NCBI GenBank assembly: GCA_902775345.1
Contig: CACYLW010000004.1
Coordinates: forward strand, 1-64,000
Length of the DNA: 64,000 bases
DNA from: an uncultured Eubacteriales bacterium
GTDB lineage: Bacteria; Bacillota; Clostridia; Peptostreptococcales; Anaerovoracaceae
Reading direction: 5' to 3'
In this document: positions 1 through 64,000 of the stretch, one piece after another
How the letters are laid out: each line of letters begins with the position of its first letter
Position numbering within the stretch: the stretch's first letter is position 1
Program-made: the position numbers and the translations under genes
The notes under the pieces: model-generated
The model's database searches: none
What the model saw: the letters and a program-made list of their open reading frames with translations, nothing else
What the model was told of the DNA's origin: nothing

Positions 1-43
1 GGCATCGAGAATGCCTCTTTTGTCATGCAGTTTTCAAGGTTCT
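1..43 (-). promoter_or_regulatory. rRNA-operon-type boxA antitermination region
   Basis: Read on the minus strand, positions 43-23 give AGAACCTTGAAAACTGCATGA. This closely resembles the boxA-containing sequence (TTCTTTGAAAACTG-like) found in leaders and 16S-23S spacers of rRNA operons in Bacillota. It is followed by a perfect 5-bp hairpin, GGCAT/ATGCC (1-5 with 11-15). The glycosyltransferase gene ending at 94 lies directly upstream, so if this is an rRNA leader the 16S gene should begin beyond the left edge on the minus strand. The motif is visible; the rRNA operon is inferred and lies outside the window. Confidence 0.45.
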
Positions 44-93
44 AATCATCTAAATAGATTTCTTCAATTTAGGCTTGATTTTTAATAGTTAGT

Positions 94-2679
94 CTACTGC
101 TTATGTAATAATTTTTCTATGGCTTCTGCGATCCGTCTGCTGCTGTTTCCATCGCATGCAGACATGTATTTTTCCCTGAATGCTTCGAGCCTGCTGTCTG
201 CTTCAAAGCGGCCCTGTTTCAGATATGCGGACAGCTCGTCCTCTGTCTTGAATATCTCGCCCGGCAGGTCTGTTTCGTAATCGAGATAAAAGTCCCTGTC
301 GTACTCATCGTAGTCGTAGCAGAAGAACGCCATCGGCTTGTTGAGAAGCGAGTACTCGAATATGACTGAGGAGTAATCCGTGATCAGCAGGTCGGCCGCT
401 ATCATCGCATCGTTGGTGGAAATATCTCTCACCAGTCTGATTTTATCATAATTCCACTTGCCTTCATATGGTGGCATAAGCGGATGCGGACATATGAGGA
501 GAATCTGATCGTCATTCAGGCTTTTGTCTATCTTTTCGTAATCTGCGAGAGGAAGATAAACTCTCTTGGTGCCCTTTCCTCTGAATGTCGGCGCGTACAC
601 GATGATCTGCTTTCCCTCGAGTTCAGGCATTCTCTCGTATACGGATTTTCTGGTCCTCTCGAGGTATTTTTCATCGAAAAACTTGTCGCTTCTAGGGACG
701 CCGAGAGCCTGAACTTTATCCTTGCCTATGCGGAACGCATTTGCGTATATCTCTCTTATGGCCTCCGAGCTTACCGTCACAAGGTCGTAGTCCCTGTGAT
801 ACATCGCATCCATTCCCGGATACATGCCGGTTCCCTCGACTCCGAACTTCTTGAACGCTCCTGCAGCATGCCACAGCTGAACGTAGTACTGGCCTTCCCT
901 TTTCTTGTTGTCCCTGAGCAGCATCAGATAGTCATCCGTGACGACGACCTTGCTTGAGTAGACCGCCCTGGCAGCCTCGAGGGCTTTCTCAGGATCCTTC
1001 TGTATGGTCTTGCTGCAGTACGTCACCTTCGGTGCGTTTGTCAGCTCATACACCTTCGCCAGATTGTCCTGAGGTTCTCCGTCTGATCTTACCGAAACAA
1101 AAGCGATCCTGTCTTTGATCCTGCCGTCGTTGACCGCGCGTGTCATCTTCACAGTGTCACGCCTTGTCTTCTTCCAGTCAGGTTCGTGCTTTGCTGTCAG
1201 CTCCGCGTCAAGCCTCAGCTCTGAGGTGAGCCTTGTTCGCTTGCTGTCAGGGTAGAACGACAGCTTGTTTTTGCGCAGCTTGATTATATATCCGCACTTG
1301 ACGCAGTAATTATGTCTCTGCCCCCTGTCGATCCCGAGATAGTCATCAAATGTAGGTCTGAAATCCATCTCAGTTCCGTCTATCTGAAGCATGAAGGTCA
1401 GCACCCTTCCCGGTTTTACCGGTATTTCAGCGCTGAAGACCTCACCATCTACGATTATCTCGCCTGCGAGGCCCCTGAGATCGGCGTATTCGCTCGGTCT
1501 TATTTCAGGATCGTATCTGTTGCCCTCTTCATCGAGTATATAGAACACGAACGGCTTCTTTGTCGTGTTGACCGCGATCAGGCCCTCCATGCTGAGGACT
1601 CCGTCAGTGATATCAAAGGTTTTGACGAACAGCATAGTTCTGGCTCTCAGGCTCAGCAGCTGCTGCCCCTCAAAGTAGAACCTGAAGTCATCGCGTTTTG
1701 CTTCCCTGATTATCTCCCTTCCGTATTTCAGGTTTGCGAGATAGAGCTTTCTGAACTGGTTCAGTCCGTCCGCAGTGACAAGGACACCAAGGTCTATCGG
1801 CTTCATCACATCCTTTATGATACCTATGTAAGCGTCCTTTTCTTCTTCGCTGAGAACATCAGGCGAGTAAAACCTCCAGCGCAGGTCGTACAGTATCACG
1901 TACTGTATGAAAGGAAGGACCTTACCGTACGCGTCTATGGACTTTTTCTCAAGCCCCAGATAATAAGCTCTCGGCACCTCCAGATACCAGGATTTTCTCT
2001 TAGGTGCGGATGACGATCCGCTTACCGGCCTGAAGTTTCTTCTGTAATAGAAGACTGCCTCCGTAAGGATCCCCAGCATCGGTTTTTTCAGGAGTATCGT
2101 GTTTACGAACTCCGAGTCCTCTCCCGAGGATATTGCCGGGTTGAACTGTTCGCCTTTGATCGCGGAACTCCTGAATACGGTGTTGCCTATGGTCGAGCAG
2201 ATCATCTTAGGCTCCGCCGACAGATCCACGACCCTGCTTCCGCTGCTGAATTTGTAATCGAGCGGATGGATCTCTCCTGCATAATCTCCCAGGTAATCCA
2301 TCTTGCAGCTGCATACGTCAAAGGCACCGTTTCCTTCCTCGAAGAAACTGTATATCTCCTTAAAGGCATCTGCGTTCCAGAGATCATCGCCATCGAGGAA
2401 GACCGTATACTTGCCGCTGATATGTTTTATACCTTCGTTTCTCGCGCTCGAAACGCCTCCGTTCTCCTTTACGATGTAAACGACATTCTCAGGATATTTT
2501 TCCGCGAAGGCCCTGCAAATATCGCCGCTGCTGTCGGTGCTGCCATCATTCACAAGGATCGACTGGACATTGTCCGCGAAGCCTATGGTCTGGCCGGCGA
2601 TGCATTCCAGCGTCTGTTCCAGAAAATCTTCTGCGTTGTATACCGGCGTTATTACCGAGATCTTGAAGTCTTTGTTCAT
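94..2679 (-). CDS. GT2 glycosyltransferase fused to CDP-glycerol glycerophosphotransferase
   Basis: This 861-residue protein has two catalytic modules. Residues 1 to about 250 are a GT-A family 2 glycosyltransferase: ISVITPVYNAEDF at the N-terminus, VNDGSTD, and the metal-binding LDGDD. From about residue 500 a TagB/TagF-type CDP-glycerol glycerophosphotransferase follows, with QLWHAAG, YAPTFRG, PHPLM and ITDYSS. A linker of about 250 residues separates them. The family transfers glycerol-phosphate from CDP-glycerol to a growing polymer, so the protein could both add a sugar and attach or extend a glycerol-phosphate unit on the cytoplasmic side. It is the last gene of the glycan locus, 12 nt after the LbH acyltransferase, and its TAG stop is close to the boxA-like sequence at the window edge. 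The ATG has only a weak ribosome site. Donor sugar and acceptor cannot be read from the sequence. Confidence 0.88.
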   Translation of the reverse strand: MNKDFKISVITPVYNAEDFLEQTLECIAGQTIGFADNVQSILVNDGSTDSSGDICRAFAEKYPENVVYIVKENGGVSSARNEGIKHISGKYTVFLDGDDLWNADAFKEIYSFFEEGNGAFDVCSCKMDYLGDYAGEIHPLDYKFSSGSRVVDLSAEPKMICSTIGNTVFRSSAIKGEQFNPAISSGEDSEFVNTILLKKPMLGILTEAVFYYRRNFRPVSGSSSAPKRKSWYLEVPRAYYLGLEKKSIDAYGKVLPFIQYVILYDLRWRFYSPDVLSEEEKDAYIGIIKDVMKPIDLGVLVTADGLNQFRKLYLANLKYGREIIREAKRDDFRFYFEGQQLLSLRARTMLFVKTFDITDGVLSMEGLIAVNTTKKPFVFYILDEEGNRYDPEIRPSEYADLRGLAGEIIVDGEVFSAEIPVKPGRVLTFMLQIDGTEMDFRPTFDDYLGIDRGQRHNYCVKCGYIIKLRKNKLSFYPDSKRTRLTSELRLDAELTAKHEPDWKKTRRDTVKMTRAVNDGRIKDRIAFVSVRSDGEPQDNLAKVYELTNAPKVTYCSKTIQKDPEKALEAARAVYSSKVVVTDDYLMLLRDNKKREGQYYVQLWHAAGAFKKFGVEGTGMYPGMDAMYHRDYDLVTVSSEAIREIYANAFRIGKDKVQALGVPRSDKFFDEKYLERTRKSVYERMPELEGKQIIVYAPTFRGKGTKRVYLPLADYEKIDKSLNDDQILLICPHPLMPPYEGKWNYDKIRLVRDISTNDAMIAADLLITDYSSVIFEYSLLNKPMAFFCYDYDEYDRDFYLDYETDLPGEIFKTEDELSAYLKQGRFEADSRLEAFREKYMSACDGNSSRRIAEAIEKLLHKQ

Positions 2680-2691
2680 TTGTATGTCACT

Positions 2692-3585
2692 CTACTTTAC
2701 TATGCTTTTTATAGCTTTTTTAATGCGTTTTTTCATGTCGCTTCCCGCCGGAAGCGGTGTTCTGCCATTAAGGGCAAACCTGTTTTTCCCGTAGTCTGAT
2801 GACAGGCTTCTGAGATACTCCAGCTTTTCGTCTGCAGTCCCCCTTGCGCTCAGCTCGCTGTCGACTGTCGCGAACGGAACGGTATCAGCGTCTTCTCTGA
2901 ACAGCGCAGGTTCTTTGCCCTTGAAATGTTTGTGATATTTTGTCTGCTTCGGGGTCCATTTGTGCACGCACGGGTCAGCCCAGAAGAGATTGTTCGCAAC
3001 TTCTTTTGCGGGATTGCCGGCGTAGCTTGTATTGGATGGTATGCTCTTGCCCGCGAGTACCGCGCCTCCTCCGAGTATGCTTCCGGAATGGATCCGGCTG
3101 CCCTTCAGTATGAGCGCGTTCTGACCGATCCAGACATGGTCGCCTATGTAAACGCTCTTTGAAGGATTGATCCTGTCGTGTGTTTCCGCCGAATATACCA
3201 GATGCGGATCCGCCGTTCGTATCCACACACCAAACGATACAAGGGCTTCGTCTCCTATGAATACGGACTTTCCCTCGGAACATATTATATGCACTGCTCC
3301 GTTATAGTAGCCTTCTTTTCCGAAATAGCAGACGCACCCGTTGTTGACGGTCACGTCGACCCTGTAGATGTGCTTGTTTTTCGAAAAATAAACGACGCTG
3401 TCATTCGCGTTGAAGATCACCCGGCAGTTCTCCATCGAAACGCCTTCTTCGCAGAAGAGGATGTTGTTCTCTCCATGAATGATGATCTCGCTGTTTTTCA
3501 TTGAAAACGACTCCGGATCACTCAGAATGATCTTATTGTCAGTGCAGCCGGCGATGTCTTCTGTTGTTTTGATTACCTGACTCAT
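2692..3585 (-). CDS. Left-handed beta-helix (hexapeptide) acyltransferase
   Basis: This 297-residue protein has a long run of hexapeptide-type turns (IGDEALVSFGVWIR, YIGDHVWIGQNALILKGS, SGSILGGGAVLAG) and ends the helix with AGNPAKEV, the usual end of the WcaF/NodL-like acetyltransferases. The N-terminal 100 residues are irregular beta-helix, and a 100-residue tail follows the catalytic part. It probably O-acetylates a sugar in the glycan from acetyl-CoA in the cytoplasm. Its ATG overlaps the stop of the upstream OafA-like gene by 4 nt, so translation is probably coupled. The acceptor sugar is unknown. Confidence 0.8.
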   Translation of the reverse strand: MSQVIKTTEDIAGCTDNKIILSDPESFSMKNSEIIIHGENNILFCEEGVSMENCRVIFNANDSVVYFSKNKHIYRVDVTVNNGCVCYFGKEGYYNGAVHIICSEGKSVFIGDEALVSFGVWIRTADPHLVYSAETHDRINPSKSVYIGDHVWIGQNALILKGSRIHSGSILGGGAVLAGKSIPSNTSYAGNPAKEVANNLFWADPCVHKWTPKQTKYHKHFKGKEPALFREDADTVPFATVDSELSARGTADEKLEYLRSLSSDYGKNRFALNGRTPLPAGSDMKKRIKKAIKSIVK

Positions 3586-4667
3586 GCTGCCGCTTTTATC
3601 TCCTTTTTACTGAATGCTTTGTTTATCAGCGTGATAATGAAGTCAGTCACCTTTTCGAACAGCAGTGCCATGACCATCGTTACCGCAAATACAACTATGA
3701 GGCTGATGTACTTGTGGCTCTCTACGCAGCCGAAGTGCGCCAGCAGCGTCATAGGTATCCTCTGTAAAATATATATGCTGAAAATATGCTTGCCGAACCA
3801 CTCAAGCAGCGGGTTGCATATGTTTACCTTCATTGTGACCATGATCAGCAGGGTCGTGAACATGAGAGCCCAGACCGTGTAGCCTTCTATGCCGAAGCTC
3901 CATCTCTTGAAGAACGAAACGACATATACTCCAAGCACGGCAGTCAGTACCAGCAGATAAGTGATATCGCTCTTCATCACGATCCTGTCTATCTGCTTTC
4001 TGGCTTCCGACCAGAGCGCTCCGAAAGGAAGTATGATGATCGTATTGTATGTATATCCCGGCCTGTCGGCTTTCATGAGCGTGAACACGAAGGCAACGGT
4101 AAAAATGAACATCAGGATCAGGCCTGCGGTCCTTCCGTGTTTTGAAAAAACTGCTCTTCCGAGTTTGAAAGCCGCGTACATCAGCAGGTATTCGACCAGC
4201 ATCGCGAAAATATACCAGTTGGAGTTGCCTACGGTACCCCATCCCGTAAGCGCCAGCAGGAAGTTGCGCAGAGGGAAGACGGTCCCTATCAAGGCGTTCA
4301 TGATCCAGAAGAGGACCACCGCAAAATCGAATCTCAGCAGCAGCTGCCAGAACTTGACAGGGAGCTTGCTCACATAAGACCCTTCCGTCCTGCGTATGGC
4401 TTCCATCATGCCATAGCCGGAATAGAACCAGAATGTCGCCACGACCAGCTGGTTAAGATGCTCACGCAGAACCAGATAAGGTTCGTCGTATACGCCTCCG
4501 AATGCGGCGTACTGCGCGTAGTGGCTGAACACTACAAGGATCACGAAGATGCCGTTCACCGCCACGGTGTTTCTTTTGTTGAGGTAATTATCGTTGAACT
4601 CACCGCCGCCGCTGAAGTTCAGTCCGTTGAATATGATCAACAGTAATATGATCAGAAAAAATAACAT
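3582..4667 (-). CDS. Acyltransferase 3 (OafA-like) membrane acyltransferase
   Basis: This 361-residue polytopic membrane protein has about ten hydrophobic segments. Near the N-terminus it carries KRNTVAVNGIFVILVVFSHY, which matches the first conserved block of acyltransferase family 3, with the conserved histidine kept (FSHY). The family moves acetyl or other acyl groups across the membrane onto polysaccharides or lipids. Its position between the polymerase-like gene and a soluble LbH acyltransferase suggests O-acyl decoration of the polymer made by this locus. It overlaps the next gene by 4 nt. Specificity cannot be read from the sequence. Confidence 0.8.
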   Translation of the reverse strand: MLFFLIILLLIIFNGLNFSGGGEFNDNYLNKRNTVAVNGIFVILVVFSHYAQYAAFGGVYDEPYLVLREHLNQLVVATFWFYSGYGMMEAIRRTEGSYVSKLPVKFWQLLLRFDFAVVLFWIMNALIGTVFPLRNFLLALTGWGTVGNSNWYIFAMLVEYLLMYAAFKLGRAVFSKHGRTAGLILMFIFTVAFVFTLMKADRPGYTYNTIIILPFGALWSEARKQIDRIVMKSDITYLLVLTAVLGVYVVSFFKRWSFGIEGYTVWALMFTTLLIMVTMKVNICNPLLEWFGKHIFSIYILQRIPMTLLAHFGCVESHKYISLIVVFAVTMVMALLFEKVTDFIITLINKAFSKKEIKAAA

Positions 4668-4687
4668 TCACTCGTTCCCGTTTGTAA

Positions 4688-6058
4688 TTAAACATATCTG
4701 TCCAGCATAGGACACACAATAAAATAGAAGAATAATGGCGCATACCTCTCCATCGGTATGGTCGCAACATCTACCATTGATTCCAGGGCATATATCACCA
4801 TGAATATGATCACGAACAGAAGATCTGACCGGTATCTTTCGTTATAAAACAGATACCTCAGTGAGATCAGGCCGGCCATCAGTTCAAGAATTATAAACAG
4901 TAAAGCGACCGGAACCCCGCACCTGTAACCATACTCGAAGAAATTGTTGTGCGCGTGCCCGACTTTGTTATTCGTCAGATCTGCCCAGTCTGTCTCGTCA
5001 AAGTTATTGCCGGTCAGGTTCAGATAACGCCCGTAGCTCTTCCATATGTCTACACGTCCGGTAGTATACCCGTTGAGATCTTCGTCATCAGGCACAAACC
5101 TGCTGTACCATGTAACCCGGCGTCTTCTTTCTCCGCCTTCTGTCTGGTGCAGCGAGACAGCTACGAGAGAAACTATCAGGGCAACTGCGATCACCATCAC
5201 CAGAACCTTTTTTCTGTTCTTTATGACATCTGTGCTCGGCCTTTCGGAGTTGATCCTTCTGCTTCTTCTGGCATATCTGGCAACAAAGAACAGTGTGACA
5301 AGCAGGTTGATGCCTGATGCCAGGATGCAGGCACGTGATTTGCCCAGTATCATGATAGTTACGCCGATAACGGCTGCGAGTATGCAGAAAATGACTTTAT
5401 TTGTCGTTCTGCGCCTTTTTCTCCCGAAAAAATACTCATACAGAAGATACAGCGAAATGGCAAACATGACCATTCCTATCATGCTGTAAATATTGGAGTT
5501 TCTCATCATGCCGCTGAATCTCCGCCCGTGTTTCAGCGAGCCTCTGATCAGCATCATGACCGTTGAATACACAAAGTACAGCAGCGATACTCCGAGGAAG
5601 GATTCCGATATGATCATGAACAGAGTGCTGTAGTCTCTTCTGTTTGTCCACACAAAATACAGCAGCGGATAAACGAAAAGCAGCATGAACCCGAAGCTGA
5701 GATATCCGTCGCCGATAGGATGAATGAGACCCGTGATCACGAGACCGAGCCCGCACAGGAACAGCGGGACTGATATGGCCTTTCTCCAGACGACCGGTCT
5801 GAGTTCGCCCTTCACGCTCAGAACAGACGTCAGTATCAGGGCGACCGTAAGTACAATATTTGTTTTAAGGTTTATATGCGGAACACCCCACCACAGCAGC
5901 GTTTCTCCGCTATAGAGAAAAGTAATGAGGAATACCACGGCAAAAAGAGCGCAGATCATTCTTTCTCTGCCTCTCTCGCTGATATTCTCCACTGCTTTGG
6001 CGGCAGGTTTCAGCAATATCATGTAGATTTTTTGCAGTCTTGCATACCAAGATTCCAT
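4688..6058 (-). CDS. O-antigen ligase/polymerase family (Wzy-like) membrane protein
   Basis: This 456-residue protein has 10-12 predicted membrane segments and a large outer loop carrying GHAHNNFFEYGYRCG, the histidine-containing Wzy_C/WaaL signature. In a Wzx/Wzy-type locus this protein would polymerise lipid-linked repeat units on the outer face of the membrane. The Wzz-like gene is directly upstream (31 nt), as expected for a polymerase and chain-length pair. A second family member lies at 16174-17472, so one of the two may instead ligate polymer to an acceptor. Which is which cannot be decided here. Confidence 0.8.
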   Translation of the reverse strand: MESWYARLQKIYMILLKPAAKAVENISERGRERMICALFAVVFLITFLYSGETLLWWGVPHINLKTNIVLTVALILTSVLSVKGELRPVVWRKAISVPLFLCGLGLVITGLIHPIGDGYLSFGFMLLFVYPLLYFVWTNRRDYSTLFMIISESFLGVSLLYFVYSTVMMLIRGSLKHGRRFSGMMRNSNIYSMIGMVMFAISLYLLYEYFFGRKRRRTTNKVIFCILAAVIGVTIMILGKSRACILASGINLLVTLFFVARYARRSRRINSERPSTDVIKNRKKVLVMVIAVALIVSLVAVSLHQTEGGERRRRVTWYSRFVPDDEDLNGYTTGRVDIWKSYGRYLNLTGNNFDETDWADLTNNKVGHAHNNFFEYGYRCGVPVALLFIILELMAGLISLRYLFYNERYRSDLLFVIIFMVIYALESMVDVATIPMERYAPLFFYFIVCPMLDRYV

Positions 6059-6089
6059 ATGTTCTACCTATGTATGGTTATTTCTGCGG

Positions 6090-7595
6090 TCACAGAGCGG
6101 CTGTATATACGCTTCCTATGCCTTTGACATCGTAAGCGCCGAGCATTTCCATCATTCTGAACACGTCAGATGCTTTTGTCCTGTCTGATACTGCTATTAC
6201 TGCATTGTCGATCTCGTTCAGAGATTTTTCTTCGATCTCAGCCGCATTGCCGAGTACTGTTATGCGCAGATCCTTGTTTTCAGCACTTTGAGCTACTTCA
6301 TTTACAGTACGCGCAGCACTGTCAGATGCGGTAAGATCAAGTACGGTAAGGTCTCTGATGTCCTTGTGTTCACATAATGCTTCAAACGCCGAGACGGTCT
6401 TTCTTATCTGGGCTTCTGTATCGCTCTTTCCCTTGTGCTGGATCCTGCCTATTGCTTCGCTGTTCATCAGCTTCTGTATTCCCTTGTGATCACCCGGGTG
6501 ATATACCTCTCCGAGCAGTCTTGCACCGGTATAGTTCACGGTATCTACAGCTGAATTTACTCTGTCTCTCAGCATCATCAGAGCAGTGAAGGCAAGTGCG
6601 TAAAGCATCGCTCCAAGAACAAAGCCTGCAAGTGCGTATTTCTTGCTGAATCCAGGCTTTGCTTTCACTTCAGGCTCATCATCCGCTGTCCCCTGTTCAG
6701 TTTCAGCAGGATCAGCATCCTCAAGCTTGCTCGCGTTATCCTTGATGGCAACGATCGATTCCGCTGCAGCCTTTTGCTCATCGGACATCGATTTTTTAGC
6801 TTCTGTGAGGGCTTTTTCCATATTGTTGATATTGACCATTATTTCCCTCATCCTGCCGCCGGTGAACTTGTCATAGCAGGTTTCTTCTTCAGAATATGAC
6901 AGTCTTACCGTGTGCTGTATATGCTGCTGCGACTTTGAATAGTCTTTTACGGAGGCTGTTACAGCGTCAGCAAGCTTTCCGGCATCCGTATCATACGGAA
7001 GGACTATCAGCGTGTTTATAACGTTGCTGCCGCTCATCGTGTCGATCTCGAAGCCTACTTTGTCTTCATCGGCAAACTGTATGAGTTCGGCGATGTATTT
7101 GTCTTCGGCCTCCTCTGATATCAGCGGCTTGACGGCTTCCACGTTTTTATTGCTGATAAGGTAGTTCTTGTAATTGCTGATAAGTGACGGAAGATCCTTT
7201 TCTTCTGCGCCTTCTATCGCATATGTCAGCACAAGCACTCTCTGATTTGTAGGGTCGGTACCCATGAGAAGCGATTCATCAAGGTACTTCTTCTGAGCAT
7301 TGATCCATTCCTGTCCGTGCACCAGATATTCGACTCCGGTCCTCTCACTTTCAGGGATTTTTTTCAGCACTGAGTCTATCTGCTCATCCAGAGAGAGCTC
7401 CACCTGTTCCGCTTTCTCTTTATCTGCTTCCATGGCTGCGTTATATGCCTTAACAGCCATGAAGTGCTGTGCAAGGCAGAGCAGAACTGCCATGATCAGA
7501 GAGAAAAGCAGGATCGCTTTGTACTGCTTCAGCAGTCGCCAAAAGAGTTCCTTCAGATCAAGTTCCATTTTGCGTTCCAGTATCTGACTTTTCAT
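6090..7595 (-). CDS. Wzz/Cap5A-like chain-length protein with a degenerate cytoplasmic kinase-like domain
   Basis: The 501-residue protein starts with a cytoplasmic stretch and a membrane helix (about residues 28-50). A long extracytoplasmic, partly coiled-coil region and a second membrane helix (about 318-345, KYALAGFVLGAML) follow. This is the Wzz/polysaccharide co-polymerase layout. The last 150 residues look like the cytoplasmic part of a BY-kinase-type CpsD, but where a Walker A P-loop would be there is TASDSAARTVNEVA, with no GK[ST], so it should not bind ATP in the normal way. It probably controls chain length together with the Wzy-like protein encoded just downstream. The 75 nt before the ATG are AT-rich with TATAAA elements and could hold an internal promoter, but no good -35 was seen. 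Confidence 0.78.
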   Translation of the reverse strand: MKSQILERKMELDLKELFWRLLKQYKAILLFSLIMAVLLCLAQHFMAVKAYNAAMEADKEKAEQVELSLDEQIDSVLKKIPESERTGVEYLVHGQEWINAQKKYLDESLLMGTDPTNQRVLVLTYAIEGAEEKDLPSLISNYKNYLISNKNVEAVKPLISEEAEDKYIAELIQFADEDKVGFEIDTMSGSNVINTLIVLPYDTDAGKLADAVTASVKDYSKSQQHIQHTVRLSYSEEETCYDKFTGGRMREIMVNINNMEKALTEAKKSMSDEQKAAAESIVAIKDNASKLEDADPAETEQGTADDEPEVKAKPGFSKKYALAGFVLGAMLYALAFTALMMLRDRVNSAVDTVNYTGARLLGEVYHPGDHKGIQKLMNSEAIGRIQHKGKSDTEAQIRKTVSAFEALCEHKDIRDLTVLDLTASDSAARTVNEVAQSAENKDLRITVLGNAAEIEEKSLNEIDNAVIAVSDRTKASDVFRMMEMLGAYDVKGIGSVYTAAL

Positions 7596-7670
7596 GATTA
7601 TGTCCTTCTGTTAATATCTATTCCGTATCATTTTATACTATCATATGAGTTGTTTTTATAGCAAACGGAC

Positions 7671-8510
7671 TCATTCCCAGGTAATGACTTCCCGTTTTAT
7701 TTTCCGGCCCAGCAGCCGGTGCATCATTTCAACTTTTTTGATCGCTTTTATTGCATCGCTGTAGCTTCCGTGATCCTCGTTGATCATCCAGTTTACCGTT
7801 TTCCCTGAAAAATGAACTCTTTTTCCGAGTTTCAGTTTTCTTGCAACAAGCATTATCCTGTAACTGGACTGTCTGAATACCGATCCGAAATTAGGATGCG
7901 ACGGGTCCTGCTTCTCTCTGTAGTAACGCATCTTTTCCTCTTTTGCCCTGTCAGACTCTTCCCTGGTCATTTCCCTGAATCTGAACAGAACTGATATGAT
8001 GATGCATTCAGGATGCTCGCGGAAGAAGGAATTGCGATGTGAAAACCCGCAGTCTTCCTTTTTCATCGTGACCGGCTTTCCGTCGATTATCGCGTCTATC
8101 GAAACGATATGGTCCGAGATACTTCTGTTCTGTTTCCTTCCGGTTCCCGCATTCATTGCAACTGCCCCGCCTACAAGGCCCGGAACATTGCATAGATATT
8201 CTATGCCGCCGTAACCGTCATCGTTGATTGTCCTGATCAGCTTCTGGAGTTTTACGGAAGCTCCGACTCTGTACATTCCATCAGACAGATCTGTAATGCT
8301 CTCATCAAAAGACTTAAGACAGACTACCAGATCGAATACCCTGTCGTTGATGAGCAGGTTTGATCCTCCTGAAATGAAGTATTCAGGCTTCAGTGTGTTG
8401 ATCGTTTCAAGCAATTCATCCGTGTTTTCCGGGATAAGAAGTCTCCTTGCGGTTCCCCCGATCCGCACAGTCGTATACTTGCTCAGATCTGCATCTTTCA
8501 GTTCGACCAT
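7671..8510 (-). CDS. MurB-like UDP-N-acetylenolpyruvoylglucosamine reductase homologue
   Basis: This 279-residue protein has the FAD-binding signature GGSNLLI, the central VPGLVGGAVAMNAGT block, and PNFGSVF with the serine that protonates the enolpyruvyl product in MurB. It is short and compact like type II MurB of Gram-positives, and no key motif is missing. MurB reduces UDP-GlcNAc-enolpyruvate to UDP-MurNAc with NADPH. Here it lies between tagD (2-nt gap) and the wzz-like gene inside a capsule/teichoic-type locus, far from other murein genes and without a MurA in view. It may be the only murB, or a paralogue making a lactyl-ether sugar for this polymer. The SD is GGGAGA. Confidence 0.82.
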   Translation of the reverse strand: MVELKDADLSKYTTVRIGGTARRLLIPENTDELLETINTLKPEYFISGGSNLLINDRVFDLVVCLKSFDESITDLSDGMYRVGASVKLQKLIRTINDDGYGGIEYLCNVPGLVGGAVAMNAGTGRKQNRSISDHIVSIDAIIDGKPVTMKKEDCGFSHRNSFFREHPECIIISVLFRFREMTREESDRAKEEKMRYYREKQDPSHPNFGSVFRQSSYRIMLVARKLKLGKRVHFSGKTVNWMINEDHGSYSDAIKAIKKVEMMHRLLGRKIKREVITWE

Positions 8511-8512
8511 GA

Positions 8513-8947
8513 TTATTTTTCTCCCACTCTTCCACTTTTCATCGGCCTCAGCATAGTGCTTGTAACTCCGTCAGTGTGAGGAAGGAACACCACATCCACC
8601 CCGAATTCCGCCAGATCGATCCTGGTCTGCTCCCAGCGCGGATTTCCTTTCCAGTCATCGCCTATGAAAATCGCGTCAAAGTGAAGCTGCTTCCAGGTCT
8701 CCGTTTTATCAAGTGTCGTGGTAATTATGCACTCATCGACAGCTTTGATGTTTTCAACGATGGTCCTGCGTTCCTCCTGATTTATGACAGGTTTTTTATG
8801 CTTATATGACTCGACCAGCTCATCGGCATTTACTCCGACTATAAGATAGTCGCAGTACTCCTTGGCGTGGTTGATCAGGTTCAGGTGCCCGATATGGAAC
8901 ATATCGTAAACCCCCTGCGTAAATCCTACTTTATATTTCTTTCCCAT
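8513..8947 (-). CDS. tagD: TagD-like glycerol-3-phosphate cytidylyltransferase
   Basis: This is a 144-residue nucleotidyltransferase of the HxGH class. It has GVYDMFHIGHLNLI near the N-terminus, NQEERRTIVENI, and a C-terminal TDGVTST block. The family makes CDP-glycerol from CTP and sn-glycerol-3-phosphate, the donor needed by the glycerophosphotransferases at 94, 13667 and probably 30419. I chose the ATG at 8947 because AAAGG lies 9 nt before it; a TTG codon 21 nt upstream (8968) has no better site. A closely related enzyme class uses other polyol phosphates, so glycerol is likely but not proved. Confidence 0.85.
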   Translation of the reverse strand: MGKKYKVGFTQGVYDMFHIGHLNLINHAKEYCDYLIVGVNADELVESYKHKKPVINQEERRTIVENIKAVDECIITTTLDKTETWKQLHFDAIFIGDDWKGNPRWEQTRIDLAEFGVDVVFLPHTDGVTSTMLRPMKSGRVGEK

Positions 8948-8972
8948 AGTAACCATCCTTTGATCCAATTAA

Positions 8973-10559
8973 CTACTGTCTGTGTCCGCTACTGAACAGT
9001 TTTGCTTTCATTATGCCGAGCAATCTTTTGATAATGCTTCTCAGATAGCGGCTTTCTTCTGTCTTCCAGTAGATCAGTATGTAAACCGTAGGTACTGTTA
9101 ATACTACGATAACCGCATGAATTATAACGGATATCCAGCTGTATCCGGTCAGGAGCCATGAGCAGATCCACATGTCGAAAGCTCCTGTCAGGACAAGTAT
9201 CAGCAGATATACCGCGTTCTTTTTATAGTAAGCTGAGACCGGCTTGTAATTATTGAAGCTGTACTGATGTATTATCTTCGGGTCTATCGACAGATTTGTC
9301 ATCGTATCTGCAAGGATAGTTCCGATAACTACACCATATATGCCTATGAACTGAACCAGCACTATCGATGCTGTCAGATTGATGATGATGCTGAGTATCG
9401 GTCTCTTCCACGCCTGTCTGAAGACTCCGGTCACCGTTCTTATCTGGCCAAGGTTCTGCTTTAATCCGTTCGTAAGTATTTCAAGTCCTACGAGCACGGA
9501 GAACGGCTTGGCTATAACATAATCCGTTCCGATCCATGCTGTCAAAAGCTCATCCGCGCATACCGAAACGCCTACCGCCGCAGTACCATACAGAATTATC
9601 GTGAGATAGTTCATGGTTTCAAAGAATCTGTACTTTGTTTCTATTCCTTCAGTGGCAAACAGGTTTCCCGTACTTGCCTTAACGGCAGAATAGAGCTGTC
9701 TCAGATATGTCCTTATGGTTGTGTAGAACAGAAGATAGTTGGAATACAGGCCGACCATCTCCATTCCGCAGAAGCCTCCCAGAACCATGTTGTCGGTTGC
9801 CTTAAGCACCGTTCCGTTCACCTTGTAGATGAACAGCGCGCCGCAGTCCTTGAACAGATCCCATATCTCCTCCCTGCTGATGCTGTCCGGCTCAGCCGAA
9901 AAGAACTGAGGATAATACTTTGTTGCTATGAAAGCATTGACATAGTTCTTCAGGATCGTGAAAGCCACTGCCGCCGCCGTGAATATGACAAAGTTTTTGA
10001 ACAGTATCAGGATCAGTATCTGTGTAACGTTGGACACTATATTAACGGCATAATCCGCAACATTCAGGATATACTGCTTCTGGTTCGCCTTCATGATCGC
10101 TGAGCGGTATGCAAAGAACATATACGACGATACCGTCTGCAGCAGATAGAGAATGAATATCAGCGGCGCGTTGATCCCTATCACGGCAAGCTTGTCATAG
10201 TCCTTGATCAGGAAAGGAAGCGCCGGGATCAGGAGCAGTCCCAGTACCAGAATGACCAGGGCGACTCCGCGGTAAGCGGCTTTATAAAACTTCATCAGCA
10301 TCCTGACCCGTTTCTCGTCATTTTCTGCCAGAGGCTTATAAAGCTTGAAATTGATCGCGGTGTCAAAGCCCAGTTCAGTCAAAGAAAGCATATTAAGAAC
10401 GTCGGCAAAATAGCCGTTGACTCCAAGATATGCTTTTCCTAAAACGCTGATGAATACTGTACGGACAGCAAATCTGAAAATAGTGATCAGCAGCTGCCCG
10501 CCTAAGCTTGACAGCAGATTCAGTATTGAGTTTCCTGTCCGTGATTTCTTTTTCGCCAT
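8973..10559 (-). CDS. Polysaccharide flippase (Wzx/MATE-like)
   Basis: This 528-residue protein has 12-14 predicted membrane helices and the N-terminal polysaccharide-biosynthesis layout (SILNLLSSLGGQLLITIFRFAV then a helix-rich core). It would move undecaprenyl-linked repeat units to the outer leaflet. It is the only flippase-like gene in the locus, which fits a Wzx/Wzy route. It has a good GGGAGG ribosome site. It begins 36 nt downstream of the GNAT gene. The C-terminal tail after the last helix is basic. Substrate is unknown. Confidence 0.85.
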   Translation of the reverse strand: MAKKKSRTGNSILNLLSSLGGQLLITIFRFAVRTVFISVLGKAYLGVNGYFADVLNMLSLTELGFDTAINFKLYKPLAENDEKRVRMLMKFYKAAYRGVALVILVLGLLLIPALPFLIKDYDKLAVIGINAPLIFILYLLQTVSSYMFFAYRSAIMKANQKQYILNVADYAVNIVSNVTQILILILFKNFVIFTAAAVAFTILKNYVNAFIATKYYPQFFSAEPDSISREEIWDLFKDCGALFIYKVNGTVLKATDNMVLGGFCGMEMVGLYSNYLLFYTTIRTYLRQLYSAVKASTGNLFATEGIETKYRFFETMNYLTIILYGTAAVGVSVCADELLTAWIGTDYVIAKPFSVLVGLEILTNGLKQNLGQIRTVTGVFRQAWKRPILSIIINLTASIVLVQFIGIYGVVIGTILADTMTNLSIDPKIIHQYSFNNYKPVSAYYKKNAVYLLILVLTGAFDMWICSWLLTGYSWISVIIHAVIVVLTVPTVYILIYWKTEESRYLRSIIKRLLGIMKAKLFSSGHRQ

Positions 10560-10595
10560 GTATCCTCCCTACTTACGCATGCTGCTGAAAAAATC

Positions 10596-11168
10596 CTATT
10601 TGCTGCGAATGGAAGTATAGGTTCTTTTGAACAGATAATAAGCCTTGCATATAGCAGCTGCAGGAGGTTTAACTCCGATCCATCTCGCCATCCTGACCGA
10701 TGGATGTCTTACGCTCCGGAACTTCATGTAATCCACTATTATAAAGCCGTTTTTCACAGCAGTAGCTATGGCAGCAGCATTGTTATAGGCAGTAGTCCAT
10801 ACCGCGGTTTTGATTCCATGATCTCCCGCCCATCCGAGACAGCAGCTGATAAGTCTGGATGCGATACCATTCCCCGCAAATTCGGGATATACGGCAATGA
10901 ATCTCAGATCCGCGCATCCGCCTTTTACATACCAGCCCTTTTTCTTTGTCGGAGCAACCATCATGATTCCCGCAAGGCGGTCTTCATATGTTGCGGTAAA
11001 CACCGTTCCTTCTCCCATTTTCTTAAGGAACTCCTCTTTGCTGACGTTTGTGGTGTCGAAGTCAACGGCCTCGTTTCCGGCATGTGCCGCCACAAGCAGT
11101 TCATGTATCTGTTCGAAATCGATCGTTTCGTCCAGCTCACGATAGACTATTTTTTCTCTTTCTATCAT
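10596..11168 (-). CDS. GNAT-family N-acetyltransferase
   Basis: This 190-residue protein has the GNAT acetyl-CoA core: a beta-strand with LRFIAVYPEFAGNGIASRLI, which contains the variant Q/RxxGxG/A loop as AGNGIA, followed by WTTAYNNAAAIATAVKNGF. The family transfers an acetyl group from acetyl-CoA to an amine. Its start is 2 nt after the stop of the tandem ATP-grasp gene, so the two are probably made together. An amino sugar or a ligated amino acid is a reasonable acceptor, but the sequence does not show which. Confidence 0.75.
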   Translation of the reverse strand: MIEREKIVYRELDETIDFEQIHELLVAAHAGNEAVDFDTTNVSKEEFLKKMGEGTVFTATYEDRLAGIMMVAPTKKKGWYVKGGCADLRFIAVYPEFAGNGIASRLISCCLGWAGDHGIKTAVWTTAYNNAAAIATAVKNGFIIVDYMKFRSVRHPSVRMARWIGVKPPAAAICKAYYLFKRTYTSIRSK

Positions 11169-11170
11169 TG

Positions 11171-13630
11171 TCAGGCCTTTTTCCTTGAAACTCTCTTTCT
11201 GATCTTTTTAGCAGTTTTTATGCTCTTTGAAGCTATTTTTTTGATTACTGTTCTGACTTTGATCTTATTGCCGGAAGTTATATACTTCCTGAACTCTGCG
11301 CCCGGAGCCGGGTCATCAGGATCATCCAGCAGGAGGATATCAACAGTTCTGTATAACTCCTCCATTTCTTCCTTCTTCATGTACCCCTTATTGACATCTT
11401 CCCAGGCTGCCTTCTCATAGAGGAAAGTTTTATGCAGCGTGATCTCCGGGGAAGAGTCATATTCCTCTCCGGCAACGGCACTGATGAGGATATCCGGGAG
11501 ATTGACTCCTGAAGCGTAGTACGAGTAGTTAGGTCCTCCGCTTCTCAGATTTATCTCGTTGAAGTAGATCTTATCTCCGACGCAGAACACTTCCATGTCA
11601 AACATTCCCGTATAGTGCATTCTCCTGAGCGTATTGAAGAGAGGATCGAGCGCCGGCTCTATCATCTCGTTTTCAACAAGTTCGCCGCACAGGGTCACTC
11701 CGCGTTCATTCTGCGCCACATTAAGCTTTTTAACTATGGCAGGAAGTATTATTTCCTGATCGAGGCACAGTCCCGACATGGAATACTCCTGAGTGATCGG
11801 CAGGAACTCCTGTATCAGCACGGAACGGTCAGCCTTGGCTGCCTGAAGCTCTTTCAGCTTATCCTGAAGTGCCTTTTCGGAATCGCACGCGCCTATCTCT
11901 TTTTTATAGCCCTGTGCGCTTACCAGAGGTTTTACAAAGCACGGGTAAACCATGTCTTCAGGGATCACTGCGTCGCTCAGTCCCACTACCCACTCTTTTG
12001 CAACAGGAAAACCGCACTCTTTAGCGATCTCAGCCTGAACGTTCTTATCCATCAGTTCAGTTATTTTTCCCTGCTCCTTGCTGCCTGCGTACGGGTAATA
12101 GAATCCCTCGAGTTTATCAAGGTTCCTGTCTATCACGGATGCGGCATAGTCGTCAATAGGGAAGATGAAGTATTTTTCCTTTTCTGCGGAATACTCGCGC
12201 AGAATGGTATCTATGATCTCATCGTCTTTTCTTCCATGGATCACTATTGTACGGTTGACATACTTGCTGCATGATACGACTTTTGATACTCCCGGCCTTC
12301 CTTCAGCATATATCAGGTCTATATTGTAACCGGCCTTACCCAGGGAGCGGACTATTCCGAGAGTCGTGGAATATGTCTTTGTAACGATTATTACATTCAG
12401 TTTCTTTTGTCCTGTCTTTTTTTTCTGTCCTGACTCTTTTTTCGGCCTGTTTCCCTTTTTTATGAGATCCTGTATCCTCGCCTTTGTGACAAAGCCGCGG
12501 AATACGTTATACGGTCCGTGATCTTCCTTAAAGTTGATAAAGCCATAGTCTGCAGCCTTCATGTTTTCACGGTATTTCTTCCATGATATGAATCCTGCCG
12601 CATAGTCCTCTAAATTCACCTTTTCGTTTATGCAGGTTATGCTGCCTTCAAAATGTTCATCCTTTATAGGAATGTCCTTTGCCAGACAGTTGATAACCAT
12701 TCCCGGAAGGTTATAGCCTGCTCTGACGGCAGCAAAGCCGAAAGCTCCCAGCCTCAGATTCAGTTCGTTGAAGTATACTTTTCCGTTCGCTTCGTAAAGG
12801 TCTATATCGAAAAGGCCCTTAAACTGCACTTCTTTCATGAACGCCTGCAGCTTTTCCTTAAGATCTCCGAACGGCTTTAAGGATGAATAGGACCCTAAAA
12901 GCGTGACTCCGTTATGCGCTCCGTGTCCGATCGACTTCTTTGTCACGATGCCCGGGATGATGGAAGTTGTTCCGTCGCTTGCGCCGAGAATTCCGTACTC
13001 CGTTTCGATCTCTATGTATTGCTCAACAAGTATAGGGCAGTCCGCTTTCGACGCTACATACGCGACCACTTCTGTCAGTTCTGCTTCGTTGTCGCATCTT
13101 TTCATGCAGTTTTTATTGAAGAGTATGCTTATCTGCGGCTTTGTGAATACCGGATACTCTATTCCCTCAGGGATGAAATACTTTCCGTCTTTTATATCCA
13201 CGATCCAGCCTTTTGCAACGTTCAGACCCACCTTCTCTGCCAGAGACTTCTGTGTATTTTTGTCCATCATCCGGATGACTTCGCCCTGCGTCTGACAGAT
13301 ATTAGGCATTATGAAGAATTCCTTCAATAAATCATAATTGCGGTCGATCGTCGACGCACCAAAGTCATCCGTAGGAAGAATGATCTGCTTTTCATTTTTA
13401 TCTGCGCATTTCGTCAGCAGGACATGCATCAGAGATTCTTCGGTCTGCTCTGCAAATAACTGCTCCCCGACATATTTGCTGGAGCGTATCACGGAAAACC
13501 TGTCGTTCTCTTTTTTCTTTGTGATTTTTCTTACTATTCTGACAACGGTAACGGAACTATCCGCCATGCCGGCGCCTCTGATCATTCCCAACAGGGAACT
13601 GTAATTTCTGCCTATTATGATCACATTCAT
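11171..13630 (-). CDS. Tandem ATP-grasp ligase (two complete ATP-grasp units)
   Basis: The 819-residue protein is an internal duplication. Residues 1 to about 395 and about 414-790 each begin with a Rossmann-like strand (NVIIIGRNYSS and NVIIVTKTYST) and contain a PxDD[FY]xASxIDRN segment. Each then has an ATP-grasp fold ending in FNELNLRLG or FNEINLRSG, with the Mg/ATP-binding E and N. The two are joined by a Lys/Gly/Gln-rich linker, and the C-terminus is strongly basic. ATP-grasp enzymes of this type join a carboxylate to an amine through an acyl-phosphate. The block FNEINLR...ASGVNLP resembles D-aspartate-ligase-like enzymes that add amino acids to cell-wall precursors. In this locus it probably adds amino acids, or makes a short peptide, on an amino sugar. 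Both halves look intact. Confidence 0.8.
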   Translation of the reverse strand: MNVIIIGRNYSSLLGMIRGAGMADSSVTVVRIVRKITKKKENDRFSVIRSSKYVGEQLFAEQTEESLMHVLLTKCADKNEKQIILPTDDFGASTIDRNYDLLKEFFIMPNICQTQGEVIRMMDKNTQKSLAEKVGLNVAKGWIVDIKDGKYFIPEGIEYPVFTKPQISILFNKNCMKRCDNEAELTEVVAYVASKADCPILVEQYIEIETEYGILGASDGTTSIIPGIVTKKSIGHGAHNGVTLLGSYSSLKPFGDLKEKLQAFMKEVQFKGLFDIDLYEANGKVYFNELNLRLGAFGFAAVRAGYNLPGMVINCLAKDIPIKDEHFEGSITCINEKVNLEDYAAGFISWKKYRENMKAADYGFINFKEDHGPYNVFRGFVTKARIQDLIKKGNRPKKESGQKKKTGQKKLNVIIVTKTYSTTLGIVRSLGKAGYNIDLIYAEGRPGVSKVVSCSKYVNRTIVIHGRKDDEIIDTILREYSAEKEKYFIFPIDDYAASVIDRNLDKLEGFYYPYAGSKEQGKITELMDKNVQAEIAKECGFPVAKEWVVGLSDAVIPEDMVYPCFVKPLVSAQGYKKEIGACDSEKALQDKLKELQAAKADRSVLIQEFLPITQEYSMSGLCLDQEIILPAIVKKLNVAQNERGVTLCGELVENEMIEPALDPLFNTLRRMHYTGMFDMEVFCVGDKIYFNEINLRSGGPNYSYYASGVNLPDILISAVAGEEYDSSPEITLHKTFLYEKAAWEDVNKGYMKKEEMEELYRTVDILLLDDPDDPAPGAEFRKYITSGNKIKVRTVIKKIASKSIKTAKKIRKRVSRKKA

Positions 13631-13666
13631 TGCTCTGTATCCTTTCCCTTTTACAGTACCGGCTGA

Positions 13667-14923
13667 TCACAGACCGAAGTGCCTGCATATCCTTTCGCAG
13701 TAATTATCGCAGGGATTATGTACCTCGCCCATTATCCTGTTCCGGTCTTCTTTGTGTCTGTCTATATCAGCTGTCACATCATCAATAAAGGAGCTGAGGT
13801 CTTCGGAATTATAGATATGATCTCCCGGCATGTACCTGAGCGGATCGTCAAATACAAAACCCTGCGCGTCTTTGTACTCGTTGAAGTCGTCCAGCGTAAA
13901 GCCCATAGGCTTGTCAACAAGCATGAAATCTATGGCCACCGAGGAGTAATCGGTGATCAGCCCGTCCACGAGCGAAAGCAGGCTGTACAGGCTTGCTCCG
14001 GCATCCCTGAGATCACTGTCATCGATGAACCGGACAGCCCTGAGATCGAGGTCTTCGCACTTATAGCGGAGCTGATAATGATGTCTCTTTATGCAAATCA
14101 CTATGTTCTTATCTGCACAGAGCCTGTCAAGCTTCAGAAGTTCTTCTTCGGACTTCAGTATAGGCAGCTCAAAAAAGCCTTTGATCTTCGAAACGGCAAA
14201 CTGGCTGAGTTCCGTTTTTCTGTAGGTAGGCATCCATATCAGAAGTTTTTCTGCGCCGCCTTTAAGATTCCTGTAAAAATTCATTGTCTCATCTGAGACT
14301 TCCCTGAATTCGTCGTATCTCGGATAGCCGATAGTCAGAATCTTATCCCTGCTGCAGGCCCAGAAGGCGCTCTTTGTATCAATAAATACCTTTCCCGGTA
14401 CCAGGGCATAGTCAATAGGGTTCTCCTTTTCCCACGAAGCAGTAGACTTGATGTTCTTATACCCGCAGCCGTGCCATAGGTTCACGACAGTTTGTCCCGG
14501 GATCTTCTTCAGATTGTGAAGCGGTGAGTCATGCGTGAAAAACACGTATTTACTTGACATCAGGTTCTTCAGGGCCTCACGCGAGAGCCCTGCGTGCCAC
14601 GCGGAATACTTGCTGCAGAAAATTGTCCGTTCATCTTCCGTGAAAGACTCCGCATCCGAGTCGACCAGCCATACAAAGCTGTAGTTCTCCTCACTTCTGT
14701 GGTCTTTAAGATACCTGTAAAGATAGTATGCGTTGTCTGAGAAGTCCGGTTTGGACATAAATAAAATCTGTTTGCTGTTGATTCCCTTCTTAGTATAGAT
14801 AGCTTTCAGCGAGGGAAGCGCCGGAGCCCAGAAAACCTGTCCTGTAACCATTTTCGCGACAGGTCCGATACCGTCTTTCTTTATGGAATTGCGCATTCTT
14901 TTCAGTATCAGTGAAATATTCAT
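13667..14923 (-). CDS. CDP-glycerol glycerophosphotransferase family protein
   Basis: This protein of about 418 residues has the TagB/TagF family blocks: VVNLWHGCGYKNIK, GYPRYDEF, IWMPTYRKTE, IKRHHYQ and ITDYSSVAIDFM. It should transfer glycerol-phosphate (or a related polyol phosphate) from a CDP-donor to a lipid-linked glycan at the membrane. I prefer the ATG at 14923, which has GGAAGG about 10 nt upstream; an in-frame TTG at 14950 is possible. It follows the pyruvyl-transferase gene closely. With the fused transferase at 94 and TagD at 8513 it shows that the polymer contains polyol-phosphate. Confidence 0.85.
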   Translation of the reverse strand: MNISLILKRMRNSIKKDGIGPVAKMVTGQVFWAPALPSLKAIYTKKGINSKQILFMSKPDFSDNAYYLYRYLKDHRSEENYSFVWLVDSDAESFTEDERTIFCSKYSAWHAGLSREALKNLMSSKYVFFTHDSPLHNLKKIPGQTVVNLWHGCGYKNIKSTASWEKENPIDYALVPGKVFIDTKSAFWACSRDKILTIGYPRYDEFREVSDETMNFYRNLKGGAEKLLIWMPTYRKTELSQFAVSKIKGFFELPILKSEEELLKLDRLCADKNIVICIKRHHYQLRYKCEDLDLRAVRFIDDSDLRDAGASLYSLLSLVDGLITDYSSVAIDFMLVDKPMGFTLDDFNEYKDAQGFVFDDPLRYMPGDHIYNSEDLSSFIDDVTADIDRHKEDRNRIMGEVHNPCDNYCERICRHFGL

Positions 14924-14961
14924 ATCCTTACAGCCTTCCGCTTTTACCAACGAGTGTCAAC

Positions 14962-16155
14962 CTATTTATCGCAGCCGGTCTCATCTTCCGGATGATGAGG
15001 GATCTCTTCACCCTTTTTCCCGGCAAGAGCCAGTTCAAGATACTCTGCGGAATGGCACCTTAAGACATCCAATACTTTATCGACTGCGTCGTAATCGATA
15101 GGTCTCTCAAGGGAGTAGTCGTCCCTTCCGTATAATCTGTGCGACAATCCCAGTTTGCAGAGCAGATCGGTCATCCTCTTGCCTCTTGTCGAATGAGTAA
15201 CGGTGATAAAGTCTTTTTTATAGATAATGGAAAAGGCCGTTCCGTGGAAGGAATTCGTCACTACGCATTCAGCATTTTTGATGAGCGACAGGAACCTGTC
15301 CGGTCCGTAACCGGACACTACATCAACGGAACCCTTCAGCTTCAGCCATTTTGGTGATCCGTTGATCACGCGGCAGTTGTATTTTCTGACGGCCTCCTGT
15401 ACAGCTTTTATAAGCGAAGGATTTGTTTCGAATCCATACACAAAAATATACGGCTGCTCCGGAACAAAATCGTCTTCAACATCTGCGTACTGCTCTTCAC
15501 AGAGCAGGAGCGTCGGATCGATACAGATGTGGACATCACGCCCGGTGGCATCGATGTCTTCCCTGCTGTACTCCCTGATGGACACCGCGTCCAGCCCTTT
15601 GCACAGTTCCTTCAGCTGCAGTAAGGTTTCCGGAGTATGAGTTTTCCCCATGCTTACGGCATATGTAATCCTGCGTGTTTCAGGAGCACCGAAATCCAGA
15701 AAGTATGCCTTGTCAAATTCCTGATTGGTCAGGTCGGGATTCCATACCTGGTCGCTTCCGCTGATGTACGCGTCGAATGCCGGCGGCGCGCTCTGCAGCT
15801 CCTCTAAAGTCCTGTATTCTTCAGTCAGCCTGAGGTTCTTCCTGTCGAATGCGAGAAAGGCCTTCTGGTTCTTCCTGTCTATTCCGCTGAGATTCCAGTA
15901 CATGCAACGGAGAAAACTGCGTGCCGTAAGGTATGACCGCGTAGTTGCCTTCCGTTCCTTAAACTTTTTCCAGAACACGCCCGAATAAACGAGCGGATCG
16001 CGCCACGCAGCATGCATGACCGTATGATACTTCGGACGGTAGTCGATCACATAGGCTTCATGGCCCTTCGATTCCAGGAACTTCTGCATTGCGCAACACT
16101 GAAGGACTGCGCCCTGATTAAATACAAAGTGGAAAGTAATGATGCCGATTTTCAT
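14962..16155 (-). CDS. Polysaccharide pyruvyl transferase family protein
   Basis: This 397-residue protein has the family layout: N-terminal KIGIITFHFVFNQGAVLQC, YISGSDQVWNPDLT in the middle, and VTNSFHGTAFSIIY in the C-terminal half. These are conserved blocks of the CsaB/PssM-like pyruvyl transferases. These enzymes put a ketal-linked pyruvate from phosphoenolpyruvate onto a sugar and so give the polymer negative charge. Some family members in other loci have different roles, so pyruvylation is likely but not certain. The ATG has a strong TGGAGG site 6 nt upstream. Confidence 0.82.
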   Translation of the reverse strand: MKIGIITFHFVFNQGAVLQCCAMQKFLESKGHEAYVIDYRPKYHTVMHAAWRDPLVYSGVFWKKFKERKATTRSYLTARSFLRCMYWNLSGIDRKNQKAFLAFDRKNLRLTEEYRTLEELQSAPPAFDAYISGSDQVWNPDLTNQEFDKAYFLDFGAPETRRITYAVSMGKTHTPETLLQLKELCKGLDAVSIREYSREDIDATGRDVHICIDPTLLLCEEQYADVEDDFVPEQPYIFVYGFETNPSLIKAVQEAVRKYNCRVINGSPKWLKLKGSVDVVSGYGPDRFLSLIKNAECVVTNSFHGTAFSIIYKKDFITVTHSTRGKRMTDLLCKLGLSHRLYGRDDYSLERPIDYDAVDKVLDVLRCHSAEYLELALAGKKGEEIPHHPEDETGCDK

Positions 16156-16173
16156 TTCATCCTCCAGGCAATT

Positions 16174-17472
16174 CTATCGTTTATACAGAGGATCTCTTAA
16201 TGTTGTATATGCCGCTATTATCAGACAGGAAAACAGATACATTATCTGAAAATGCGGATCATACAGCGGATTTCCGGTCAGTCCGTAAAAGAGAAAGTAC
16301 GTCTGGTATGCGAAGGAGAACAGTAAAAGCTGTCTCCATCCCGTGGTATCAGGATCGTTTTTCCTGACGCAATCGCAGTATGCGATACGCGTCGTGTTCC
16401 AGAACAGCAGAAAAGTCGAGACAAACACGATGAATCCTGCGATCCCTGTCTCGGCGAGCAGCTGCAGATATATGTCGTGCGTTTCCAGTTCCTTTGCAAC
16501 AGTAACATTACCCACAACAGTAGTCCTGAACCTTCCCCAGCCTATGCCGAACAGAGGGTTCTTTCTGAACAGTTCAAGAGCCCACACATAAAGTCTCGAC
16601 CTTCCTGAAGTAACGTCTTCTCCTTCTCCATAGGCTTTTATCGAATCGAACGTTCTCCCGATTATCGGAATGGACGCCAGCGCGTCTCTGAACATCCAGA
16701 GAAACAGAAGTCCGGCAATGCCAAGCAGGAACAGCTTCCAGTATCTTTTGAACTTCCTTGATCCGCTGACAGGCGCCAGGTAGCAAAGGATCACAGTCGC
16801 GACCAGGAATACCGCCGGTCCCCTCTTGCCGGTCATTACCAGTGCCGCCAGCAGCAGAAGAGGCATGATCGCGTCCCTGAGCCGGAGACGCTTCGCTCCG
16901 GCCGTTCCCGACAGCATCGCGACCAGACCTGCAATGATATACCCGGCAGAAAAGCCTGTATTCAGCGTAAACCCGGATCTCTCGCCCGATACAAGAGCTG
17001 CCCTGTATGCAGAAGGGAAGAAGACAATAATCAGCCTGTACAGCGGCGGTATGAATATCTGCAGCAATACTCCGGCAGCAAAAAAGATCGCCAGCGCCTT
17101 TATTACAGACAGACAGCGCAGATACTCATTTTCGTCTCCCGAGTTGAAAACAATGAGAAGAAGTCCGCATGTAAACACTATAATATCCAGCAAGGCACCG
17201 TTTGATCTCTGCGAGTGCAGAAAGCTGAATACGATCATAGCAGCGGCAAAGAACCATGCCTGTGTAAGCCAGTTGCCCCTTATCACGGTCTTTCTGTTCG
17301 AAACAACACAGATCATGGTAAATACAGCAAGAAGGATCGCATATGCGTATCCCGAAAACAATCTGGTAAAAAGATGCAGCAAAAATGACAGCACTATAAT
17401 GAGCGTAAGCCCCAGTGCGGACATGTCTACTGCATATCTGTTATTTAATTTGGGAGGCTTGGAGTAGTCCAC
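16174..17472 (-). CDS. Second O-antigen ligase/polymerase family membrane protein
   Basis: This 432-residue protein has 10-12 membrane helices and the signature LETHDIYLQLLAETGI, which contains the outer-loop histidine of the O-antigen ligase family. The start codon is GTG at 17472, supported by AAAGGAGAG just before it; the preceding glycosyltransferase stops at 17474. Together with the paralogue at 4688 the locus has two polymerase/ligase-type proteins. One may polymerise and the other may join the polymer to a lipid or wall acceptor. Confidence 0.8.
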   Translation of the reverse strand: MDYSKPPKLNNRYAVDMSALGLTLIIVLSFLLHLFTRLFSGYAYAILLAVFTMICVVSNRKTVIRGNWLTQAWFFAAAMIVFSFLHSQRSNGALLDIIVFTCGLLLIVFNSGDENEYLRCLSVIKALAIFFAAGVLLQIFIPPLYRLIIVFFPSAYRAALVSGERSGFTLNTGFSAGYIIAGLVAMLSGTAGAKRLRLRDAIMPLLLLAALVMTGKRGPAVFLVATVILCYLAPVSGSRKFKRYWKLFLLGIAGLLFLWMFRDALASIPIIGRTFDSIKAYGEGEDVTSGRSRLYVWALELFRKNPLFGIGWGRFRTTVVGNVTVAKELETHDIYLQLLAETGIAGFIVFVSTFLLFWNTTRIAYCDCVRKNDPDTTGWRQLLLFSFAYQTYFLFYGLTGNPLYDPHFQIMYLFSCLIIAAYTTLRDPLYKR

Positions 17473-17473
17473 T

Positions 17474-18598
17474 CTACTCTCCTTTATATATCTCCATAAG
17501 TCTTTCTCTGATCACTTCCTCGGAATAATGAGTTTTCGCGAAGTTACTGATAAAGGACTTATCATAATCGTTCATGTGTGTGTATAAGTGTTTCAGCGCT
17601 TTTTTCAGCCCTTCAAAATCATCACAGGATATTTCGATTCCCAGCCGCTCGTCGAAATCCTCCATGACTGCCGCAGTGTTAGTGGTAATAGCGGTGAGCC
17701 CGCACGCCCAGGCTTCAATTATCGGAACTCCAAATGTTTCATATTTACTGTAGCTGACCAGGCTGTCACTGTTAGATACGATCTCTGCCGTAGTCTCACG
17801 GTCTTTTCTTCCCAGGACGTTTATCTGTTTTTCCATTTTCCTGGATATGATGGTCTTCTGAAGGCTGTCCATCTGTTCTCCGTCTCCGATGATGCTCAGC
17901 GTGATGTTGTCCTCGCCTGCAAAACATTCGGAAAAAGCCTCAATGATCTTGTCGAATTGTTTTAATTTTACAAGTCTGCCGACGGCAACGAATCTGAAGC
18001 CTTCATGCTTTTTTATTGACGGTCTGAAAAGAGCATTTACCACATTAGGAACCACTATGCCCTCTATACCGGTGAGATCCCGGACCGCGTTTTTCAGCGG
18101 CTTGCCCACACATATCAGTACATCCAGTATATCCTTGTATTTTTTGTACTCTCTCCGTTCTATAGCATCGAGCCTTTTATTAAGCACTTTCGACCAGTGC
18201 TCTGTAGCGATGATGCGGACTCCTTTTTCATGGTAAGCTTTCAGCGTATCCGCTATCATCAGCATCGACGGATAGTGGATATGTATCACATCCGGCAGTC
18301 CGCTCTTTCCTGAAACCTCATCAAAAAGTTTTTTCCACTTTTTATTCCTCTGCTTTATGAAGTACAGAGGATAGACACGCGGAGCAAAGAATGCGGACAG
18401 CACACTTACTTCAACGCCTTCATCATTCCAGGACTGCATGCCGCCCTTTTTTATTTTCTTTACCGGATGCAGAGAGCAGGCAAGATAATGCACTTCATTT
18501 CCGCCCCGGGCAAGCATCTTCGCCTGCTCCAGTTCAAAAGATCCCTGCATTCCGTTTTCAGGAAGAGGATAATTCCTTCCCAGCACCCATATTTTCAT
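17474..18598 (-). CDS. GT4-type glycosyltransferase
   Basis: The 374-residue protein has a GT-B fold. It has an N-terminal acceptor domain (MKIWVLGRNYPLPENGMQG) and a C-terminal donor domain with VAVGRLVKLKQFDKIIEAF and the EX7E motif in KYETFGVPIIEAWACG. This is a retaining GT4 enzyme that uses a nucleotide sugar at the cytoplasmic face of the membrane. It overlaps the upstream epimerase gene by 4 nt. Sugar and acceptor are unknown. Confidence 0.87.
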   Translation of the reverse strand: MKIWVLGRNYPLPENGMQGSFELEQAKMLARGGNEVHYLACSLHPVKKIKKGGMQSWNDEGVEVSVLSAFFAPRVYPLYFIKQRNKKWKKLFDEVSGKSGLPDVIHIHYPSMLMIADTLKAYHEKGVRIIATEHWSKVLNKRLDAIERREYKKYKDILDVLICVGKPLKNAVRDLTGIEGIVVPNVVNALFRPSIKKHEGFRFVAVGRLVKLKQFDKIIEAFSECFAGEDNITLSIIGDGEQMDSLQKTIISRKMEKQINVLGRKDRETTAEIVSNSDSLVSYSKYETFGVPIIEAWACGLTAITTNTAAVMEDFDERLGIEISCDDFEGLKKALKHLYTHMNDYDKSFISNFAKTHYSEEVIRERLMEIYKGE

Positions 18599-19512
18599 AA
18601 ACGATGTCCTTCCGCGTTCATCTGTATCTGACGTATTATTCTTTCGACGCTGGTCTTCAGATCGACAGCCGGAACGAAACCGGTATCCGCGTTTAAAAGG
18701 TCATAAGACACCGCTGTGCACGATGAGTCATTTCCGTTTTCATAGACCGGATCATTTACGGTCATCCGGTCTTTAAGGAGCTGCGCAGCGGTCTCGTATA
18801 TTTCTTCAACCGTGTATCCCCTGCCGTTTCCGACGTTATATACAGGCTTCCATGTTTCTGCCGGCTTATCCGCAACAGCCAGGATGGCGCTGACAGCGTC
18901 TTCTACATCCAGGAAGCCCATCGTCTTCTGCTGACGCATGACCGTGACAGCCTCTCCGGCAATGATCCTTTTCGCAAAGCGGTTCACGATACGCTGATCG
19001 AATCCGGGACCTATAAGGCTTGCCATGCGCAGGTTTGTGAAGCGTACATCTGCGGCTCCGCAGATGCTTTCAAGCATCAGCTCCACGGAATACTTGCCGA
19101 TGGCATACGGACTTTCAAGACACAGCGGGGTCTCTTCCGTGGCGACATCTGTTCTCAGCTGGGAATAAACGCTCTGTGATGAGATATTGATGACCGCAGA
19201 GGCTCCATTCTTTGCCGCGGCTTCAAATACGCCTTTGATATACCTCAGTCCGTCCGCTATTTCCATCCCCGTTGTATTCCGGGGATAGGCACAGTTTATG
19301 ACGACAGTTCCGCGCAGGAACTCCGCCTTACCGGCGATCGCGTCCTTATGGAGATATTCCGCATTTGCCTCGCCGATGCTCTTTTTCAGTTCATCCGGCC
19401 TTGAGGATAAAGCGACGAGCTCATAACTGTCATCGTTTTTCATCCTTTCGATCAGATGTCTCCCAAGGAATCCTGAAGCTCCGGTTATAACGATTCTCTT
19501 ACTTCTGTTCAT
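18595..19512 (-). CDS. NAD-dependent epimerase/dehydratase (extended SDR)
   Basis: A protein of about 305 residues with GASGFLG for NAD(P) binding near the N-terminus, the serine-containing SSQSVYS strand, and the catalytic YxxxK as YAIGK. It belongs to the extended SDR family, which epimerises, dehydrates or reduces nucleotide sugars. I prefer the ATG at 19512, which has AAGGAAAG a few bases upstream; an ATG at 19527 has a poorer site. Either start lies inside the end of the ATP-grasp gene, so the two are translationally coupled. It probably tailors a deoxy- or amino-sugar nucleotide. Confidence 0.82.
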   Translation of the reverse strand: MNRSKRIVITGASGFLGRHLIERMKNDDSYELVALSSRPDELKKSIGEANAEYLHKDAIAGKAEFLRGTVVINCAYPRNTTGMEIADGLRYIKGVFEAAAKNGASAVINISSQSVYSQLRTDVATEETPLCLESPYAIGKYSVELMLESICGAADVRFTNLRMASLIGPGFDQRIVNRFAKRIIAGEAVTVMRQQKTMGFLDVEDAVSAILAVADKPAETWKPVYNVGNGRGYTVEEIYETAAQLLKDRMTVNDPVYENGNDSSCTAVSYDLLNADTGFVPAVDLKTSVERIIRQIQMNAEGHRL

Positions 19513-20803
19513 AAAGCTTTCCTTCATAATCCGAGTCTTCGATTCCCGGAAGGATCATCTCTTCTCCTGTATCTGAAATGACGTGTGCCAGCCTGTGGAT
19601 CTCTTTCATTTCCGCTTTCATCGTATCTATGTCATCCGCGCCGCCAAGTACGCGGACCGTGATCTGCGCCAGGCGTCCTTTCATGGCAGGAGTGATAGCA
19701 TCTCCCGGCGGATGGGCAACAACGGCATTGAATACCCCCGGAAGCGCCCTGATCTCATCAAGGCCTTTTATTTCCGCGACCTTCCCCGGCTTGCAGAGCA
19801 GCGAAACATTGTACGAGTATCTGCCGCCAAGGTAAGGATCTACTTTTGCCTCATCTGCGGGCTCTCCCATTCTTCCCGTCAGCGCAAAGATTATCAGCAT
19901 GTCAAGGGGATCATACCCGCACATGCCTTTCAGATTTATGTATTCCAGGGAGCCGGTCAGCCGGTAGCCTATATCGTAGACAGCGCAGAGGCCGTCTATC
20001 ACCTTGCACTGCATGAACATCATGCCGTTCTTGATTCCGACGCTCCGGAACATCGCTTCCATTTTTGGCGCTGTTTCAGCAAGGAAGCGCGGCTGCACAG
20101 CTGCAGGAAAGGTATAGCCCACAGGCAGAGGGAGAACGCCTTCCTGATTGTGTTTGACATGGCGGTTCCCCAGCATCATCACGTGATATCTTCCGTCGAC
20201 AAAGAGCCAGAAGACAGTCGCTTCAGCCTCATCGACGTACTTTTCAACGATGAACTCTTTAGCCTTGGAGCACTCCGTAGCAAAAGCTATCGCTTCTTTC
20301 AGTTCATCTTTGTCAGCACAAATCGTGATCCCTCTTGAGCCGCTGCTGTCAGACGGTTTTACGATCACCGGATATGATATCCCGGCAGAGGTTTCCTCAA
20401 AACGGTCAGGGTCGATCCGATACTCCGGAATAGTCGGAACATCGAACTTCCTCATCAGGTTTTTGTATTTATCTTTATCTATGAAAATATCAAACTGCTC
20501 TCGGGTCCCGTAGGCGGGAAGCCCTGCCTTATCACACATTTCCGCGTAATAAGGAAGCACGGAATCGGTAAATCCGGTGATGACGCCATCAAATTTCTTT
20601 TCTTTGATGAACTTTACCATCGCGTCAATATCACTTGTATTCTCATAGTACGCTTCATCAGCAGCCTGCTTTGCCGGGCTTTTTTCAAGAGCGTACCAGT
20701 CTGTGACTGCTGTCACTATGCCCATTTTTCTGGCGTGACGTATGATCTCGCAAGAGATCCTCGAACCTCCGAGAATCAGGAGGCGTTTGCCTTTCAGATC
20801 CAT
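19499..20803 (-). CDS. ATP-grasp carboxylate-amine ligase family protein
   Basis: This 434-residue protein starts with a Rossmann-like strand (KRLLILGGSRISCEI) and has an ATP-grasp core. The core includes YPVIVKPSDSSGSRGI for the ATP-binding Lys and glycine-rich loop and FIVEKYVDEAEATVFW. In the last part of the core the usual E-x-NPRxxG is replaced by YDIGYRLTGS, so the canonical asparagine ligand is missing. Related capsule-locus proteins with this variant are known, and I treat it as a subfamily feature. It should activate a carboxylate with ATP and join it to an amine, possibly on an amino sugar. It lies directly after the phosphoglycosyl-transferase fusion gene. Confidence 0.78.
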   Translation of the reverse strand: MDLKGKRLLILGGSRISCEIIRHARKMGIVTAVTDWYALEKSPAKQAADEAYYENTSDIDAMVKFIKEKKFDGVITGFTDSVLPYYAEMCDKAGLPAYGTREQFDIFIDKDKYKNLMRKFDVPTIPEYRIDPDRFEETSAGISYPVIVKPSDSSGSRGITICADKDELKEAIAFATECSKAKEFIVEKYVDEAEATVFWLFVDGRYHVMMLGNRHVKHNQEGVLPLPVGYTFPAAVQPRFLAETAPKMEAMFRSVGIKNGMMFMQCKVIDGLCAVYDIGYRLTGSLEYINLKGMCGYDPLDMLIIFALTGRMGEPADEAKVDPYLGGRYSYNVSLLCKPGKVAEIKGLDEIRALPGVFNAVVAHPPGDAITPAMKGRLAQITVRVLGGADDIDTMKAEMKEIHRLAHVISDTGEEMILPGIEDSDYEGKLYEQK

Positions 20804-22546
20804 TTATTGTGCCTCAGATCCTTTCTGCGCGACCCAGTCGTGAACAGCATCAGCTATTGCTTTCATATCGCCGTCTGTGTATCGCTGATCACATATCAGC
20901 GAGAGCTCGTTTTCCCTGACACCTGCAGGGGCGCCCATGACCTCAGGCCAGTGAACGGTGCAGTACATACCGCGGCTTACCAGATAGCGACGCAGCTCAT
21001 CCCTGTCTTCTGTATTCATGAATACAGGAAGGAACAGCGGAGTGTCCTTATCCGGATCCATCTCAGGAAGCTCCATCACGCTGCCGTCAAGATCTTTCAG
21101 GTATGACAGCAGTGCCAGTGCATTTTTCCTCCGTGTTTCTCTTACCGAACTGATGTCAGCACCCTCGGTCAGTTTCAGGGACATATCATCTATCTTCAGC
21201 ATGCGGTCAACATGGATCAGGTCATTGTCAAACTTGGCCTGTGTCAGCAGGAAGTTCTCCTTTGAATCGATCTTACCAGTCAGGTAATCATACTTTTCTC
21301 TCATGCCTGCTATTTTTTCTTCTACGGCATGATTGCTGTCCATGTCAGGTCTGAAGGAGAGCTTTCCTTGTGTCTTTCCCGTCCAGCCGCCTGTAGGTAT
21401 GGCGAACCATTTTCTGAGGCTTGCCACTATATAGTCACTGAGTACAGACGCAGGAGTCTCGCACAGCAGCGAGTGCGTGATGTCTTCGATCACTACGGCT
21501 CCCCTCTCATGAAGCTTTGCTATCACCTCGTGCGCTGCGGATGTATCAAGTCCGAAGTAGCTCATTATCAGAACTGCAGAATGCTCATCGGCGTCCGGTA
21601 TCTGATAAGTAAAGGCTCCGTCACTGTGAGCAACCTTGTAGAATTCTGTCTTAAGGCCAAGATCGATGAAAGACTGCAGCATGGAGACACAGCAGTATGA
21701 CGGCACGTAAACACGTCTGATATCATGTTCTTCCATGGCGTCCCTGATTGCCAGATATATCGCGTTGCGTCCGGAGAACGTAAAGGCGCTGTCCTCCGCA
21801 GCCGGAAGCCAGTCAGCCTTGCCCGGAGCAGGGCTGTTTTCCTTTCCGTCCAGCCAAAAGTAGCTGCCTATTTCCGAATATGTCATGTTTTCCACTTTCC
21901 GGCCGCCGTTCCTTTCTTCTTTCAGTATGCAGTATGGCCCGTAGTCCTTGACCTGTGAAGTTCCGCGTACAGAGACATCCGCCCGTTTCAGAACTTTCAG
22001 AGCTGTGTCCAGTATTATCTTTAAATCAAGTCCAAAGGACACATTGTCCACGTATCTGATATCCAGTTCAAACCTTTCATCCCACGGCAGATTGTTTCTT
22101 CCGTTTACCTGAGCCAGCCCGGTCAGTCCCGGCCGCACATCATGCCTTCTCCGCAGATTTGCGGGATAGTGAGGCAGATAGTAGATGGACAAAGGGCGCG
22201 GTCCTACGATGCTCATGTCTCCCCGCAGGATATTCACCAGCTCCAGAAGTTCATCGAGGCTGCTGGAGCGCAGAAACCTTCCGAATTTCGTAAGGCGCTG
22301 GGCATCAGGCAAAAGCCTGCCGTCCTCTCCTACTTCATTTGTCATGCTTCTGAACTTATAAAGATTAAAAATTTTCTCCTTCAGCCCCGGACGTGCCTGC
22401 TTAAAGACAGCAGGTTTTCCCAGCTTGATCCGCACTAATAAAGTCGTAACCATAAGCAATGGACTGAGAGCAACTAAAGCGGTTGCTGACAGGATGATAT
22501 CAAGCAGTCTTTTTATTACGTTTCTGTATAGTCCTTTATGACTCAC
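20804..22546 (-). CDS. Phosphoglycosyl transferase fused to a DegT-like PLP-enzyme domain
   Basis: Residues 1 to about 200 are a monotopic phosphoglycosyl transferase (PglC/WcaJ type): an N-terminal membrane hairpin (LLDIILSATALVALSPLL), YKFRSM, SLDELLELVNILRGDMSIVG and VRPGLTGLAQVNGR. Such enzymes start repeat-unit assembly by moving phospho-sugar to undecaprenyl phosphate. From residue 221 a fold-type-I PLP-enzyme domain follows, with VIEDITHS (PLP-nitrogen Asp355) and SLRKWFAIPTGG (candidate Schiff-base Lys379). An in-frame ATG at 21886 with a purine-rich stretch before it marks the boundary and looks like the old start of a separate gene. The start codon is GTG at 22546, sharing one base with the upstream TAG stop. 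The fusion may link sugar amination to the first lipid-linked step. Confidence 0.85.
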   Translation of the reverse strand: MSHKGLYRNVIKRLLDIILSATALVALSPLLMVTTLLVRIKLGKPAVFKQARPGLKEKIFNLYKFRSMTNEVGEDGRLLPDAQRLTKFGRFLRSSSLDELLELVNILRGDMSIVGPRPLSIYYLPHYPANLRRRHDVRPGLTGLAQVNGRNNLPWDERFELDIRYVDNVSFGLDLKIILDTALKVLKRADVSVRGTSQVKDYGPYCILKEERNGGRKVENMTYSEIGSYFWLDGKENSPAPGKADWLPAAEDSAFTFSGRNAIYLAIRDAMEEHDIRRVYVPSYCCVSMLQSFIDLGLKTEFYKVAHSDGAFTYQIPDADEHSAVLIMSYFGLDTSAAHEVIAKLHERGAVVIEDITHSLLCETPASVLSDYIVASLRKWFAIPTGGWTGKTQGKLSFRPDMDSNHAVEEKIAGMREKYDYLTGKIDSKENFLLTQAKFDNDLIHVDRMLKIDDMSLKLTEGADISSVRETRRKNALALLSYLKDLDGSVMELPEMDPDKDTPLFLPVFMNTEDRDELRRYLVSRGMYCTVHWPEVMGAPAGVRENELSLICDQRYTDGDMKAIADAVHDWVAQKGSEAQ

Positions 22547-23115
22547 TATTCTGTTTCTCTCTCCTTATTAAAGAACTCCCACGCGTTCTGTATCTCTTTG
22601 TCCGAAATTCTTTGATTATGTTCAACATATGGATAGTCGTAGCCTGCGCCGGGAACCTCTGCACATTTTTTAACATAATCATCAAAAGATCCGATTCTCC
22701 TTGCCGGGGTCCCAATATAGACACCGTTAGGCTCAAGATCCTTTGTTACTGTTGCGCCAGCACCTACGATTACATTTTCTCCGATACGTACATTAGGGAG
22801 AATCGTAGCGTTAAAGCCAATGAACACATTATCCATTATCTCGATGCATCCTACACGTTCCGGGAAATGTCCTATGCCAAGATTGTTGAGAACTGCATAT
22901 GTTGCATCATGTGTCACAAAGCGGACACCGGCTGCTATCATGATATTGTTATGCAATTTAATCAGCTCAGGATAAAGAGGTATCAGTCTTGGCTGAAATC
23001 TTACATTCCTGCCCGTTTCAGCAAAAATATTATTATCTCGCAGGTATCTGCCACGCCCTCCTGCTCCGCGCTTAAAAAACAGTCCGAGGGTCTGCATCAT
23101 GCGTTTTTTCGTCAT
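22546..23115 (-). CDS. Hexapeptide-repeat (LbH) acetyltransferase
   Basis: This 189-residue protein has hexapeptide turns of the CAT/WbbJ type: HNNIMIAAGVRFVTHD, IMDNVFIGFNATILPNVRIGENVIVGAGATV, and the end block GVYIGTPARRIG. It would transfer an acetyl group from acetyl-CoA to a sugar hydroxyl or amine. It lacks the N-terminal Rossmann-like domain of PglD, so it is not an obvious PglD even though PglF- and PglE-type genes lie upstream. The ATG at 23115 is 5 nt after GGGGG. The DNA here is visibly more AT-rich than the flanking genes. Confidence 0.78.
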   Translation of the reverse strand: MTKKRMMQTLGLFFKRGAGGRGRYLRDNNIFAETGRNVRFQPRLIPLYPELIKLHNNIMIAAGVRFVTHDATYAVLNNLGIGHFPERVGCIEIMDNVFIGFNATILPNVRIGENVIVGAGATVTKDLEPNGVYIGTPARRIGSFDDYVKKCAEVPGAGYDYPYVEHNQRISDKEIQNAWEFFNKERETE

Positions 23116-23131
23116 CACATCCCCCTATTGC

Positions 23132-24226
23132 CTAAAACCTTGCTTTTGGATCATCAAATATGTCTTCACTGTCGAGTACGATAGGAGCAACGTCTACATC
23201 ACGCAGGAATATATATGGTTTTTCATAGTGATGATATTGATCTCTTTCTACGTTGTCGCAATTGCCGTCCTCCATAATACGGATGGTATCCTCGATCAGA
23301 TCAAATCCTACGTGTGCCATTACACCGGTATAAGCCATATGCCTGATATTTACTTCAGTGACTTTCAGATTTCCGTCTTTATCCTCTTTCAAATCAAAAG
23401 ACAGAATGCCATGTGCTTTGATTCCCAGTTTCTTTTCAAGGTATTTTATACAGTCATCGCAGAATTTATTGATTCTGTCCTCATTCAAAAATCTTCCGAA
23501 GTGTGTATTGCCTGTTACATGTGAAGGAGCTGTATTTGCCATAACATATTCGGCACATTCCAAGGCGGCCCCTTTTACATACTCACCATCGTAATAAAGC
23601 ATCTGGTTTGCCAGATGACGGCCTGTTAAAAACTCTGAAACTGTAAATTCCTGAATTCCGCTGTTTATGAACAACCACGACTTATAGGAACTTATATCTT
23701 CAAGTTTCAGGCTTCCTAATCCGCCTGTTCCTTCCGTGGCTCTTATCCAGCAAGGAAAGCCTATTTCCTTCTGTACTTCTTCATATTTAGGATTATCCTG
23801 CGTAACCTTTATAGTTTTTGGTATATATTCCGTGCCTTCCAGCAGGTCTGCCATTATAGATTTATCACGAAGGCTTTCCGATAACAGTTTGCATCCCATA
23901 AATACCGGGCAAGGAAAGCGGCCATGATCCTCATAATACTGGCCCCATACTACTATTTCGCTTTCAGGCTGCACAAACGCGTAGTCAATTCCCTTTTCCT
24001 TTACCAGTTTTTCTATCCACGGAAAGTATTCCGGCGCATTACACCGAGGAGCAATGTAATACTCATCAAGAAGAGGTTTCCCACTTTCATCCTTCATAAA
24101 GAAGCCCATAGCCTTCTTTTCTATGTCACAGCCTATAATATGGTAATCCGGATGATTCTCTTTGATTATGGTTAATATCGATCGTGGCGTAAGCCCGCCA
24201 ATGCCTGTAATAAGAATAGTTTTCAT
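23132..24226 (-). CDS. ATP-grasp domain protein
   Basis: The 364-residue protein has an N-terminal Rossmann-like region (KTILITGIGGLTPRS). The ATP-grasp core follows, with PCWIRATEGTGGLGS, a TVSEFLTGRHLANQ strand, and VTEVNIRHMAYTG, which has the E and N that bind Mg/ATP in the last core strand. It resembles carbamoyl-phosphate-synthase-like ligases in glycan loci. It should form an acyl-phosphate and couple it to an amine. The substrate is not evident. The gene is AT-richer than most of the locus, and with its LbH neighbour it may have been acquired separately. Confidence 0.75.
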   Translation of the reverse strand: MKTILITGIGGLTPRSILTIIKENHPDYHIIGCDIEKKAMGFFMKDESGKPLLDEYYIAPRCNAPEYFPWIEKLVKEKGIDYAFVQPESEIVVWGQYYEDHGRFPCPVFMGCKLLSESLRDKSIMADLLEGTEYIPKTIKVTQDNPKYEEVQKEIGFPCWIRATEGTGGLGSLKLEDISSYKSWLFINSGIQEFTVSEFLTGRHLANQMLYYDGEYVKGAALECAEYVMANTAPSHVTGNTHFGRFLNEDRINKFCDDCIKYLEKKLGIKAHGILSFDLKEDKDGNLKVTEVNIRHMAYTGVMAHVGFDLIEDTIRIMEDGNCDNVERDQYHHYEKPYIFLRDVDVAPIVLDSEDIFDDPKARF

Positions 24227-24243
24227 AAGAGTCCCCCCTTTTT

Positions 24244-25494
24244 TCAGTCAAAACAGCTGCGTATCATCTTTATGATCACGTCCTGCTGTTCTTCTGTCAT
24301 TTTGTTGTCACTCGGCAGGCACAGTCCTCTTTCAAAGATATCTGCTCCCGCATCGATGCCGTCTGCCGCTGCCTTTACGAAATCACGTGCGGCATACATC
24401 GGCTGCATATGCATCGGCTTCCAGATAGGTCTTCCCTCAGCGTTTACGGAAGCGATAGCTTCGAGTATCTCTGTCGGACAGCTCTTGCCGTGTTCCGGTA
24501 TATATGACGCTTCGTGATCTGTGCGTGTCTGGCTGCACATGGCCTCTTCATCGATGATCATGCAGCTCAGCCAGTAATTCGGAACCGAACGCTCTTCATC
24601 AAACGGATTCATCCTGACCGGAAGACCCGAAAGACCTTCCTTGTATCTTTCATATATCGCTTTCTTCTGAGCGATATGTTCCTCGAGATGCGGATACTGT
24701 CCTCTGACGACGCCCGCTATCACGTTGCTCATCCTGTAGTTGTAGCCGAGCTCCGTATGCTGATACCAAGGCGCGTTATCGCGGCTCTGTGTAGACCATT
24801 TTCTGATCTTGTCAGCAGCCTCCTTTTCATCCGTGATGAATACTCCGCCGGAAGATCCTGTGATGATCTTGTTTCCGTTGAACGAGAGCGCCGCGTAGTC
24901 TCCGAAGGTGCCTGTCTGTCTTCCGTTGAGCGTTGCTCCCATGGATTCAGCGGCGTCTTCGACAATGAGAGCCCCGTGCCTGTCGCAAATCTCTCTTATA
25001 ACATCGATTTTTGCAGGGACTCCGTAAAGATGCGCAAGCACCACCAGCTTTACATCCGGATAGAGTTCAAAAGCTCTTTCGAGCGCTGCGGGATCCATGT
25101 TCCATGTATCATACTCCGTGTCGATGAACACGGCCTCGCCGCCTTCATAAGCGACAGGATTGACGCTGGCATCGAATGTCATGTCAGAGCAGAACACCTT
25201 TTGTCCGCTCAGAACTCCCCTGGATACAGGATCAGGCTCTCCGTAAAGTCTGATGCCTGCGTAGCGTATGGCGAGATGGAGGGCTGAAGTTCCCGATCCG
25301 AGCGCGACCGCATACCCGCAGCCGATCTTTTCACAGGTAATTCGTTCCACCTCATTTACATTAGCGCCAAGAGTCGACATCCAGTTGGTGTCGTAAGCCT
25401 CTTTCATATATTTGAGTTCTTCGCCGTGCATAGTCGGCGATGCCAGCCAGATCTTTTTTTCAAAAGCCTTCACATTATTGTCTTTGTTGAACAT
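24244..25494 (-). CDS. DegT/DnrJ/EryC1/StrS aminotransferase (PglE-like)
   Basis: This 416-residue PLP enzyme has all usual blocks: GSGTSALHLAI, the VEDAAESMGA strand with the PLP-nitrogen Asp, and SFNGNKIITGSSGG with the Schiff-base lysine. The family aminates 4-keto (or 3-keto) nucleotide sugars. The upstream gene is a PglF/CapD-type 4,6-dehydratase, so the pair should make a UDP-4-amino-4,6-dideoxy-HexNAc, as PglF/PglE do in bacillosamine synthesis. It has a strong AAAGGAG ribosome site. Confidence 0.88.
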   Translation of the reverse strand: MFNKDNNVKAFEKKIWLASPTMHGEELKYMKEAYDTNWMSTLGANVNEVERITCEKIGCGYAVALGSGTSALHLAIRYAGIRLYGEPDPVSRGVLSGQKVFCSDMTFDASVNPVAYEGGEAVFIDTEYDTWNMDPAALERAFELYPDVKLVVLAHLYGVPAKIDVIREICDRHGALIVEDAAESMGATLNGRQTGTFGDYAALSFNGNKIITGSSGGVFITDEKEAADKIRKWSTQSRDNAPWYQHTELGYNYRMSNVIAGVVRGQYPHLEEHIAQKKAIYERYKEGLSGLPVRMNPFDEERSVPNYWLSCMIIDEEAMCSQTRTDHEASYIPEHGKSCPTEILEAIASVNAEGRPIWKPMHMQPMYAARDFVKAAADGIDAGADIFERGLCLPSDNKMTEEQQDVIIKMIRSCFD

Positions 25495-25524
25495 CCCAGC
25501 TCCTTTTGCCCACTTGTGTTACTG

Positions 25525-27420
25525 TTAGTTTTCCAGATTTTCCTTGAGGTTTCCCGCATAAGTCTTTCTGCTTGTCGTTGCTTCAAGATCCCTCGGCTTA
25601 TATGTAGGACAGATATCCCTGATGTCTTTGCGGATATCCGCCATGTTGTCATCTGCCTTGTCTATCAGTTTGTCAAGCTCGTCAAGGAATCTTTCCTCAT
25701 CGATATCGATAGGCTTGCCTATATGGATCTTCTGGTTTGCGGTCTCCTGCAGACCCTCTTCATCCATCAGGAGTTCCTCGTAGAGTTTCTCTCCCGGCCT
25801 CAGTCCTACGACTTCGATCTTTATATCTTTCTCCGGCTCATATCCTCTCATCTTGATGAGGTTGCACGCCAGATCGTAGATCTTTACCGGCTCGCCCATG
25901 TCGAGCACGAAGATCTCGCCGCCCTTCGCCATCAGTCCGGCCGTCAGTACGAGCGATACGGCTTCAGGTATGGTCATGAAGAACCGGGTTATTTCTCTGT
26001 GTGTGAGTGTTACAGGACCGCCCTCATCGATCTGCTTCAGGAAGAGCGGTATGACTGAGCCGTTGCTTCCGAGGACGTTGCCGAACCTGACCGCCACGAA
26101 TTCCGTTTCTGATCTGTTGTTGTATGTCTGCACGATCATCTCACAGATGCGCTTGGTGGCACCCATGACGTTTGTAGGGCGGACAGCTTTATCCGTGGAG
26201 ATCATCACGAATCTGCGGACCTTGTATTTATCTGCCAGCTTCACAAGATTGAGCGTGCCGTGGCAGTTGTTCTTGATTGCTTCGTTCGGGGATGTCTCCA
26301 TGAGCGGCACGTGCTTGTGAGCCGCAGCGTGATAGACCACCTCAGGCCTGTATTTATAGAAGATGGTATCCAGTCTGTCATAGTCTCTTACCGAAGCGAT
26401 CAGCACTTCTATGTCGGCATCCGGATAGAACCTTCTGAGCTCCATTTCGAGCTCGTATGTCGTATTCTCATAGATATCGACGATTATCAGTTTTTCCGGG
26501 TCGTTTGCCACGATCTGCCGGCACAGCTCAGAACCTATGGATCCTCCTCCGCCGGTGACCATTATGGTCTTATCGTGTACGAAATCATGGAGTTCAGGAT
26601 TTCTGATCACTACGCTGTCTCTTCCGAGCAGGTCCTCATAATTGACGTCCCTGACTGTTGAGCTCAGAGAGTCGCTCAGGGTACTTGCTATGGCAGGAAG
26701 CCTTCTTACTCTTGCCTTGGTCTGCTGGCAGATGGATATCAGCTCTCTAAGAACCGCCGGGCTGGCGGAAGGAATGGCGATGACGATCTCGTCGATGGCA
26801 TATTTGCTCGCTGCCTCTACGATCTTGTCTCTGTTTCCTATGATAGGTATGTCATTGAGACGTTTTCCCTTTTTGCCCGGATTATCGTCTATGATGCAGG
26901 CAACGTTTATCCTTCTGTTGCCGAGCTGATACTCCTTTATGAGCATGGTCGCAGCTGCGCCTCCGCCTACGATCATGATGTTTCTGACTCCGCCCTGCCT
27001 GTGCCTTCTTTTCTCAAATCCGCGCAGTATTCTTATCGAGACTCTGGAAGCGCAGAGCATCATCACCATTATCATGAAATTGAACGGATAATAACTCCTG
27101 AACATGCTGACGCCCAGAAGCATCTTGTACGTGATGTATATCGCCTCGGTGATGACCGCAGACTTGAAACAGTCCATAAGCTCGCCGACGCTCGCGTATG
27201 TCCAGACCCTGTTATACAGTCTCAGCACCGTATTGACGAACACCAGAATAAGCGCATCAAGCGGGAGCAGCTTCGTAGCGGTGGTAAGGAACCACGCCGG
27301 CGCGCTGTTTATCCTGAAAATACCGAATCTGAATACGAATGGCATAATGACGCTCACTGCCGCGATCATTACGTCTATCAGTATGAATACTGCTATACTG
27401 GTTCTTTTCTTAACTACCAT
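25525..27420 (-). CDS. CapD/PglF-type UDP-HexNAc 4,6-dehydratase
   Basis: This 631-residue membrane protein starts with four helices, then a small Rossmann domain (NIMIVGGGAAATMLI), then the SDR catalytic domain with VTGGGGSIGSELCRQI, VYHAAAHKHVPLME, ISTDKAVRPTNVMGATKR and GEIFVLDMGEPVKI. These are the typical blocks of the WbpM/CapD/PglF family. It removes water from UDP-GlcNAc to give the 4-keto-6-deoxy sugar used by the following aminotransferase. It is the first gene of the 27-kb glycan locus and is preceded by a promoter and a hairpin. Confidence 0.92.
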   Translation of the reverse strand: MVVKKRTSIAVFILIDVMIAAVSVIMPFVFRFGIFRINSAPAWFLTTATKLLPLDALILVFVNTVLRLYNRVWTYASVGELMDCFKSAVITEAIYITYKMLLGVSMFRSYYPFNFMIMVMMLCASRVSIRILRGFEKRRHRQGGVRNIMIVGGGAAATMLIKEYQLGNRRINVACIIDDNPGKKGKRLNDIPIIGNRDKIVEAASKYAIDEIVIAIPSASPAVLRELISICQQTKARVRRLPAIASTLSDSLSSTVRDVNYEDLLGRDSVVIRNPELHDFVHDKTIMVTGGGGSIGSELCRQIVANDPEKLIIVDIYENTTYELEMELRRFYPDADIEVLIASVRDYDRLDTIFYKYRPEVVYHAAAHKHVPLMETSPNEAIKNNCHGTLNLVKLADKYKVRRFVMISTDKAVRPTNVMGATKRICEMIVQTYNNRSETEFVAVRFGNVLGSNGSVIPLFLKQIDEGGPVTLTHREITRFFMTIPEAVSLVLTAGLMAKGGEIFVLDMGEPVKIYDLACNLIKMRGYEPEKDIKIEVVGLRPGEKLYEELLMDEEGLQETANQKIHIGKPIDIDEERFLDELDKLIDKADDNMADIRKDIRDICPTYKPRDLEATTSRKTYAGNLKENLEN

Positions 27421-27501
27421 AAGTCTTTTTCTCTATAGACACGCCTAATAGACCGCCGGGCTGATTGCTCAGGCTGTCACTTGGATAACATTTAGCTTCT
27501 T

Positions 27502-27542
27502 AAAAATTAAAGCGATAGCCGTCTTTTGGATACAGTTATCGC
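27502..27542 (-). terminator. Terminator-like hairpin in the leader of the glycan operon
   Basis: On the minus strand the arms GCGATA (27542-27537) and TATCGC (27517-27512) enclose a 19-nt loop, which itself can form partial pairs. They are followed by TTTAATTTTT. The hairpin ends the transcript of the YidC-fusion gene (stop at 27651). It also lies only about 15-55 nt downstream of the likely start of the capsule promoter at 27563-27591, so it could act as an attenuator for the locus. The 6-bp stem is modest. Confidence 0.5.
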
Positions 27543-27562
27543 CTCAGAAATTCCTATTGTTG

Positions 27563-27591
27563 ATTTTAATGGAATTACCCCCAATTTTCAA
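27563..27591 (-). promoter_or_regulatory. Sigma-70-type promoter of the glycan locus
   Basis: On the minus strand: TTGAAA (27591-27586), a 17-nt spacer, and TAAAAT (27568-27563). Both hexamers match the consensus at five of six positions and the spacing is ideal. It points towards the CapD/PglF gene starting at 27420 and leaves a leader of about 135 nt. Confidence 0.6.
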
Positions 27592-27650
27592 GGAATTCAC
27601 AAAGTCTTAACAAACTATCAGTTCCTCAGAAATCAGGACTTCGGGCAGAT

Positions 27651-30422
27651 CTACCACGTGCCCATATAACTCCAGTTGTTGATATCGTAAATATTGTCGT
27701 GAACGTTGAACCATTCAGCCTCGGCGTACTGACTGCCGTTGTTCGAGGTTATGTCCCACTTCATTGAATACAGAAGGTTGAGATCGACCGGTTTCTGCTG
27801 ATATGTCGTGAGCTCATTGCCCGTGAACGGGTTCTTCGGGCGGTCAACGATTCCTTCAGCTGCAAGCGCAGGCACATCGGCGTTCGTCGCCATACGGTCA
27901 TCCGTTGTAAAGCCCTTCGCACCGAAGTCCTTCACCAGCAGGACGCAGTCAAACGCCATTATGTCTTTAAAGGTGTCTTTGCCTTCCTTGTTTTCGTAGT
28001 ACAGCTTGTAGGCGTCGTTCGTCTTGCTCTCAAAGAAGTCCTGGCCGTGGTCTGACACGATGATGATCCTTGTGTTGTCGTATACGCCTTCCTTGCGCAG
28101 GTAGTCCATCCACTTGGCAAGTTCCAGCATCGCAGCCATGTTCGACTGGTAATGTACGGCAGTCATCGCGTCAGGCATGAGCATCTCGTTTCCGTCGTCA
28201 TCGGTGCGGACAGGATGCTTCCTGTCAAACTCACTGTTGTCCACTTCAAGAGCCGGCTCATATTCAGGCTCCTGAAGCAGCATGGCTTCATGAGTGGTGT
28301 CATTGCTCATCATGAAGAACGTGCCCTTATCCGATCCGCTCACATCCGTTATTTCAGGAAGGTGATCGAGGAAGGCATACGCCTCCATGAAGGTCTCGCG
28401 GTAGCCGCTTGACACGGACATGCCGCTGCGCGCCTGCGGGAAGAGTGTACTGCCCTCCCACTGCGCGTTGTAATTGCCGTGATCGTATAAAGTCGGCTGA
28501 AGGACAGCCGGCGCTATCTTGAACAGGCCGTAACAGAAGAAGTTGCGGTTCCTGATCGCCTTTGTCATCTCGGTCTGCGGCCTGTATCCGTACTGTTCAA
28601 GCGAAATGTCCCTGTCGGACAGGTAGCAGTTCCAGTCCGGATGGTCCTTGAAGACGCGCAAGTCAGGTATCCATGAATATCCCGCGTATGTCGGCTCGCA
28701 TATGGTTATGTCAAACCCCTCCTTGTCGAAAAGTTCAGGCATGACCTTAAGGGCCTCATTATGCTTTTCAGCGAGGCTGTCCTCTTTACGCTCATTCATG
28801 TTTTCAGGAGTGTAGTCGTACCCTCCGTAAAGGGCCGGGGATCCCGAGTTTGTCTTGCTGCCGAACGAGACGGAATTGGAATAGAAGGTGAATCCATCGA
28901 AGCTTTTCTTCAGTTCCGGCCTTTCATGCATGATATACGGGATAAGATGTCCTATCTGACGGTCCATCATTATCACTACCACGTTCTGCCCGTTCTTACT
29001 CAGCTTTATCGAAGGCTCGTTTTCGGTCGCCGCTTCAATTACTGGCATGGCCTTTGAGAGGCTCCCGCGTATCTGGTTTATGTTCATGCCTGACATCACG
29101 ACGAGCGCAAGACACATCGCGATCGAAACGATCTTCACGATCGCCAGCTTTTTCATGAAGATAAAAACTATCACCAGAGCTGCCGCAACAAGGACCGCCG
29201 CGTTGAGCAGGACGCTCTTCATGCCTATCGACGGCGTATCGTCAAAGACGAGCGTGCTCGAGAAGTTTCCGTATGTTTTGCCGAAGAACATATAGTCAAC
29301 GGCAGCAGCGGCTGCCAGCACAAGCATGAGCATACTGAATATCTGCTTGCCCTCTTTGCTCGCGAGACGGTAGAAGATGCCGAACCAGATGAAGAACGTG
29401 CCGAATGCTATCGTAAGAGCGCTTACTATGTACCAGTAAGGCGAGTAGTAGTTCGTTACGCTCAGGAATTCCTCGGTCGATGCTCCGATGACTGAAGACG
29501 GTATGAGCAATCCTGTCAGCAGTGTCAGGAACGCCGAAGAAGCATAGAACACCTTCGCGGCGTCGGCGTCATCAACACTCCTGAGCTTCAGCTGCCTGTT
29601 TCCCTTGATAAGCGGGATCTGCAGGCACAGAAGTCCTGCTATCACGATGGCCTGTGCCCTTGTCGAAGGCATCGGATGCACGAATATCACGATCACCAGC
29701 AGCACGGCTCCGGTCACGGATGCCAGTATCTTAAGAACTTTGTCCGGATGCGGGATCTTATAGAAGATGTTCTTGATGAGCGAGAACAGATTGTTCAGCG
29801 TCCAGTAGAACACGAGCCCCGCCGGCGATTTATACAGGAACACGAGGAAGATGGCCGCTATGCCGTACATCTGCACCTTGCTCTTGAGCGGGAATCCTTT
29901 CATGTAAATAGCCGCGCTTATCACGTTGATGAGCGTCATGAGTATCGGCAGCAGGTTGAGCGTCACCGATCCGATGCTGATAAGAGCGTCCGGCGCTCCC
30001 AGGTCTGTGATCGGCCCGAACGATACACCGCGCAGAGACTCAAGTCCCGAAAGGAACCTGTACGCTGCGATAAAGAAAGGTATCTCAAGCAGCAGGGAGA
30101 TGGATCCCTTGAGGGTATCCGTAGGCTTGTAGTTGTTCTCCCTGTAGAAAGCCTGCAGCATCATGAAGCGTTCGTCGCCCTTGAACGTCTTTTTTATGTG
30201 TTTGATCCACGGCGCGAGAGCGTTCTCCCTGTCGCGTTCCTCTGCCTGCACAGCATCGGCCCTGCGGTAGAGCGGAAGCACCAGGAAGTTCATCGCCAGG
30301 CTCAGCATTATTATGGCATACGCCGGATTGCTGACATGCCTGTCGGCCAGTTCGAAGACTACCTCAAAGAAGAGTTCGAGCGGGCCTATCAGTATTCTGT
30401 AAATGATCGAACCTATGCTCAT
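27651..30422 (-). CDS. YidC/Oxa1-like domain fused to extracytoplasmic alkaline-phosphatase/LtaS-type domain
   Basis: This is a 923-residue membrane protein. Residues 1 to about 230 follow the YidC/Oxa1 pattern: helices around 33-52, 108-125, 150-173 and 186-220, with LPLYRRADAVQ after the first conserved helix, LLLEIPFFIAAYRFLSG, and KSPAGLVFYWTLNNLFSL at the end. Residues 230-450 add about six more helices. Residues 475-900 are an alkaline-phosphatase-superfamily domain: NVVVIMMDRQ, SKTNSGSPALYGG around the nucleophile position, and IIIVSDHGQDFF. Such domains act outside the cell on phosphodiesters or sulfates, for example in LtaS and phosphoethanolamine transferases. The arginine of YidC insertases five residues before the LPL proline is Asn45 here, so normal insertase function is doubtful. 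It overlaps the preceding TagF-like gene by 4 nt and probably modifies or makes the same polymer. Confidence 0.82.
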   Translation of the reverse strand: MSIGSIIYRILIGPLELFFEVVFELADRHVSNPAYAIIMLSLAMNFLVLPLYRRADAVQAEERDRENALAPWIKHIKKTFKGDERFMMLQAFYRENNYKPTDTLKGSISLLLEIPFFIAAYRFLSGLESLRGVSFGPITDLGAPDALISIGSVTLNLLPILMTLINVISAAIYMKGFPLKSKVQMYGIAAIFLVFLYKSPAGLVFYWTLNNLFSLIKNIFYKIPHPDKVLKILASVTGAVLLVIVIFVHPMPSTRAQAIVIAGLLCLQIPLIKGNRQLKLRSVDDADAAKVFYASSAFLTLLTGLLIPSSVIGASTEEFLSVTNYYSPYWYIVSALTIAFGTFFIWFGIFYRLASKEGKQIFSMLMLVLAAAAAVDYMFFGKTYGNFSSTLVFDDTPSIGMKSVLLNAAVLVAAALVIVFIFMKKLAIVKIVSIAMCLALVVMSGMNINQIRGSLSKAMPVIEAATENEPSIKLSKNGQNVVVIMMDRQIGHLIPYIMHERPELKKSFDGFTFYSNSVSFGSKTNSGSPALYGGYDYTPENMNERKEDSLAEKHNEALKVMPELFDKEGFDITICEPTYAGYSWIPDLRVFKDHPDWNCYLSDRDISLEQYGYRPQTEMTKAIRNRNFFCYGLFKIAPAVLQPTLYDHGNYNAQWEGSTLFPQARSGMSVSSGYRETFMEAYAFLDHLPEITDVSGSDKGTFFMMSNDTTHEAMLLQEPEYEPALEVDNSEFDRKHPVRTDDDGNEMLMPDAMTAVHYQSNMAAMLELAKWMDYLRKEGVYDNTRIIIVSDHGQDFFESKTNDAYKLYYENKEGKDTFKDIMAFDCVLLVKDFGAKGFTTDDRMATNADVPALAAEGIVDRPKNPFTGNELTTYQQKPVDLNLLYSMKWDITSNNGSQYAEAEWFNVHDNIYDINNWSYMGTW

Positions 30423-31666
30423 TCAGTCTTCTCCGTCTCTGCCTCACTTTGCAGCGAGGCGTGTTTATTTATCAGATAGTCGGTTACGCGTACTGCCCCT
30501 TCTCCCATATACGCCCATGTCTCTTCTCTGGCTTCCCTGCGCCCCTGCTCGAATTCCGAGTCGTTGAGGCATTTGTCTATCAGGTCCCCTATATTATCCA
30601 GATTGTCTTCGGTCAGTTTGAGACCGAGTTTAGGCAGGACCCTGAAGGTCCACGGCTCTTCTTCAAGCCAGCACGCGTCGTAAGGCGAAGCGTCATACTG
30701 CACGTCCGTGTAGATGAGCGGCTTGTCGAAGACCAGGCTGAAGTCGAACATGACTCCCGAAAAATCGGAGATCATTATGTCCGACCGTCTCAGGACTTCA
30801 AAATTATCGTTGTCCCTGTTCCATTCCAGACGGTCGCTTTCAGGATACTTGTCCATCAGCGAGTCCATCAGTTCCTTTTCACTGGTGAACGACTGCGGAT
30901 GAGGACGGATAACTATTCTGTACGGTGTCTTCAGCAGTTCATCTATAATCTTTCCGCCGAATTTACTGAGTATCGCGCTCTGTCCCCATGAAGGAGCAAG
31001 CAGCACGACAGGCGTGTCGTTGGTAACACGGCCCTCTTCGGCAAGGCGGGCTCTCATCGTGTCGAGGAAAGTCAGTCCCGTCTTCTGTATCTCTTTCGGC
31101 GGCAGTTTTCTTACCTTTTCAAGCGCGCGTATCTGTTCTTCATGATAATCTCCCGATGTCAGTATCGCATCATAGAAGTCTATGCCGAACATCCTGTACA
31201 TGGTCAGGTCGCTTGCCGCGTGAGGCATGTGAACGTAGTACTTTACGTATTTCGACCTCTTCCAGTAGAGGACGTCCAGGCTCGGAGTAGTCGAAAGCAC
31301 TATGTCCGCGTGGAGGGTGTTGAGTCTGGCGAAGGCCTTGTTTCCCTCTCCGATGAATTCGCATTTGACATGCTCGTACGGCTTCTGAAGAGCCGGATCA
31401 TCCGGAGATGCCGTCATATAAATAAGAGGGATCCCTCTTTTCTCAAATTCATCGCAGACCGGTTCAAACACGTTCCAGTAGCGCTTATGGTCTGAAAAGA
31501 TCGCGAAATCCGGATTGTCGTCGAGTTTTCCGGCTTTTCCGCTGCTCATCAAAAATCTCGCCTTTACGGCGACATCTTTAGCTTTATAGACTCCTGCACT
31601 CAGCAGGCCTATCAATATTGTGAACAACATGCTTCCGGTTCCCGGATCAATGTATGGTACTGCCAT
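30419..31666 (-). CDS. CDP-glycerol glycerophosphotransferase-like protein with N-terminal membrane anchor
   Basis: This 415-residue protein starts with YIDPGTGSMLFTILIGLLSA, a membrane anchor of a kind seen in many Clostridial envelope proteins. The rest has the layout of CDP-glycerol glycerophosphotransferases: YYVHMPHAASD where the family has its WHG block, LLAPSWGQSAIL, IRPHPQSF, and MISDFSGVMFDFS in place of ITDYSS. It likely transfers a polyol phosphate, or is a divergent GT-B enzyme. It is the first gene of a two-gene unit with the YidC-fusion protein (4-nt overlap). Its ATG has a strong AGGAGGGG site and an extended -10 promoter upstream. Confidence 0.78.
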   Translation of the reverse strand: MAVPYIDPGTGSMLFTILIGLLSAGVYKAKDVAVKARFLMSSGKAGKLDDNPDFAIFSDHKRYWNVFEPVCDEFEKRGIPLIYMTASPDDPALQKPYEHVKCEFIGEGNKAFARLNTLHADIVLSTTPSLDVLYWKRSKYVKYYVHMPHAASDLTMYRMFGIDFYDAILTSGDYHEEQIRALEKVRKLPPKEIQKTGLTFLDTMRARLAEEGRVTNDTPVVLLAPSWGQSAILSKFGGKIIDELLKTPYRIVIRPHPQSFTSEKELMDSLMDKYPESDRLEWNRDNDNFEVLRRSDIMISDFSGVMFDFSLVFDKPLIYTDVQYDASPYDACWLEEEPWTFRVLPKLGLKLTEDNLDNIGDLIDKCLNDSEFEQGRREAREETWAYMGEGAVRVTDYLINKHASLQSEAETEKTE

Positions 31667-31694
31667 TCTTTTCCCCTCCTGAAAAGCCTGAACT

Positions 31695-31703
31695 ATTATA
31701 GCA
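31695..31703 (-). promoter_or_regulatory. Extended -10 promoter of the TagF-like/YidC-fusion unit
   Basis: On the minus strand TGCTATAAT (31703-31695) is a perfect extended -10 element, about 30 nt upstream of the ATG at 31666 with AGGAGGGG in between. No good -35 is visible, as is common with extended -10 promoters. Confidence 0.6.
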
Positions 31704-31721
31704 CATCGCCGGACAAATTAA

Positions 31722-31753
31722 ACAGCCCGGAACTCTTACGGCTCCGGGCCTGT
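31722..31753 (-). terminator. Intrinsic terminator of the MttB/LicC operon
   Basis: GCCCGGA (31725-31731) pairs with TCCGGGC (31743-31749). The stem is extended by ACA/TGT with a one-base bulge. On the minus strand it is followed by TTTAATTTG. It lies 25-55 nt after the stop of the UroD-like gene at 31777. Confidence 0.75.
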
Positions 31754-31776
31754 CAGGTCTGAACATTTCCAGGCCA

Positions 31777-32796
31777 TCAGTTCGCAACGCGTTCGTTATG
31801 CTCTCTGCAGGCTCTGTAATAAGCTTCTATGTTTTCGTGTTTTATTGAAGGCGCAAGGTCGCAGCCCGACGAAAGCACAAAATGAGGATAGTCCTTCATG
31901 TCCTCGAGCAGCTGAGCCGTAGTCTCATATACTGATTCCGCCGTACCAAGGAAGAACGCTGACGACGGATCGACATTGCCGAAAACGAGAACATCCGCCG
32001 GGATCTGCGGCAGTATGTCTTTCATGTCAACGCCGTTTCCGAAGTGGAACCCCTTGCAGCCTGTAGCATACATGCTCTCGACCGATTTTGTCACCTTTCC
32101 GCAGTCGTGAAGGATCAGGAAGAAGTAATCATCCTGAACAGCGTCAGCGATCTTCTTCACATAGTCCGATGAAAACGCCGCGCATGCCCTCGGCGAGAGA
32201 AGTCCCGCAGTAGGTTCCGCGATCAGGATGCCGTTTGCCCCCGCGGCCTTGTAATCGAGCGCTCTGCTGATCAGCCAGTCCGTGCACTTCTCAAGAAGCT
32301 CGTGCAGCGCTGCCTTTTCTTTCAGCGTCATCAGCATGCACTTATTTATGTCAAGAAGGTTCGCAGCCAGGGAGAACGGTCCCAGCATCCCTCCGAACAC
32401 AGGCCTGTCCGTTATGATCTTCTCTGCTTCGACGCACGCCTGCGCGAAGATGTCGACACGTCCGCTGTGGATATCCGGCACCTCAAGAGCTTCGATGTCA
32501 GCCGCGTTCTCAAGGATATGGCCGACAATATTAGGAGCCTGTTTTTCACTGAAGTTGACTTCTATGCCGAACGCCTCGGCGTCTACAGTAAGATCCATGC
32601 CTGTGATCGCCGCTATGGTATCGGGATATTTGTCGATGACGGCCTTCATCGTCCTTGCGATGCACTCAGGCGAATTGACCGATTCCGGAACGGTCATCCC
32701 TATGTCCTTAAGTACCGGGAAGTACAGCACCGGAAGGTTTTTAACATCTGGAGCAGCAATTATGTCTTCTGCCCACTTCTGCATATTGATTTTCAT
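31777..32796 (-). CDS. UroD/MtaA-family cobamide-dependent methyltransferase
   Basis: This 339-residue protein belongs to the uroporphyrinogen-decarboxylase superfamily branch of MtaA/MtbA/CmuA. The zinc ligands of that branch are visible: His and Cys in ILHDCGK and the second Cys in LSSGCDLAPS. MtaA-type enzymes take a methyl group from a methyl-corrinoid protein and pass it to a thiol or other acceptor. Coenzyme M is the acceptor in methanogens, while bacteria use other acceptors. It lies 15 nt after the MttB-family gene and belongs to the same transcript, followed by a terminator. It probably takes the methyl group from the corrinoid protein encoded at 34974. The final acceptor cannot be read from the sequence. 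Confidence 0.8.
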   Translation of the reverse strand: MKINMQKWAEDIIAAPDVKNLPVLYFPVLKDIGMTVPESVNSPECIARTMKAVIDKYPDTIAAITGMDLTVDAEAFGIEVNFSEKQAPNIVGHILENAADIEALEVPDIHSGRVDIFAQACVEAEKIITDRPVFGGMLGPFSLAANLLDINKCMLMTLKEKAALHELLEKCTDWLISRALDYKAAGANGILIAEPTAGLLSPRACAAFSSDYVKKIADAVQDDYFFLILHDCGKVTKSVESMYATGCKGFHFGNGVDMKDILPQIPADVLVFGNVDPSSAFFLGTAESVYETTAQLLEDMKDYPHFVLSSGCDLAPSIKHENIEAYYRACREHNERVAN

Positions 32797-32811
32797 GAAC
32801 GTGCCTCCTTT

Positions 32812-34239
32812 TTACTCTTCACAGCTTTCAATATAGCTTCGCAGGTCTTTCGCGACCGCCGGATCGAGGAGAGGCTTCGCGCTTTCTATGATCTCTTTCG
32901 CCTTCTTCTCAGCCCTCTTTTCAATTTCAGGCTCATCCGATTTCTGCCATACTTCATAGCTGTTCCAGTCAGAGATGGACGGCTGCCATCCCTTCCTGTA
33001 ATGCTTCAGAGTCGATTTATGTGTAAGGAAGCTTCCGCCGTGTCCGACGTTCTTTATGAGATCCATGCTGAGAGTCTCTTCATCGAAGCGGAGCGCATCC
33101 AGTATTCTTCTTACTCTCGCTATGACTTCATCATCAATGATGGTCTTTTCGAACGAGATCGTCATGAGGTTCTCGAGCGAACCCGCGGACTGGCTGGTGA
33201 CATCGACGTCCATGAGGCCTGTAAGAAGAAGGCTCTGCATGGTCTCGAATCCCGCCTGATAATCCACGAGTTTCGAACTCGTAACACCTGTCTGTGCCCT
33301 TGCCGGGAGGCCATAGAAGTCCTTGTACATCTGAACGGCGCCTGCCAGCATCAGAGCCGAATCCGGGCTCGCGCATTCCCATGTGGCAAGTCTCATGTTT
33401 CCGTATGTGAGCGATGCTGACGGAAGGACCGGAACGCCCGGATTGACGCACTGGGCAAGACACAGTCCTGCCAGCGATTCTGTATTTGCGAGTACTATCG
33501 TTCCCATGAGATGAATCGGTCCGGTAATGCCCGACATCGGCGCGGACACCAGCGCGACAGGCTGGTTGAACTGCGCGAATTCCATGATCGATTCGCATGA
33601 GAACTGACTGAATACCAGAGGGCTCTCCGGCGTGACGATACTCCATGTCAGATAATGATTCCTTACGAACTCCTCCCCGAATACGATCTCGTACATGTGG
33701 AGTTCCCTGCGCTTATCGGCGCCGCTGACATAGTCCATAGGCGCCAGCCAAGGCTTGTCGGTATACTGCATGGTCTCGTACAGACAATGCAGTCCTCTTG
33801 TCTGGAGAGGTACATCATCAGGAGAAAGCGGCTGATAACCGGTCATATTGATGTTTTTGCAGGCCTGATAGATTTTCTGCAGATCTGAAAACATCTGTAT
33901 CGTAGCCGAACTTGAACGCTTGTCGTCCGCGTCCTTCACGAATACCTCTCCGCCGGCAGGATGGATGATCATGTTGTCTCCTCCGATGACGACGGCTTTG
34001 GCCGGATCCACAGCATCTACGGTAAATGAAGACGGTGTGTTCTTCAGGCATTCCGCGACCAGCGCTTCAGGAATATATACTATCTCGCCATCGACTTTAG
34101 CGCCTTTAGCCGCAAGGGCATTCCTGGCCTCCTCTGATTTATACACGACTCCTGTCGTGCTCAGAAGCTCCAGCGATGCCTCATGGATTTTCTGCATCTG
34201 TTCATCTGAAAAGATCTTCGGTTTAGCATACCAGTTCAT
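32812..34239 (-). CDS. MttB-superfamily (trimethylamine/quaternary amine) methyltransferase, non-pyrrolysine
   Basis: This 475-residue protein is similar throughout to the trimethylamine methyltransferase family, including NPGVPVLPSASLT and RAQTGVTSSKLVDYQAGFETM. The reading frame has no internal stop, so it lacks the pyrrolysine of true MttB. Members without pyrrolysine (for example glycine-betaine, proline-betaine, carnitine and butyrobetaine enzymes) demethylate quaternary amines onto a corrinoid protein. Its ATG overlaps the stop of the LicC-like gene by 4 nt. This coupling suggests that a choline-related compound, rather than only betaine, may be the substrate, but this is inference. Confidence 0.87.
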   Translation of the reverse strand: MNWYAKPKIFSDEQMQKIHEASLELLSTTGVVYKSEEARNALAAKGAKVDGEIVYIPEALVAECLKNTPSSFTVDAVDPAKAVVIGGDNMIIHPAGGEVFVKDADDKRSSSATIQMFSDLQKIYQACKNINMTGYQPLSPDDVPLQTRGLHCLYETMQYTDKPWLAPMDYVSGADKRRELHMYEIVFGEEFVRNHYLTWSIVTPESPLVFSQFSCESIMEFAQFNQPVALVSAPMSGITGPIHLMGTIVLANTESLAGLCLAQCVNPGVPVLPSASLTYGNMRLATWECASPDSALMLAGAVQMYKDFYGLPARAQTGVTSSKLVDYQAGFETMQSLLLTGLMDVDVTSQSAGSLENLMTISFEKTIIDDEVIARVRRILDALRFDEETLSMDLIKNVGHGGSFLTHKSTLKHYRKGWQPSISDWNSYEVWQKSDEPEIEKRAEKKAKEIIESAKPLLDPAVAKDLRSYIESCEE

Positions 34240-34958
34240 CGAACGTCCTCCTTTTTATATCTCAGGTAGCCCGGGTCTATTTCCACAAGCTCATCAAAAG
34301 AATCAATTTCAACGATATCACCGGCTTTGATCTCTCTTACCCCAAGGTCAAAGCGGTCGGCGTATACCTCAAGCGCGAGCTGATCCCAGTACACATCCCA
34401 GTCTTTGATATCCTCTATCTGCTGACGCACGAGCTCTGCCAGAAGTTCGCCGTCTTTCTGTGTCCACATGGATATGCCCCAGAGGCGGTATGCCTCGGGA
34501 CCTCCGCCTATGTCGCATGATATGATGCGGCCGTTTCTGACCCTGATTGCCCATTCAGGCGCGTAATCCAGCCAGTTCGCGCAGTATCCGGACTTTTCGA
34601 CGGACCTGCTGAATATGGCAGGCTCGGATATCATGAGGTCTCCTTCAAGCACGAATGATCCCGGCAGATAATCCCTTGCCGCGTAAAGAGATGTGATGTT
34701 GTTTCCGCGCTGATAATTGACGTTCTCAACAACAGTGATTTCCGGATCATCTTTATACGCTTCATGGAACTGTTCTTTTTTATAACCCGCTACGATGATT
34801 ATCTCGTGTATGCCGTTCTGCTTCAGCGCGTTTATTTCGGTATCTATCAGTCTTGTCCCGTTGACGCGGACAAGAGGTTTCGGTGTTTCAAGGGAAACAG
34901 GTCTGAGGCGCTTCCCTTCTCCTGCGGCAACTATGATTGCCCGTTTTAACTCTTCCAA
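34236..34958 (-). CDS. LicC-like nucleotidyltransferase (probable phosphocholine cytidylyltransferase)
   Basis: This 240-residue protein has the nucleotidyltransferase signature AIIVAAGEGKRLRPVSLETP, then PLVRVNGTRLIDTEI and the metal-binding aspartate in LEGDLMI. It is most like LicC-type CTP:phosphocholine cytidylyltransferases, which make CDP-choline. The start codon is TTG at 34958, well supported by AAAGGAG 7 nt before it. The gene sits between the corrinoid-protein gene (15 nt upstream) and the MttB-family gene (4-nt overlap), which is an odd place for a choline-activation enzyme. A second LicC domain is in the fusion at 37202. Another phospho-amine alcohol could be its substrate. Confidence 0.78.
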   Translation of the reverse strand: MEELKRAIIVAAGEGKRLRPVSLETPKPLVRVNGTRLIDTEINALKQNGIHEIIIVAGYKKEQFHEAYKDDPEITVVENVNYQRGNNITSLYAARDYLPGSFVLEGDLMISEPAIFSRSVEKSGYCANWLDYAPEWAIRVRNGRIISCDIGGGPEAYRLWGISMWTQKDGELLAELVRQQIEDIKDWDVYWDQLALEVYADRFDLGVREIKAGDIVEIDSFDELVEIDPGYLRYKKEDVR

Positions 34959-34973
34959 GAATAGCTCCTTTAC

Positions 34974-35624
34974 TTACTCTTCTATCAGTTTTTTAGCTAC
35001 AGCGCAGCAGTCAAGCGCGTCCTCTGAATACGCGTCCGCGCCTATGTTCTTAGCCCACTCCGCTGTGACCGGAGCTCCGCCGACCATGGTCTTGATCTTT
35101 CCCTTGAGTCCGCGTGCTGCCAGAATGTCCTCTATCTCCTGCTGTACAGGCATGGTTGTGGTAAGCAGCGCGCTAGAAGCGATTATGTCAGCGTTTACTT
35201 CCACGGCCTTATCAACGAAGGCTTCAGCTGCCACTTCCTTTCCGAGGTCGTACACTTCAAAACCGTTGGCCTTGAGCATGGATACGCAGATGCCTTTGCC
35301 TATGTCGTGTACATCTCCCTCGACCGTACCGATCACGATCCTTCCGATCACATCTGTAGTCTGAGCGTTTTCAGCCATCTCTTCATCAACGGCTTCCGAT
35401 ACTATCGACATGACTTCCGCAGCAAAGATAAGTTCCGGAAGGAAGACGTCTCCGCTAGCGAACAGATCTCCGAGTTCGGTAAGCCCTTTGGCAAATCCTT
35501 CCTGCAGCATCTCTACTGCCGAGATCCCTTCCTGTTTTCCTTCAGCCAGGGCTTCCACGGCCAGGTCTTCATCGATCTCGAGTATGGAGTCGACAGCCTT
35601 TTGCATTATTGATTCTCTTGACAT
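34974..35624 (-). CDS. Corrinoid (B12-binding) methyl-carrier protein, MttC/MtbC-like
   Basis: The 216-residue protein has an N-terminal helical cap (about 1-90) and a cobalamin-binding domain with VEGDVHDIGK (the DxHxxG motif whose His ligates cobalt) and ASSALLTTTM. It carries the methyl group between the MttB-type and MtaA-type enzymes encoded downstream. It begins inside the end of the BCCT transporter gene (19-nt overlap), with AGGAGACC as ribosome site. No RamA-type reductive activase for the corrinoid is present in the window; it must be elsewhere. Confidence 0.9.
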   Translation of the reverse strand: MSRESIMQKAVDSILEIDEDLAVEALAEGKQEGISAVEMLQEGFAKGLTELGDLFASGDVFLPELIFAAEVMSIVSEAVDEEMAENAQTTDVIGRIVIGTVEGDVHDIGKGICVSMLKANGFEVYDLGKEVAAEAFVDKAVEVNADIIASSALLTTTMPVQQEIEDILAARGLKGKIKTMVGGAPVTAEWAKNIGADAYSEDALDCCAVAKKLIEE

Positions 35625-37168
35625 ATATGGTCTCCTGTTTTTATTTTATTTTCTTTTTCTTTCAGATAGTCCTTCGCGTCCTTAAAGAAGCTCCAGACCA
35701 TTATTACCATTATTATACCTATAGGGAAGGCTGAAATTATGCTGACCGACTGAATATTGTTCATCGAGCTTTCCGAGAAAACAAGTCCCATCGGCAGTAC
35801 TATGAGCAGCAGGCACCACAGCAGTTCGATCGCGCGGTGAGGCATTTCGTCTTCACCGAGATTGTAGTAGCTGTAGCACGAAGCGGTGTAGGCGATCGAG
35901 TCGAACGAGGTCGCGTAGAACGTGACCATGGTTACGATCACCAGAACGAGGATGAACTTGCTGAACGGCATCGTGTCGATAATGTTCAGAATCAGCTCGT
36001 ACAGATCGCCGGACTTTTCGTATACAGCGATGAAGTCCGCTCCTCCGGCTGCCTGAAGACCGAGCGAGTAATTGCCCAGCACCACGAAGCTCACTATCGT
36101 TGAGCCGACGCCGAAGATATATCCGCCTCCTATTACCTGGCGGATGGTCCTTCCTCTTGAAATATTACCGATGAAGAACGGTGCGGCAATGCACCATACC
36201 ATCCAGTAAGCCCAGTAGTATATCGTCCAGTCCTGAGGGAAGTTGTTCTCCCTCACCGGATCCACATAGGTAGACAGCCCGATGAAGTTCTGCACCATCT
36301 TTCCGAATGACTGGAATCCGTTTTCAAGTATGAATCTTCCTTGTCCGCTCGTAAACAGCACGATCAGCAGCAGTCCGAAGAACAGATATATGCATGTCTT
36401 GGCCAGAATGCCGATGCCCTTGAATCCGTGAAGGACAGCGTATGTATATACCGCGCATGTGATCAGCAGGATGATGATGGTCACGAAGCGGCGGCTGATC
36501 TCAATGTGGAACAGCTTCATGATGATGCTTGCCATGAGCGGCGTGGCAACGCTGAATGTCGTAGCCGTGCCCGCAAGCAGAGCGAACAGCGCGAACAGGT
36601 CTATTATCCTTCCTGCCAGCCCGTCCGAATGCTTTCCGATTACCGGACGGCATGCCTCCGAGTATCTCTGTCTGCTGCGTTTTCTTACATGCAGCATGAA
36701 GCCGAAAGCCACGGCAAGCACAAGATAGAAAGCCCACGGGATGAAGCTCCAGTGGAAGAGAGGGAACACTCCCGCCCATTCTATGATGGATCCGAGCTCC
36801 GCAATATGCGGATTCGTGGCATACATGACCCACTCGGCAAACGAGTAGAACAGTATGTCTGCCGCCAGTCCGCAGGTGAACATCATGCAACCCCAGGTGA
36901 AGAATGAGTATTTCGGTTTCTCGAACGGCTCGCCGAGGACGATATCTCCGCACTTTGAAAGAGCCATCACGATCGAAACTATCAGAGCTCCGAGTCCCAG
37001 AGCCAGGTAATAGAGTCCAACTGTATCTCCGAAGAAGAACCTTATCTGTCCGATCACCTCATTCGACTGATCCGGAAAAACAAAGAGCATCCCTGCGAGT
37101 ACTACGATCAGTATGAACGGAACAAGCGTCACCATCCAGTCGATCCTGCTTTTCTCCAGTTTATTCAT
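35606..37168 (-). CDS. BCCT-family betaine/choline/carnitine transporter
   Basis: This 520-residue protein has 12 membrane helices and the BCCT signature WTIYYWAYWMVWCIAAPFF, followed by IGNISRGRTIRQVIGGG. The family imports glycine betaine, choline or carnitine with Na+ or H+, or exchanges them for their products. Within this operon it probably supplies the quaternary amine that is both demethylated (MttB route) and phosphorylated and activated (LicA/LicC route). It lacks a long osmosensing C-terminal domain and ends in a short basic tail that overlaps the corrinoid gene. Confidence 0.9.
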   Translation of the reverse strand: MNKLEKSRIDWMVTLVPFILIVVLAGMLFVFPDQSNEVIGQIRFFFGDTVGLYYLALGLGALIVSIVMALSKCGDIVLGEPFEKPKYSFFTWGCMMFTCGLAADILFYSFAEWVMYATNPHIAELGSIIEWAGVFPLFHWSFIPWAFYLVLAVAFGFMLHVRKRSRQRYSEACRPVIGKHSDGLAGRIIDLFALFALLAGTATTFSVATPLMASIIMKLFHIEISRRFVTIIILLITCAVYTYAVLHGFKGIGILAKTCIYLFFGLLLIVLFTSGQGRFILENGFQSFGKMVQNFIGLSTYVDPVRENNFPQDWTIYYWAYWMVWCIAAPFFIGNISRGRTIRQVIGGGYIFGVGSTIVSFVVLGNYSLGLQAAGGADFIAVYEKSGDLYELILNIIDTMPFSKFILVLVIVTMVTFYATSFDSIAYTASCYSYYNLGEDEMPHRAIELLWCLLLIVLPMGLVFSESSMNNIQSVSIISAFPIGIIMVIMVWSFFKDAKDYLKEKENKIKTGDHICQENQ

Positions 37169-37201
37169 CTATATATATACCTCTGTTTTTTCTGCTTGCA
37201 G

Positions 37202-38962
37202 TCAGTTCAGTTCCGCGATGAGCTCCTTTGCGTATCTGCAGTAGTCTTTTGCGTATCTGTACTGCTTCAGGCTGTATTCCCCGAACTCCACTCCGAGATT
37301 GTGCTTGTATTCGCACCAGTTTGACCAGAGCAGTCCGCACGCGGCAACATAGCAATAGATCTTTGCCCGGACGGCTCTGTCGCATCCGCCTTCAAAATAG
37401 ATATCTATGAGCCTGTCAACGCACTCCCTGTCATACATGGCGTAAATGGCAAACATCGCGATATCCACATGCGGATCCTCCATCCCGGCGTATTCCCAGT
37501 CCGTAAGCTGAAGATTCTCGCCGTTTCCATCGTCGTAGAACAGAAAGTTATCGGGTACGGCATCTATGTGTGTAAGACAGAAGTCCTTCTCCATGCCGTC
37601 GATGATCTCCTTCAGTCCCATAACATTGGCCTTTGTCTTCTGGTAGTCCTTGTACATGGATGGGCTGTTTCCCCGGAGTTCCTCATAATATTCGATATGT
37701 CCGAAGAGATCAAAGCTGTGCTCCACCTCAAGGTGCATTGCGTGGAAGTCTTTCAGCTTTTTCATGCAGCGGGCAAGATCGCCGGTGTCAAATGGATCGC
37801 AGTTCCGCACGCCTTCCAGATAGCGGGTTATCTTGTATCCGTTTTCCGGATTTATATATACAGGGTCATCGCACAGGCCGCGGCCGCTGATAGCTCTGAA
37901 CACTGCTGCCTCCTGGGCACGGTTGACCAGCTGGTCGGAGCCTTCTCCCGGTACACGCATTATGTACTTCTCGCCATTGACGGAAAACAGGAACGATCTG
38001 TTAGTCATTCCCTTCTTGAGGACGGATATGTCGGTTATGTCATCCGGTGTTACTCCGAAGACACCGGCTATAACGTCCAATTCCTTTGATTTCAGGTGAT
38101 TTGACTCGCCGTCCAGCTCCCTTAACTGCTCATAAGTATTTATCTCCACAGCATCGGAAGCGCTGACCACACGTGCCGGTATCATCATTTTGCCGCCCCT
38201 GTACAGAGCGAACTCCCAGAAATCATCATCATGCGCGCCGCTTGCGTCAGCCTCTTTTATACTATTAATAAGTGTTCCCGCGTCTTCCCGGGAAATATAT
38301 GACAGGCCGATCATTGCGTTTCCTCCGGAGCGCTCCGGTACTTTCACCAACTCTCCCTTCCGGTTGACGCGCACTTCGGAATCCTCATCAGCCGAATCCG
38401 ATACCATGTACCAGGAATACATCTCATGTCCGCTGAACGGGTTGCTTTCGCAGCGGATGTCGGAAGGAATTATATAGGTGTTTCCTATCCTGTCCGCAGC
38501 GAGAGAAAGAGTGTGCAGATTGTTTTTTCCTGCGTATTCCTTATTGAATACCAGCTCAACTCCGTAAGCGTCGATGAGATAGTCGAAGGTCTCCTTCATG
38601 AAGCCTACGACCACGGTTATGTCATATATACCGGCATCATGCAGCTGCCCGATCACCCTTTCTATCAGAGGTTCTCCGTTTACTTCAAGGAACGCCTTCG
38701 GCGTTGCCAGATTGATCGGAACCATGCGCATGCCAAAACCGGCGGCAAGTATGATCGCATTCTTCGGAACACAGCTGTCGTATTCCTTCCTAGCTTTTTC
38801 CGTAAGCTGTTGATCCTCATCCAGATATCCTTCGTAAACAAGAGCTTTCATGCTCTTGTTGACAGCACCCAGGCTGTATCCTGACTTCTCTGAAAGGATG
38901 CGCTGATTTACATATTTATGTTCAAGGATTGTTCTTAAAACATCCCTATCTTGCTTGTTCAT
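37202..38962 (-). CDS. HTH - LicC cytidylyltransferase - LicA choline kinase triple fusion
   Basis: The 586-residue protein has three parts. Residues 1-65 are a winged helix-turn-helix (LSEKSGYSLGAVNKSMKAL). Residues 68 to about 290 are a LicC-like nucleotidyltransferase (AIILAAGFGMRMVPINLATP, FLEVNGEPLIERVI). Residues about 295-586 are a LicA/choline-kinase-type phosphotransferase with LTHIDAVPDNFL (catalytic HxDxxxxN) and LTDWEYAG (Mg-binding Asp). It should phosphorylate choline and convert phosphocholine to CDP-choline. The HTH may let it regulate its own operon. It is the first gene of the operon and is divergent from a secreted CHAP protein. No LicD phosphocholine transferase is in the window. 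Confidence 0.88.
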   Translation of the reverse strand: MNKQDRDVLRTILEHKYVNQRILSEKSGYSLGAVNKSMKALVYEGYLDEDQQLTEKARKEYDSCVPKNAIILAAGFGMRMVPINLATPKAFLEVNGEPLIERVIGQLHDAGIYDITVVVGFMKETFDYLIDAYGVELVFNKEYAGKNNLHTLSLAADRIGNTYIIPSDIRCESNPFSGHEMYSWYMVSDSADEDSEVRVNRKGELVKVPERSGGNAMIGLSYISREDAGTLINSIKEADASGAHDDDFWEFALYRGGKMMIPARVVSASDAVEINTYEQLRELDGESNHLKSKELDVIAGVFGVTPDDITDISVLKKGMTNRSFLFSVNGEKYIMRVPGEGSDQLVNRAQEAAVFRAISGRGLCDDPVYINPENGYKITRYLEGVRNCDPFDTGDLARCMKKLKDFHAMHLEVEHSFDLFGHIEYYEELRGNSPSMYKDYQKTKANVMGLKEIIDGMEKDFCLTHIDAVPDNFLFYDDGNGENLQLTDWEYAGMEDPHVDIAMFAIYAMYDRECVDRLIDIYFEGGCDRAVRAKIYCYVAACGLLWSNWCEYKHNLGVEFGEYSLKQYRYAKDYCRYAKELIAELN

Positions 38963-38997
38963 GAACTCTCCCTTTCTGTCTTTCGTGAACTATCGGT

Positions 38998-39006
38998 ATA
39001 ATAGCA
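38998..39006 (-). promoter_or_regulatory. Extended -10 promoter of the choline/methyltransferase operon
   Basis: On the minus strand TGCTATTAT (39006-38998) is an extended -10 element about 36 nt before the ATG at 38962; GGGAG precedes the start codon. No strong -35 is seen. The rest of the 227-nt divergent gap up to 39190 is AT-rich. It must also hold the promoter of the plus-strand CHAP gene, which I could not place with confidence. Confidence 0.5.
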
Positions 39007-39189
39007 CAGGCCCCGTATTAAATCCAGTAAAGCTTTGCAGTGATCGCATTTTCTCTAATTTTGTATAGATACGTGGATTCCTTTTTTCCGCTCTTTTATT
39101 ATTAGCATGAAATAACAGCGGACCGGCGCGTGAGCATCCTGCCGGTATCGCTGCTTTGCAATCTTTATTGCATTAGAAAGAGTGGAAAA

Positions 39190-40485
39190 ATGGATAAACA
39201 GCAAAAGATATTGAAGCGTCTGACCGCATTCATGCTTGCACTGACGCTTTGCCTGACTCTGGTCACATGCATTTCCGAGCCTGCTTACGCGGCTTCGCCG
39301 TCAACGGCGAATACGTCCGCAGCGACGGCTGCTGCGACCTATCCGGCTGCAAAACGTGTTGCTTTAGTCAAATACGATGTGACTTTCAAAAGCGATGTCC
39401 GCACTGACAAAAAGCTCGGCGCCACCTCCCGTCCCGCATATCTTACTGCAAAAGGGGCCCGCAACAGCATCAAACTGTCATGGACCCCTCCGGCAAAAGT
39501 TTCTTCGATAGACGGATATGTGATCGCAAGGCAGGACGCAAGCGGTGAAAGATGGCGTCAGATAGCAGTTGTCTCCTCTGGCACAAAGACATATACGGAC
39601 ACGACCGCGACAGTAAAAAACAGACTGTACAAATACACGGTGATCGCTTACAAAAACACTTCCGGCGGCTGGCTGGTAGCAAATCCTATTGTCTGGGCCG
39701 GCGCGGTAACCTCCAACAGTTCAAAGGATAATGTTACTGCATTCAAGTTTTACAACCCTGCAAGGATCTCGACCGTCAAAGTCGGTGTAAAGAAGAAGAT
39801 GGTCATAACATTCTCATATGATGACCCTGTCAGCAAATCTATCCGCTGGACAAGTTCCAACAAAGCAATTGCCAAAGTCAACAACAAGGGAGAAGTGACC
39901 GGCGTTTCTCACGGAACCGTTACTCTTTCCGGACGTACCCACACCGGTAATATCATTAAGACGAACGTGACAGTCATTAACCAGGGCACAGCTCAGGCCA
40001 TGGTAGATGTCATGGCAAGCTGGATCAATTTCAGCGAGGTTAACCGCAAGCATGAGGGTATCATAGATATCTATAATGCCGTAAAGCCGTGGCCGCGTGG
40101 ATACAAAGTGAAGTACAGCGATGAATGGTGCGCGACCTGCGTATCCGCCGCCTCCATCATGAGCGGAACTCTCAAGTATACCGGCAGGGAATGCGGCGTA
40201 CCTCAGTTCATAACCTTCTTTAAGAACAGAGGCCGCTGGGAGGAAGACGGCTCCATCAGACCGAGGCCGGGCGACCTGATAATATACGGCTGGTCGATCG
40301 GTGCCAGCGTGACCGTATTCGGCAACGACTGGAGCGCAAGCCACATCGGTGTCGTGGAATCCGTGAAAGGAAATCAGATCACTGTTATTGAAGGCAACAT
40401 GGGCGCAGGTACCGTCGGAAGACGTACCATAAAGCAGGGCTGGAGATTCATCCGCGGCTACTGCCGTCCGAATTATAAAAAATAG
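39190..40485 (+). CDS. Secreted CHAP-domain protein with fibronectin-like and Ig-like (BIG2) domains
   Basis: A protein of about 431 residues with a classic signal peptide (basic start, LTAFMLALTLCLTLVTC core, cleavage after AYA). A fibronectin-type III-like domain follows (RPAYLTAKGARNSIKLSW to about residue 185), then a bacterial Ig-like BIG2 domain (WTSSNKAIAKVNNKGEVTGV). The C-terminal CHAP amidase/peptidase domain has its catalytic Cys in DEWCATCV and His in ASHIGVVES. CHAP enzymes cut peptidoglycan stem peptides or cross-bridges outside the cell. I chose the ATG at 39190 because of the signal peptide and GAAAGAGTGG just upstream. It is divergent from the choline-kinase operon. Confidence 0.85.
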   Translation: MDKQQKILKRLTAFMLALTLCLTLVTCISEPAYAASPSTANTSAATAAATYPAAKRVALVKYDVTFKSDVRTDKKLGATSRPAYLTAKGARNSIKLSWTPPAKVSSIDGYVIARQDASGERWRQIAVVSSGTKTYTDTTATVKNRLYKYTVIAYKNTSGGWLVANPIVWAGAVTSNSSKDNVTAFKFYNPARISTVKVGVKKKMVITFSYDDPVSKSIRWTSSNKAIAKVNNKGEVTGVSHGTVTLSGRTHTGNIIKTNVTVINQGTAQAMVDVMASWINFSEVNRKHEGIIDIYNAVKPWPRGYKVKYSDEWCATCVSAASIMSGTLKYTGRECGVPQFITFFKNRGRWEEDGSIRPRPGDLIIYGWSIGASVTVFGNDWSASHIGVVESVKGNQITVIEGNMGAGTVGRRTIKQGWRFIRGYCRPNYKK

Positions 40486-40494
40486 GTATAACGA

Positions 40495-40527
40495 AACAGA
40501 GCCTGCTCGCAGCGAGCAGGCTCTGTT
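40495..40527. terminator. Bidirectional terminator between convergent genes
   Basis: AACAGAGCCTGCTC pairs with GAGCAGGCTCTGTT (14-bp perfect stem, loop GCAGC). On the plus strand a small CCC/GGG hairpin and TCTGTTTTTTTA follow; on the minus strand TTTCGTTATA follows. It lies between the convergent CHAP gene and the rubrerythrin gene and can serve both. Confidence 0.85.
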
Positions 40528-40549
40528 ATTCCCTTTCGGGTCTGTTTTT

Positions 40550-41089
40550 TTAATAATTCTCTTCGTGGATCTCAAAGTATGCTTTAGGATGAGCGCATAC
40601 AGGGCAGACCTCAGGAGCTTTTGTTCCTACCACGATGTGTCCGCAGTTGCGGCACTCCCATACCTTGACCTCGCTCTTCGCGAACACTTCCTGTGCTTCT
40701 ACGTTATGAAGCAGCGCGCGGTAGCGCTCCTCATGATGCTTCTCGATCTCGCCTACCATGCGGAACTTCGCTGCCAGAGCCTTGAAGCCCTCTTCTTCGG
40801 CTGTCTTTGCGAAGCCTTCATACATGTCTGTCCACTCGTAGTTTTCACCATCTGCTGCAGCCGTAAGATTCTCGGCTGTGCTTCCGATCCCTTCGAGTTC
40901 CTTGAACCACATTTTCGCGTGCTCTTTCTCATTGTCGGCTGTTTTCAGGAAGAGAGCTGCGATCTGCTCGAAGCCCTCCTTCTTAGCCTTCGACGCGAAA
41001 TATGTATACTTGTTGCGCGCCTGGGATTCACCGGCGAAAGCCGCTTCCAGGTTCTTTTCTGTCTGTGTTCCTGCGTATTTGTTAGCCAT
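40550..41089 (-). CDS. rbr: Rubrerythrin
   Basis: The 179-residue protein has a ferritin-like diiron domain: an N-terminal helix with [16 protein letters not shown], then EKEHAKMWF, and later EKHHEERY with the ExxH-type ligands. A C-terminal rubredoxin-like domain follows, with paired CxxC motifs ECRNCG and CPVCA. It reduces hydrogen peroxide in anaerobes with electrons from rubredoxin or NAD(P)H enzymes. It is a single-gene unit with its own promoter (41127-41155), a GGGGGG ribosome site, and the shared terminator downstream. A strict or near-strict anaerobic host is implied. Confidence 0.95.
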
Positions 41090-41126
41090 TTTTATCCCCC
41101 CTTTAAGAAATAGTACTGTATCATAA

Positions 41127-41155
41127 ATTGTAAGCCCGCCGGGTCCCTTTGTCTA
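41127..41155 (-). promoter_or_regulatory. Promoter of the rubrerythrin gene
   Basis: On the minus strand TAGACA (41155-41150), a 17-nt GC-rich spacer and TACAAT (41132-41127). Each hexamer matches five of six consensus bases. It lies about 38 nt before the ATG at 41089. No clear PerR-type palindrome was seen. Confidence 0.6.
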
Positions 41156-41202
41156 CAAGGTGTTTCTTTTGTTTTTAGTTAATAGGCTGCCCTGTTTTGT
41201 GC

Positions 41203-41208
41203 TACAAT
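41203..41208 (+). promoter_or_regulatory. Likely -10 of the plsC-dtd-galE group
   Basis: TACAAT at 41203-41208 is preceded by TGTGC, giving an extended TGCTACAAT element, 23 nt before the ATG at 41232. No convincing -35 is present. Confidence 0.4.
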
Positions 41209-41231
41209 TCGTTTGTAAGGGAGGATCAGAC

Positions 41232-41966
41232 ATGAACATATTCAAGACGGGACCAAGATTCATCCGGGGATATTTAGAAACTAAGCGCTTTACCTCGCTG
41301 AAGAAGCAGATCTACAAGCTTCGCGAAGAAGGCGAGCTTAAAGGCGAGAGGGATCTTATTCAGTCCGGGCAGAAGCGCTGGGTAGAAGCGATGTCGCCGG
41401 TGCTCGGCCTTACCTATGATATCAGTGGCGAGGAGAACATCCCTGCTCCTGAAGACGGCCCTTTCATGATGTACTGTAATCATCAGAGCTTCGCAGACAT
41501 CGCGGCAACGCTGTGGATCATGAAGGATCACGGCATGATGGGCTACGTCTCCAAGGAGGAGTGGCGCAAGTACCCTATCCTGGCCGATGTCGTTGACTGC
41601 TCGCGGTCGATATTCCTCGTCCGCAACAACCCGAAAGAAGCCGTGCGCGCGCTGGCCGAGGCAAAGAAGATGCTCGATCTGGGATTCAATCTGTGCATCT
41701 TCCCTGAAGGCACACGTTCGCGGAGACACGAGATGGGCGAGTTCAAGGCAGGCGCTTTCAAGTTTGCCGAGAAAGCCAAAGTTCCTATCCTTCCTGTTAC
41801 AGTGGATGGCACATACAGGTTCTTTGAAGAGGACGGCACATGGAAGCCTGCACATATCAAAGTGACCATACATCCGCTGGTTCACATCGAGAACATGAAC
41901 CGTGAGGAGCAGCATGAGGCTGCCAAGAAGATAGAAGAAACTATAAGGAGCGCACTGGATAAATGA
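41232..41966 (+). CDS. plsC: 1-acyl-sn-glycerol-3-phosphate acyltransferase (PlsC family)
   Basis: This protein of about 244 residues has the HX4D catalytic motif as NHQSFAD, the acceptor-binding [19 protein letters not shown] block, and [14 protein letters not shown]. It puts the second acyl chain on lysophosphatidic acid to give phosphatidic acid at the inner face of the membrane. I chose the ATG at 41232 because GGGAGG lies directly upstream; the ATG-like codon at 41160 would add a hydrophobic stretch without a good site. It overlaps dtd by 4 nt. Confidence 0.88.
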
Positions 41967-42409
41967 GATTTGTCATTCAGAGAGTAAAACACGCGTCGGT
42001 CACCGTCGAAGGCGAAGTCATCGGAAAGATCGGATGCGGTTACATGGTGCTTATCGGCGTATGCGATGCCGATGACGAAGCTGTTGCCGACAAGATGGTC
42101 GACAAGATGATAAAGTTGCGTATAAACAGAGACGCTGAGGGCAAGACCAATCTGTCTCTCGCTGACGTTGACGGCGGACTTCTTCTGATCTCGCAGTTCA
42201 CTCTCTACGCGAACTGCAAAAAGGGCAACCGCCCGTCTTTCATAGAGTCGGGGTCGCCTGAGCACGCCAATGCTCTGTACGAATATATAATTGAAAAGTG
42301 CCGTGAGCGCGTGCCTGTCGTTGAGAAAGGCTCGTTCGGCGCTGAGATGGCTGTCGAACTACTGAACGACGGTCCGTTCACGATAATCCTTGATTCTGAA
42401 AAGCTTTAA
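41963..42409 (+). CDS. dtd: D-aminoacyl-tRNA deacylase
   Basis: This 148-residue protein matches DTD from end to end: [15 protein letters not shown] at the start, the [17 protein letters not shown] signature, and NDGPFTI, which has the Gly-cisPro motif that reads chirality. It cleaves D-amino acids (and glycine mischarged on tRNA-Ala) from tRNA. It is coupled to plsC by an ATGA overlap and is followed by galE 16 nt later. Confidence 0.95.
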
Positions 42410-42425
42410 AGGAGTTGGATCAAAC

Positions 42426-43490
42426 ATGAAGACCTTACTTACAGGTGGTGCGGGATATATAGGATCGCACACGGCAGTGGCTATGCTCGAAGCAGGGCAC
42501 GAAGTCGCTGTTGTGGATAATTACGTAAACAGCTCAGCCGAGGCGATCGCTCGTGTAGAGAAGATCACCGGAAAGCCTGTCGCTCTTTATGAGGCGGATG
42601 TGGCAGACAAGGACCGCATGATGGAGATACTGAAAGCAGAAATGCCGGACTGCATCATACATTTTGCGGGGCTCAAGGCTGTCGGAGAATCCGTAGCAAT
42701 GCCTGTTGAATATTACCGCAACAACATTGACACTACGCTGACACTTCTCGAATGCATGAGAGAGCTGGGACTTGCCAATATAGTCTTCTCCAGCTCAGCT
42801 ACAGTTTACGGCGAGGACAATGTGCCTCCGTTCACCGAGAACGCGCCTAAGGGCATGTGCACAAATCCATATGGCTGGACCAAGTGGATGCAGGAGCAGA
42901 TGCTGACAGACGCGCAGTTCTCGAGCGAAGCGGCTGACGGAAGCGCAAATACGGCAAATGGCTGGAAGGTGCCGCTGTCCGTGGTGCTGCTGAGATACTT
43001 CAACCCGGTCGGAGCACACGAGAGCGGGCTGATCGGCGAAGATCCGCAGGGGATCCCGAACAACCTTATGCCTTATATCTCTCAGGTGGCGGTCGGAAGG
43101 CGCGACCATCTGACCGTATTCGGAAACGACTACGATACTCCTGACGGCACATGCCGCAGGGACTACATACACGTGATGGATCTGGCCGAAGGTCATGTCA
43201 AAGCCGCGGAATACGCGGTGAAGAACAAGGGCACGGAAGTGTTCAACCTGGGAACGGGCTCGCCTTACAGCGTGCTCGAGATGGTCGAAGCTTTCGGACG
43301 CGCGTGCGGGCACGCTGTAGCCTATGAAATAGGCGCCAGACGAGCCGGCGACGTGCAGGACAGCTGGGCTGACGCCTCCAGGGCTAAGGCCGTGCTCGGC
43401 TGGCAGGCGAGCCGCGGCATAGACGAGATCTGCCGCGATGCCTGGAACTGGCAGAGCCATAATCCGCAGGGATACGATACCAATAAATAA
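42426..43490 (+). CDS. galE: UDP-glucose 4-epimerase
   Basis: This protein of about 354 residues is an extended SDR with LLTGGAGYIGSHTAVAMLEAG (NAD-binding GxxGxxG), SSSATVYGED, the catalytic YxxxK as YGWTK, and the GalE-type RYFNPVGAHESGLIGEDPQG. It interconverts UDP-glucose and UDP-galactose, and possibly the GlcNAc/GalNAc pair. I chose the ATG at 42426, with AAGGAG upstream. It may supply sugar nucleotides for the envelope polymers of this region. Confidence 0.92.
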   Translation: MKTLLTGGAGYIGSHTAVAMLEAGHEVAVVDNYVNSSAEAIARVEKITGKPVALYEADVADKDRMMEILKAEMPDCIIHFAGLKAVGESVAMPVEYYRNNIDTTLTLLECMRELGLANIVFSSSATVYGEDNVPPFTENAPKGMCTNPYGWTKWMQEQMLTDAQFSSEAADGSANTANGWKVPLSVVLLRYFNPVGAHESGLIGEDPQGIPNNLMPYISQVAVGRRDHLTVFGNDYDTPDGTCRRDYIHVMDLAEGHVKAAEYAVKNKGTEVFNLGTGSPYSVLEMVEAFGRACGHAVAYEIGARRAGDVQDSWADASRAKAVLGWQASRGIDEICRDAWNWQSHNPQGYDTNK

Positions 43491-43494
43491 ACAT

Positions 43495-44958
43495 ATGAAG
43501 AAACATTTAAAGCGAATCATTATATCAGCGATTCTTGTCTTCGCGCTTTCATGCAGCATAGCGCTGGCAGAAGACGAAGAAACGATGCAGGTTCAGGCTC
43601 CGGCGGAGCCTGTTTCGGTTGAGCTGTCGGAAAACACAGAAGCGCCTCCCGTCACCGATGAGCCTGAAGCGGTTCCCGATGAGCAGCTTCCTTCTTCTGA
43701 CACCCTGACAGTTGAAGATACATCAGACGGGACCGGAGAAGTCCAGCAGACGGACGGCTCAGATACAGCAGAGCCTGTAGCAGCTGTACCGGAAAACACG
43801 GCAGCAGAAACACCGGCAGACGAACCTGCTGCAGAGGATCCTTCCGTTCCGGCATCGGATGGAGAGTCCGGATCCGACCCCGGTGATGATCCGGAACCGG
43901 TAGTCTATGAAGCGAAAATAATCGAACAGGATGACGGCCTTTACTACATAGACCCTGAGACCGGTGAGATCAGAACAGAAGCCGGCTTCATAACTTATAA
44001 CGGTAAGCGTTACTACATCACGGAAGGCGGCCGAATTGCCGTCGGCACGGAAGTAACTCTTGAAGACGGAACGTATCACGCCGGCAAAACGGGCGCGATC
44101 CTGACGGGTGTCCATAAGTGGGACGGCGTACGCTACTACTCCGGCACAACAAGCGGCAGACTGAAATCAGTCCGCGGCTTCGTCATGTACAATGGCAAAA
44201 AATATCATGTCTACTCTACCGGAAAGATAGCTGTAAGCAAGTTCTTCGTATTCAAGGACAGAAAGTATATTGCCGGTTCGACCGGCGCCATACTGAAGGG
44301 TGTAAACAAGTGGAAGAGCCATTATTACTATTCGAACGAAAAAAGCGGTATTATCAGAGTCGCTCAGGGCCTCGCCAAATGGGACGGAAAATACTATTTC
44401 GTTGAAAAGGGCGGCAGGATCCGCGTGAACCAGCCTTTCTTCTACAAAAGCAAGCCTTATGTTTCTCTGTCTAAAGGCTGGTGCAGGCTTCTTACCAACA
44501 TCAACACCGGACTAGTAACAAAAATTGCCCGCAGGCAGGTCGGCATCATGACCGGAGTAAAGTACTGGCAATGGTATTACGGCACAAGGTTCGTCGACAC
44601 CGATCGTACTCCGTGGTGCGGAGCCTTCATAGCCTGGTGCTTCCACGCTGCCGGTCAGTACAGCAGAGTGTCGGGGATCCGCAAATACGGTAACCTCGGC
44701 TATGTTCCAAGCTATTCGAGATACGCGAGCGCGAACGGCAAATGGATAAACCGCAGCACCGCCAAGGGAGGCGACATAATCGTCTTCGGCAATGACATGC
44801 ATGTTGGTATCGTAGAATATGTCTGCAACGGATATGTATACACCATAGAAGGCAATGCCGGTCCGACAGCAGCAGTTGGCTGCGGGAAGCCGGGAGCAGT
44901 CATACGCAGACTTCTCAAACTGAATGACACAAGAATAAAAGGCATCCTGCACGTCTGA
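43495..44958 (+). CDS. Secreted CHAP hydrolase with choline-binding-like repeats
   Basis: The protein of about 487 residues has a signal peptide (KHLKRIIISAILVFALSC, cleavage after ALA). A long Glu/Pro/Ala-rich low-complexity spacer follows, to about residue 135. About eight 20-residue repeats come next (GFVMYNGKKYHVYSTGKIAV and KWDGVRYYSG, KWKSHYYYS, KWDGKYYFV types). These resemble the CW-binding/choline-binding repeats with their aromatic pairs. The C-terminal CHAP domain has TPWCGAFIAWCF (catalytic Cys) and DMHVGIVEY (His). It should hydrolyse peptidoglycan while the repeats hold it on the wall. Given the phosphocholine genes nearby, choline recognition is plausible but not proved. It starts 4 nt after galE, so it may share that transcript. 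Confidence 0.83.
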   Translation: MKKHLKRIIISAILVFALSCSIALAEDEETMQVQAPAEPVSVELSENTEAPPVTDEPEAVPDEQLPSSDTLTVEDTSDGTGEVQQTDGSDTAEPVAAVPENTAAETPADEPAAEDPSVPASDGESGSDPGDDPEPVVYEAKIIEQDDGLYYIDPETGEIRTEAGFITYNGKRYYITEGGRIAVGTEVTLEDGTYHAGKTGAILTGVHKWDGVRYYSGTTSGRLKSVRGFVMYNGKKYHVYSTGKIAVSKFFVFKDRKYIAGSTGAILKGVNKWKSHYYYSNEKSGIIRVAQGLAKWDGKYYFVEKGGRIRVNQPFFYKSKPYVSLSKGWCRLLTNINTGLVTKIARRQVGIMTGVKYWQWYYGTRFVDTDRTPWCGAFIAWCFHAAGQYSRVSGIRKYGNLGYVPSYSRYASANGKWINRSTAKGGDIIVFGNDMHVGIVEYVCNGYVYTIEGNAGPTAAVGCGKPGAVIRRLLKLNDTRIKGILHV

Positions 44959-44971
44959 AAAGCAGCAGCTT

Positions 44972-45009
44972 AAGAGGGATGGATCTCGTCATGATCCATC
45001 CCTCTTTTA
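44972..45009 (+). terminator. Intrinsic terminator after the CHAP gene
   Basis: AAGAGGGATGGATC (44972-44985) pairs perfectly with GATCCATCCCTCTT (44993-45006) around a 7-nt loop, followed by TTATTATG. It ends the plsC-dtd-galE-CHAP group 14 nt after the last stop codon. Confidence 0.88.
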
Positions 45010-45047
45010 TTATGATTTCCTATATTATCCATGCCTGCAATGGCTCT

Positions 45048-46841
45048 TTATTTGACCTTCACAGTCTTTACTGCACTCCACTTCGAGTAGAATTTCTTTC
45101 CACTGACCGTCTTATATGTCCGGACTCTTACGTAATATGTCCTGCCTGATACAAGCCCTGTAAAAGTTCTGCTGGTAACAGTGTTTCTGGTGTATCTGAT
45201 CGTCAGCGCATCTTTTTCCTTTGCCGTTGCAACGTTGCTGAAGCTCTTAAGGTTGCTGTACTCGATATCATAGCCGTTTACTGCGCTGTTCCTGTTCCAC
45301 TTAACCGTAAAGCTCCTCTTTGCAGGCGTCAGGCTTGAAATCGAGGTTCCCTTCGGCAGCACCTTGAACGTTGCTGTCTTTGTACCGGTGTAATTGCCCT
45401 TCAGCCTGATCGTTGCTGTGCCACTTCCTACTTTCGTATTGTTTTTATATGTAACAGTATAGTCGGTATCTTTTTTCAGAGTATAACTGCCGTCTTTTAC
45501 TGTAACCTTTGGCTTCAGCGCTTTTCCTGTGTATGTCACATTTGCTGCGGTTGCTTTCACATATGCAGCCTTCTTTTTGCTTACAGTCGCTTTCGCTGTA
45601 TATTTTGAATTGCCGTTGGTAAATTTTACTGAAACAGTCTTGCTTGTAATACGCGGGATCTTCAGTACACACTTACCGTCCTTTATAGTCCCTTTATAAG
45701 TAGTTCCGCCTGATGTATATGAGGCAACTGTACCGTCATAATTACAGTGACATTCTAATTTAGTGTCGCCGTAAATTGCCTTGCTGTTAAACGATCCCGG
45801 ACTCGATGCGTTTGTGCTTCCGAAGTATGACTGATCCAGACACAGCTCTTCAGCAACCGTGACTTTGATATCCGCCTCCAGACCCTGTTCATCTATTGCC
45901 GTTATTACAGCTTCTCCTAACCCGACTGGTCTTACTGTAAGCTCATAGAACTTACCATCAGAGCCTTCGTTCGCCAGTTCAACATCGACTACACCGTCTG
46001 TATCTATCCTGTAGTCTGTAATTGCTGTCATGCACTCATCTATACGATAAAAAGTATATTCTGCCGGATCGAATGTGCCGCTTTGAGGCTCGAAGGCAAA
46101 ATAGCAGCTTTTCTCCGTAAAGTCGAACGGTGTAGGCGGATCAGGATTCACAATTACATGACACACTCTGGATTTTCCATAGTTATCGCTTACCGTGATA
46201 TCAGCCTCACCGGCGCCTTGCAGTTCAAGGGCTGCTTCATATCCGTTCATGAAGGCAGTAACAACGCTTTCATCTGAGCTTTCTGCCTGCAAATCCGGAT
46301 AATCTTTTCCCAGTACTACTTTTAATGCGTCCCATGCTTCATAGCCGTCAGAAAGCTGGAATTCCAGGCTGTTTGTGTTGAGCTCCCAATCAGCTTCGGT
46401 GACGGTCAGCTTAACTGAAGCGGTACGGCCGTCATTATCATGTACTGTTATTGTAGTTTCTCCGCACTTATGAAGATCCAGCCCGCAGCCACAGCGTCCG
46501 GCACCCAGACTCCATACGGTTCTGACAGAAGCAACCTCTTCATCTGAAATCTCAAAATTTGAAGCGCTCAGATCATCAGCGTGAACGTAAAGATACGTGT
46601 CGCCTCCAGAAACAGAAACACTCACTTCATCTTTGGAATAAAAGAATATTCCTGTTTTGACCTCAACGATGCATGATCCTGTGTTTCCTGCTGAGTCTTT
46701 GACCGTGATCGTCGCTTCACCTGCTCCTACAGGATCGACTTCCAGTTCCCAGCTGCCGTCTCCGATATTATGCAGCTGTCGGATTTGAATGATGCTCTCG
46801 TCTGATGACTCCGCAGATACTAAATCATTTGCGGAATTCAC
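45048..46841 (-). pseudogene. 5'-truncated surface protein with Ig-like domains and fibronectin-like tail
   Basis: The 597-codon frame starts at a GTG without any ribosome site and has no signal peptide. It opens in the middle of an Ig-like repeat (SAESSDESIIQIRQL); a related repeat lies further on (QAESSDESVVTAFMN). Extending the frame upstream adds only nine plausible codons before a TGA that lies inside the terminator of the neighbouring gene. The remainder holds four or five such repeats, a YTGKALKPKVTVKDG-type domain, and a C-terminal fibronectin-like domain ending in YYVRVRTYK and KFYSKWSAVKTVKVK, shared with the two proteins upstream. The coding frame is otherwise intact, so the loss of the 5' end looks recent. 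It could still be made if transcription reads through. Confidence 0.6.
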
Positions 46842-46856
46842 ATTAATATAACAGGA

Positions 46857-46883
46857 AAGACGGGGTCACATGAACCCCGTCTT
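46857..46883 (-). terminator. Terminator of the InlB-repeat protein gene
   Basis: AAGACGGGGT (46857-46866) pairs with ACCCCGTCTT (46874-46883) around a 7-nt loop. On the minus strand TTTCCTGTTATATT follows. It lies 15 nt after the stop at 46898 and directly abuts the truncated reading frame that starts at 46841. Confidence 0.7.
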
Positions 46884-46897
46884 CTTTCGCATTATGC

Positions 46898-49800
46898 TTA
46901 TTTTGTCTTTATCTTTTTATACTTCGACCATTTGCTGTAGTAATACTTTGTTCCGATCTTTTTGTAAGTGCGGATTCTTACATAGTAGTACTTCTTTGCT
47001 TTTAGGTTTTTGACGGTCTTTTTTATGGTTTTGTTACTTGTAACCTTGACCGACTTTTTCCCTGAGGTGAACTTGCTGTTCAGAGCATACTGGATTTCGT
47101 AGCCTGTTGTCTGAACGGCCTGTTTTTTCCAGACTGCAGTAAATGATTTCGATCCACCTGTTACCTTTGAAAGCGACGTTGCCTGTGGGATGATGTTGAA
47201 TGGTACGCTCTTTGTGCCGTAGCAACATCCCTTGCCGACAATTTTAGCGGTTGCCTTACCAACTTTCTTATTATTGGAATACTTAATATCGTAATTATCT
47301 TCATCGCCCCAGAACTTGTACGATATTCCTTCTTCACCCTTTACTATTATGTAAGTATCTCCCTTGACATGTTCACGCGCCTTACCTTTATAGTATACCA
47401 GGTCTGTAAAGCCTTTTATCTTGGTCGGGGTAAGCTTACTAATGTCATACATTTCTGACAGGACAAGATCCTCACTTACAAGAGCGTCCTCATCGTCATC
47501 ATAATATTCTTCGTCATCTCCGGCATCTTTCGGAACGTAGATCTTTATGTAGCAGCTGTTATCTCTAAGCTTTTTAACAGTGACAGGACCATTGATCATG
47601 CCTCCGGATTCAATTACCTCACCACCGGATGTAACGGTGATTACCGGAGTGTCTTCATCCACATAATCGTTATAGAAACTCACCTTCATATCCTTGTCAG
47701 TCACTACCTCATAGCCGCCGTCAAGGCTAACCGTATCTGATGCATAGCGTCTCAGCTCAGGTGTAAATGTGAAGGACTCTCCTTTTTTAAGGTGGAAGTA
47801 TTCGTCTTCTTCCGGGAGACTGCCTATCTCATAGTACTCATCTACAACATTGATCAATGCCTGGACGGATGCTTTTGCCTTACCGTCTTCATCTGAAACG
47901 ATTTCAGCCTTGATCCTGATACCGCCTTCGAGCTGCTCGACGTCAACGTCCGGGTGAACAGTCACTGCTGCGTTTTCATTTATGTCGCCGCTGCTTGTGA
48001 TATCCACTAAGTCTGCAAAGCTTTCATCGGCTACGCTCCAGCGGAATGTATACCCGTCTTTATAATACTTGCTGAAATCGCGTCTGTCTCCGTCCGCCTT
48101 GAATGTGACTGTACCACCAGGGACCGCCTTATATACATACATTTCTTCTTCTTCATCATAGCAGTCCTGATCATCGATCCAGACAAAATACTTGTTGCCT
48201 AATACATTTACCTCATAGGACTCCTTCACTGTATTCCCGTCCACATCTTTATAAGTGAATGTAATAACTGATGTACCGAGACTCACCGGATCAAGATAGA
48301 ACTGGGAAGTGAATGTTTTGACTTCAATGACTGACGGATCGCTGGATTCAACTTTCGTGAGCTTGTAAGGGACCTCCTCTCCGTCAGGAGATGCATTGCT
48401 GTAACTGCGGCCCCAGCGGCTCTTGTCTGCAGGATATCCGTCATCATCTTCTTCAGTGCCAAGAAGAATATCCTTTTTGTGGTCTATTGCGGATTCGTCA
48501 TCATAAAACGCAAATATCTGATCTAAGCCGTAGTCGACATAAGGTTCCTTTGCAAAAATGATACTATAGTCGTCGTCAACGATTTCGCCGTCCTGGGTTC
48601 TTATTTCTGCGCGGAGCTCAAGACAAAAGTCGTTCCTGTCTATATCCAGTCCATCAAGCGCTTCGTCTATTGCAGGGCCGTATAAAGTAATGCGCTCCTT
48701 AGAGATGCTCCATGCGCAGTATTTATGACCCTCATCGTTCTTCAGGACCGCAACCGGCTCAAGTTCGTCTATATCATTTCCGCCACCGTTGGAAGTATCA
48801 AACACGTTGATATACGCCTCTTTAACGAAGCCGCTTAAGTCAGCGTCATCATAATTCTCTATGTATGTGTTGACTATATAGTTACCATCGAGATAAAATC
48901 CTCTGCCGGTTTCTCCATCAAGGGAAACATCAATATCCGGCAGCGGCTCCTGCCACTTAGCATGAAGTGTGACTGTTCCATCAGGAATGAATCCTCCGTC
49001 ATCACTGATAGCTGCTTTATCTGTGCATTCCTCATCCAGATACCATCCGAGGAAACTATTACCATCATCGTTGGAAGGAACATATCTGCTCAGATCAAGA
49101 GCCTTTCCTGCAGGGCAGACCAGGTTAAGTTCCGGTACTTCCTCGTCCTCAACTCCGTAAAGGTATCCGCCATTGGCATCGAGTGTTACTTCATAAAAAT
49201 CGTCCGTGTACTTCGCATACAGAATCAACTTTTCATTTCCATACTCATCTGTCGTCTTTTTTGATTCATATAATTCAGTGGTGATAGGTGTTTCCAGAAG
49301 GACCGGATCACTCAAATCACTGTCATAATACCAGCCTTCAAAAATCTTTCCCTCCGGAGGCATGAGCTGGTCTTCTCTATAGATTCTATTGTATGTGAAA
49401 GCGGTTTCTCCATTAACGCTTATCTCTTTTGTTCCATAGAATAACAGACAGTCTCCCTCAACAACTGAATCGTCATATCCGGAGTCAGTGAAAGATCCTT
49501 CGCCTGCATTAAACCCGATGCGGAATTCCTCTCCCCAGACGGCCTCGAGCGTCATGGCACTGTTGATCGGAATATAATAATCCTCGCTTTTCTCAATAAG
49601 ATTACCGTCAAGCTTCCATCCCATCACAACTTTGCCAGTCTTAGAACGGAACGTCTCTCCTTCGACCATATATCCACTGTGGATCTGGATATTACTGCCT
49701 TTCTTGTAATACTTAACGACAGTTGACTCTCCATAATCTTCAAAGGTTTCATCTCCTGCGTCAAGGGTCAGTGCGCATCCGTCTTCCCAGTTTGCTGTAT

Positions 49801-51133
49801 ATGTAGTATCTTCGGTGATATTGACCCCTTCATCAAAGTCAACAGTTTTTCCGTTCTTGTCTGTCCAGTGCGAAAAGACCTTTCCGGCATATGACAACTT
49901 ATTCTCTACTTCATAGTAAGTTGTCCCTGAACCCAGATAATTATCTGTCTTGCTTACATATATGAGCTTTGTTGTTTCAGTGCCATTGCCATCATCATAT
50001 TTTCCGCCGTTTGCATCGAATGTAACCGTCCAGGCCGGAGCCCATCTTGCGTAAAAGGTTACGTTTCCTTTCACCTGATAGTCAAGCCATCCGTTTTCAT
50101 CCAAAGGTACCGCAGCCCCTCCTTTTGTCAGTGACCAGCCGTCAAAGACAAACGCCTCATCATGAACAGGCTTATAATACCCTTCTACGATCCCATCATT
50201 CGCATCTTCATAAAATACAGTTCCACCTCCGGCTTCATCAGTGAAATGGCCGCCGTTAGCATCAAAGATCGCAGTGTCCTTTTCATCCCAGAGTGCATAG
50301 AAGGTGGTATCTTCGGCTATAGGATAATTGTAATTGTAGTTTTCATCATAAAACTCTATAGTTGATGGTCCGGTTTTCGACAGTGACCAACCCTTGAATG
50401 AATATCCATCCCTGCTCGGGTCTGCGGACGGGATTACCCTGTATTCGCCGTTAATTATTTCTGTTACAGCAACGTAAGGATCTGTTACTTTATCGTAGTC
50501 TTGTGTTTCTTCATTCCACTCGTTAAAGTAGCCGCCGTTAGCGTCAAAGGTTGCCCACGGAAGCTTCTCCCACTGGGCGTAAAAAGTTTCATCCCCTTCC
50601 AACGTGTAGACATTATCAAAGTCGACGGGATCACCGCCATCCTTGCTTTTAGCCCAGCCTGCAAACTTAAATCCTTCTCTGTCAGGAGTCCATGGATACA
50701 GCCATTGTTCCCCAATATTATATGGCTCACTCCTCTGGCCTACTTTTTCGTAGCATTCTGTTTCTTCATTCCACTCTTCAAAGTAGCCGCCGTTAGCATC
50801 AAAGGTAACAGTGACCTCTCCTTCTGCGCCTCTTAAATCGACGTTCTCTGCTCCGCCGGAGCTCTTTTTTGGAGCTGTTGACTTTGCATTAACCTCTGAA
50901 GGCTCTTCCTTTTTCTCAGGAGCAGACGCCTCAGGAGCAGCAGTATCACTGGCTTCTCCTGCAGGGTTTTCTGCCACAGCTTCCTGTGAGCCGTCTTCTT
51001 CAGCCATCTGTTCGCTTGACAGAGCATCAGAATCAACTCCTTCTGCATCCTCCGCAAATGCCATTGCCGGCATGTATGTTAGCAGGAGCGCAAATGCCAG
51101 CAGCAGCGCCCATAGCCGGTTAAATCTTTTCAT
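46898..51133 (-). CDS. Large secreted InlB B-repeat surface protein
   Basis: This 1411-residue protein has a signal peptide (KRFNRLWALLLAFALLLTYM, cleavage after AFA). An acidic Ala/Glu-rich stretch leads to about nine InlB/Listeria-Bacteroides-type repeats from residue 105 to 760. Each has the VTFDANGGYF, GYSFKGWSL and TFYAQW pattern. A long beta-rich region with Ig-like segments follows (about 770-1240). A YYKGKAREHV-type domain comes next, then the C-terminal fibronectin-like domain (YYVRIRTYKKIGTKYYYSKW). No LPXTG or SLH anchor is seen, so it is secreted or held by an unknown interaction. InlB repeats usually mediate protein contacts outside the cell. It has GGAGGG before the ATG and its own promoter. 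Confidence 0.85.
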   Translation of the reverse strand: MKRFNRLWALLLAFALLLTYMPAMAFAEDAEGVDSDALSSEQMAEEDGSQEAVAENPAGEASDTAAPEASAPEKKEEPSEVNAKSTAPKKSSGGAENVDLRGAEGEVTVTFDANGGYFEEWNEETECYEKVGQRSEPYNIGEQWLYPWTPDREGFKFAGWAKSKDGGDPVDFDNVYTLEGDETFYAQWEKLPWATFDANGGYFNEWNEETQDYDKVTDPYVAVTEIINGEYRVIPSADPSRDGYSFKGWSLSKTGPSTIEFYDENYNYNYPIAEDTTFYALWDEKDTAIFDANGGHFTDEAGGGTVFYEDANDGIVEGYYKPVHDEAFVFDGWSLTKGGAAVPLDENGWLDYQVKGNVTFYARWAPAWTVTFDANGGKYDDGNGTETTKLIYVSKTDNYLGSGTTYYEVENKLSYAGKVFSHWTDKNGKTVDFDEGVNITEDTTYTANWEDGCALTLDAGDETFEDYGESTVVKYYKKGSNIQIHSGYMVEGETFRSKTGKVVMGWKLDGNLIEKSEDYYIPINSAMTLEAVWGEEFRIGFNAGEGSFTDSGYDDSVVEGDCLLFYGTKEISVNGETAFTYNRIYREDQLMPPEGKIFEGWYYDSDLSDPVLLETPITTELYESKKTTDEYGNEKLILYAKYTDDFYEVTLDANGGYLYGVEDEEVPELNLVCPAGKALDLSRYVPSNDDGNSFLGWYLDEECTDKAAISDDGGFIPDGTVTLHAKWQEPLPDIDVSLDGETGRGFYLDGNYIVNTYIENYDDADLSGFVKEAYINVFDTSNGGGNDIDELEPVAVLKNDEGHKYCAWSISKERITLYGPAIDEALDGLDIDRNDFCLELRAEIRTQDGEIVDDDYSIIFAKEPYVDYGLDQIFAFYDDESAIDHKKDILLGTEEDDDGYPADKSRWGRSYSNASPDGEEVPYKLTKVESSDPSVIEVKTFTSQFYLDPVSLGTSVITFTYKDVDGNTVKESYEVNVLGNKYFVWIDDQDCYDEEEEMYVYKAVPGGTVTFKADGDRRDFSKYYKDGYTFRWSVADESFADLVDITSSGDINENAAVTVHPDVDVEQLEGGIRIKAEIVSDEDGKAKASVQALINVVDEYYEIGSLPEEDEYFHLKKGESFTFTPELRRYASDTVSLDGGYEVVTDKDMKVSFYNDYVDEDTPVITVTSGGEVIESGGMINGPVTVKKLRDNSCYIKIYVPKDAGDDEEYYDDDEDALVSEDLVLSEMYDISKLTPTKIKGFTDLVYYKGKAREHVKGDTYIIVKGEEGISYKFWGDEDNYDIKYSNNKKVGKATAKIVGKGCCYGTKSVPFNIIPQATSLSKVTGGSKSFTAVWKKQAVQTTGYEIQYALNSKFTSGKKSVKVTSNKTIKKTVKNLKAKKYYYVRIRTYKKIGTKYYYSKWSKYKKIKTK

Positions 51134-51193
51134 AAAAAATGACCCTCCATTCCTGCATTAACTTGTCCCACATATTCCCCATGAGTTAGATTG

Positions 51194-51223
51194 ATTATAC
51201 CTTAATAAATGTTAATGTTTCAA
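51194..51223 (-). promoter_or_regulatory. Promoter of the InlB-repeat protein gene
   Basis: On the minus strand TTGAAA (51223-51218), an 18-nt spacer and TATAAT (51199-51194), 60 nt before the ATG. The flanking AT-rich DNA contains ATTAAC and TTAAGG elements, partly like the repeated boxes upstream of the paralogue at 55395. Confidence 0.65.
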
Positions 51224-51280
51224 CTTGTTTACTCTTCCCTGCAATAATTACTTGATCCTTATGGCTATGGACATAACAAA

Positions 51281-51308
51281 AGACAGGGGCCTTATATGAC
51301 CCCTGTCT
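51281..51308 (-). terminator. Terminator of the second large surface protein gene
   Basis: AGACAGGGG (51281-51289) pairs with CCCCTGTCT (51300-51308) around a 10-nt loop. On the minus strand TTTGTTATG follows. It is 20 nt after the stop of the gene at 51328. Confidence 0.8.
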
Positions 51309-51327
51309 CTCCATACGCTATATGCGA

Positions 51328-54300
51328 TTATTTAGTTGTGATGCTCTTTACCTTTGTGCTCCATGGCGAGTAGACCTTCTTGCCGTCGATAGTCCTGTAG
51401 GTACGTATCCTCACATAGTACTTTGTCTGAGCACTCAGCTTCGTGATCTTCTTCGTGACAATTGAGTTCTTTGTGACCGCAACCGTCTTAGGACTCTTCT
51501 TAAACCTGGAATCAAGAGCGTACTGGATCTCATAGCCGGTCGTATGCTTGAGATAAGTGCTCGCCGGCTTTTTCCATGTTACCGTGAATCCCTTGCTGAC
51601 TGCAGCCAGTTTGGAGATTATGATCCCTTTAGGGGTGATCCTGCTGTCCTTCGTAACTTCCTTTGTGCATGCCTTATCGCTGAAGCACTTGCCGCACTCC
51701 GAGCAGGTCCAGTACTGAACGTTGCCTTCCTTTGTTGCAGTCGCAGCCTTTGCCTTCACCTGCGTTGCGACGTGGCCTCTAGGCGGAACTTCTACGATAC
51801 GTTTCTCGTGGCAGTTCCAGCACATCTGCTTCTGCCATCCCGGGGATGTGCAGTCTGAATATTCAGGAGGGCCTGCCAGCCAAAGGTGCTCCTCGCCGCG
51901 GGCTTCGCAGGATTCCTCAAGCCGCACGTGGCATTCTCCCGATTCTCCAACATACTCTCCGCCGTACGTCGCCTCGGCATATATCCACATATCGTGAACG
52001 CCGGCGGCATACATCTTGTCTCCGTGGATAGTTACGGACAGTCCGTCATCGCTCAGTGACCAGCATCCATCCGGAGCATCGAACCATACGTCTTCCTGCT
52101 GCTCGTCGCTCCATTCGAAATGGCCGGCCTTGATACTTGTCTCAACCTTGCTGTAGTCGAGACTTTCATCTCTCTCGATATTGATGGTCCAGTCTCCGTC
52201 ATCATAGACACTCACTTCACCGCTATCGAACCACTGGTTGTATTCGACCCTGCCGAACCAGAAGTGCGTGTACATCTCCTCGAAGCGGCCTTCATCATTG
52301 ATGAACCATGCTCTGAGTTCAGGTTCTGTATCCCAGTTCTTGTTTCTGATAAACGCGAATGTGTCTCCATCGACCCTATCGCCACTTTGCACAGGGTTGC
52401 CGTCAGCATCGATAATGGTTATAGGCTCTTCATCATAATTCCATTGCACCCTTTCAACAGGGAATGTCTTGAATCCGTCGTGGTATACGTCTTCTTCTGT
52501 TCCGAAAACTGAATAGCGCCTTACCTCGAAAGTGACATCATCGGATGTGTCTCCCAGATCAAGCACATTGTCATAAAATGGAGGCCAGATCTCCGTGTAA
52601 TCGGATCTGACGTGGAAACATTCTTCCATGGATGTGCGTTCCTCAGAAGGATCATCACTGTGCGGATCTGTAACTTTTACTCTGACTCTGATCTCTTCAT
52701 CGAGCCAGTCGCGGTCCTGCGGCATGTCTTTGAAGTTAAGAGTCGCTCTTGTCGGATCCTCTTCATTTACAGCCAGTGTAGCGAAGTCGCTGCCGTCCTC
52801 GATCGTCCAGTGGAACTCGAGATTCCTGTCTTCCCATTGGTCTCCTCTGTCATCGACATACTTGTGTTCTGCTTCGACGCGAAGATCGAGACTTGTTCCC
52901 GGCAGGCCGTGGTCGGATGGTCCTTCCGCATGCAGCCAGCCTTCATAAACATCTCCGCCAATATTGAGTTCGACGTTGATCGTCTGCTCAGCTTCATGCT
53001 CATCCAGATATGTCACAGCAAAGCTTACCTGTCCGAAGTTTCCTGCCCTGAAAGACCATTCGTTTTCTTCGGTCGGAATCTCCTCAAGATGCTCAGCACC
53101 CGAAGTGACCTCTACATTCACTACAGGGAACATGAAATTTTCTCCGTCCGGGAATTCTGAGTTTTCTATATAGGCTTCAATATCTTCAAAGTTGCGGTCC
53201 CATCCAGGGAGCATGTCGATATGATCTTGCATGTGGAGCTCATAGCGCGCCTGCTTTGCGTGTATCCATGCCTCACGCCTGACAGGTTCCATTTCCACTT
53301 TTCTGGATTCCGCCTGAACTGTCACTCTATAGTCCTTATAGTTTTCGTAGTCCAGTCTGGTCCTGTCAAAAGTGGCTACAAGGAAGTCTCCGTCGCGCGT
53401 TACAGATGAAGGGTAGATAACCTCTGACCACTGGCCGGCATCTCCTTCTGCCGCTTCGATGCTGAACGAGAAATTATCATCGGCTTCGCTTCCGGATCCG
53501 AAATCACTGGTGTTGATCCTGATCTGCGGGTCCTCCTGGGCATCTGAGAAAACATCTATATGGTCGTTTTCGAACCAGATGTTGTAACTCCTGTCAAGGA
53601 ACCAGTACGAATTCCCTTCTACTCTTTCATTGCCCTCTTCATCTAAAAACTTCGCTGTCAGGTTCACTTCTGTGTTCCGGCCGCCTTTTCTTGTAAGTGA
53701 GAACGTGTCGGTTCCTGAGATCCACTCGCCGTCCTCAACCTGCTCTCCTCCATTTTTGGTTATTGTGAAGGCTTTGCTGTCAAAGTTCCACCTTATGCCG
53801 GTTATATCAACCGTCTTGTATCCTTCGGAGTTGTAACCGTCTCCTCCGCCATAATGGTAGTGACGCAGTTCAAACTTCTGATCTTCGATCGTCTGCCCGA
53901 GAACGAGCATCGGATCGAGTCCAACCGGCCAGACGCAGTAGTAATCACTTGAAAGATCGAACCACATGTTCGCGGATGCTTTTTCTTCACCAGGAGTATC
54001 GCTGGCTGTGTCCCTTAATATGACTTTAACGCGGACTACGCCATTCAGCTCTTCACCTTCTTCAGGCTCCCTGAATCTGAGAATGGCTCTTGCATGGTTT
54101 TCCTCATCGCGCTCTACTGACGCGATGTCTTCGCCACGGTCAATGATCCATTCATATTCGAGATTATCATCCGTAAACTCTTCTTGAGAGTCCTCACCGT
54201 CAGTCATGAATCTATGACCGCCCTGCGCGTTCAGACCGATCTCTGCGCCAGGAAGACCCTTCTTCACATCGCCGTCGCTCCAGAGGTTGCAGTCATAAAC

Positions 54301-55395
54301 ATCTTCGCCTATATACAGGTGAGCTTCATATGATTGCTGCCCTCCTTCAAGATCCGTATATGTTATCTCAAAGGTAACGGTTCCCGGACTTCCTGCTCTG
54401 TAGTACCACCATCTTCTTCCCTCGTCATCACTGTCGTCATGGAATTCTTCAAGGAAGTTTCTTCCTTCCTTAACAGTGACATCGTTGATCGTAACCGGCA
54501 GATTTTCACCTTCCGGATGATCCTTATCCTCGACCCAGACCATGCGCTCTCCATCGAAACTTCCGTCCCATCCCGGAAGGACGGAACGGTCGCCCTGGAA
54601 CGCCCTTTCATATCCGGTATAGGACCAGCGGTATCTGATTACATGCCCGGCGATCCATCTGTCTTCACCCGCTGCGTTGACTCCCCTGAAGCTGATACCT
54701 ATCTGCTCAGGCAGCCAGTCCGGATCCGGATACAGGGCATCAATAGCCTCGCCTGTCTGCTTTCCATAGAGTACGATGGTGTGGGTATCAGGGTCATAAG
54801 TGTAGCAGCTATTACCGAGATCTTTCCAGCCGTCCTCACCGTCTTCAGGGAGCCCGACAAACGGTATTATTTCCGTTACGGTATCATCACTGTTAATGAC
54901 CTCATCACTGATCCTGTATGTGACGGATTCGGTATCATACAGCATGTCATATACCTTGCCATTCCTGCCGTCCAGTACGCCTTCTGTCTGTTCCAGCGCG
55001 CCTTCCATGTACATTGGCGGCTCGAACTTTTCGCCATCGCCGTCTTTTGCACCGTCGCCATCCTTTTTTAAATCATCCTGATTTGCAGTCAGGCCGTTTT
55101 CCTTTGCAGTGCCCGCTTCCGGCACCTGCCTTACCTGAACCGGGTTTTCTGCTTCCGGTTCAATAGTTTCTTCTGTCGTTTCTTCAGTCAATTCTTCTGT
55201 CGTCACAGCCTCGTCCACCGGCGTTTCCGGTTCTGCTTCAGGCTGAGCTTCCTCTGTCTGTTCCTCCACAACTGCTGCGCTGCCATCGTCATTTGCTTTT
55301 TCTGCATCAACAGTTTCAGCAAAAGCAATCGCAGGCATGTATGTGACTATCATCATCACAGACATCAGTAGGGCTAAAATCCTGCTTCTCTTCAT
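51328..55395 (-). CDS. Large secreted surface protein with duplicated beta-rich units and Cys-rich domain
   Basis: This protein of about 1355 residues has a signal peptide (KRSRILALLMSVMMIVTYM, cleavage after AFA) and a Glu-rich spacer. Two long similar units follow, each with PGWD...FE/DG, PVxxVxVxxGxxxLEE, GLPGxxxxL and DYYxxWPxxxDxxLxLGxT elements (about residues 270-700 and 740-1130). A small cysteine domain comes next (QMCWNCHEKR and YWTCSECGKCFSD, CxxC pairs that may bind zinc). The C-terminal fibronectin-like domain ends in YYVRIRTYRTIDGKKVYSPW, as in the two neighbours. I chose the ATG at 55395 because of the signal peptide and AAGGAAGG upstream. The function is unknown; the layout suggests an adhesin or structural surface protein. 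Confidence 0.82.
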   Translation of the reverse strand: MKRSRILALLMSVMMIVTYMPAIAFAETVDAEKANDDGSAAVVEEQTEEAQPEAEPETPVDEAVTTEELTEETTEETIEPEAENPVQVRQVPEAGTAKENGLTANQDDLKKDGDGAKDGDGEKFEPPMYMEGALEQTEGVLDGRNGKVYDMLYDTESVTYRISDEVINSDDTVTEIIPFVGLPEDGEDGWKDLGNSCYTYDPDTHTIVLYGKQTGEAIDALYPDPDWLPEQIGISFRGVNAAGEDRWIAGHVIRYRWSYTGYERAFQGDRSVLPGWDGSFDGERMVWVEDKDHPEGENLPVTINDVTVKEGRNFLEEFHDDSDDEGRRWWYYRAGSPGTVTFEITYTDLEGGQQSYEAHLYIGEDVYDCNLWSDGDVKKGLPGAEIGLNAQGGHRFMTDGEDSQEEFTDDNLEYEWIIDRGEDIASVERDEENHARAILRFREPEEGEELNGVVRVKVILRDTASDTPGEEKASANMWFDLSSDYYCVWPVGLDPMLVLGQTIEDQKFELRHYHYGGGDGYNSEGYKTVDITGIRWNFDSKAFTITKNGGEQVEDGEWISGTDTFSLTRKGGRNTEVNLTAKFLDEEGNERVEGNSYWFLDRSYNIWFENDHIDVFSDAQEDPQIRINTSDFGSGSEADDNFSFSIEAAEGDAGQWSEVIYPSSVTRDGDFLVATFDRTRLDYENYKDYRVTVQAESRKVEMEPVRREAWIHAKQARYELHMQDHIDMLPGWDRNFEDIEAYIENSEFPDGENFMFPVVNVEVTSGAEHLEEIPTEENEWSFRAGNFGQVSFAVTYLDEHEAEQTINVELNIGGDVYEGWLHAEGPSDHGLPGTSLDLRVEAEHKYVDDRGDQWEDRNLEFHWTIEDGSDFATLAVNEEDPTRATLNFKDMPQDRDWLDEEIRVRVKVTDPHSDDPSEERTSMEECFHVRSDYTEIWPPFYDNVLDLGDTSDDVTFEVRRYSVFGTEEDVYHDGFKTFPVERVQWNYDEEPITIIDADGNPVQSGDRVDGDTFAFIRNKNWDTEPELRAWFINDEGRFEEMYTHFWFGRVEYNQWFDSGEVSVYDDGDWTINIERDESLDYSKVETSIKAGHFEWSDEQQEDVWFDAPDGCWSLSDDGLSVTIHGDKMYAAGVHDMWIYAEATYGGEYVGESGECHVRLEESCEARGEEHLWLAGPPEYSDCTSPGWQKQMCWNCHEKRIVEVPPRGHVATQVKAKAATATKEGNVQYWTCSECGKCFSDKACTKEVTKDSRITPKGIIISKLAAVSKGFTVTWKKPASTYLKHTTGYEIQYALDSRFKKSPKTVAVTKNSIVTKKITKLSAQTKYYVRIRTYRTIDGKKVYSPWSTKVKSITTK

Positions 55396-55461
55396 TGCGG
55401 TTCCTTCCTTTTCTTCAACGGGGGGGATCTGCTTTTTTAGAACTAACAACATTACTGAAAA

Positions 55462-55497
55462 GTTAACTTATTATAGATAAAACGTTAACTTATTATA
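55462..55497 (-). repeat. Tandem 14-bp direct repeat upstream of a surface-protein gene
   Basis: GTTAACTTATTATA occurs exactly twice, at 55462-55475 and 55484-55497, with a 22-bp period (two helical turns). Each copy contains the palindrome GTTAAC and, on the minus strand, a TATAAT -10-like element. It lies between the terminator of the AAA+ gene and the start of the surface-protein gene at 55395. Operator sites or duplicated promoter cores are both possible. Confidence 0.6.
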
Positions 55498-55503
55498 CAC
55501 AAA

Positions 55504-55533
55504 AACAGCGCCCTGCCTGCGCAGGGCACTGTT
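55504..55533 (-). terminator. Terminator of the AAA+ ATPase gene
   Basis: AACAGCGCCCTGC (55504-55516) pairs with GCAGGGCACTGTT (55521-55533), with one C-A mismatch and a CTGC loop. On the minus strand a run of T follows. It lies 27 nt after the stop at 55560. Confidence 0.85.
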
Positions 55534-55559
55534 CTTCTTTGGTTTTTATTAGTACATTA

Positions 55560-58124
55560 TTACAGCACGCTTTCAAAAGTCTTCATCGCTTCGTATCTCC
55601 TGCGCTCTTCTTCGCTCACGCTGGATTTGACTCTGCTGATGATATCAAGCACATCTGCGTTGCTGATCTTCTGAGCCGCAACTTCTCCCTGGATTATCTG
55701 GCGCTTTACGTATACTTCCTTCGCCTTGTTGGCTATCGCGACTATGTCAGCGCAGGTGTATCCATCAAGCTTCTCTGCGAGCAGATCCAGATCAGCATCA
55801 TAAGGTACAGGATCAAGCGTTCCCTTGAGGAGCTCCTTGATCGATGCCTTGTCAGGCAGCGGGATGTAGATCTTGGTGTCGAAGCGTCCGGCTCTCAGGA
55901 GGGCTTCGTCGAGCGACTCCGGTCTGTTCGTCGCAGCGATAACCATGACGCCGTCGAGCGAATCCATTCCGTCGATCTCTGTCAGCAGCTGGTTGATGAT
56001 GCGGACCGATCCCTCGTTTCCGCTGCGCTTTCCGGCGATGGCATCGATCTCATCGAAGAATATGATCGAAGGCTTTGTTTCGCGGGCATCCCTGAACTTG
56101 CGTCTCAGGTTTCTCTCAGATTCACCGGTTCCTGCGCCCAGAAGCTCAGGTCCGTTTACTACGTAGAAGTTCGCGTTGCTCTCGTCAGCCGCGACCTTAG
56201 CGAAGAATGTCTTGCCGCATCCCGGAGGGCCGAAGAGAAGGATTCCCTTGGATGCAGGAATGCCGAACTTCTTATACTTCTCCGCGTTCTTAATAGGGCT
56301 CTCGATCTTGTCCTTGAGGATCTTCTTTGTGGTTTCCATGCCCTTGATATCGTTCCAGCTGAGCTTCCTGGTCTCCTTGCCCTGATTGTCCTGCTGGGCC
56401 GTGGACGAGCGTCCGAACTTTTTGCTGTAAAGTTCATATCTGTCCTGAAGGTCAAGCGTGTACGAAGGAAGAGTGTACGAGATCTTCTGAAGGAGATCTT
56501 CTGCAGTGATCGTCTTGAAGTCGTTGTCTCTGTATGTATCTTCGCATACCGCCTTGATGTCTGCTCCGGTGAATCTTTCCGTCTGGCTCACCAGCTTGTC
56601 GATCTCGGCTTCGCTGAGGTCTGCCTTTCCCTTGAGGTACTTGTTGAACAGAGCCTTTCTTCCTTCCGGATCAGGGGCGCCGACATAGATGATCCTGTCG
56701 AATCTGCCCGGTCTCATAGCCGCTTCGTCTATCATCTCAGGATTGTTGGTAGTCGCCACAACAAACACGTTTTTCAGTTCGTTGAATCCGTCCATCTGTG
56801 ACAGGAACACGTTGATGATCGAAGTCTCATAGTTGCGGTCAGTTTCGTTTCTCTTGCGCAGGAAAGCTTCTACCTCTTCGAAGCAGATTATTGCAGGAGC
56901 TTTGTGCCTCGCCTGCTGGAATATGTTCTTCAGGTTCTTCTCTGACTCGCCTACCCACTTCGACATGAATTCGCTTGCGTTGACGAGGATGAGATTCATC
57001 TTGCTCTCGTTGGCGATTATCCTGGCGAGCGTAGTCTTACCTGTTCCCGGAGGGCCGTAAAGCAGAAGTCCCTTTACCGGTCTCATGCCTGCTCTTGCAA
57101 CCTTATTGAATTCAGCCTTATCCACGTAAGGCTTGATGATCTCCTGGATCTCTTTCTTTGTTCCTTCATAACCTGCAAGGCTGTCCCAGGTCTCTCCCGC
57201 ATTGACTGCAGTGATCTTGGCAGCGGCGTTCTTCGGATCGGCCTGCTTTTCCATTTCGAGGGCGACCTGCCCCGTCCATGGCCTGCTGATTATGTATCCG
57301 AGCACACCTCCTATGATGACCTGAACGACAGGCAGAGGTGCATCTGTCTTGCAGACAGTCTTTATCGCGAAGTATGCGGCAATGGTCAGTATTATCAGTA
57401 TCAGGAAGTTGACTGCATCCTTAACATCGCCGTTCAGTGTTCTCACCAGCCTGAGTGTGACGAACAACAGATAGGCCGCGATACCGAGTACAGCGAAGAT
57501 GCCGAGGATTATCAGGAAGTTCTGCAGTCCCGCAGCTTCAATGTTGTGGTATCCTCTCGAAGGATCGTAGTTGTTGAACATGTCCTCGGCTTTTCCATCA
57601 TACTTTACATAGTTAAAGCCTTTTTTATAGAGGAAGTTCGGCATGCCTCCCGTGACTGTGAAAAGGCTCCATGATGCCCACAGCAGCGAGAAGAGGACCG
57701 GCTTATATGACTCATCGTATTTTGAGTACATGCAGAGGCCGAAGAACAGTATCGCAAATCCTACAGGTATGAACAGCGAGCCCGGCAGGAATGCCAGTGG
57801 CAGAAAGATCGCTGCCCATGCTGCCGGATGCGCGGTGCTGTTGAGTAGCAATGTAATTACTGCCAGAACTATCACCATGAATCCGCTGATATGCATTGTA
57901 GCGGCAAAGACCGCGACCGCGCTCAGTACTACCGCGATCTGCGGCTTAAAGTAAAAGCATATTCCTACCAGCGCGCCTGCTGCCCAGCATAGATTCGGCT
58001 CCAAAAAACTTGTCATCAGCAGGACTTTCGTAGCATACGCCGCCAGCAATGCTCCGATCGCATTCCATATCCTGGCGTTATAGAAGTTGTCTATCGCCCT
58101 TCTGATACTTTCCAACGCTTCCAT
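55560..58124 (-). CDS. Membrane-anchored tandem AAA+ ATPase
   Basis: This 854-residue protein has about eight membrane helices in the first 280 residues and then two AAA+ modules. AAA1 (about 310-545) has Walker A GPPGTGKT (357-364), Walker B IICFEEVEAF with Glu-Glu in place of Asp-Glu, and RPGRFD. AAA2 (about 590-840) has GPPGCGKT (632-639), IIFFDEIDAI and LRAGRFD. Pore-like segments FMSKWVGESEKN and LLGAGTGESERN are present. The layout resembles Cdc48/p97 more than FtsH: there is no HEXXH protease domain. Such machines pull or unfold proteins; here the work would be at the membrane. The partner protease and substrates are unknown. The gene is preceded by a 142-nt gap with an ATATGCT/AGCATAT inverted repeat and followed by a clear terminator. 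Confidence 0.85.
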   Translation of the reverse strand: MEALESIRRAIDNFYNARIWNAIGALLAAYATKVLLMTSFLEPNLCWAAGALVGICFYFKPQIAVVLSAVAVFAATMHISGFMVIVLAVITLLLNSTAHPAAWAAIFLPLAFLPGSLFIPVGFAILFFGLCMYSKYDESYKPVLFSLLWASWSLFTVTGGMPNFLYKKGFNYVKYDGKAEDMFNNYDPSRGYHNIEAAGLQNFLIILGIFAVLGIAAYLLFVTLRLVRTLNGDVKDAVNFLILIILTIAAYFAIKTVCKTDAPLPVVQVIIGGVLGYIISRPWTGQVALEMEKQADPKNAAAKITAVNAGETWDSLAGYEGTKKEIQEIIKPYVDKAEFNKVARAGMRPVKGLLLYGPPGTGKTTLARIIANESKMNLILVNASEFMSKWVGESEKNLKNIFQQARHKAPAIICFEEVEAFLRKRNETDRNYETSIINVFLSQMDGFNELKNVFVVATTNNPEMIDEAAMRPGRFDRIIYVGAPDPEGRKALFNKYLKGKADLSEAEIDKLVSQTERFTGADIKAVCEDTYRDNDFKTITAEDLLQKISYTLPSYTLDLQDRYELYSKKFGRSSTAQQDNQGKETRKLSWNDIKGMETTKKILKDKIESPIKNAEKYKKFGIPASKGILLFGPPGCGKTFFAKVAADESNANFYVVNGPELLGAGTGESERNLRRKFRDARETKPSIIFFDEIDAIAGKRSGNEGSVRIINQLLTEIDGMDSLDGVMVIAATNRPESLDEALLRAGRFDTKIYIPLPDKASIKELLKGTLDPVPYDADLDLLAEKLDGYTCADIVAIANKAKEVYVKRQIIQGEVAAQKISNADVLDIISRVKSSVSEEERRRYEAMKTFESVL

Positions 58125-58266
58125 TACAACTTGTTCCTTTCTCTCTTTAATCTTTCTTGCAGATATTCTTCAGATATGCTTCCGCAAAGGGTGCAGCATA
58201 TCCGCAAAACGGTGCTGGGAAAATGTTACCATTTTAAATGTCATTTAGTAAACATGAACATAAAAA

Positions 58267-59526
58267 TTAAAATGTAACCTCCTGCGGACTCTCCGTACTT
58301 TTGCTGTAACTTTCCTCAGGTATGAGTCCTGTATCGATCCCTCCTTTGTAAGGATCTGCCTCACCCGCGTGCCCCAGCTCATGCACGCCTTCCGTATCGT
58401 AGCGGGTGATGACTATCCTGTCTCTGTATATCTCAAACACCGTGCCAGTCAGGGTCTCGTCCGCCGCACTGTAAAGTTCTTTCTCGCCGGCATCGAGCTC
58501 TTCCGGACCGCAATTCATGTAATAGCCTGTATACCCCGCGTTCAGATATGTGAAGTTCAGCGTTCTCTCATCATAGTCATCCGTATTTACATCTGTTTCT
58601 CTGAACTTCGGTACCAGTAAGGAATCGCCCTTTGCCCTGTACACACTGCTGCCGCCTATATAGCAGTCCCAGCCTTTCGAGTGATCGTGCCCGAACAGAT
58701 ATACTATATCGAGCGACTTTGCGGCATCGTTCACGACATCAAAGATCAGCGATGAATACAGGTTATCGCCTGTAGTGTGCCTCGATGAAGTTCTGGCAGT
58801 GAACTGCAGCGGCACGTGCCCCGCTATGATTACCGGTCTCTTTTCTCCCTTGCGGATAAGCTCATCGAAACACTCTTTCATTTCTGCGGACGACTTGCGC
58901 ACTTTTGCCAGGCACCCGGAAGTCTTGCCCTGCTTCCACGGGAAATCCTCCTCAGTATTTAATATGTAGACAAGATATCCGTCCTCTTCATGAAGTCCCG
59001 TCTCTGTGATCTGCGGAGTCATCCTGTCGTGATTGCCCTGAACGATCATCATATCCTCATCGTCTATATCCGGATATACAGAGTTCACAGTCTCCCGTAT
59101 CTCTTCGATAGTATCATCCGGACTTATCTGATAGTCGTGCAGCTTTCTGTCGTTGGAGTAATCGCCGCACATCACGACTTCGTCGATGCTTTTGCCATCT
59201 TCTTTTGCTGCGTTCAGTATGCCGCTGAGGGTCACGGACGGTTCATCGAAGCCATCTTCCGCCTGATAATCCGAAGCAAAGAAAACCGTCGCAAGCGGTT
59301 CCTTGTCTTCTGAGTCAGCAGTGCTGCCGTCTTGCGGACCTCCGCCTTCCGGGCTGCCATCCGTGCCGTTAACAGAACCGCTTTCTCTACTCTCGGAGAC
59401 CGTATCTGCGCGACTCTCTGAACCGCCATTTATTCTTTTTTCATGTATTTTGAAAACACTGAATGAAGCCGCTATGACAGCGATCACCAGTATTATTATA
59501 AGTGCAGGTTTGATTCTCTTATTCAT
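58267..59526 (-). CDS. Membrane-anchored calcineurin-like metallophosphoesterase
   Basis: A protein of about 419 residues with an N-terminal membrane helix (PALIIILVIAVIAASF), a Ser/Gly/Glu-rich linker, and a metallophosphoesterase core outside the membrane. The motifs are SDYQ (where the family has DxH), CGDYSND (GDxxD-like), GNHD, AGHVP and GHDH. The His of the first motif is Gln here, so metal binding may differ. Substrates of this family range from nucleotides to phosphodiesters. The start is uncertain: an ATG at 59526 fits the helix, but a TTG at 59550, overlapping the stop of the upstream gene (TTGA), is also possible. Confidence 0.75.
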   Translation of the reverse strand: MNKRIKPALIIILVIAVIAASFSVFKIHEKRINGGSESRADTVSESRESGSVNGTDGSPEGGGPQDGSTADSEDKEPLATVFFASDYQAEDGFDEPSVTLSGILNAAKEDGKSIDEVVMCGDYSNDRKLHDYQISPDDTIEEIRETVNSVYPDIDDEDMMIVQGNHDRMTPQITETGLHEEDGYLVYILNTEEDFPWKQGKTSGCLAKVRKSSAEMKECFDELIRKGEKRPVIIAGHVPLQFTARTSSRHTTGDNLYSSLIFDVVNDAAKSLDIVYLFGHDHSKGWDCYIGGSSVYRAKGDSLLVPKFRETDVNTDDYDERTLNFTYLNAGYTGYYMNCGPEELDAGEKELYSAADETLTGTVFEIYRDRIVITRYDTEGVHELGHAGEADPYKGGIDTGLIPEESYSKSTESPQEVTF

Positions 59527-59546
59527 CTCTTTATTCAAAGCATTAT

Positions 59547-60341
59547 TCAAAGCAGCCAGCTTTTGATCATGGCTTCTACGAGATCTCCTCGAAGACCCCC
59601 TTCGATTGTATCATAAGTTATTATAAGGTTGTCCCACGGCACAATGCCCGCTTTTTCGTAATCCTTCAATCTTATTTCATTTTTCTTTCTATAATCCGGA
59701 TCATCCATCATCCCGCAGTGCTCCCAGTAGATGACTCTCCAGTCTCTTCTGCGCAAAATAGAAAAGTCCGGGTTCCGGTATAACCCGGGAATGCCTGTAG
59801 GACAATCCCACCTGTAGATGATTCCATGATGATCCAGTCTTGAAGCAATATAGAGTTCATTTTTAGATCGGCTTTTGGTTCCGTCAGCTGCAGTATGCTT
59901 CAGATTTTCAGGAAACACATTGTCTATCCGTGGTAATCGTTTCACCCAGTCCTCCGGATCGATCGTTTTATGGTATATTCCGCTGACAAGCTCAGGATAC
60001 TCTTCAAGGAATCGTCTCATGACAGTTTCTTCATCGATAGGCTTGTATCTTTTGCACGCAAGTTCTAGCGCACGTATATCCTGATCTATCACCTTCAGCG
60101 TTTCACTCACATACTCTTTACGAACCAACCCGTTAAGCACATCAGGCTTCCTTTTTATACCATATCTGTGTTCCTTCTTGCGATTGCCTTTCACCGGCAT
60201 CCTCTGGATATATTTTCGCAGTCCGTTATGATCAGTAATAAGGAGCTCCCCTTCAGGAAGTTCATCCAGTTCTCTTTCTAAGTCTTCCCTTCGTTCTATA
60301 AGTTCACACCGGATTCTGTCCAGTTCATCCTTATATGTCAT
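59547..60341 (-). CDS. Unknown protein with PD-(D/E)XK nuclease-like C-terminal region
   Basis: A 264-residue protein. The N-terminal half is charged and helical, probably coiled coil (DELDRIRCELIERREDLEREL). The C-terminal half has SKNELYIASRLDHHG, YRNPDFSIL and YWEHCGMMDDPDYRKKNEIRLKDY in two pieces. The order E, PDF, EHxG resembles the PD-(D/E)XK nuclease-like fold seen in several uncharacterised Clostridial proteins, but the catalytic lysine position (ExK) appears as EHC. I do not assign a function. I chose the ATG at 60341, which has AGGAGG 7 nt before it. It overlaps the start region of the phosphoesterase gene. Confidence 0.6.
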   Translation of the reverse strand: MTYKDELDRIRCELIERREDLERELDELPEGELLITDHNGLRKYIQRMPVKGNRKKEHRYGIKRKPDVLNGLVRKEYVSETLKVIDQDIRALELACKRYKPIDEETVMRRFLEEYPELVSGIYHKTIDPEDWVKRLPRIDNVFPENLKHTAADGTKSRSKNELYIASRLDHHGIIYRWDCPTGIPGLYRNPDFSILRRRDWRVIYWEHCGMMDDPDYRKKNEIRLKDYEKAGIVPWDNLIITYDTIEGGLRGDLVEAMIKSWLL

Positions 60342-60681
60342 AATCATACCTCCTATTGAATAAAAATAAAGCATTGCCGCCAAGCGTGGTGATGCCGAGA
60401 GGAGTTTTTTATGAAAGGTGTAAAAATCTGAGCAGAAAAATTATATATTTACCTTTTTCATCCAGATGTTTCGGGGCTTCCGGAAAACTGTTGTGTTTTG
60501 CTTTACAATAACGTCAATTTGAGTTGTTATCGTTAAGTACTTCCCGGTTATCTGGAGCAAGATAATATACATTGCCCGCATCCTAAAGCTAAAAGTTAAA
60601 CATATAAAATAAGTTCTCTGATTTTTACACTTTTTTCAAAAAAGTCCTCTGCGCAGGACGGAAAGTACCCTCTTTACGTCT

Positions 60682-60747
60682 TTCCTCATCGCATGGCTTA
60701 AACGTTCCTCATCGCTTGACTTAAGCGTTCCTCTTTGCATGACCCGG
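60682..60747. repeat. Three imperfect direct repeats with 23-bp period
   Basis: TTCCTCATCGCATGGCTTAA (60682), TTCCTCATCGCTTGACTTAA (60705) and TTCCTCTTTGCATGACCCGG (60728) are spaced exactly 23 bp apart, with decay in the third copy. They lie in the noncoding gap downstream of gyrA. No array of longer unique spacers is present, so this is not a CRISPR. Confidence 0.65.
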
Positions 60748-60824
60748 AAACATTCTGAATGTCTCCGGATGTTGCTCAACAGCTTTTCTGAGCAGTTTTT
60801 GGCGTTTTCCCCCTTAAGCAAGTT

Positions 60825-60855
60825 CGAGCCGGGATGCATGTGCGCTCCCGGCTCG
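60825..60855 (-). terminator. Hairpin downstream of gyrA
   Basis: CGAGCCGGGA (60825-60834) pairs perfectly with TCCCGGCTCG (60846-60855) around an 11-nt loop, about 40 nt after the gyrA stop. On the minus strand it is followed by AACTTGCTTAAG and not by a T-run, so it may stabilise the 3' end rather than terminate efficiently. Confidence 0.5.
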
Positions 60856-60895
60856 ATTCGTTTATATTGCTATTCTTTTCTTAGAGCATGCTGGT

Positions 60896-63415
60896 CTATA
60901 CCAGTGTCAGCTGCTCGTTTCCGTCTGCTCCGACGTTAGGATCTTTTGGTTTGTCCTTCTTGTCGGTCGGCTTTTTTGCAGAATCCTCATCGACTACCTT
61001 TGCGAAGGATACGATGCGGTTGCCCTTCTCGACTTTCATGATCTTTACACCCTGCGTCGTACGGCCGAGTGTGCTGACCTCATCGGCGCGGATTCTGATG
61101 ATCACGCCGTTGGAGTTGATGACCATGACCTCGTCATCTTCGCTGACGAGTGTCGCTCCCACGAGCAGACCTGTCTTTCCGAACTTGGTCTTGTCGTACG
61201 TTGCTACGCCTTTTCCGCCGCGGGCCTGCAGCCTGTACTCTTCGAGCGGCGTTCTCTTGCCGAAGCCGTTCTCTGTGATGACAAGCATCTTGCGTGTCTG
61301 GTCGATGTCGAGTTCCATCGAAACTACCTCATCGCCCTTCTCGAGCAGGATCGCTCTCACACCGCCTGCGTTGCGTCCCATCGGTCTGACGTCCTTTTCG
61401 CTGAACGCGATCGCCTTGCCCTGCTTTGTCACGACGAGCACGTTCTCGTCGCCGTTGGCAAGCGCTACGCTTATCAGCTTGTCGCCTTCCTTGAGCGTTA
61501 TCGCGATGAGACCGGTCTTGCGGTTGGTGTCGAATTCACTCATCGGCGTCTTCTTGATGGTTCCCTGCTTGGTTACCATCACGAGGCACTCGTTCGCGTT
61601 GAACTCCCTGACCGGTATCATGGCCGTGACTCGCTCCGTGCTGTTGAGGTTGAGGAAGTTGATTACAGGCGTGCCCTTGGCTGTCCTTGATGCTTCCGGA
61701 ATCTCATAAGCCTTTATCTTATAGACACGTCCCATGTCGGTGAAGAACATGAGGTAGTCATGCGTGCTGGTGATTATGAGGTCGCGGACGAAGTCGCTCT
61801 CGCGCGTGGTGAGTCCGACTATGCCCTTGCCTCCGCGGCGCTGAGCCTTGTATGTATCAGCCGGCACTCTCTTTACGTATCCGAGGTGTGTCAGCGTGAT
61901 AGCGACATCCTCTTCATCGATCAGAGCCTCTTCATCGAGTTCGCCATCGTCTGCAACGATCTTGGTGCGGCGCGGATCTCCCCACTTGCTCTTTATCTCG
62001 AGAAGTTCGTCCTTGATGACGCCCATCAGCTTATGTTCATCTGCGAGCAGGCTCTTGTAGTACGCGATCTTCTTGAGGAGCTCGTTGTACTCGGCCTGGA
62101 TCTTCTCGCGCTCGAGTCCCTGCAGCTTGGCGAGCCTCATATCGAGGATGGCCTGCGCCTGGATCTCGGAGAGCCCGAACCTGATCATCAGTTTTTCCTT
62201 GGCGTCATTGTACGATGAACGGATCGTTGCGATGACTTCGTCGATATTGTCGAGCGCTATGATGAGACCTTCCAGTATGTGGGCTCTGGCCTCTGCCTTC
62301 GCGAGGTCGAAACGCGTTCTGCGTGTAACGACTATCTTCTGATGCTTGAGGTATTCCTCGAGGATCTGCTTGAGATTGAGGATCCTCGGCTCGCCGTCGA
62401 CCAGCGCCAGCATGATCATGCTGAATGATGTCTGCAGCGAAGTGTGCTTGTATAGCCTGTTGAGGATGACGTTCGGATTCGTGTCTTTCTTGAGCTCGAT
62501 AACGATGCGCGTTCCCTCGCGGTTCGACTCATCGCGGATCGCCGAAATACCCTCAAGCCTCTTTTCTTTTACGAGTTCAGCCATCGACTCGATGAGTCTG
62601 GCCTTGTTTACCTGGAACGGGATCTCGCTGACGATGATGCGCATGCGGCCGCGCTTGTCCTCTTCGATCTCGCATACCGAGCGGACGTTGACCTTGCCCT
62701 GTCCTGTCATGTACGCGTCGCGCGCGGCGTGCTTGCCGAGGATGATCGCTCCCGTCGGGAAGTCCGGTCCCTTGATGATGCCCGCGAGCTCTTCTATGGA
62801 GCTGTCCGGTTCGTCTATCAGCCTGACGCATGCATCGATCGTTTCGCCGAGGTTATGCGGCGGGATCGATGTGGCCATGCCGACCGCGATACCGTTGCTG
62901 CCGTTGATCAGCAGGTTCGGGACTCTGGACGGAAGTACCGCCGGTTCCTGTTCCTCGCCGTCGTAGTTGTCAACGAAATCCACGGTATCTTTCTCGATGT
63001 CCCTGACCATCTGGAGGGAGAACGGAGACATCCTGGCCTCGGTGTATCTCGAAGCCGCTGCTCCGTCGCCGTCGACCGAACCGAAGTTTCCGTGACCGTC
63101 AACGAGCGGATATCTTGTCGAGAAGTCCTGCGCCATCTTTACCATGGCGTCGTAGATGGAACTGTCACCGTGAGGGTGATACTTACCCATTACTTCGCCG
63201 ACGATACGCGCGGATTTCTTATGTGGTTTGTCCGGCGTGATGCCGAGGGAGTGCATGCCATACAGTATCCTCCTGTGTACCGGCTTGAGTCCGTCGCGCA
63301 CGTCCGGAAGAGCACGTCCGACGATTACGCTCATTGCGTAGTCGATGTACGAGTTTTTCATCTCGTCATATATTTCGTGCTCGATAATAGTGCTGTTGTC
63401 TAACAAATTTGCCAT
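60896..63415 (-). CDS. gyrA: DNA gyrase subunit A
   Basis: This protein of about 839 residues is full-length GyrA. It has the N-terminal breakage-reunion domain with [19 protein letters not shown], the quinolone-resistance region [20 protein letters not shown], and the catalytic tyrosine in [10 protein letters not shown]. The C-terminal DNA-wrapping propeller includes the GyrA box QRRGGKG (and a second QARGGKG). The positions equal to E. coli Ser83 and Asp87 are Ser and Asp, the sensitive-type residues. I chose the ATG at 63415, with AAGGATC upstream; the frame continues to 63475 without a better start. It follows gyrB after 67 nt, the usual order near oriC. GyrA with GyrB introduces negative supercoils with ATP. 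Confidence 0.97.
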
Positions 63416-63482
63416 ATTTTGATCCTTGTACGGCCGTTGCTGCCCCGGGACATGTCCCTTAAGGCGCACGGCCAAATCTGTA

Positions 63483-64000
63483 TTAGATGTCTAAGTTCTT
63501 TACGTATCTGGCGTTCTCTTCGATGAACTGCTTGCGAGGCGGCACCTTGTCGCCCATGAGTGTCGTGAATATCTCATCGGCAGCCTGTGCGTCCTCGACA
63601 GTGATGCGCACCAGAGTGCGGTGGTCGTAGTCCATTGTGGTTTCCCAGAGCTGGTTGAAGTCCATTTCTCCGAGGCCCTTGTAACGCTGGATCTCTATCT
63701 TATTGTTGCCGCCCTTGCCCTTGAGCTCGGCGAGCAGTTTATCCTGTTCAGCATCAGAGTATGTGTACCAGATTTTCTTGCCCTGCTTTACCCTGAAGAG
63801 CGGCGGCTGAGCCGCGTAAACGTATCCGCCTTCTACAAGCGGTGTCATGTATCTGAAGAAGAATGTCAGCAGAAGAGTCCTGATATGGGCTCCGTCGACA
63901 TCAGCATCAGTCATGATGATGATCTTGTGGTAGCGGAGCTTATCAAGGTCGAAGTCCTTGCCTACATTGCAGCCGAAGGCTGTGATCATGTTCTTGATCT
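63483..64000 (-). CDS. gyrB: DNA gyrase subunit B (C-terminal part; gene continues beyond the window)
   Basis: The visible 170 or so codons are the end of GyrB: the TOPRIM metal-binding motif in [21 protein letters not shown], then [10 protein letters not shown] and the C-terminal ERRG-equivalent region near [14 protein letters not shown]. The frame is open to position 64000, so the 5' part (GHKL ATPase domain) lies outside. GyrB supplies ATP hydrolysis for gyrase. Its position before gyrA suggests recF, dnaN and dnaA may lie further upstream, but they are not in view. Confidence 0.96.

Follow-up and report, generated by a model that had tools for sequence, protein, structure and literature searches.

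A lic-type operon that includes a corrinoid methyltransferase: a possible route to a trimmed choline-phosphate head group

Why would genes that activate choline phosphate for surface decoration share an operon with genes for corrinoid-dependent removal of methyl groups from quaternary amines? The question is raised by a 64,000-nt stretch of DNA (hereafter the window) from a source genome that is 90.5% complete. An initial annotation had described here a tightly spaced, partly overlapping minus-strand operon of six genes at 31777..38962, and we recovered all of them at the place and strand given, with matches to the families named. The features are as follows.

37202..38962, minus strand: fusion of a wHTH, a LicC-like domain and a LicA choline kinase (586 aa)
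35606..37168, minus strand: BCCT-family transporter, presumed choline importer (520 aa)
34974..35624, minus strand: methyltransferase corrinoid protein with a DVHDIG cobalamin motif (216 aa)
34236..34958, minus strand: LicC2, predicted free-standing CTP:phospho-amino-alcohol cytidylyltransferase, with Glu at Spn-LicC position 105 and Asp at 192 (240 aa)
32812..34239, minus strand: MttB-superfamily methyltransferase without pyrrolysine, sister to the MthB clade (475 aa)
31777..32796, minus strand: predicted methylcorrinoid:acceptor methyltransferase of the URO-D superfamily (MtaA/CmuA-like), with an HxC...C zinc site (339 aa)
31724..31750, minus strand: terminator-like hairpin 3' of the operon (10 pairs, 7 of them G-C, weak T tail; pattern match only)
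30419..31666, minus strand: TagF-like (Glyphos_transf) protein, candidate downstream polymer enzyme, which adjoins lic genes in relatives too (415 aa)
27651..30422, minus strand: YidC-like plus sulfatase/LTA-synthase-like membrane protein, candidate downstream polymer enzyme (923 aa)

From the fusion to the URO-D gene, the intergenic spacings are 33, -19, 15, -4 and 15 nt, and the 4-nt overlap previously noted between licC2 and mttB is thus borne out by measurement. The fusion matches the HTH_24, NTP_transf_3/NTP_transferase and Choline_kinase profiles, the last with E=2.1e-16 and with HIDAVPDN (HxDxxxxN, the Brenner motif) and DWE intact. The corrinoid protein matches B12-binding_2 and B12-binding and has an intact DxHxxG motif; the HxC...C motif of the URO-D protein is likewise intact. 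Because the hairpin follows the URO-D gene and precedes the next one, the operon probably stops there, as this pattern match suggests and as the initial annotation had placed its end. Beyond it, the TagF-like and YidC/LTA-like genes overlap by 4 nt.

The initial annotation had named two LicC units. They are not equivalent, and two equal LicC enzymes can be ruled out: 9/9 fused LicC-like domains of the window's clade have lost Y92 and W136 of the Spn-LicC choline box and carry F for Y190, and the clade stands on a long stem (1.58 changes per column), whereas LicC2 retains all three residues. LicC2 matches NTP_transferase, has as its top PDB match (E=1.6e-27) 1jyk, a CTP:phosphocholine cytidylyltransferase, and keeps Y92, W136, Y190, W191, D107, D192 and E216, with E105 in place of D105. 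By analogy, the wHTH-LicC' part is probably a sensor or regulator fused to the kinase, presumably along the lines of NadR.

The methyltransferase points to phosphocholine as the compound on which the two gene sets meet. It matches the MTTB profile with E=2e-105; the pyrrolysine type is ruled out, since no in-frame TAG or other stop interrupts the gene, and its score of 325.5 bits is below the 525 required for the pyrrolysine trimethylamine MttB family (NCBIfam TIGR02369). In our tree, which left out one frame-broken (L054), two duplicate (L022, L004) and one short (L007) sequence, ten lic-type MttBs form one clade (support 100/98) and eight mth-type MttBs another (100/99), and a 100/100 branch splits the two together from 19 other MttBs. 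Of 46 residues diagnostic of the mth type, 33 are invariant across the lic type. The window protein is 51% identical to the copy of E. callanderi, whose locus (L057) has the published mth gene order of divergent kinase, MthB, EamA-like, Pterin_bind and corrinoid genes. MthB of the E. limosum type demethylates phosphocholine and is inactive on choline, glycerophosphocholine, phosphatidylcholine and the betaines tested (JBC 2025, PMC12155760). Of choline, phosphocholine and CDP-choline, the MttB substrates proposed earlier, the second is that of the sister enzyme, and the window MttB probably takes a methyl group off it.

The linkage extends well beyond this genome. In all nine intact lic-type loci that include upstream sequence, the window among them, licC2 is the gene immediately 5' of MttB, at gaps of -4 to 25 nt in the eight loci measured, and all ten intact lic-type loci (again counting the window) have a BCCT gene beside MttB. 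Its recurrence in Lachnospiraceae, Monoglobus and other Clostridia puts the association beyond chance; the co-occurrence of lic and MttB sets across genera, which had been put forward as a check, thus holds, and the suggested common metabolite for LicC and MttB is likely. Carriers are some gut and rumen bacteria. In L050 and L052 the operon also has corrinoid, DUF2284, URO-D and RACo-type activase genes, and L053 resembles them in gene order and gene lengths, from which its DUF2284-like and RACo-like genes are assigned. No corrinoid or URO-D gene occurs within the 11 kb of L051, and the exception to the linkage is L054, a frame-broken orphan MttB without lic genes. Among plasmids, 193 records matched MttB, all below 60% identity (the eight matches listed at 28.6-32.8%); among viral contigs, a LicC2-type search gave 222 pattern stretches and no relative. 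In titles and abstract openings of the open-licence PMC literature, none of the matches listed describes a demethylated ChoP tag or a pairing of MttB and LicC.

The same lic genes also occur without the demethylase. A fusion-LicC2-BCCT set with no MttB in the locus is found in Eubacterium eligens (L129), on a Lacticaseibacillus paracasei plasmid, there adjoining LicD (L130), and on a human faecal scaffold (L132); G041 has LicA-LicC2-BCCT, again without MttB (L103). We infer that the direction of change was a gain of MttB rather than a loss. The kinship with the Lic (ChoP) pathway of LicA, LicB, LicC and LicD is seen in the L. paracasei operon and in the shared choline uptake, choline kinase, here with the Brenner motif expected of LicA, and CTP:phosphocholine cytidylyltransferase family. 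The window operon differs in having BCCT instead of LicB (the EamA protein of G003 has no match within the window), a predicted corrinoid demethylase and Glu105 in LicC2. It differs also in that no LicD was found in the source genome (0 PF04991 matches at 90.5% completeness); among 11 genomes tested, LicD is present in six (G257, G162, G400, G001, G012, G016) and was not found in G000, G025, G003, G005 and G516.

Position 105 of LicC2 is Glu in 9/9 MttB-linked copies and Asp in 4/4 unlinked ones (L129, L130, L132, L103), as it is in Spn-LicC and L123. Only 2 of 231 alignment columns are fixed-different between linked and unlinked LicC2, and 105 is the one at which the linked group departs from Spn-LicC. 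Glu105 was fixed on a single branch (support 97/98) and so counts as a single event, which may have been neutral. Published structures set these residues apart, with D105/D192 in LicC, for phosphocholine, against Glu104/Glu196 in PntC, an aminoethylphosphonate cytidylyltransferase of the LicC family, for the primary amine AEP (PMC6697681). LicC2 shares Glu at the first position with the structurally described PntC, yet it retains Asp192 (9/9 linked copies, where PntC has Glu at both positions) and the choline aromatic box, and its operon partners are a choline kinase and MttB instead of phosphonate genes. In L118, a LicC-like enzyme with E105/E192 adjoins genes for PEP mutase, phosphonopyruvate decarboxylase, PhnW, a TagF-like protein and LicD. 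Not every LicC follows this pocket code: a free LicC in L102, which adjoins LicA and EamA genes and has no MttB, carries Ser105/Glu192, and in several fusions the LicC domain combines Glu192 with Ser, Val or Asn at position 105. Three alignment rows were uninformative, as the L127 and L116 slices missed the N-terminal NTP-transferase domain and the L123 fusion aligned poorly. Because the aromatic box and Asp192 are retained, LicC2 may still accept phosphocholine; at the level of residues, the changed pocket hints at display of the trimmed form, an independent clue in favor of the head-group editing first proposed for this locus.

We regard it as nearly an even call that a ChoP-type operon took up a corrinoid demethylase and so became a head-group-editing pathway. 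What is observed directly is the gene set with its conserved linkage, the phylogeny and the division between Glu105 and Asp105; every activity in the scheme is predicted. Choline would be imported by the BCCT protein, to go by its family, and converted to phosphocholine by the LicA domain, to go by family and motifs. MttB, given its kinship to MthB with its published activity, would then move one N-methyl group of phosphocholine onto the corrinoid protein and so yield N,N-dimethylaminoethanol phosphate (DMAE-P), and the URO-D protein would pass the methyl group to an acceptor, probably a thiol (e.g., homocysteine) and not THF in the source genome. LicC2, with Glu105 for Asp105 in its amine pocket and its constant linkage, may turn DMAE-P into CDP-DMAE, and the head group may be attached to a wall or capsular polymer by the TagF/LTA-like pair or, in some relatives, by LicD, as the neighbourhood suggests; for the TagF and YidC/LTA proteins this is guilt by neighborhood. 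Overall, the route would run from choline through phosphocholine, dimethylaminoethanol-phosphate and CDP-dimethylaminoethanol to a surface polymer, with the methyl group salvaged. The furthest-reaching form of this reading is that choline is imported, trimmed as phosphocholine by the corrinoid enzyme and displayed as DMAE-P, that the LicC pocket changed when the demethylase joined, and that the methyl group enters a folate-free economy; this we put forward tentatively, at somewhat below even chances.

The methyl acceptor bears on this reading and on its closest competitor. The URO-D protein shares superfamily and HxC...C zinc site with the MtaA/MtbA methylcobamide:CoM methyltransferases, and its top PDB match is 4ay7, a methylcobalamin:coenzyme M methyltransferase; however, its scores fall short of the NCBIfam cut-offs set for MtaA, for MtbA and for the MtaA/CmuA subfamily. 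The initial annotation had considered that imported choline might be burned. As no FTHFS, MTHFR or Pterin_bind protein was found in the source genome, an acetogenic fate of the methyl group is unlikely there and we rejected it, although at 90.5% completeness a miss is possible and such absences are not proof. A homocysteine methyltransferase adjoins a URO-D-corrinoid fusion in this genome, and together with the methyl-THF genes not found this would make a non-THF methyl source useful. In the operon-carrying genomes G257, G162 and G400, MTHFR and Pterin_bind proteins are present, so a THF acceptor is possible in these.

The same methyl economy would suit a branch point, at which LicC2 sends part of a single phosphocholine pool to CDP-choline and ordinary ChoP while MttB demethylates the rest for methyl salvage (e.g., to methionine) and DMAE-P is recycled or exported. 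The MttB-free operons, once with LicD, are plausible plain ChoP operons, and the aromatic box, D107, D192 and E216 of LicC2 are those of LicC. We nevertheless consider it rather doubtful, since it accounts neither for LicC2, instead of the corrinoid gene, being the constant neighbor of MttB nor for the change at position 105 in the clade linked to MttB.

The pairing of a choline kinase with MttB is not new, because the MthB/MthC/MthA/MthK phosphocholine:THF methyltransferase of E. limosum has been published (PMC12155760), a system overlooked by the earlier remark that no described one was known; the new part is the lic side of the operon. Both systems have a sister-clade MttB, a corrinoid protein, an adjacent choline kinase, a transporter and a methyl-acceptor enzyme. 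The window differs in its LicA-type kinase, part of the wHTH-LicC'-LicA fusion, in place of MthK, in having BCCT for EamA and URO-D for the Pterin_bind enzyme (no PF00809 match in the 90.5% complete source genome), in the added LicC2, in its surface-polymer neighborhood and in the folate genes not found. A tblastn search with E. callanderi MthK detected it in 0/10 lic-type loci (window included) and in 6/8 mth-type loci. LicC or LicA was seen in 0/8 mth-type loci.

This kinship would fit methyl scavenging of the MthB kind with borrowed lic parts and no surface display, LicA (which may also recycle the DMAE-P phosphate), BCCT and URO-D having replaced MthK, EamA and the THF methyltransferase, and LicC2 being a passenger or side valve. 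The gene sets of L050 and L052 would be self-contained for methyl transfer, and that no LicD was found in the source genome agrees with it. We find it unlikely nonetheless: LicC2 is present in all nine intact loci with upstream sequence, and the operon adjoins surface-polymer genes in the source genome, L048 and L049 (TagF/LTA-like) and L051 (two glycosyltransferases), whereas mth-type flanks have no TagF/LTA-like family among the 25 listed of 73 families. That MttB of the lic-type clade acts on CDP-choline, in the order LicA, LicC2, MttB, to make CDP-DMAE directly is very improbable: licC2 does adjoin mttB on its 5' side and the text of the MthB paper makes no mention of this substrate, which leaves some room for it in the sister clade, yet MthB rejects glycerophosphocholine and phosphatidylcholine (PMC12155760), so that substituted phosphates seem not to fit, the MthB-type residues are largely kept (33/46), and Asp105Glu is given no reason.

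Should display of DMAE-P be correct, a tag shortened by one methyl group would offer a new means of changing what is recognized by hosts and phages, and the fate of gut choline, by a TMA-avoiding route, would be tied to cell-surface chemistry. Microbial phosphocholine tags are recognized by C-reactive protein, natural anti-ChoP antibodies, choline-binding proteins and phage lysins. The substrate choice of LicC2 would be predicted by one residue, and the locus suggests that MttB enzymes may serve anabolic or decorative roles beyond methylotrophic growth.

The surroundings of the lic genes in two other genomes speak for the head-group-editing reading. G003 has a different lic operon without MttB at the same chromosomal site, flanked by TagF (92%) on one side and by homologues of window genes 41160 and 42390 (91% and 95%) on the other; in G024, choline-binding-repeat proteins sit between the lic genes and TagF. 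Against it, TagF is present in G030 and no lic genes were seen there in 19 kb. The CHAP protein of the window, in which Pfam finds no choline-binding repeats at E up to 10, matches choline-binding proteins of relatives by BLAST at 26% (E=1e-7).

The initial annotation had described a six-gene minus-strand operon joining choline activation to corrinoid-dependent demethylation, and gene calls and family matches confirmed its order and gene identities, including the 4-nt overlap claimed between the LicC-like gene and mttB (measured spacing -4 nt). The features concerned, both assigned by family matches, are as follows.

31777-38962, minus strand: operon encoding a wHTH-LicC'-LicA fusion (LicC', fused LicC-like domain), a BCCT transporter, a corrinoid protein, LicC2 (a free LicC-like cytidylyltransferase), MttB and a URO-D protein
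27651-30422: 923-aa fusion of YidC-like insertase and sulfatase/LTA-synthase-like domains

Intergenic spacings in the operon are 33, -19, 15, -4 and 15 nt; the kinase, corrinoid and URO-D proteins retain their catalytic motifs, and MttB has no in-frame stop. A terminator-like hairpin (pattern match only) lies 3' of the operon, followed by a TagF-like gene and then the YidC+sulfatase (LTA-synthase-like) gene, of whose product another locus (L112) encodes two tandem homologues. Further on, Glyphos_transf, Wzy_C, Bac_transf and ATP-grasp genes belong to a polysaccharide region, in which the gene at 11171-13630 encodes a protein of 819 aa containing two ATP-grasp stretches.

Co-occurrence of MttB with LicC and LicA proved to be conserved. 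LicC2 lies directly 5' of MttB in 9/9 intact loci of this type (hereafter lic-type) with upstream sequence (window, L047-L053, L055), with gaps of -4, -4, 17, 2, 25, 17, 17 and 17 nt in the eight measured. BCCT adjoins in 10/10, counting the truncated L056, and the fusion was found in all eight loci whose sequence extends to it (partial in L047). The exception to this linkage is L054, where a frame-broken, relic-like lic-type MttB without lic genes (2896-4297) occurs in a Clostridia genome record. The window, L047, L048 and L049 carry corrinoid and URO-D genes as part of the operon, and neither was found in L051 (11 kb). L050, L052 and L053 have another corrinoid/URO-D pair (42-44%) upstream with two more genes, whose products in L050 and L052 are a RACo-type activase and a member of DUF2284; L055 and L056, whose upstream sequence is too short, are left out of this count.

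Among 148 related genomes, a close MttB copy was detected only in G025, of the same genus (86%; next best 31-32%). The 391 genomes of the class gave 11 matches at E<=1e-60, own genome included, the close ones being in G257 (77%), G162 (67%), G400 (66%) and G516 (52%). Scanning GTDB contigs yielded 18 MttB loci, of which L047, L048, L050 and L052 appear to be G025, G257, G162 and G400 again. In a tree of 37 MttBs, ten lic-type and eight mth-type sequences, the latter being the clade of the E. limosum phosphocholine demethylase MthB, form two sister clades (100/98, 100/99), jointly separated from the 19 other MttBs (100/100). Mth-type members include 'Ca. Formimonas warabiya' and E. callanderi, whose locus has the order of the published E. 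limosum mth genes (divergent kinase, MthB, EamA-like, Pterin_bind, corrinoid protein). LicC or LicA was seen in 0/8 mth-type loci (three of them <9 kb), and MthK in 0/10 lic-type loci. Of 46 residues fixed in mth-type and present in at most one of the 19 others, 33 are fixed and identical in lic-type MttBs. Because of this sister position and these common residues, phosphocholine would be the most likely substrate of the window MttB.

The pocket of LicC2 bears on what is activated next. Published work on LicC and PntC singles out two positions of the pocket: LicC, for phosphocholine, has Asp105 and Asp192, and T. denticola PntC, for the primary amine aminoethylphosphonate, has Glu104 and Glu196, with a Glu positioned for a hydrogen bond to the amine (PMC6697681). 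Glu105 with Asp192 was found in 9/9 MttB-linked LicC2, and Asp105 with Asp192 in 4/4 unlinked copies (L103, L129, L130, L132), in the S. pneumoniae reference LicC and in the LicC of L123, a ChoP-like locus matching choline-binding-repeat proteins and LicD. Both residues are Glu in L118, a homologue linked to phosphonate genes. Over 231 columns, linked and unlinked copies show fixed differences only at 105 and at 161, where linked LicC2 has the reference residue. We would expect Glu105/Asp192 to suit an amine of intermediate size that retains an N-H, such as N,N-dimethylaminoethanol phosphate (DMAE-P). Two caveats apply: the Glu105 copies form one clade (97/98) and hence represent a single event; and a free LicC beside LicA and EamA genes without MttB (L102) has Ser105/Glu192, while Ser, Val or Asn at 105 combines with Glu192 in further lic-type domains, so that choline enzymes have alternative pocket solutions.

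We tentatively favour, at slightly less than even confidence, an editing of head groups in which choline would pass through phosphocholine, DMAE-P and CDP-DMAE to a surface polymer. A phosphocholine pool split between LicC2 and MttB is a rather unlikely alternative. Methyl scavenging of the MthB kind, with LicC2 as passenger or side valve, appears improbable; the sister position of the two MttB clades speaks for it, and the constant presence of LicC2 beside MttB against it. Demethylation of CDP-choline by MttB is very doubtful. In the published mth system, MthK uses either ATP or DMAE-P to phosphorylate choline; the main text of that paper mentions neither CDP-choline nor LicC (PMC12155760). 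The earlier statement that no such system was known overlooks MthBCAK, which makes the choline-kinase/MttB link one of an already known kind. Among the literature matches listed, none was found to describe the lic-type variant with LicC2 as its constant partner, the sister operon lacking MttB, or the Glu105 split.

Fusion-LicC2-BCCT operons without a match to MttB, corrinoid or URO-D in the sequence examined come from three sources: [Eubacterium] eligens (L129; fusion 60%, LicC2 41%, BCCT 67%), a plasmid of Lacticaseibacillus paracasei, where LicD is adjacent (L130), and a scaffold from human faeces that is recorded as phage (L132). The plasmid, pE1-2, is typed mobilizable and carries LicD, a LicC'-LicA-type fusion, LicC2 and BCCT beside dTDP-rhamnose genes, possibly a transferable ChoP-type operon. 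G041 (L103) has LicA-LicC2-BCCT without the fused LicC domain, adjoining TagF- and YidC-LTA-like genes. Because MttB-free LicC2 copies have Asp105 in common with the reference LicC, MttB probably joined a pre-existing choline-activation operon, loss of MttB being the alternative direction. In G003, of the same genus, the equivalent chromosomal site holds a different lic operon (fusion 32%, LicA, EamA) with no MttB, between TagF (92%) and YidC-LTA (86%) on one flank and homologues of window genes 39130, 41160 and 42390 (65, 91 and 95%) on the other.

The window, L048 and L049 have TagF- and YidC-LTA-like genes next to the operon. G003 and G041 have such genes next to lic genes without MttB, and in G024 and G018 about 7.5 kb separates them from the lic genes; in G024, four ORFs intervene before TagF, and both of the two scanned have choline-binding repeats. 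L051 has two glycosyltransferase genes upstream. Among 47 lic-type flank proteins, Glyphos_transf, 60KD_IMP and Sulfatase were matched three times each (window, L048 and L049 again); among the 25 listed of 73 families in 54 mth-type flank proteins, none of these appeared and EutH appeared twice. A close TagF was found in 5/60 genomes, and no lic genes were seen within 19 kb of that of G030, which counts against the surface link. G257 has a second TagF-like gene and the end of a YidC-LTA-like gene inside a phosphonate cluster (L118, 2-8237) with PEP mutase, phosphonopyruvate decarboxylase, PhnW, the E105/E192 LicC-like protein and LicD, which suggests that the pair accompanies several CDP-activated head groups. 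LicD is present in 6/11 genomes tested (G257, G162, G400, G001, G012, G016) and was not found in five (own genome, G025, G003, G005, G516). It lies ~9 kb from the operon in G162, and in G257 and G400 it may serve phosphonates because it adjoins PEP mutase genes. The window also encodes a CHAP-domain protein (43438-44958) whose Tyr-rich repeats weakly resemble choline-binding ones; it shares 26% identity with a choline-binding protein of G024 (E=1e-7), with no Pfam choline-binding match.

In the fused domain, Y92 and W136 are lost and Y190 is replaced by F in 9/9 aligned window-clade LicC' domains (eight from BCCT loci, and L102 beside an EamA gene), as in the L129 and L130 fusions, and the stem of the clade is long, at 1.58 changes per column. 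A free LicC is also present in 8/9 of those loci; none was found in 19 kb of L101. Fusions of other clades keep both Y92 and W136 in L104 (two), L105, L112 and L121, with no free LicC beside L104, L105 or L112; L122 lacks W136 and L131 lacks Y92. The wHTH-LicC' part may serve in sensing or regulation, comparable to NadR.

As to the methyl group, no match to FTHFS, Pterin_bind or MTHFR was found in the own genome (90.5% complete), nor to the latter two in G025 and G003; MTHFR and Pterin_bind are both present in G257, G162 and G400. A RACo activase is encoded in the own genome, as is a homocysteine methyltransferase whose gene adjoins those for a URO-D-corrinoid fusion and CbiK. Because of these absences and this gene set, homocysteine or another thiol would be a plausible acceptor. 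The set (L098, 4616-8429; own genome C3, about 215.6-219.4 kb) comprises a 586-aa URO-D + corrinoid fusion, then homocysteine S-methyltransferase and CbiK, and is a candidate folate-free methionine synthase; genes of similar size in a similar order occur in G025 (L100). Folate-independent methionine synthases of a different family have already been described (PMC7857596). Elsewhere in C3 (L097, 4019-12302), three URO-D genes surround a RACo activase gene, an NlpA-type lipoprotein gene comes next, and the whole resembles an MtaA-like (mlp) cluster.
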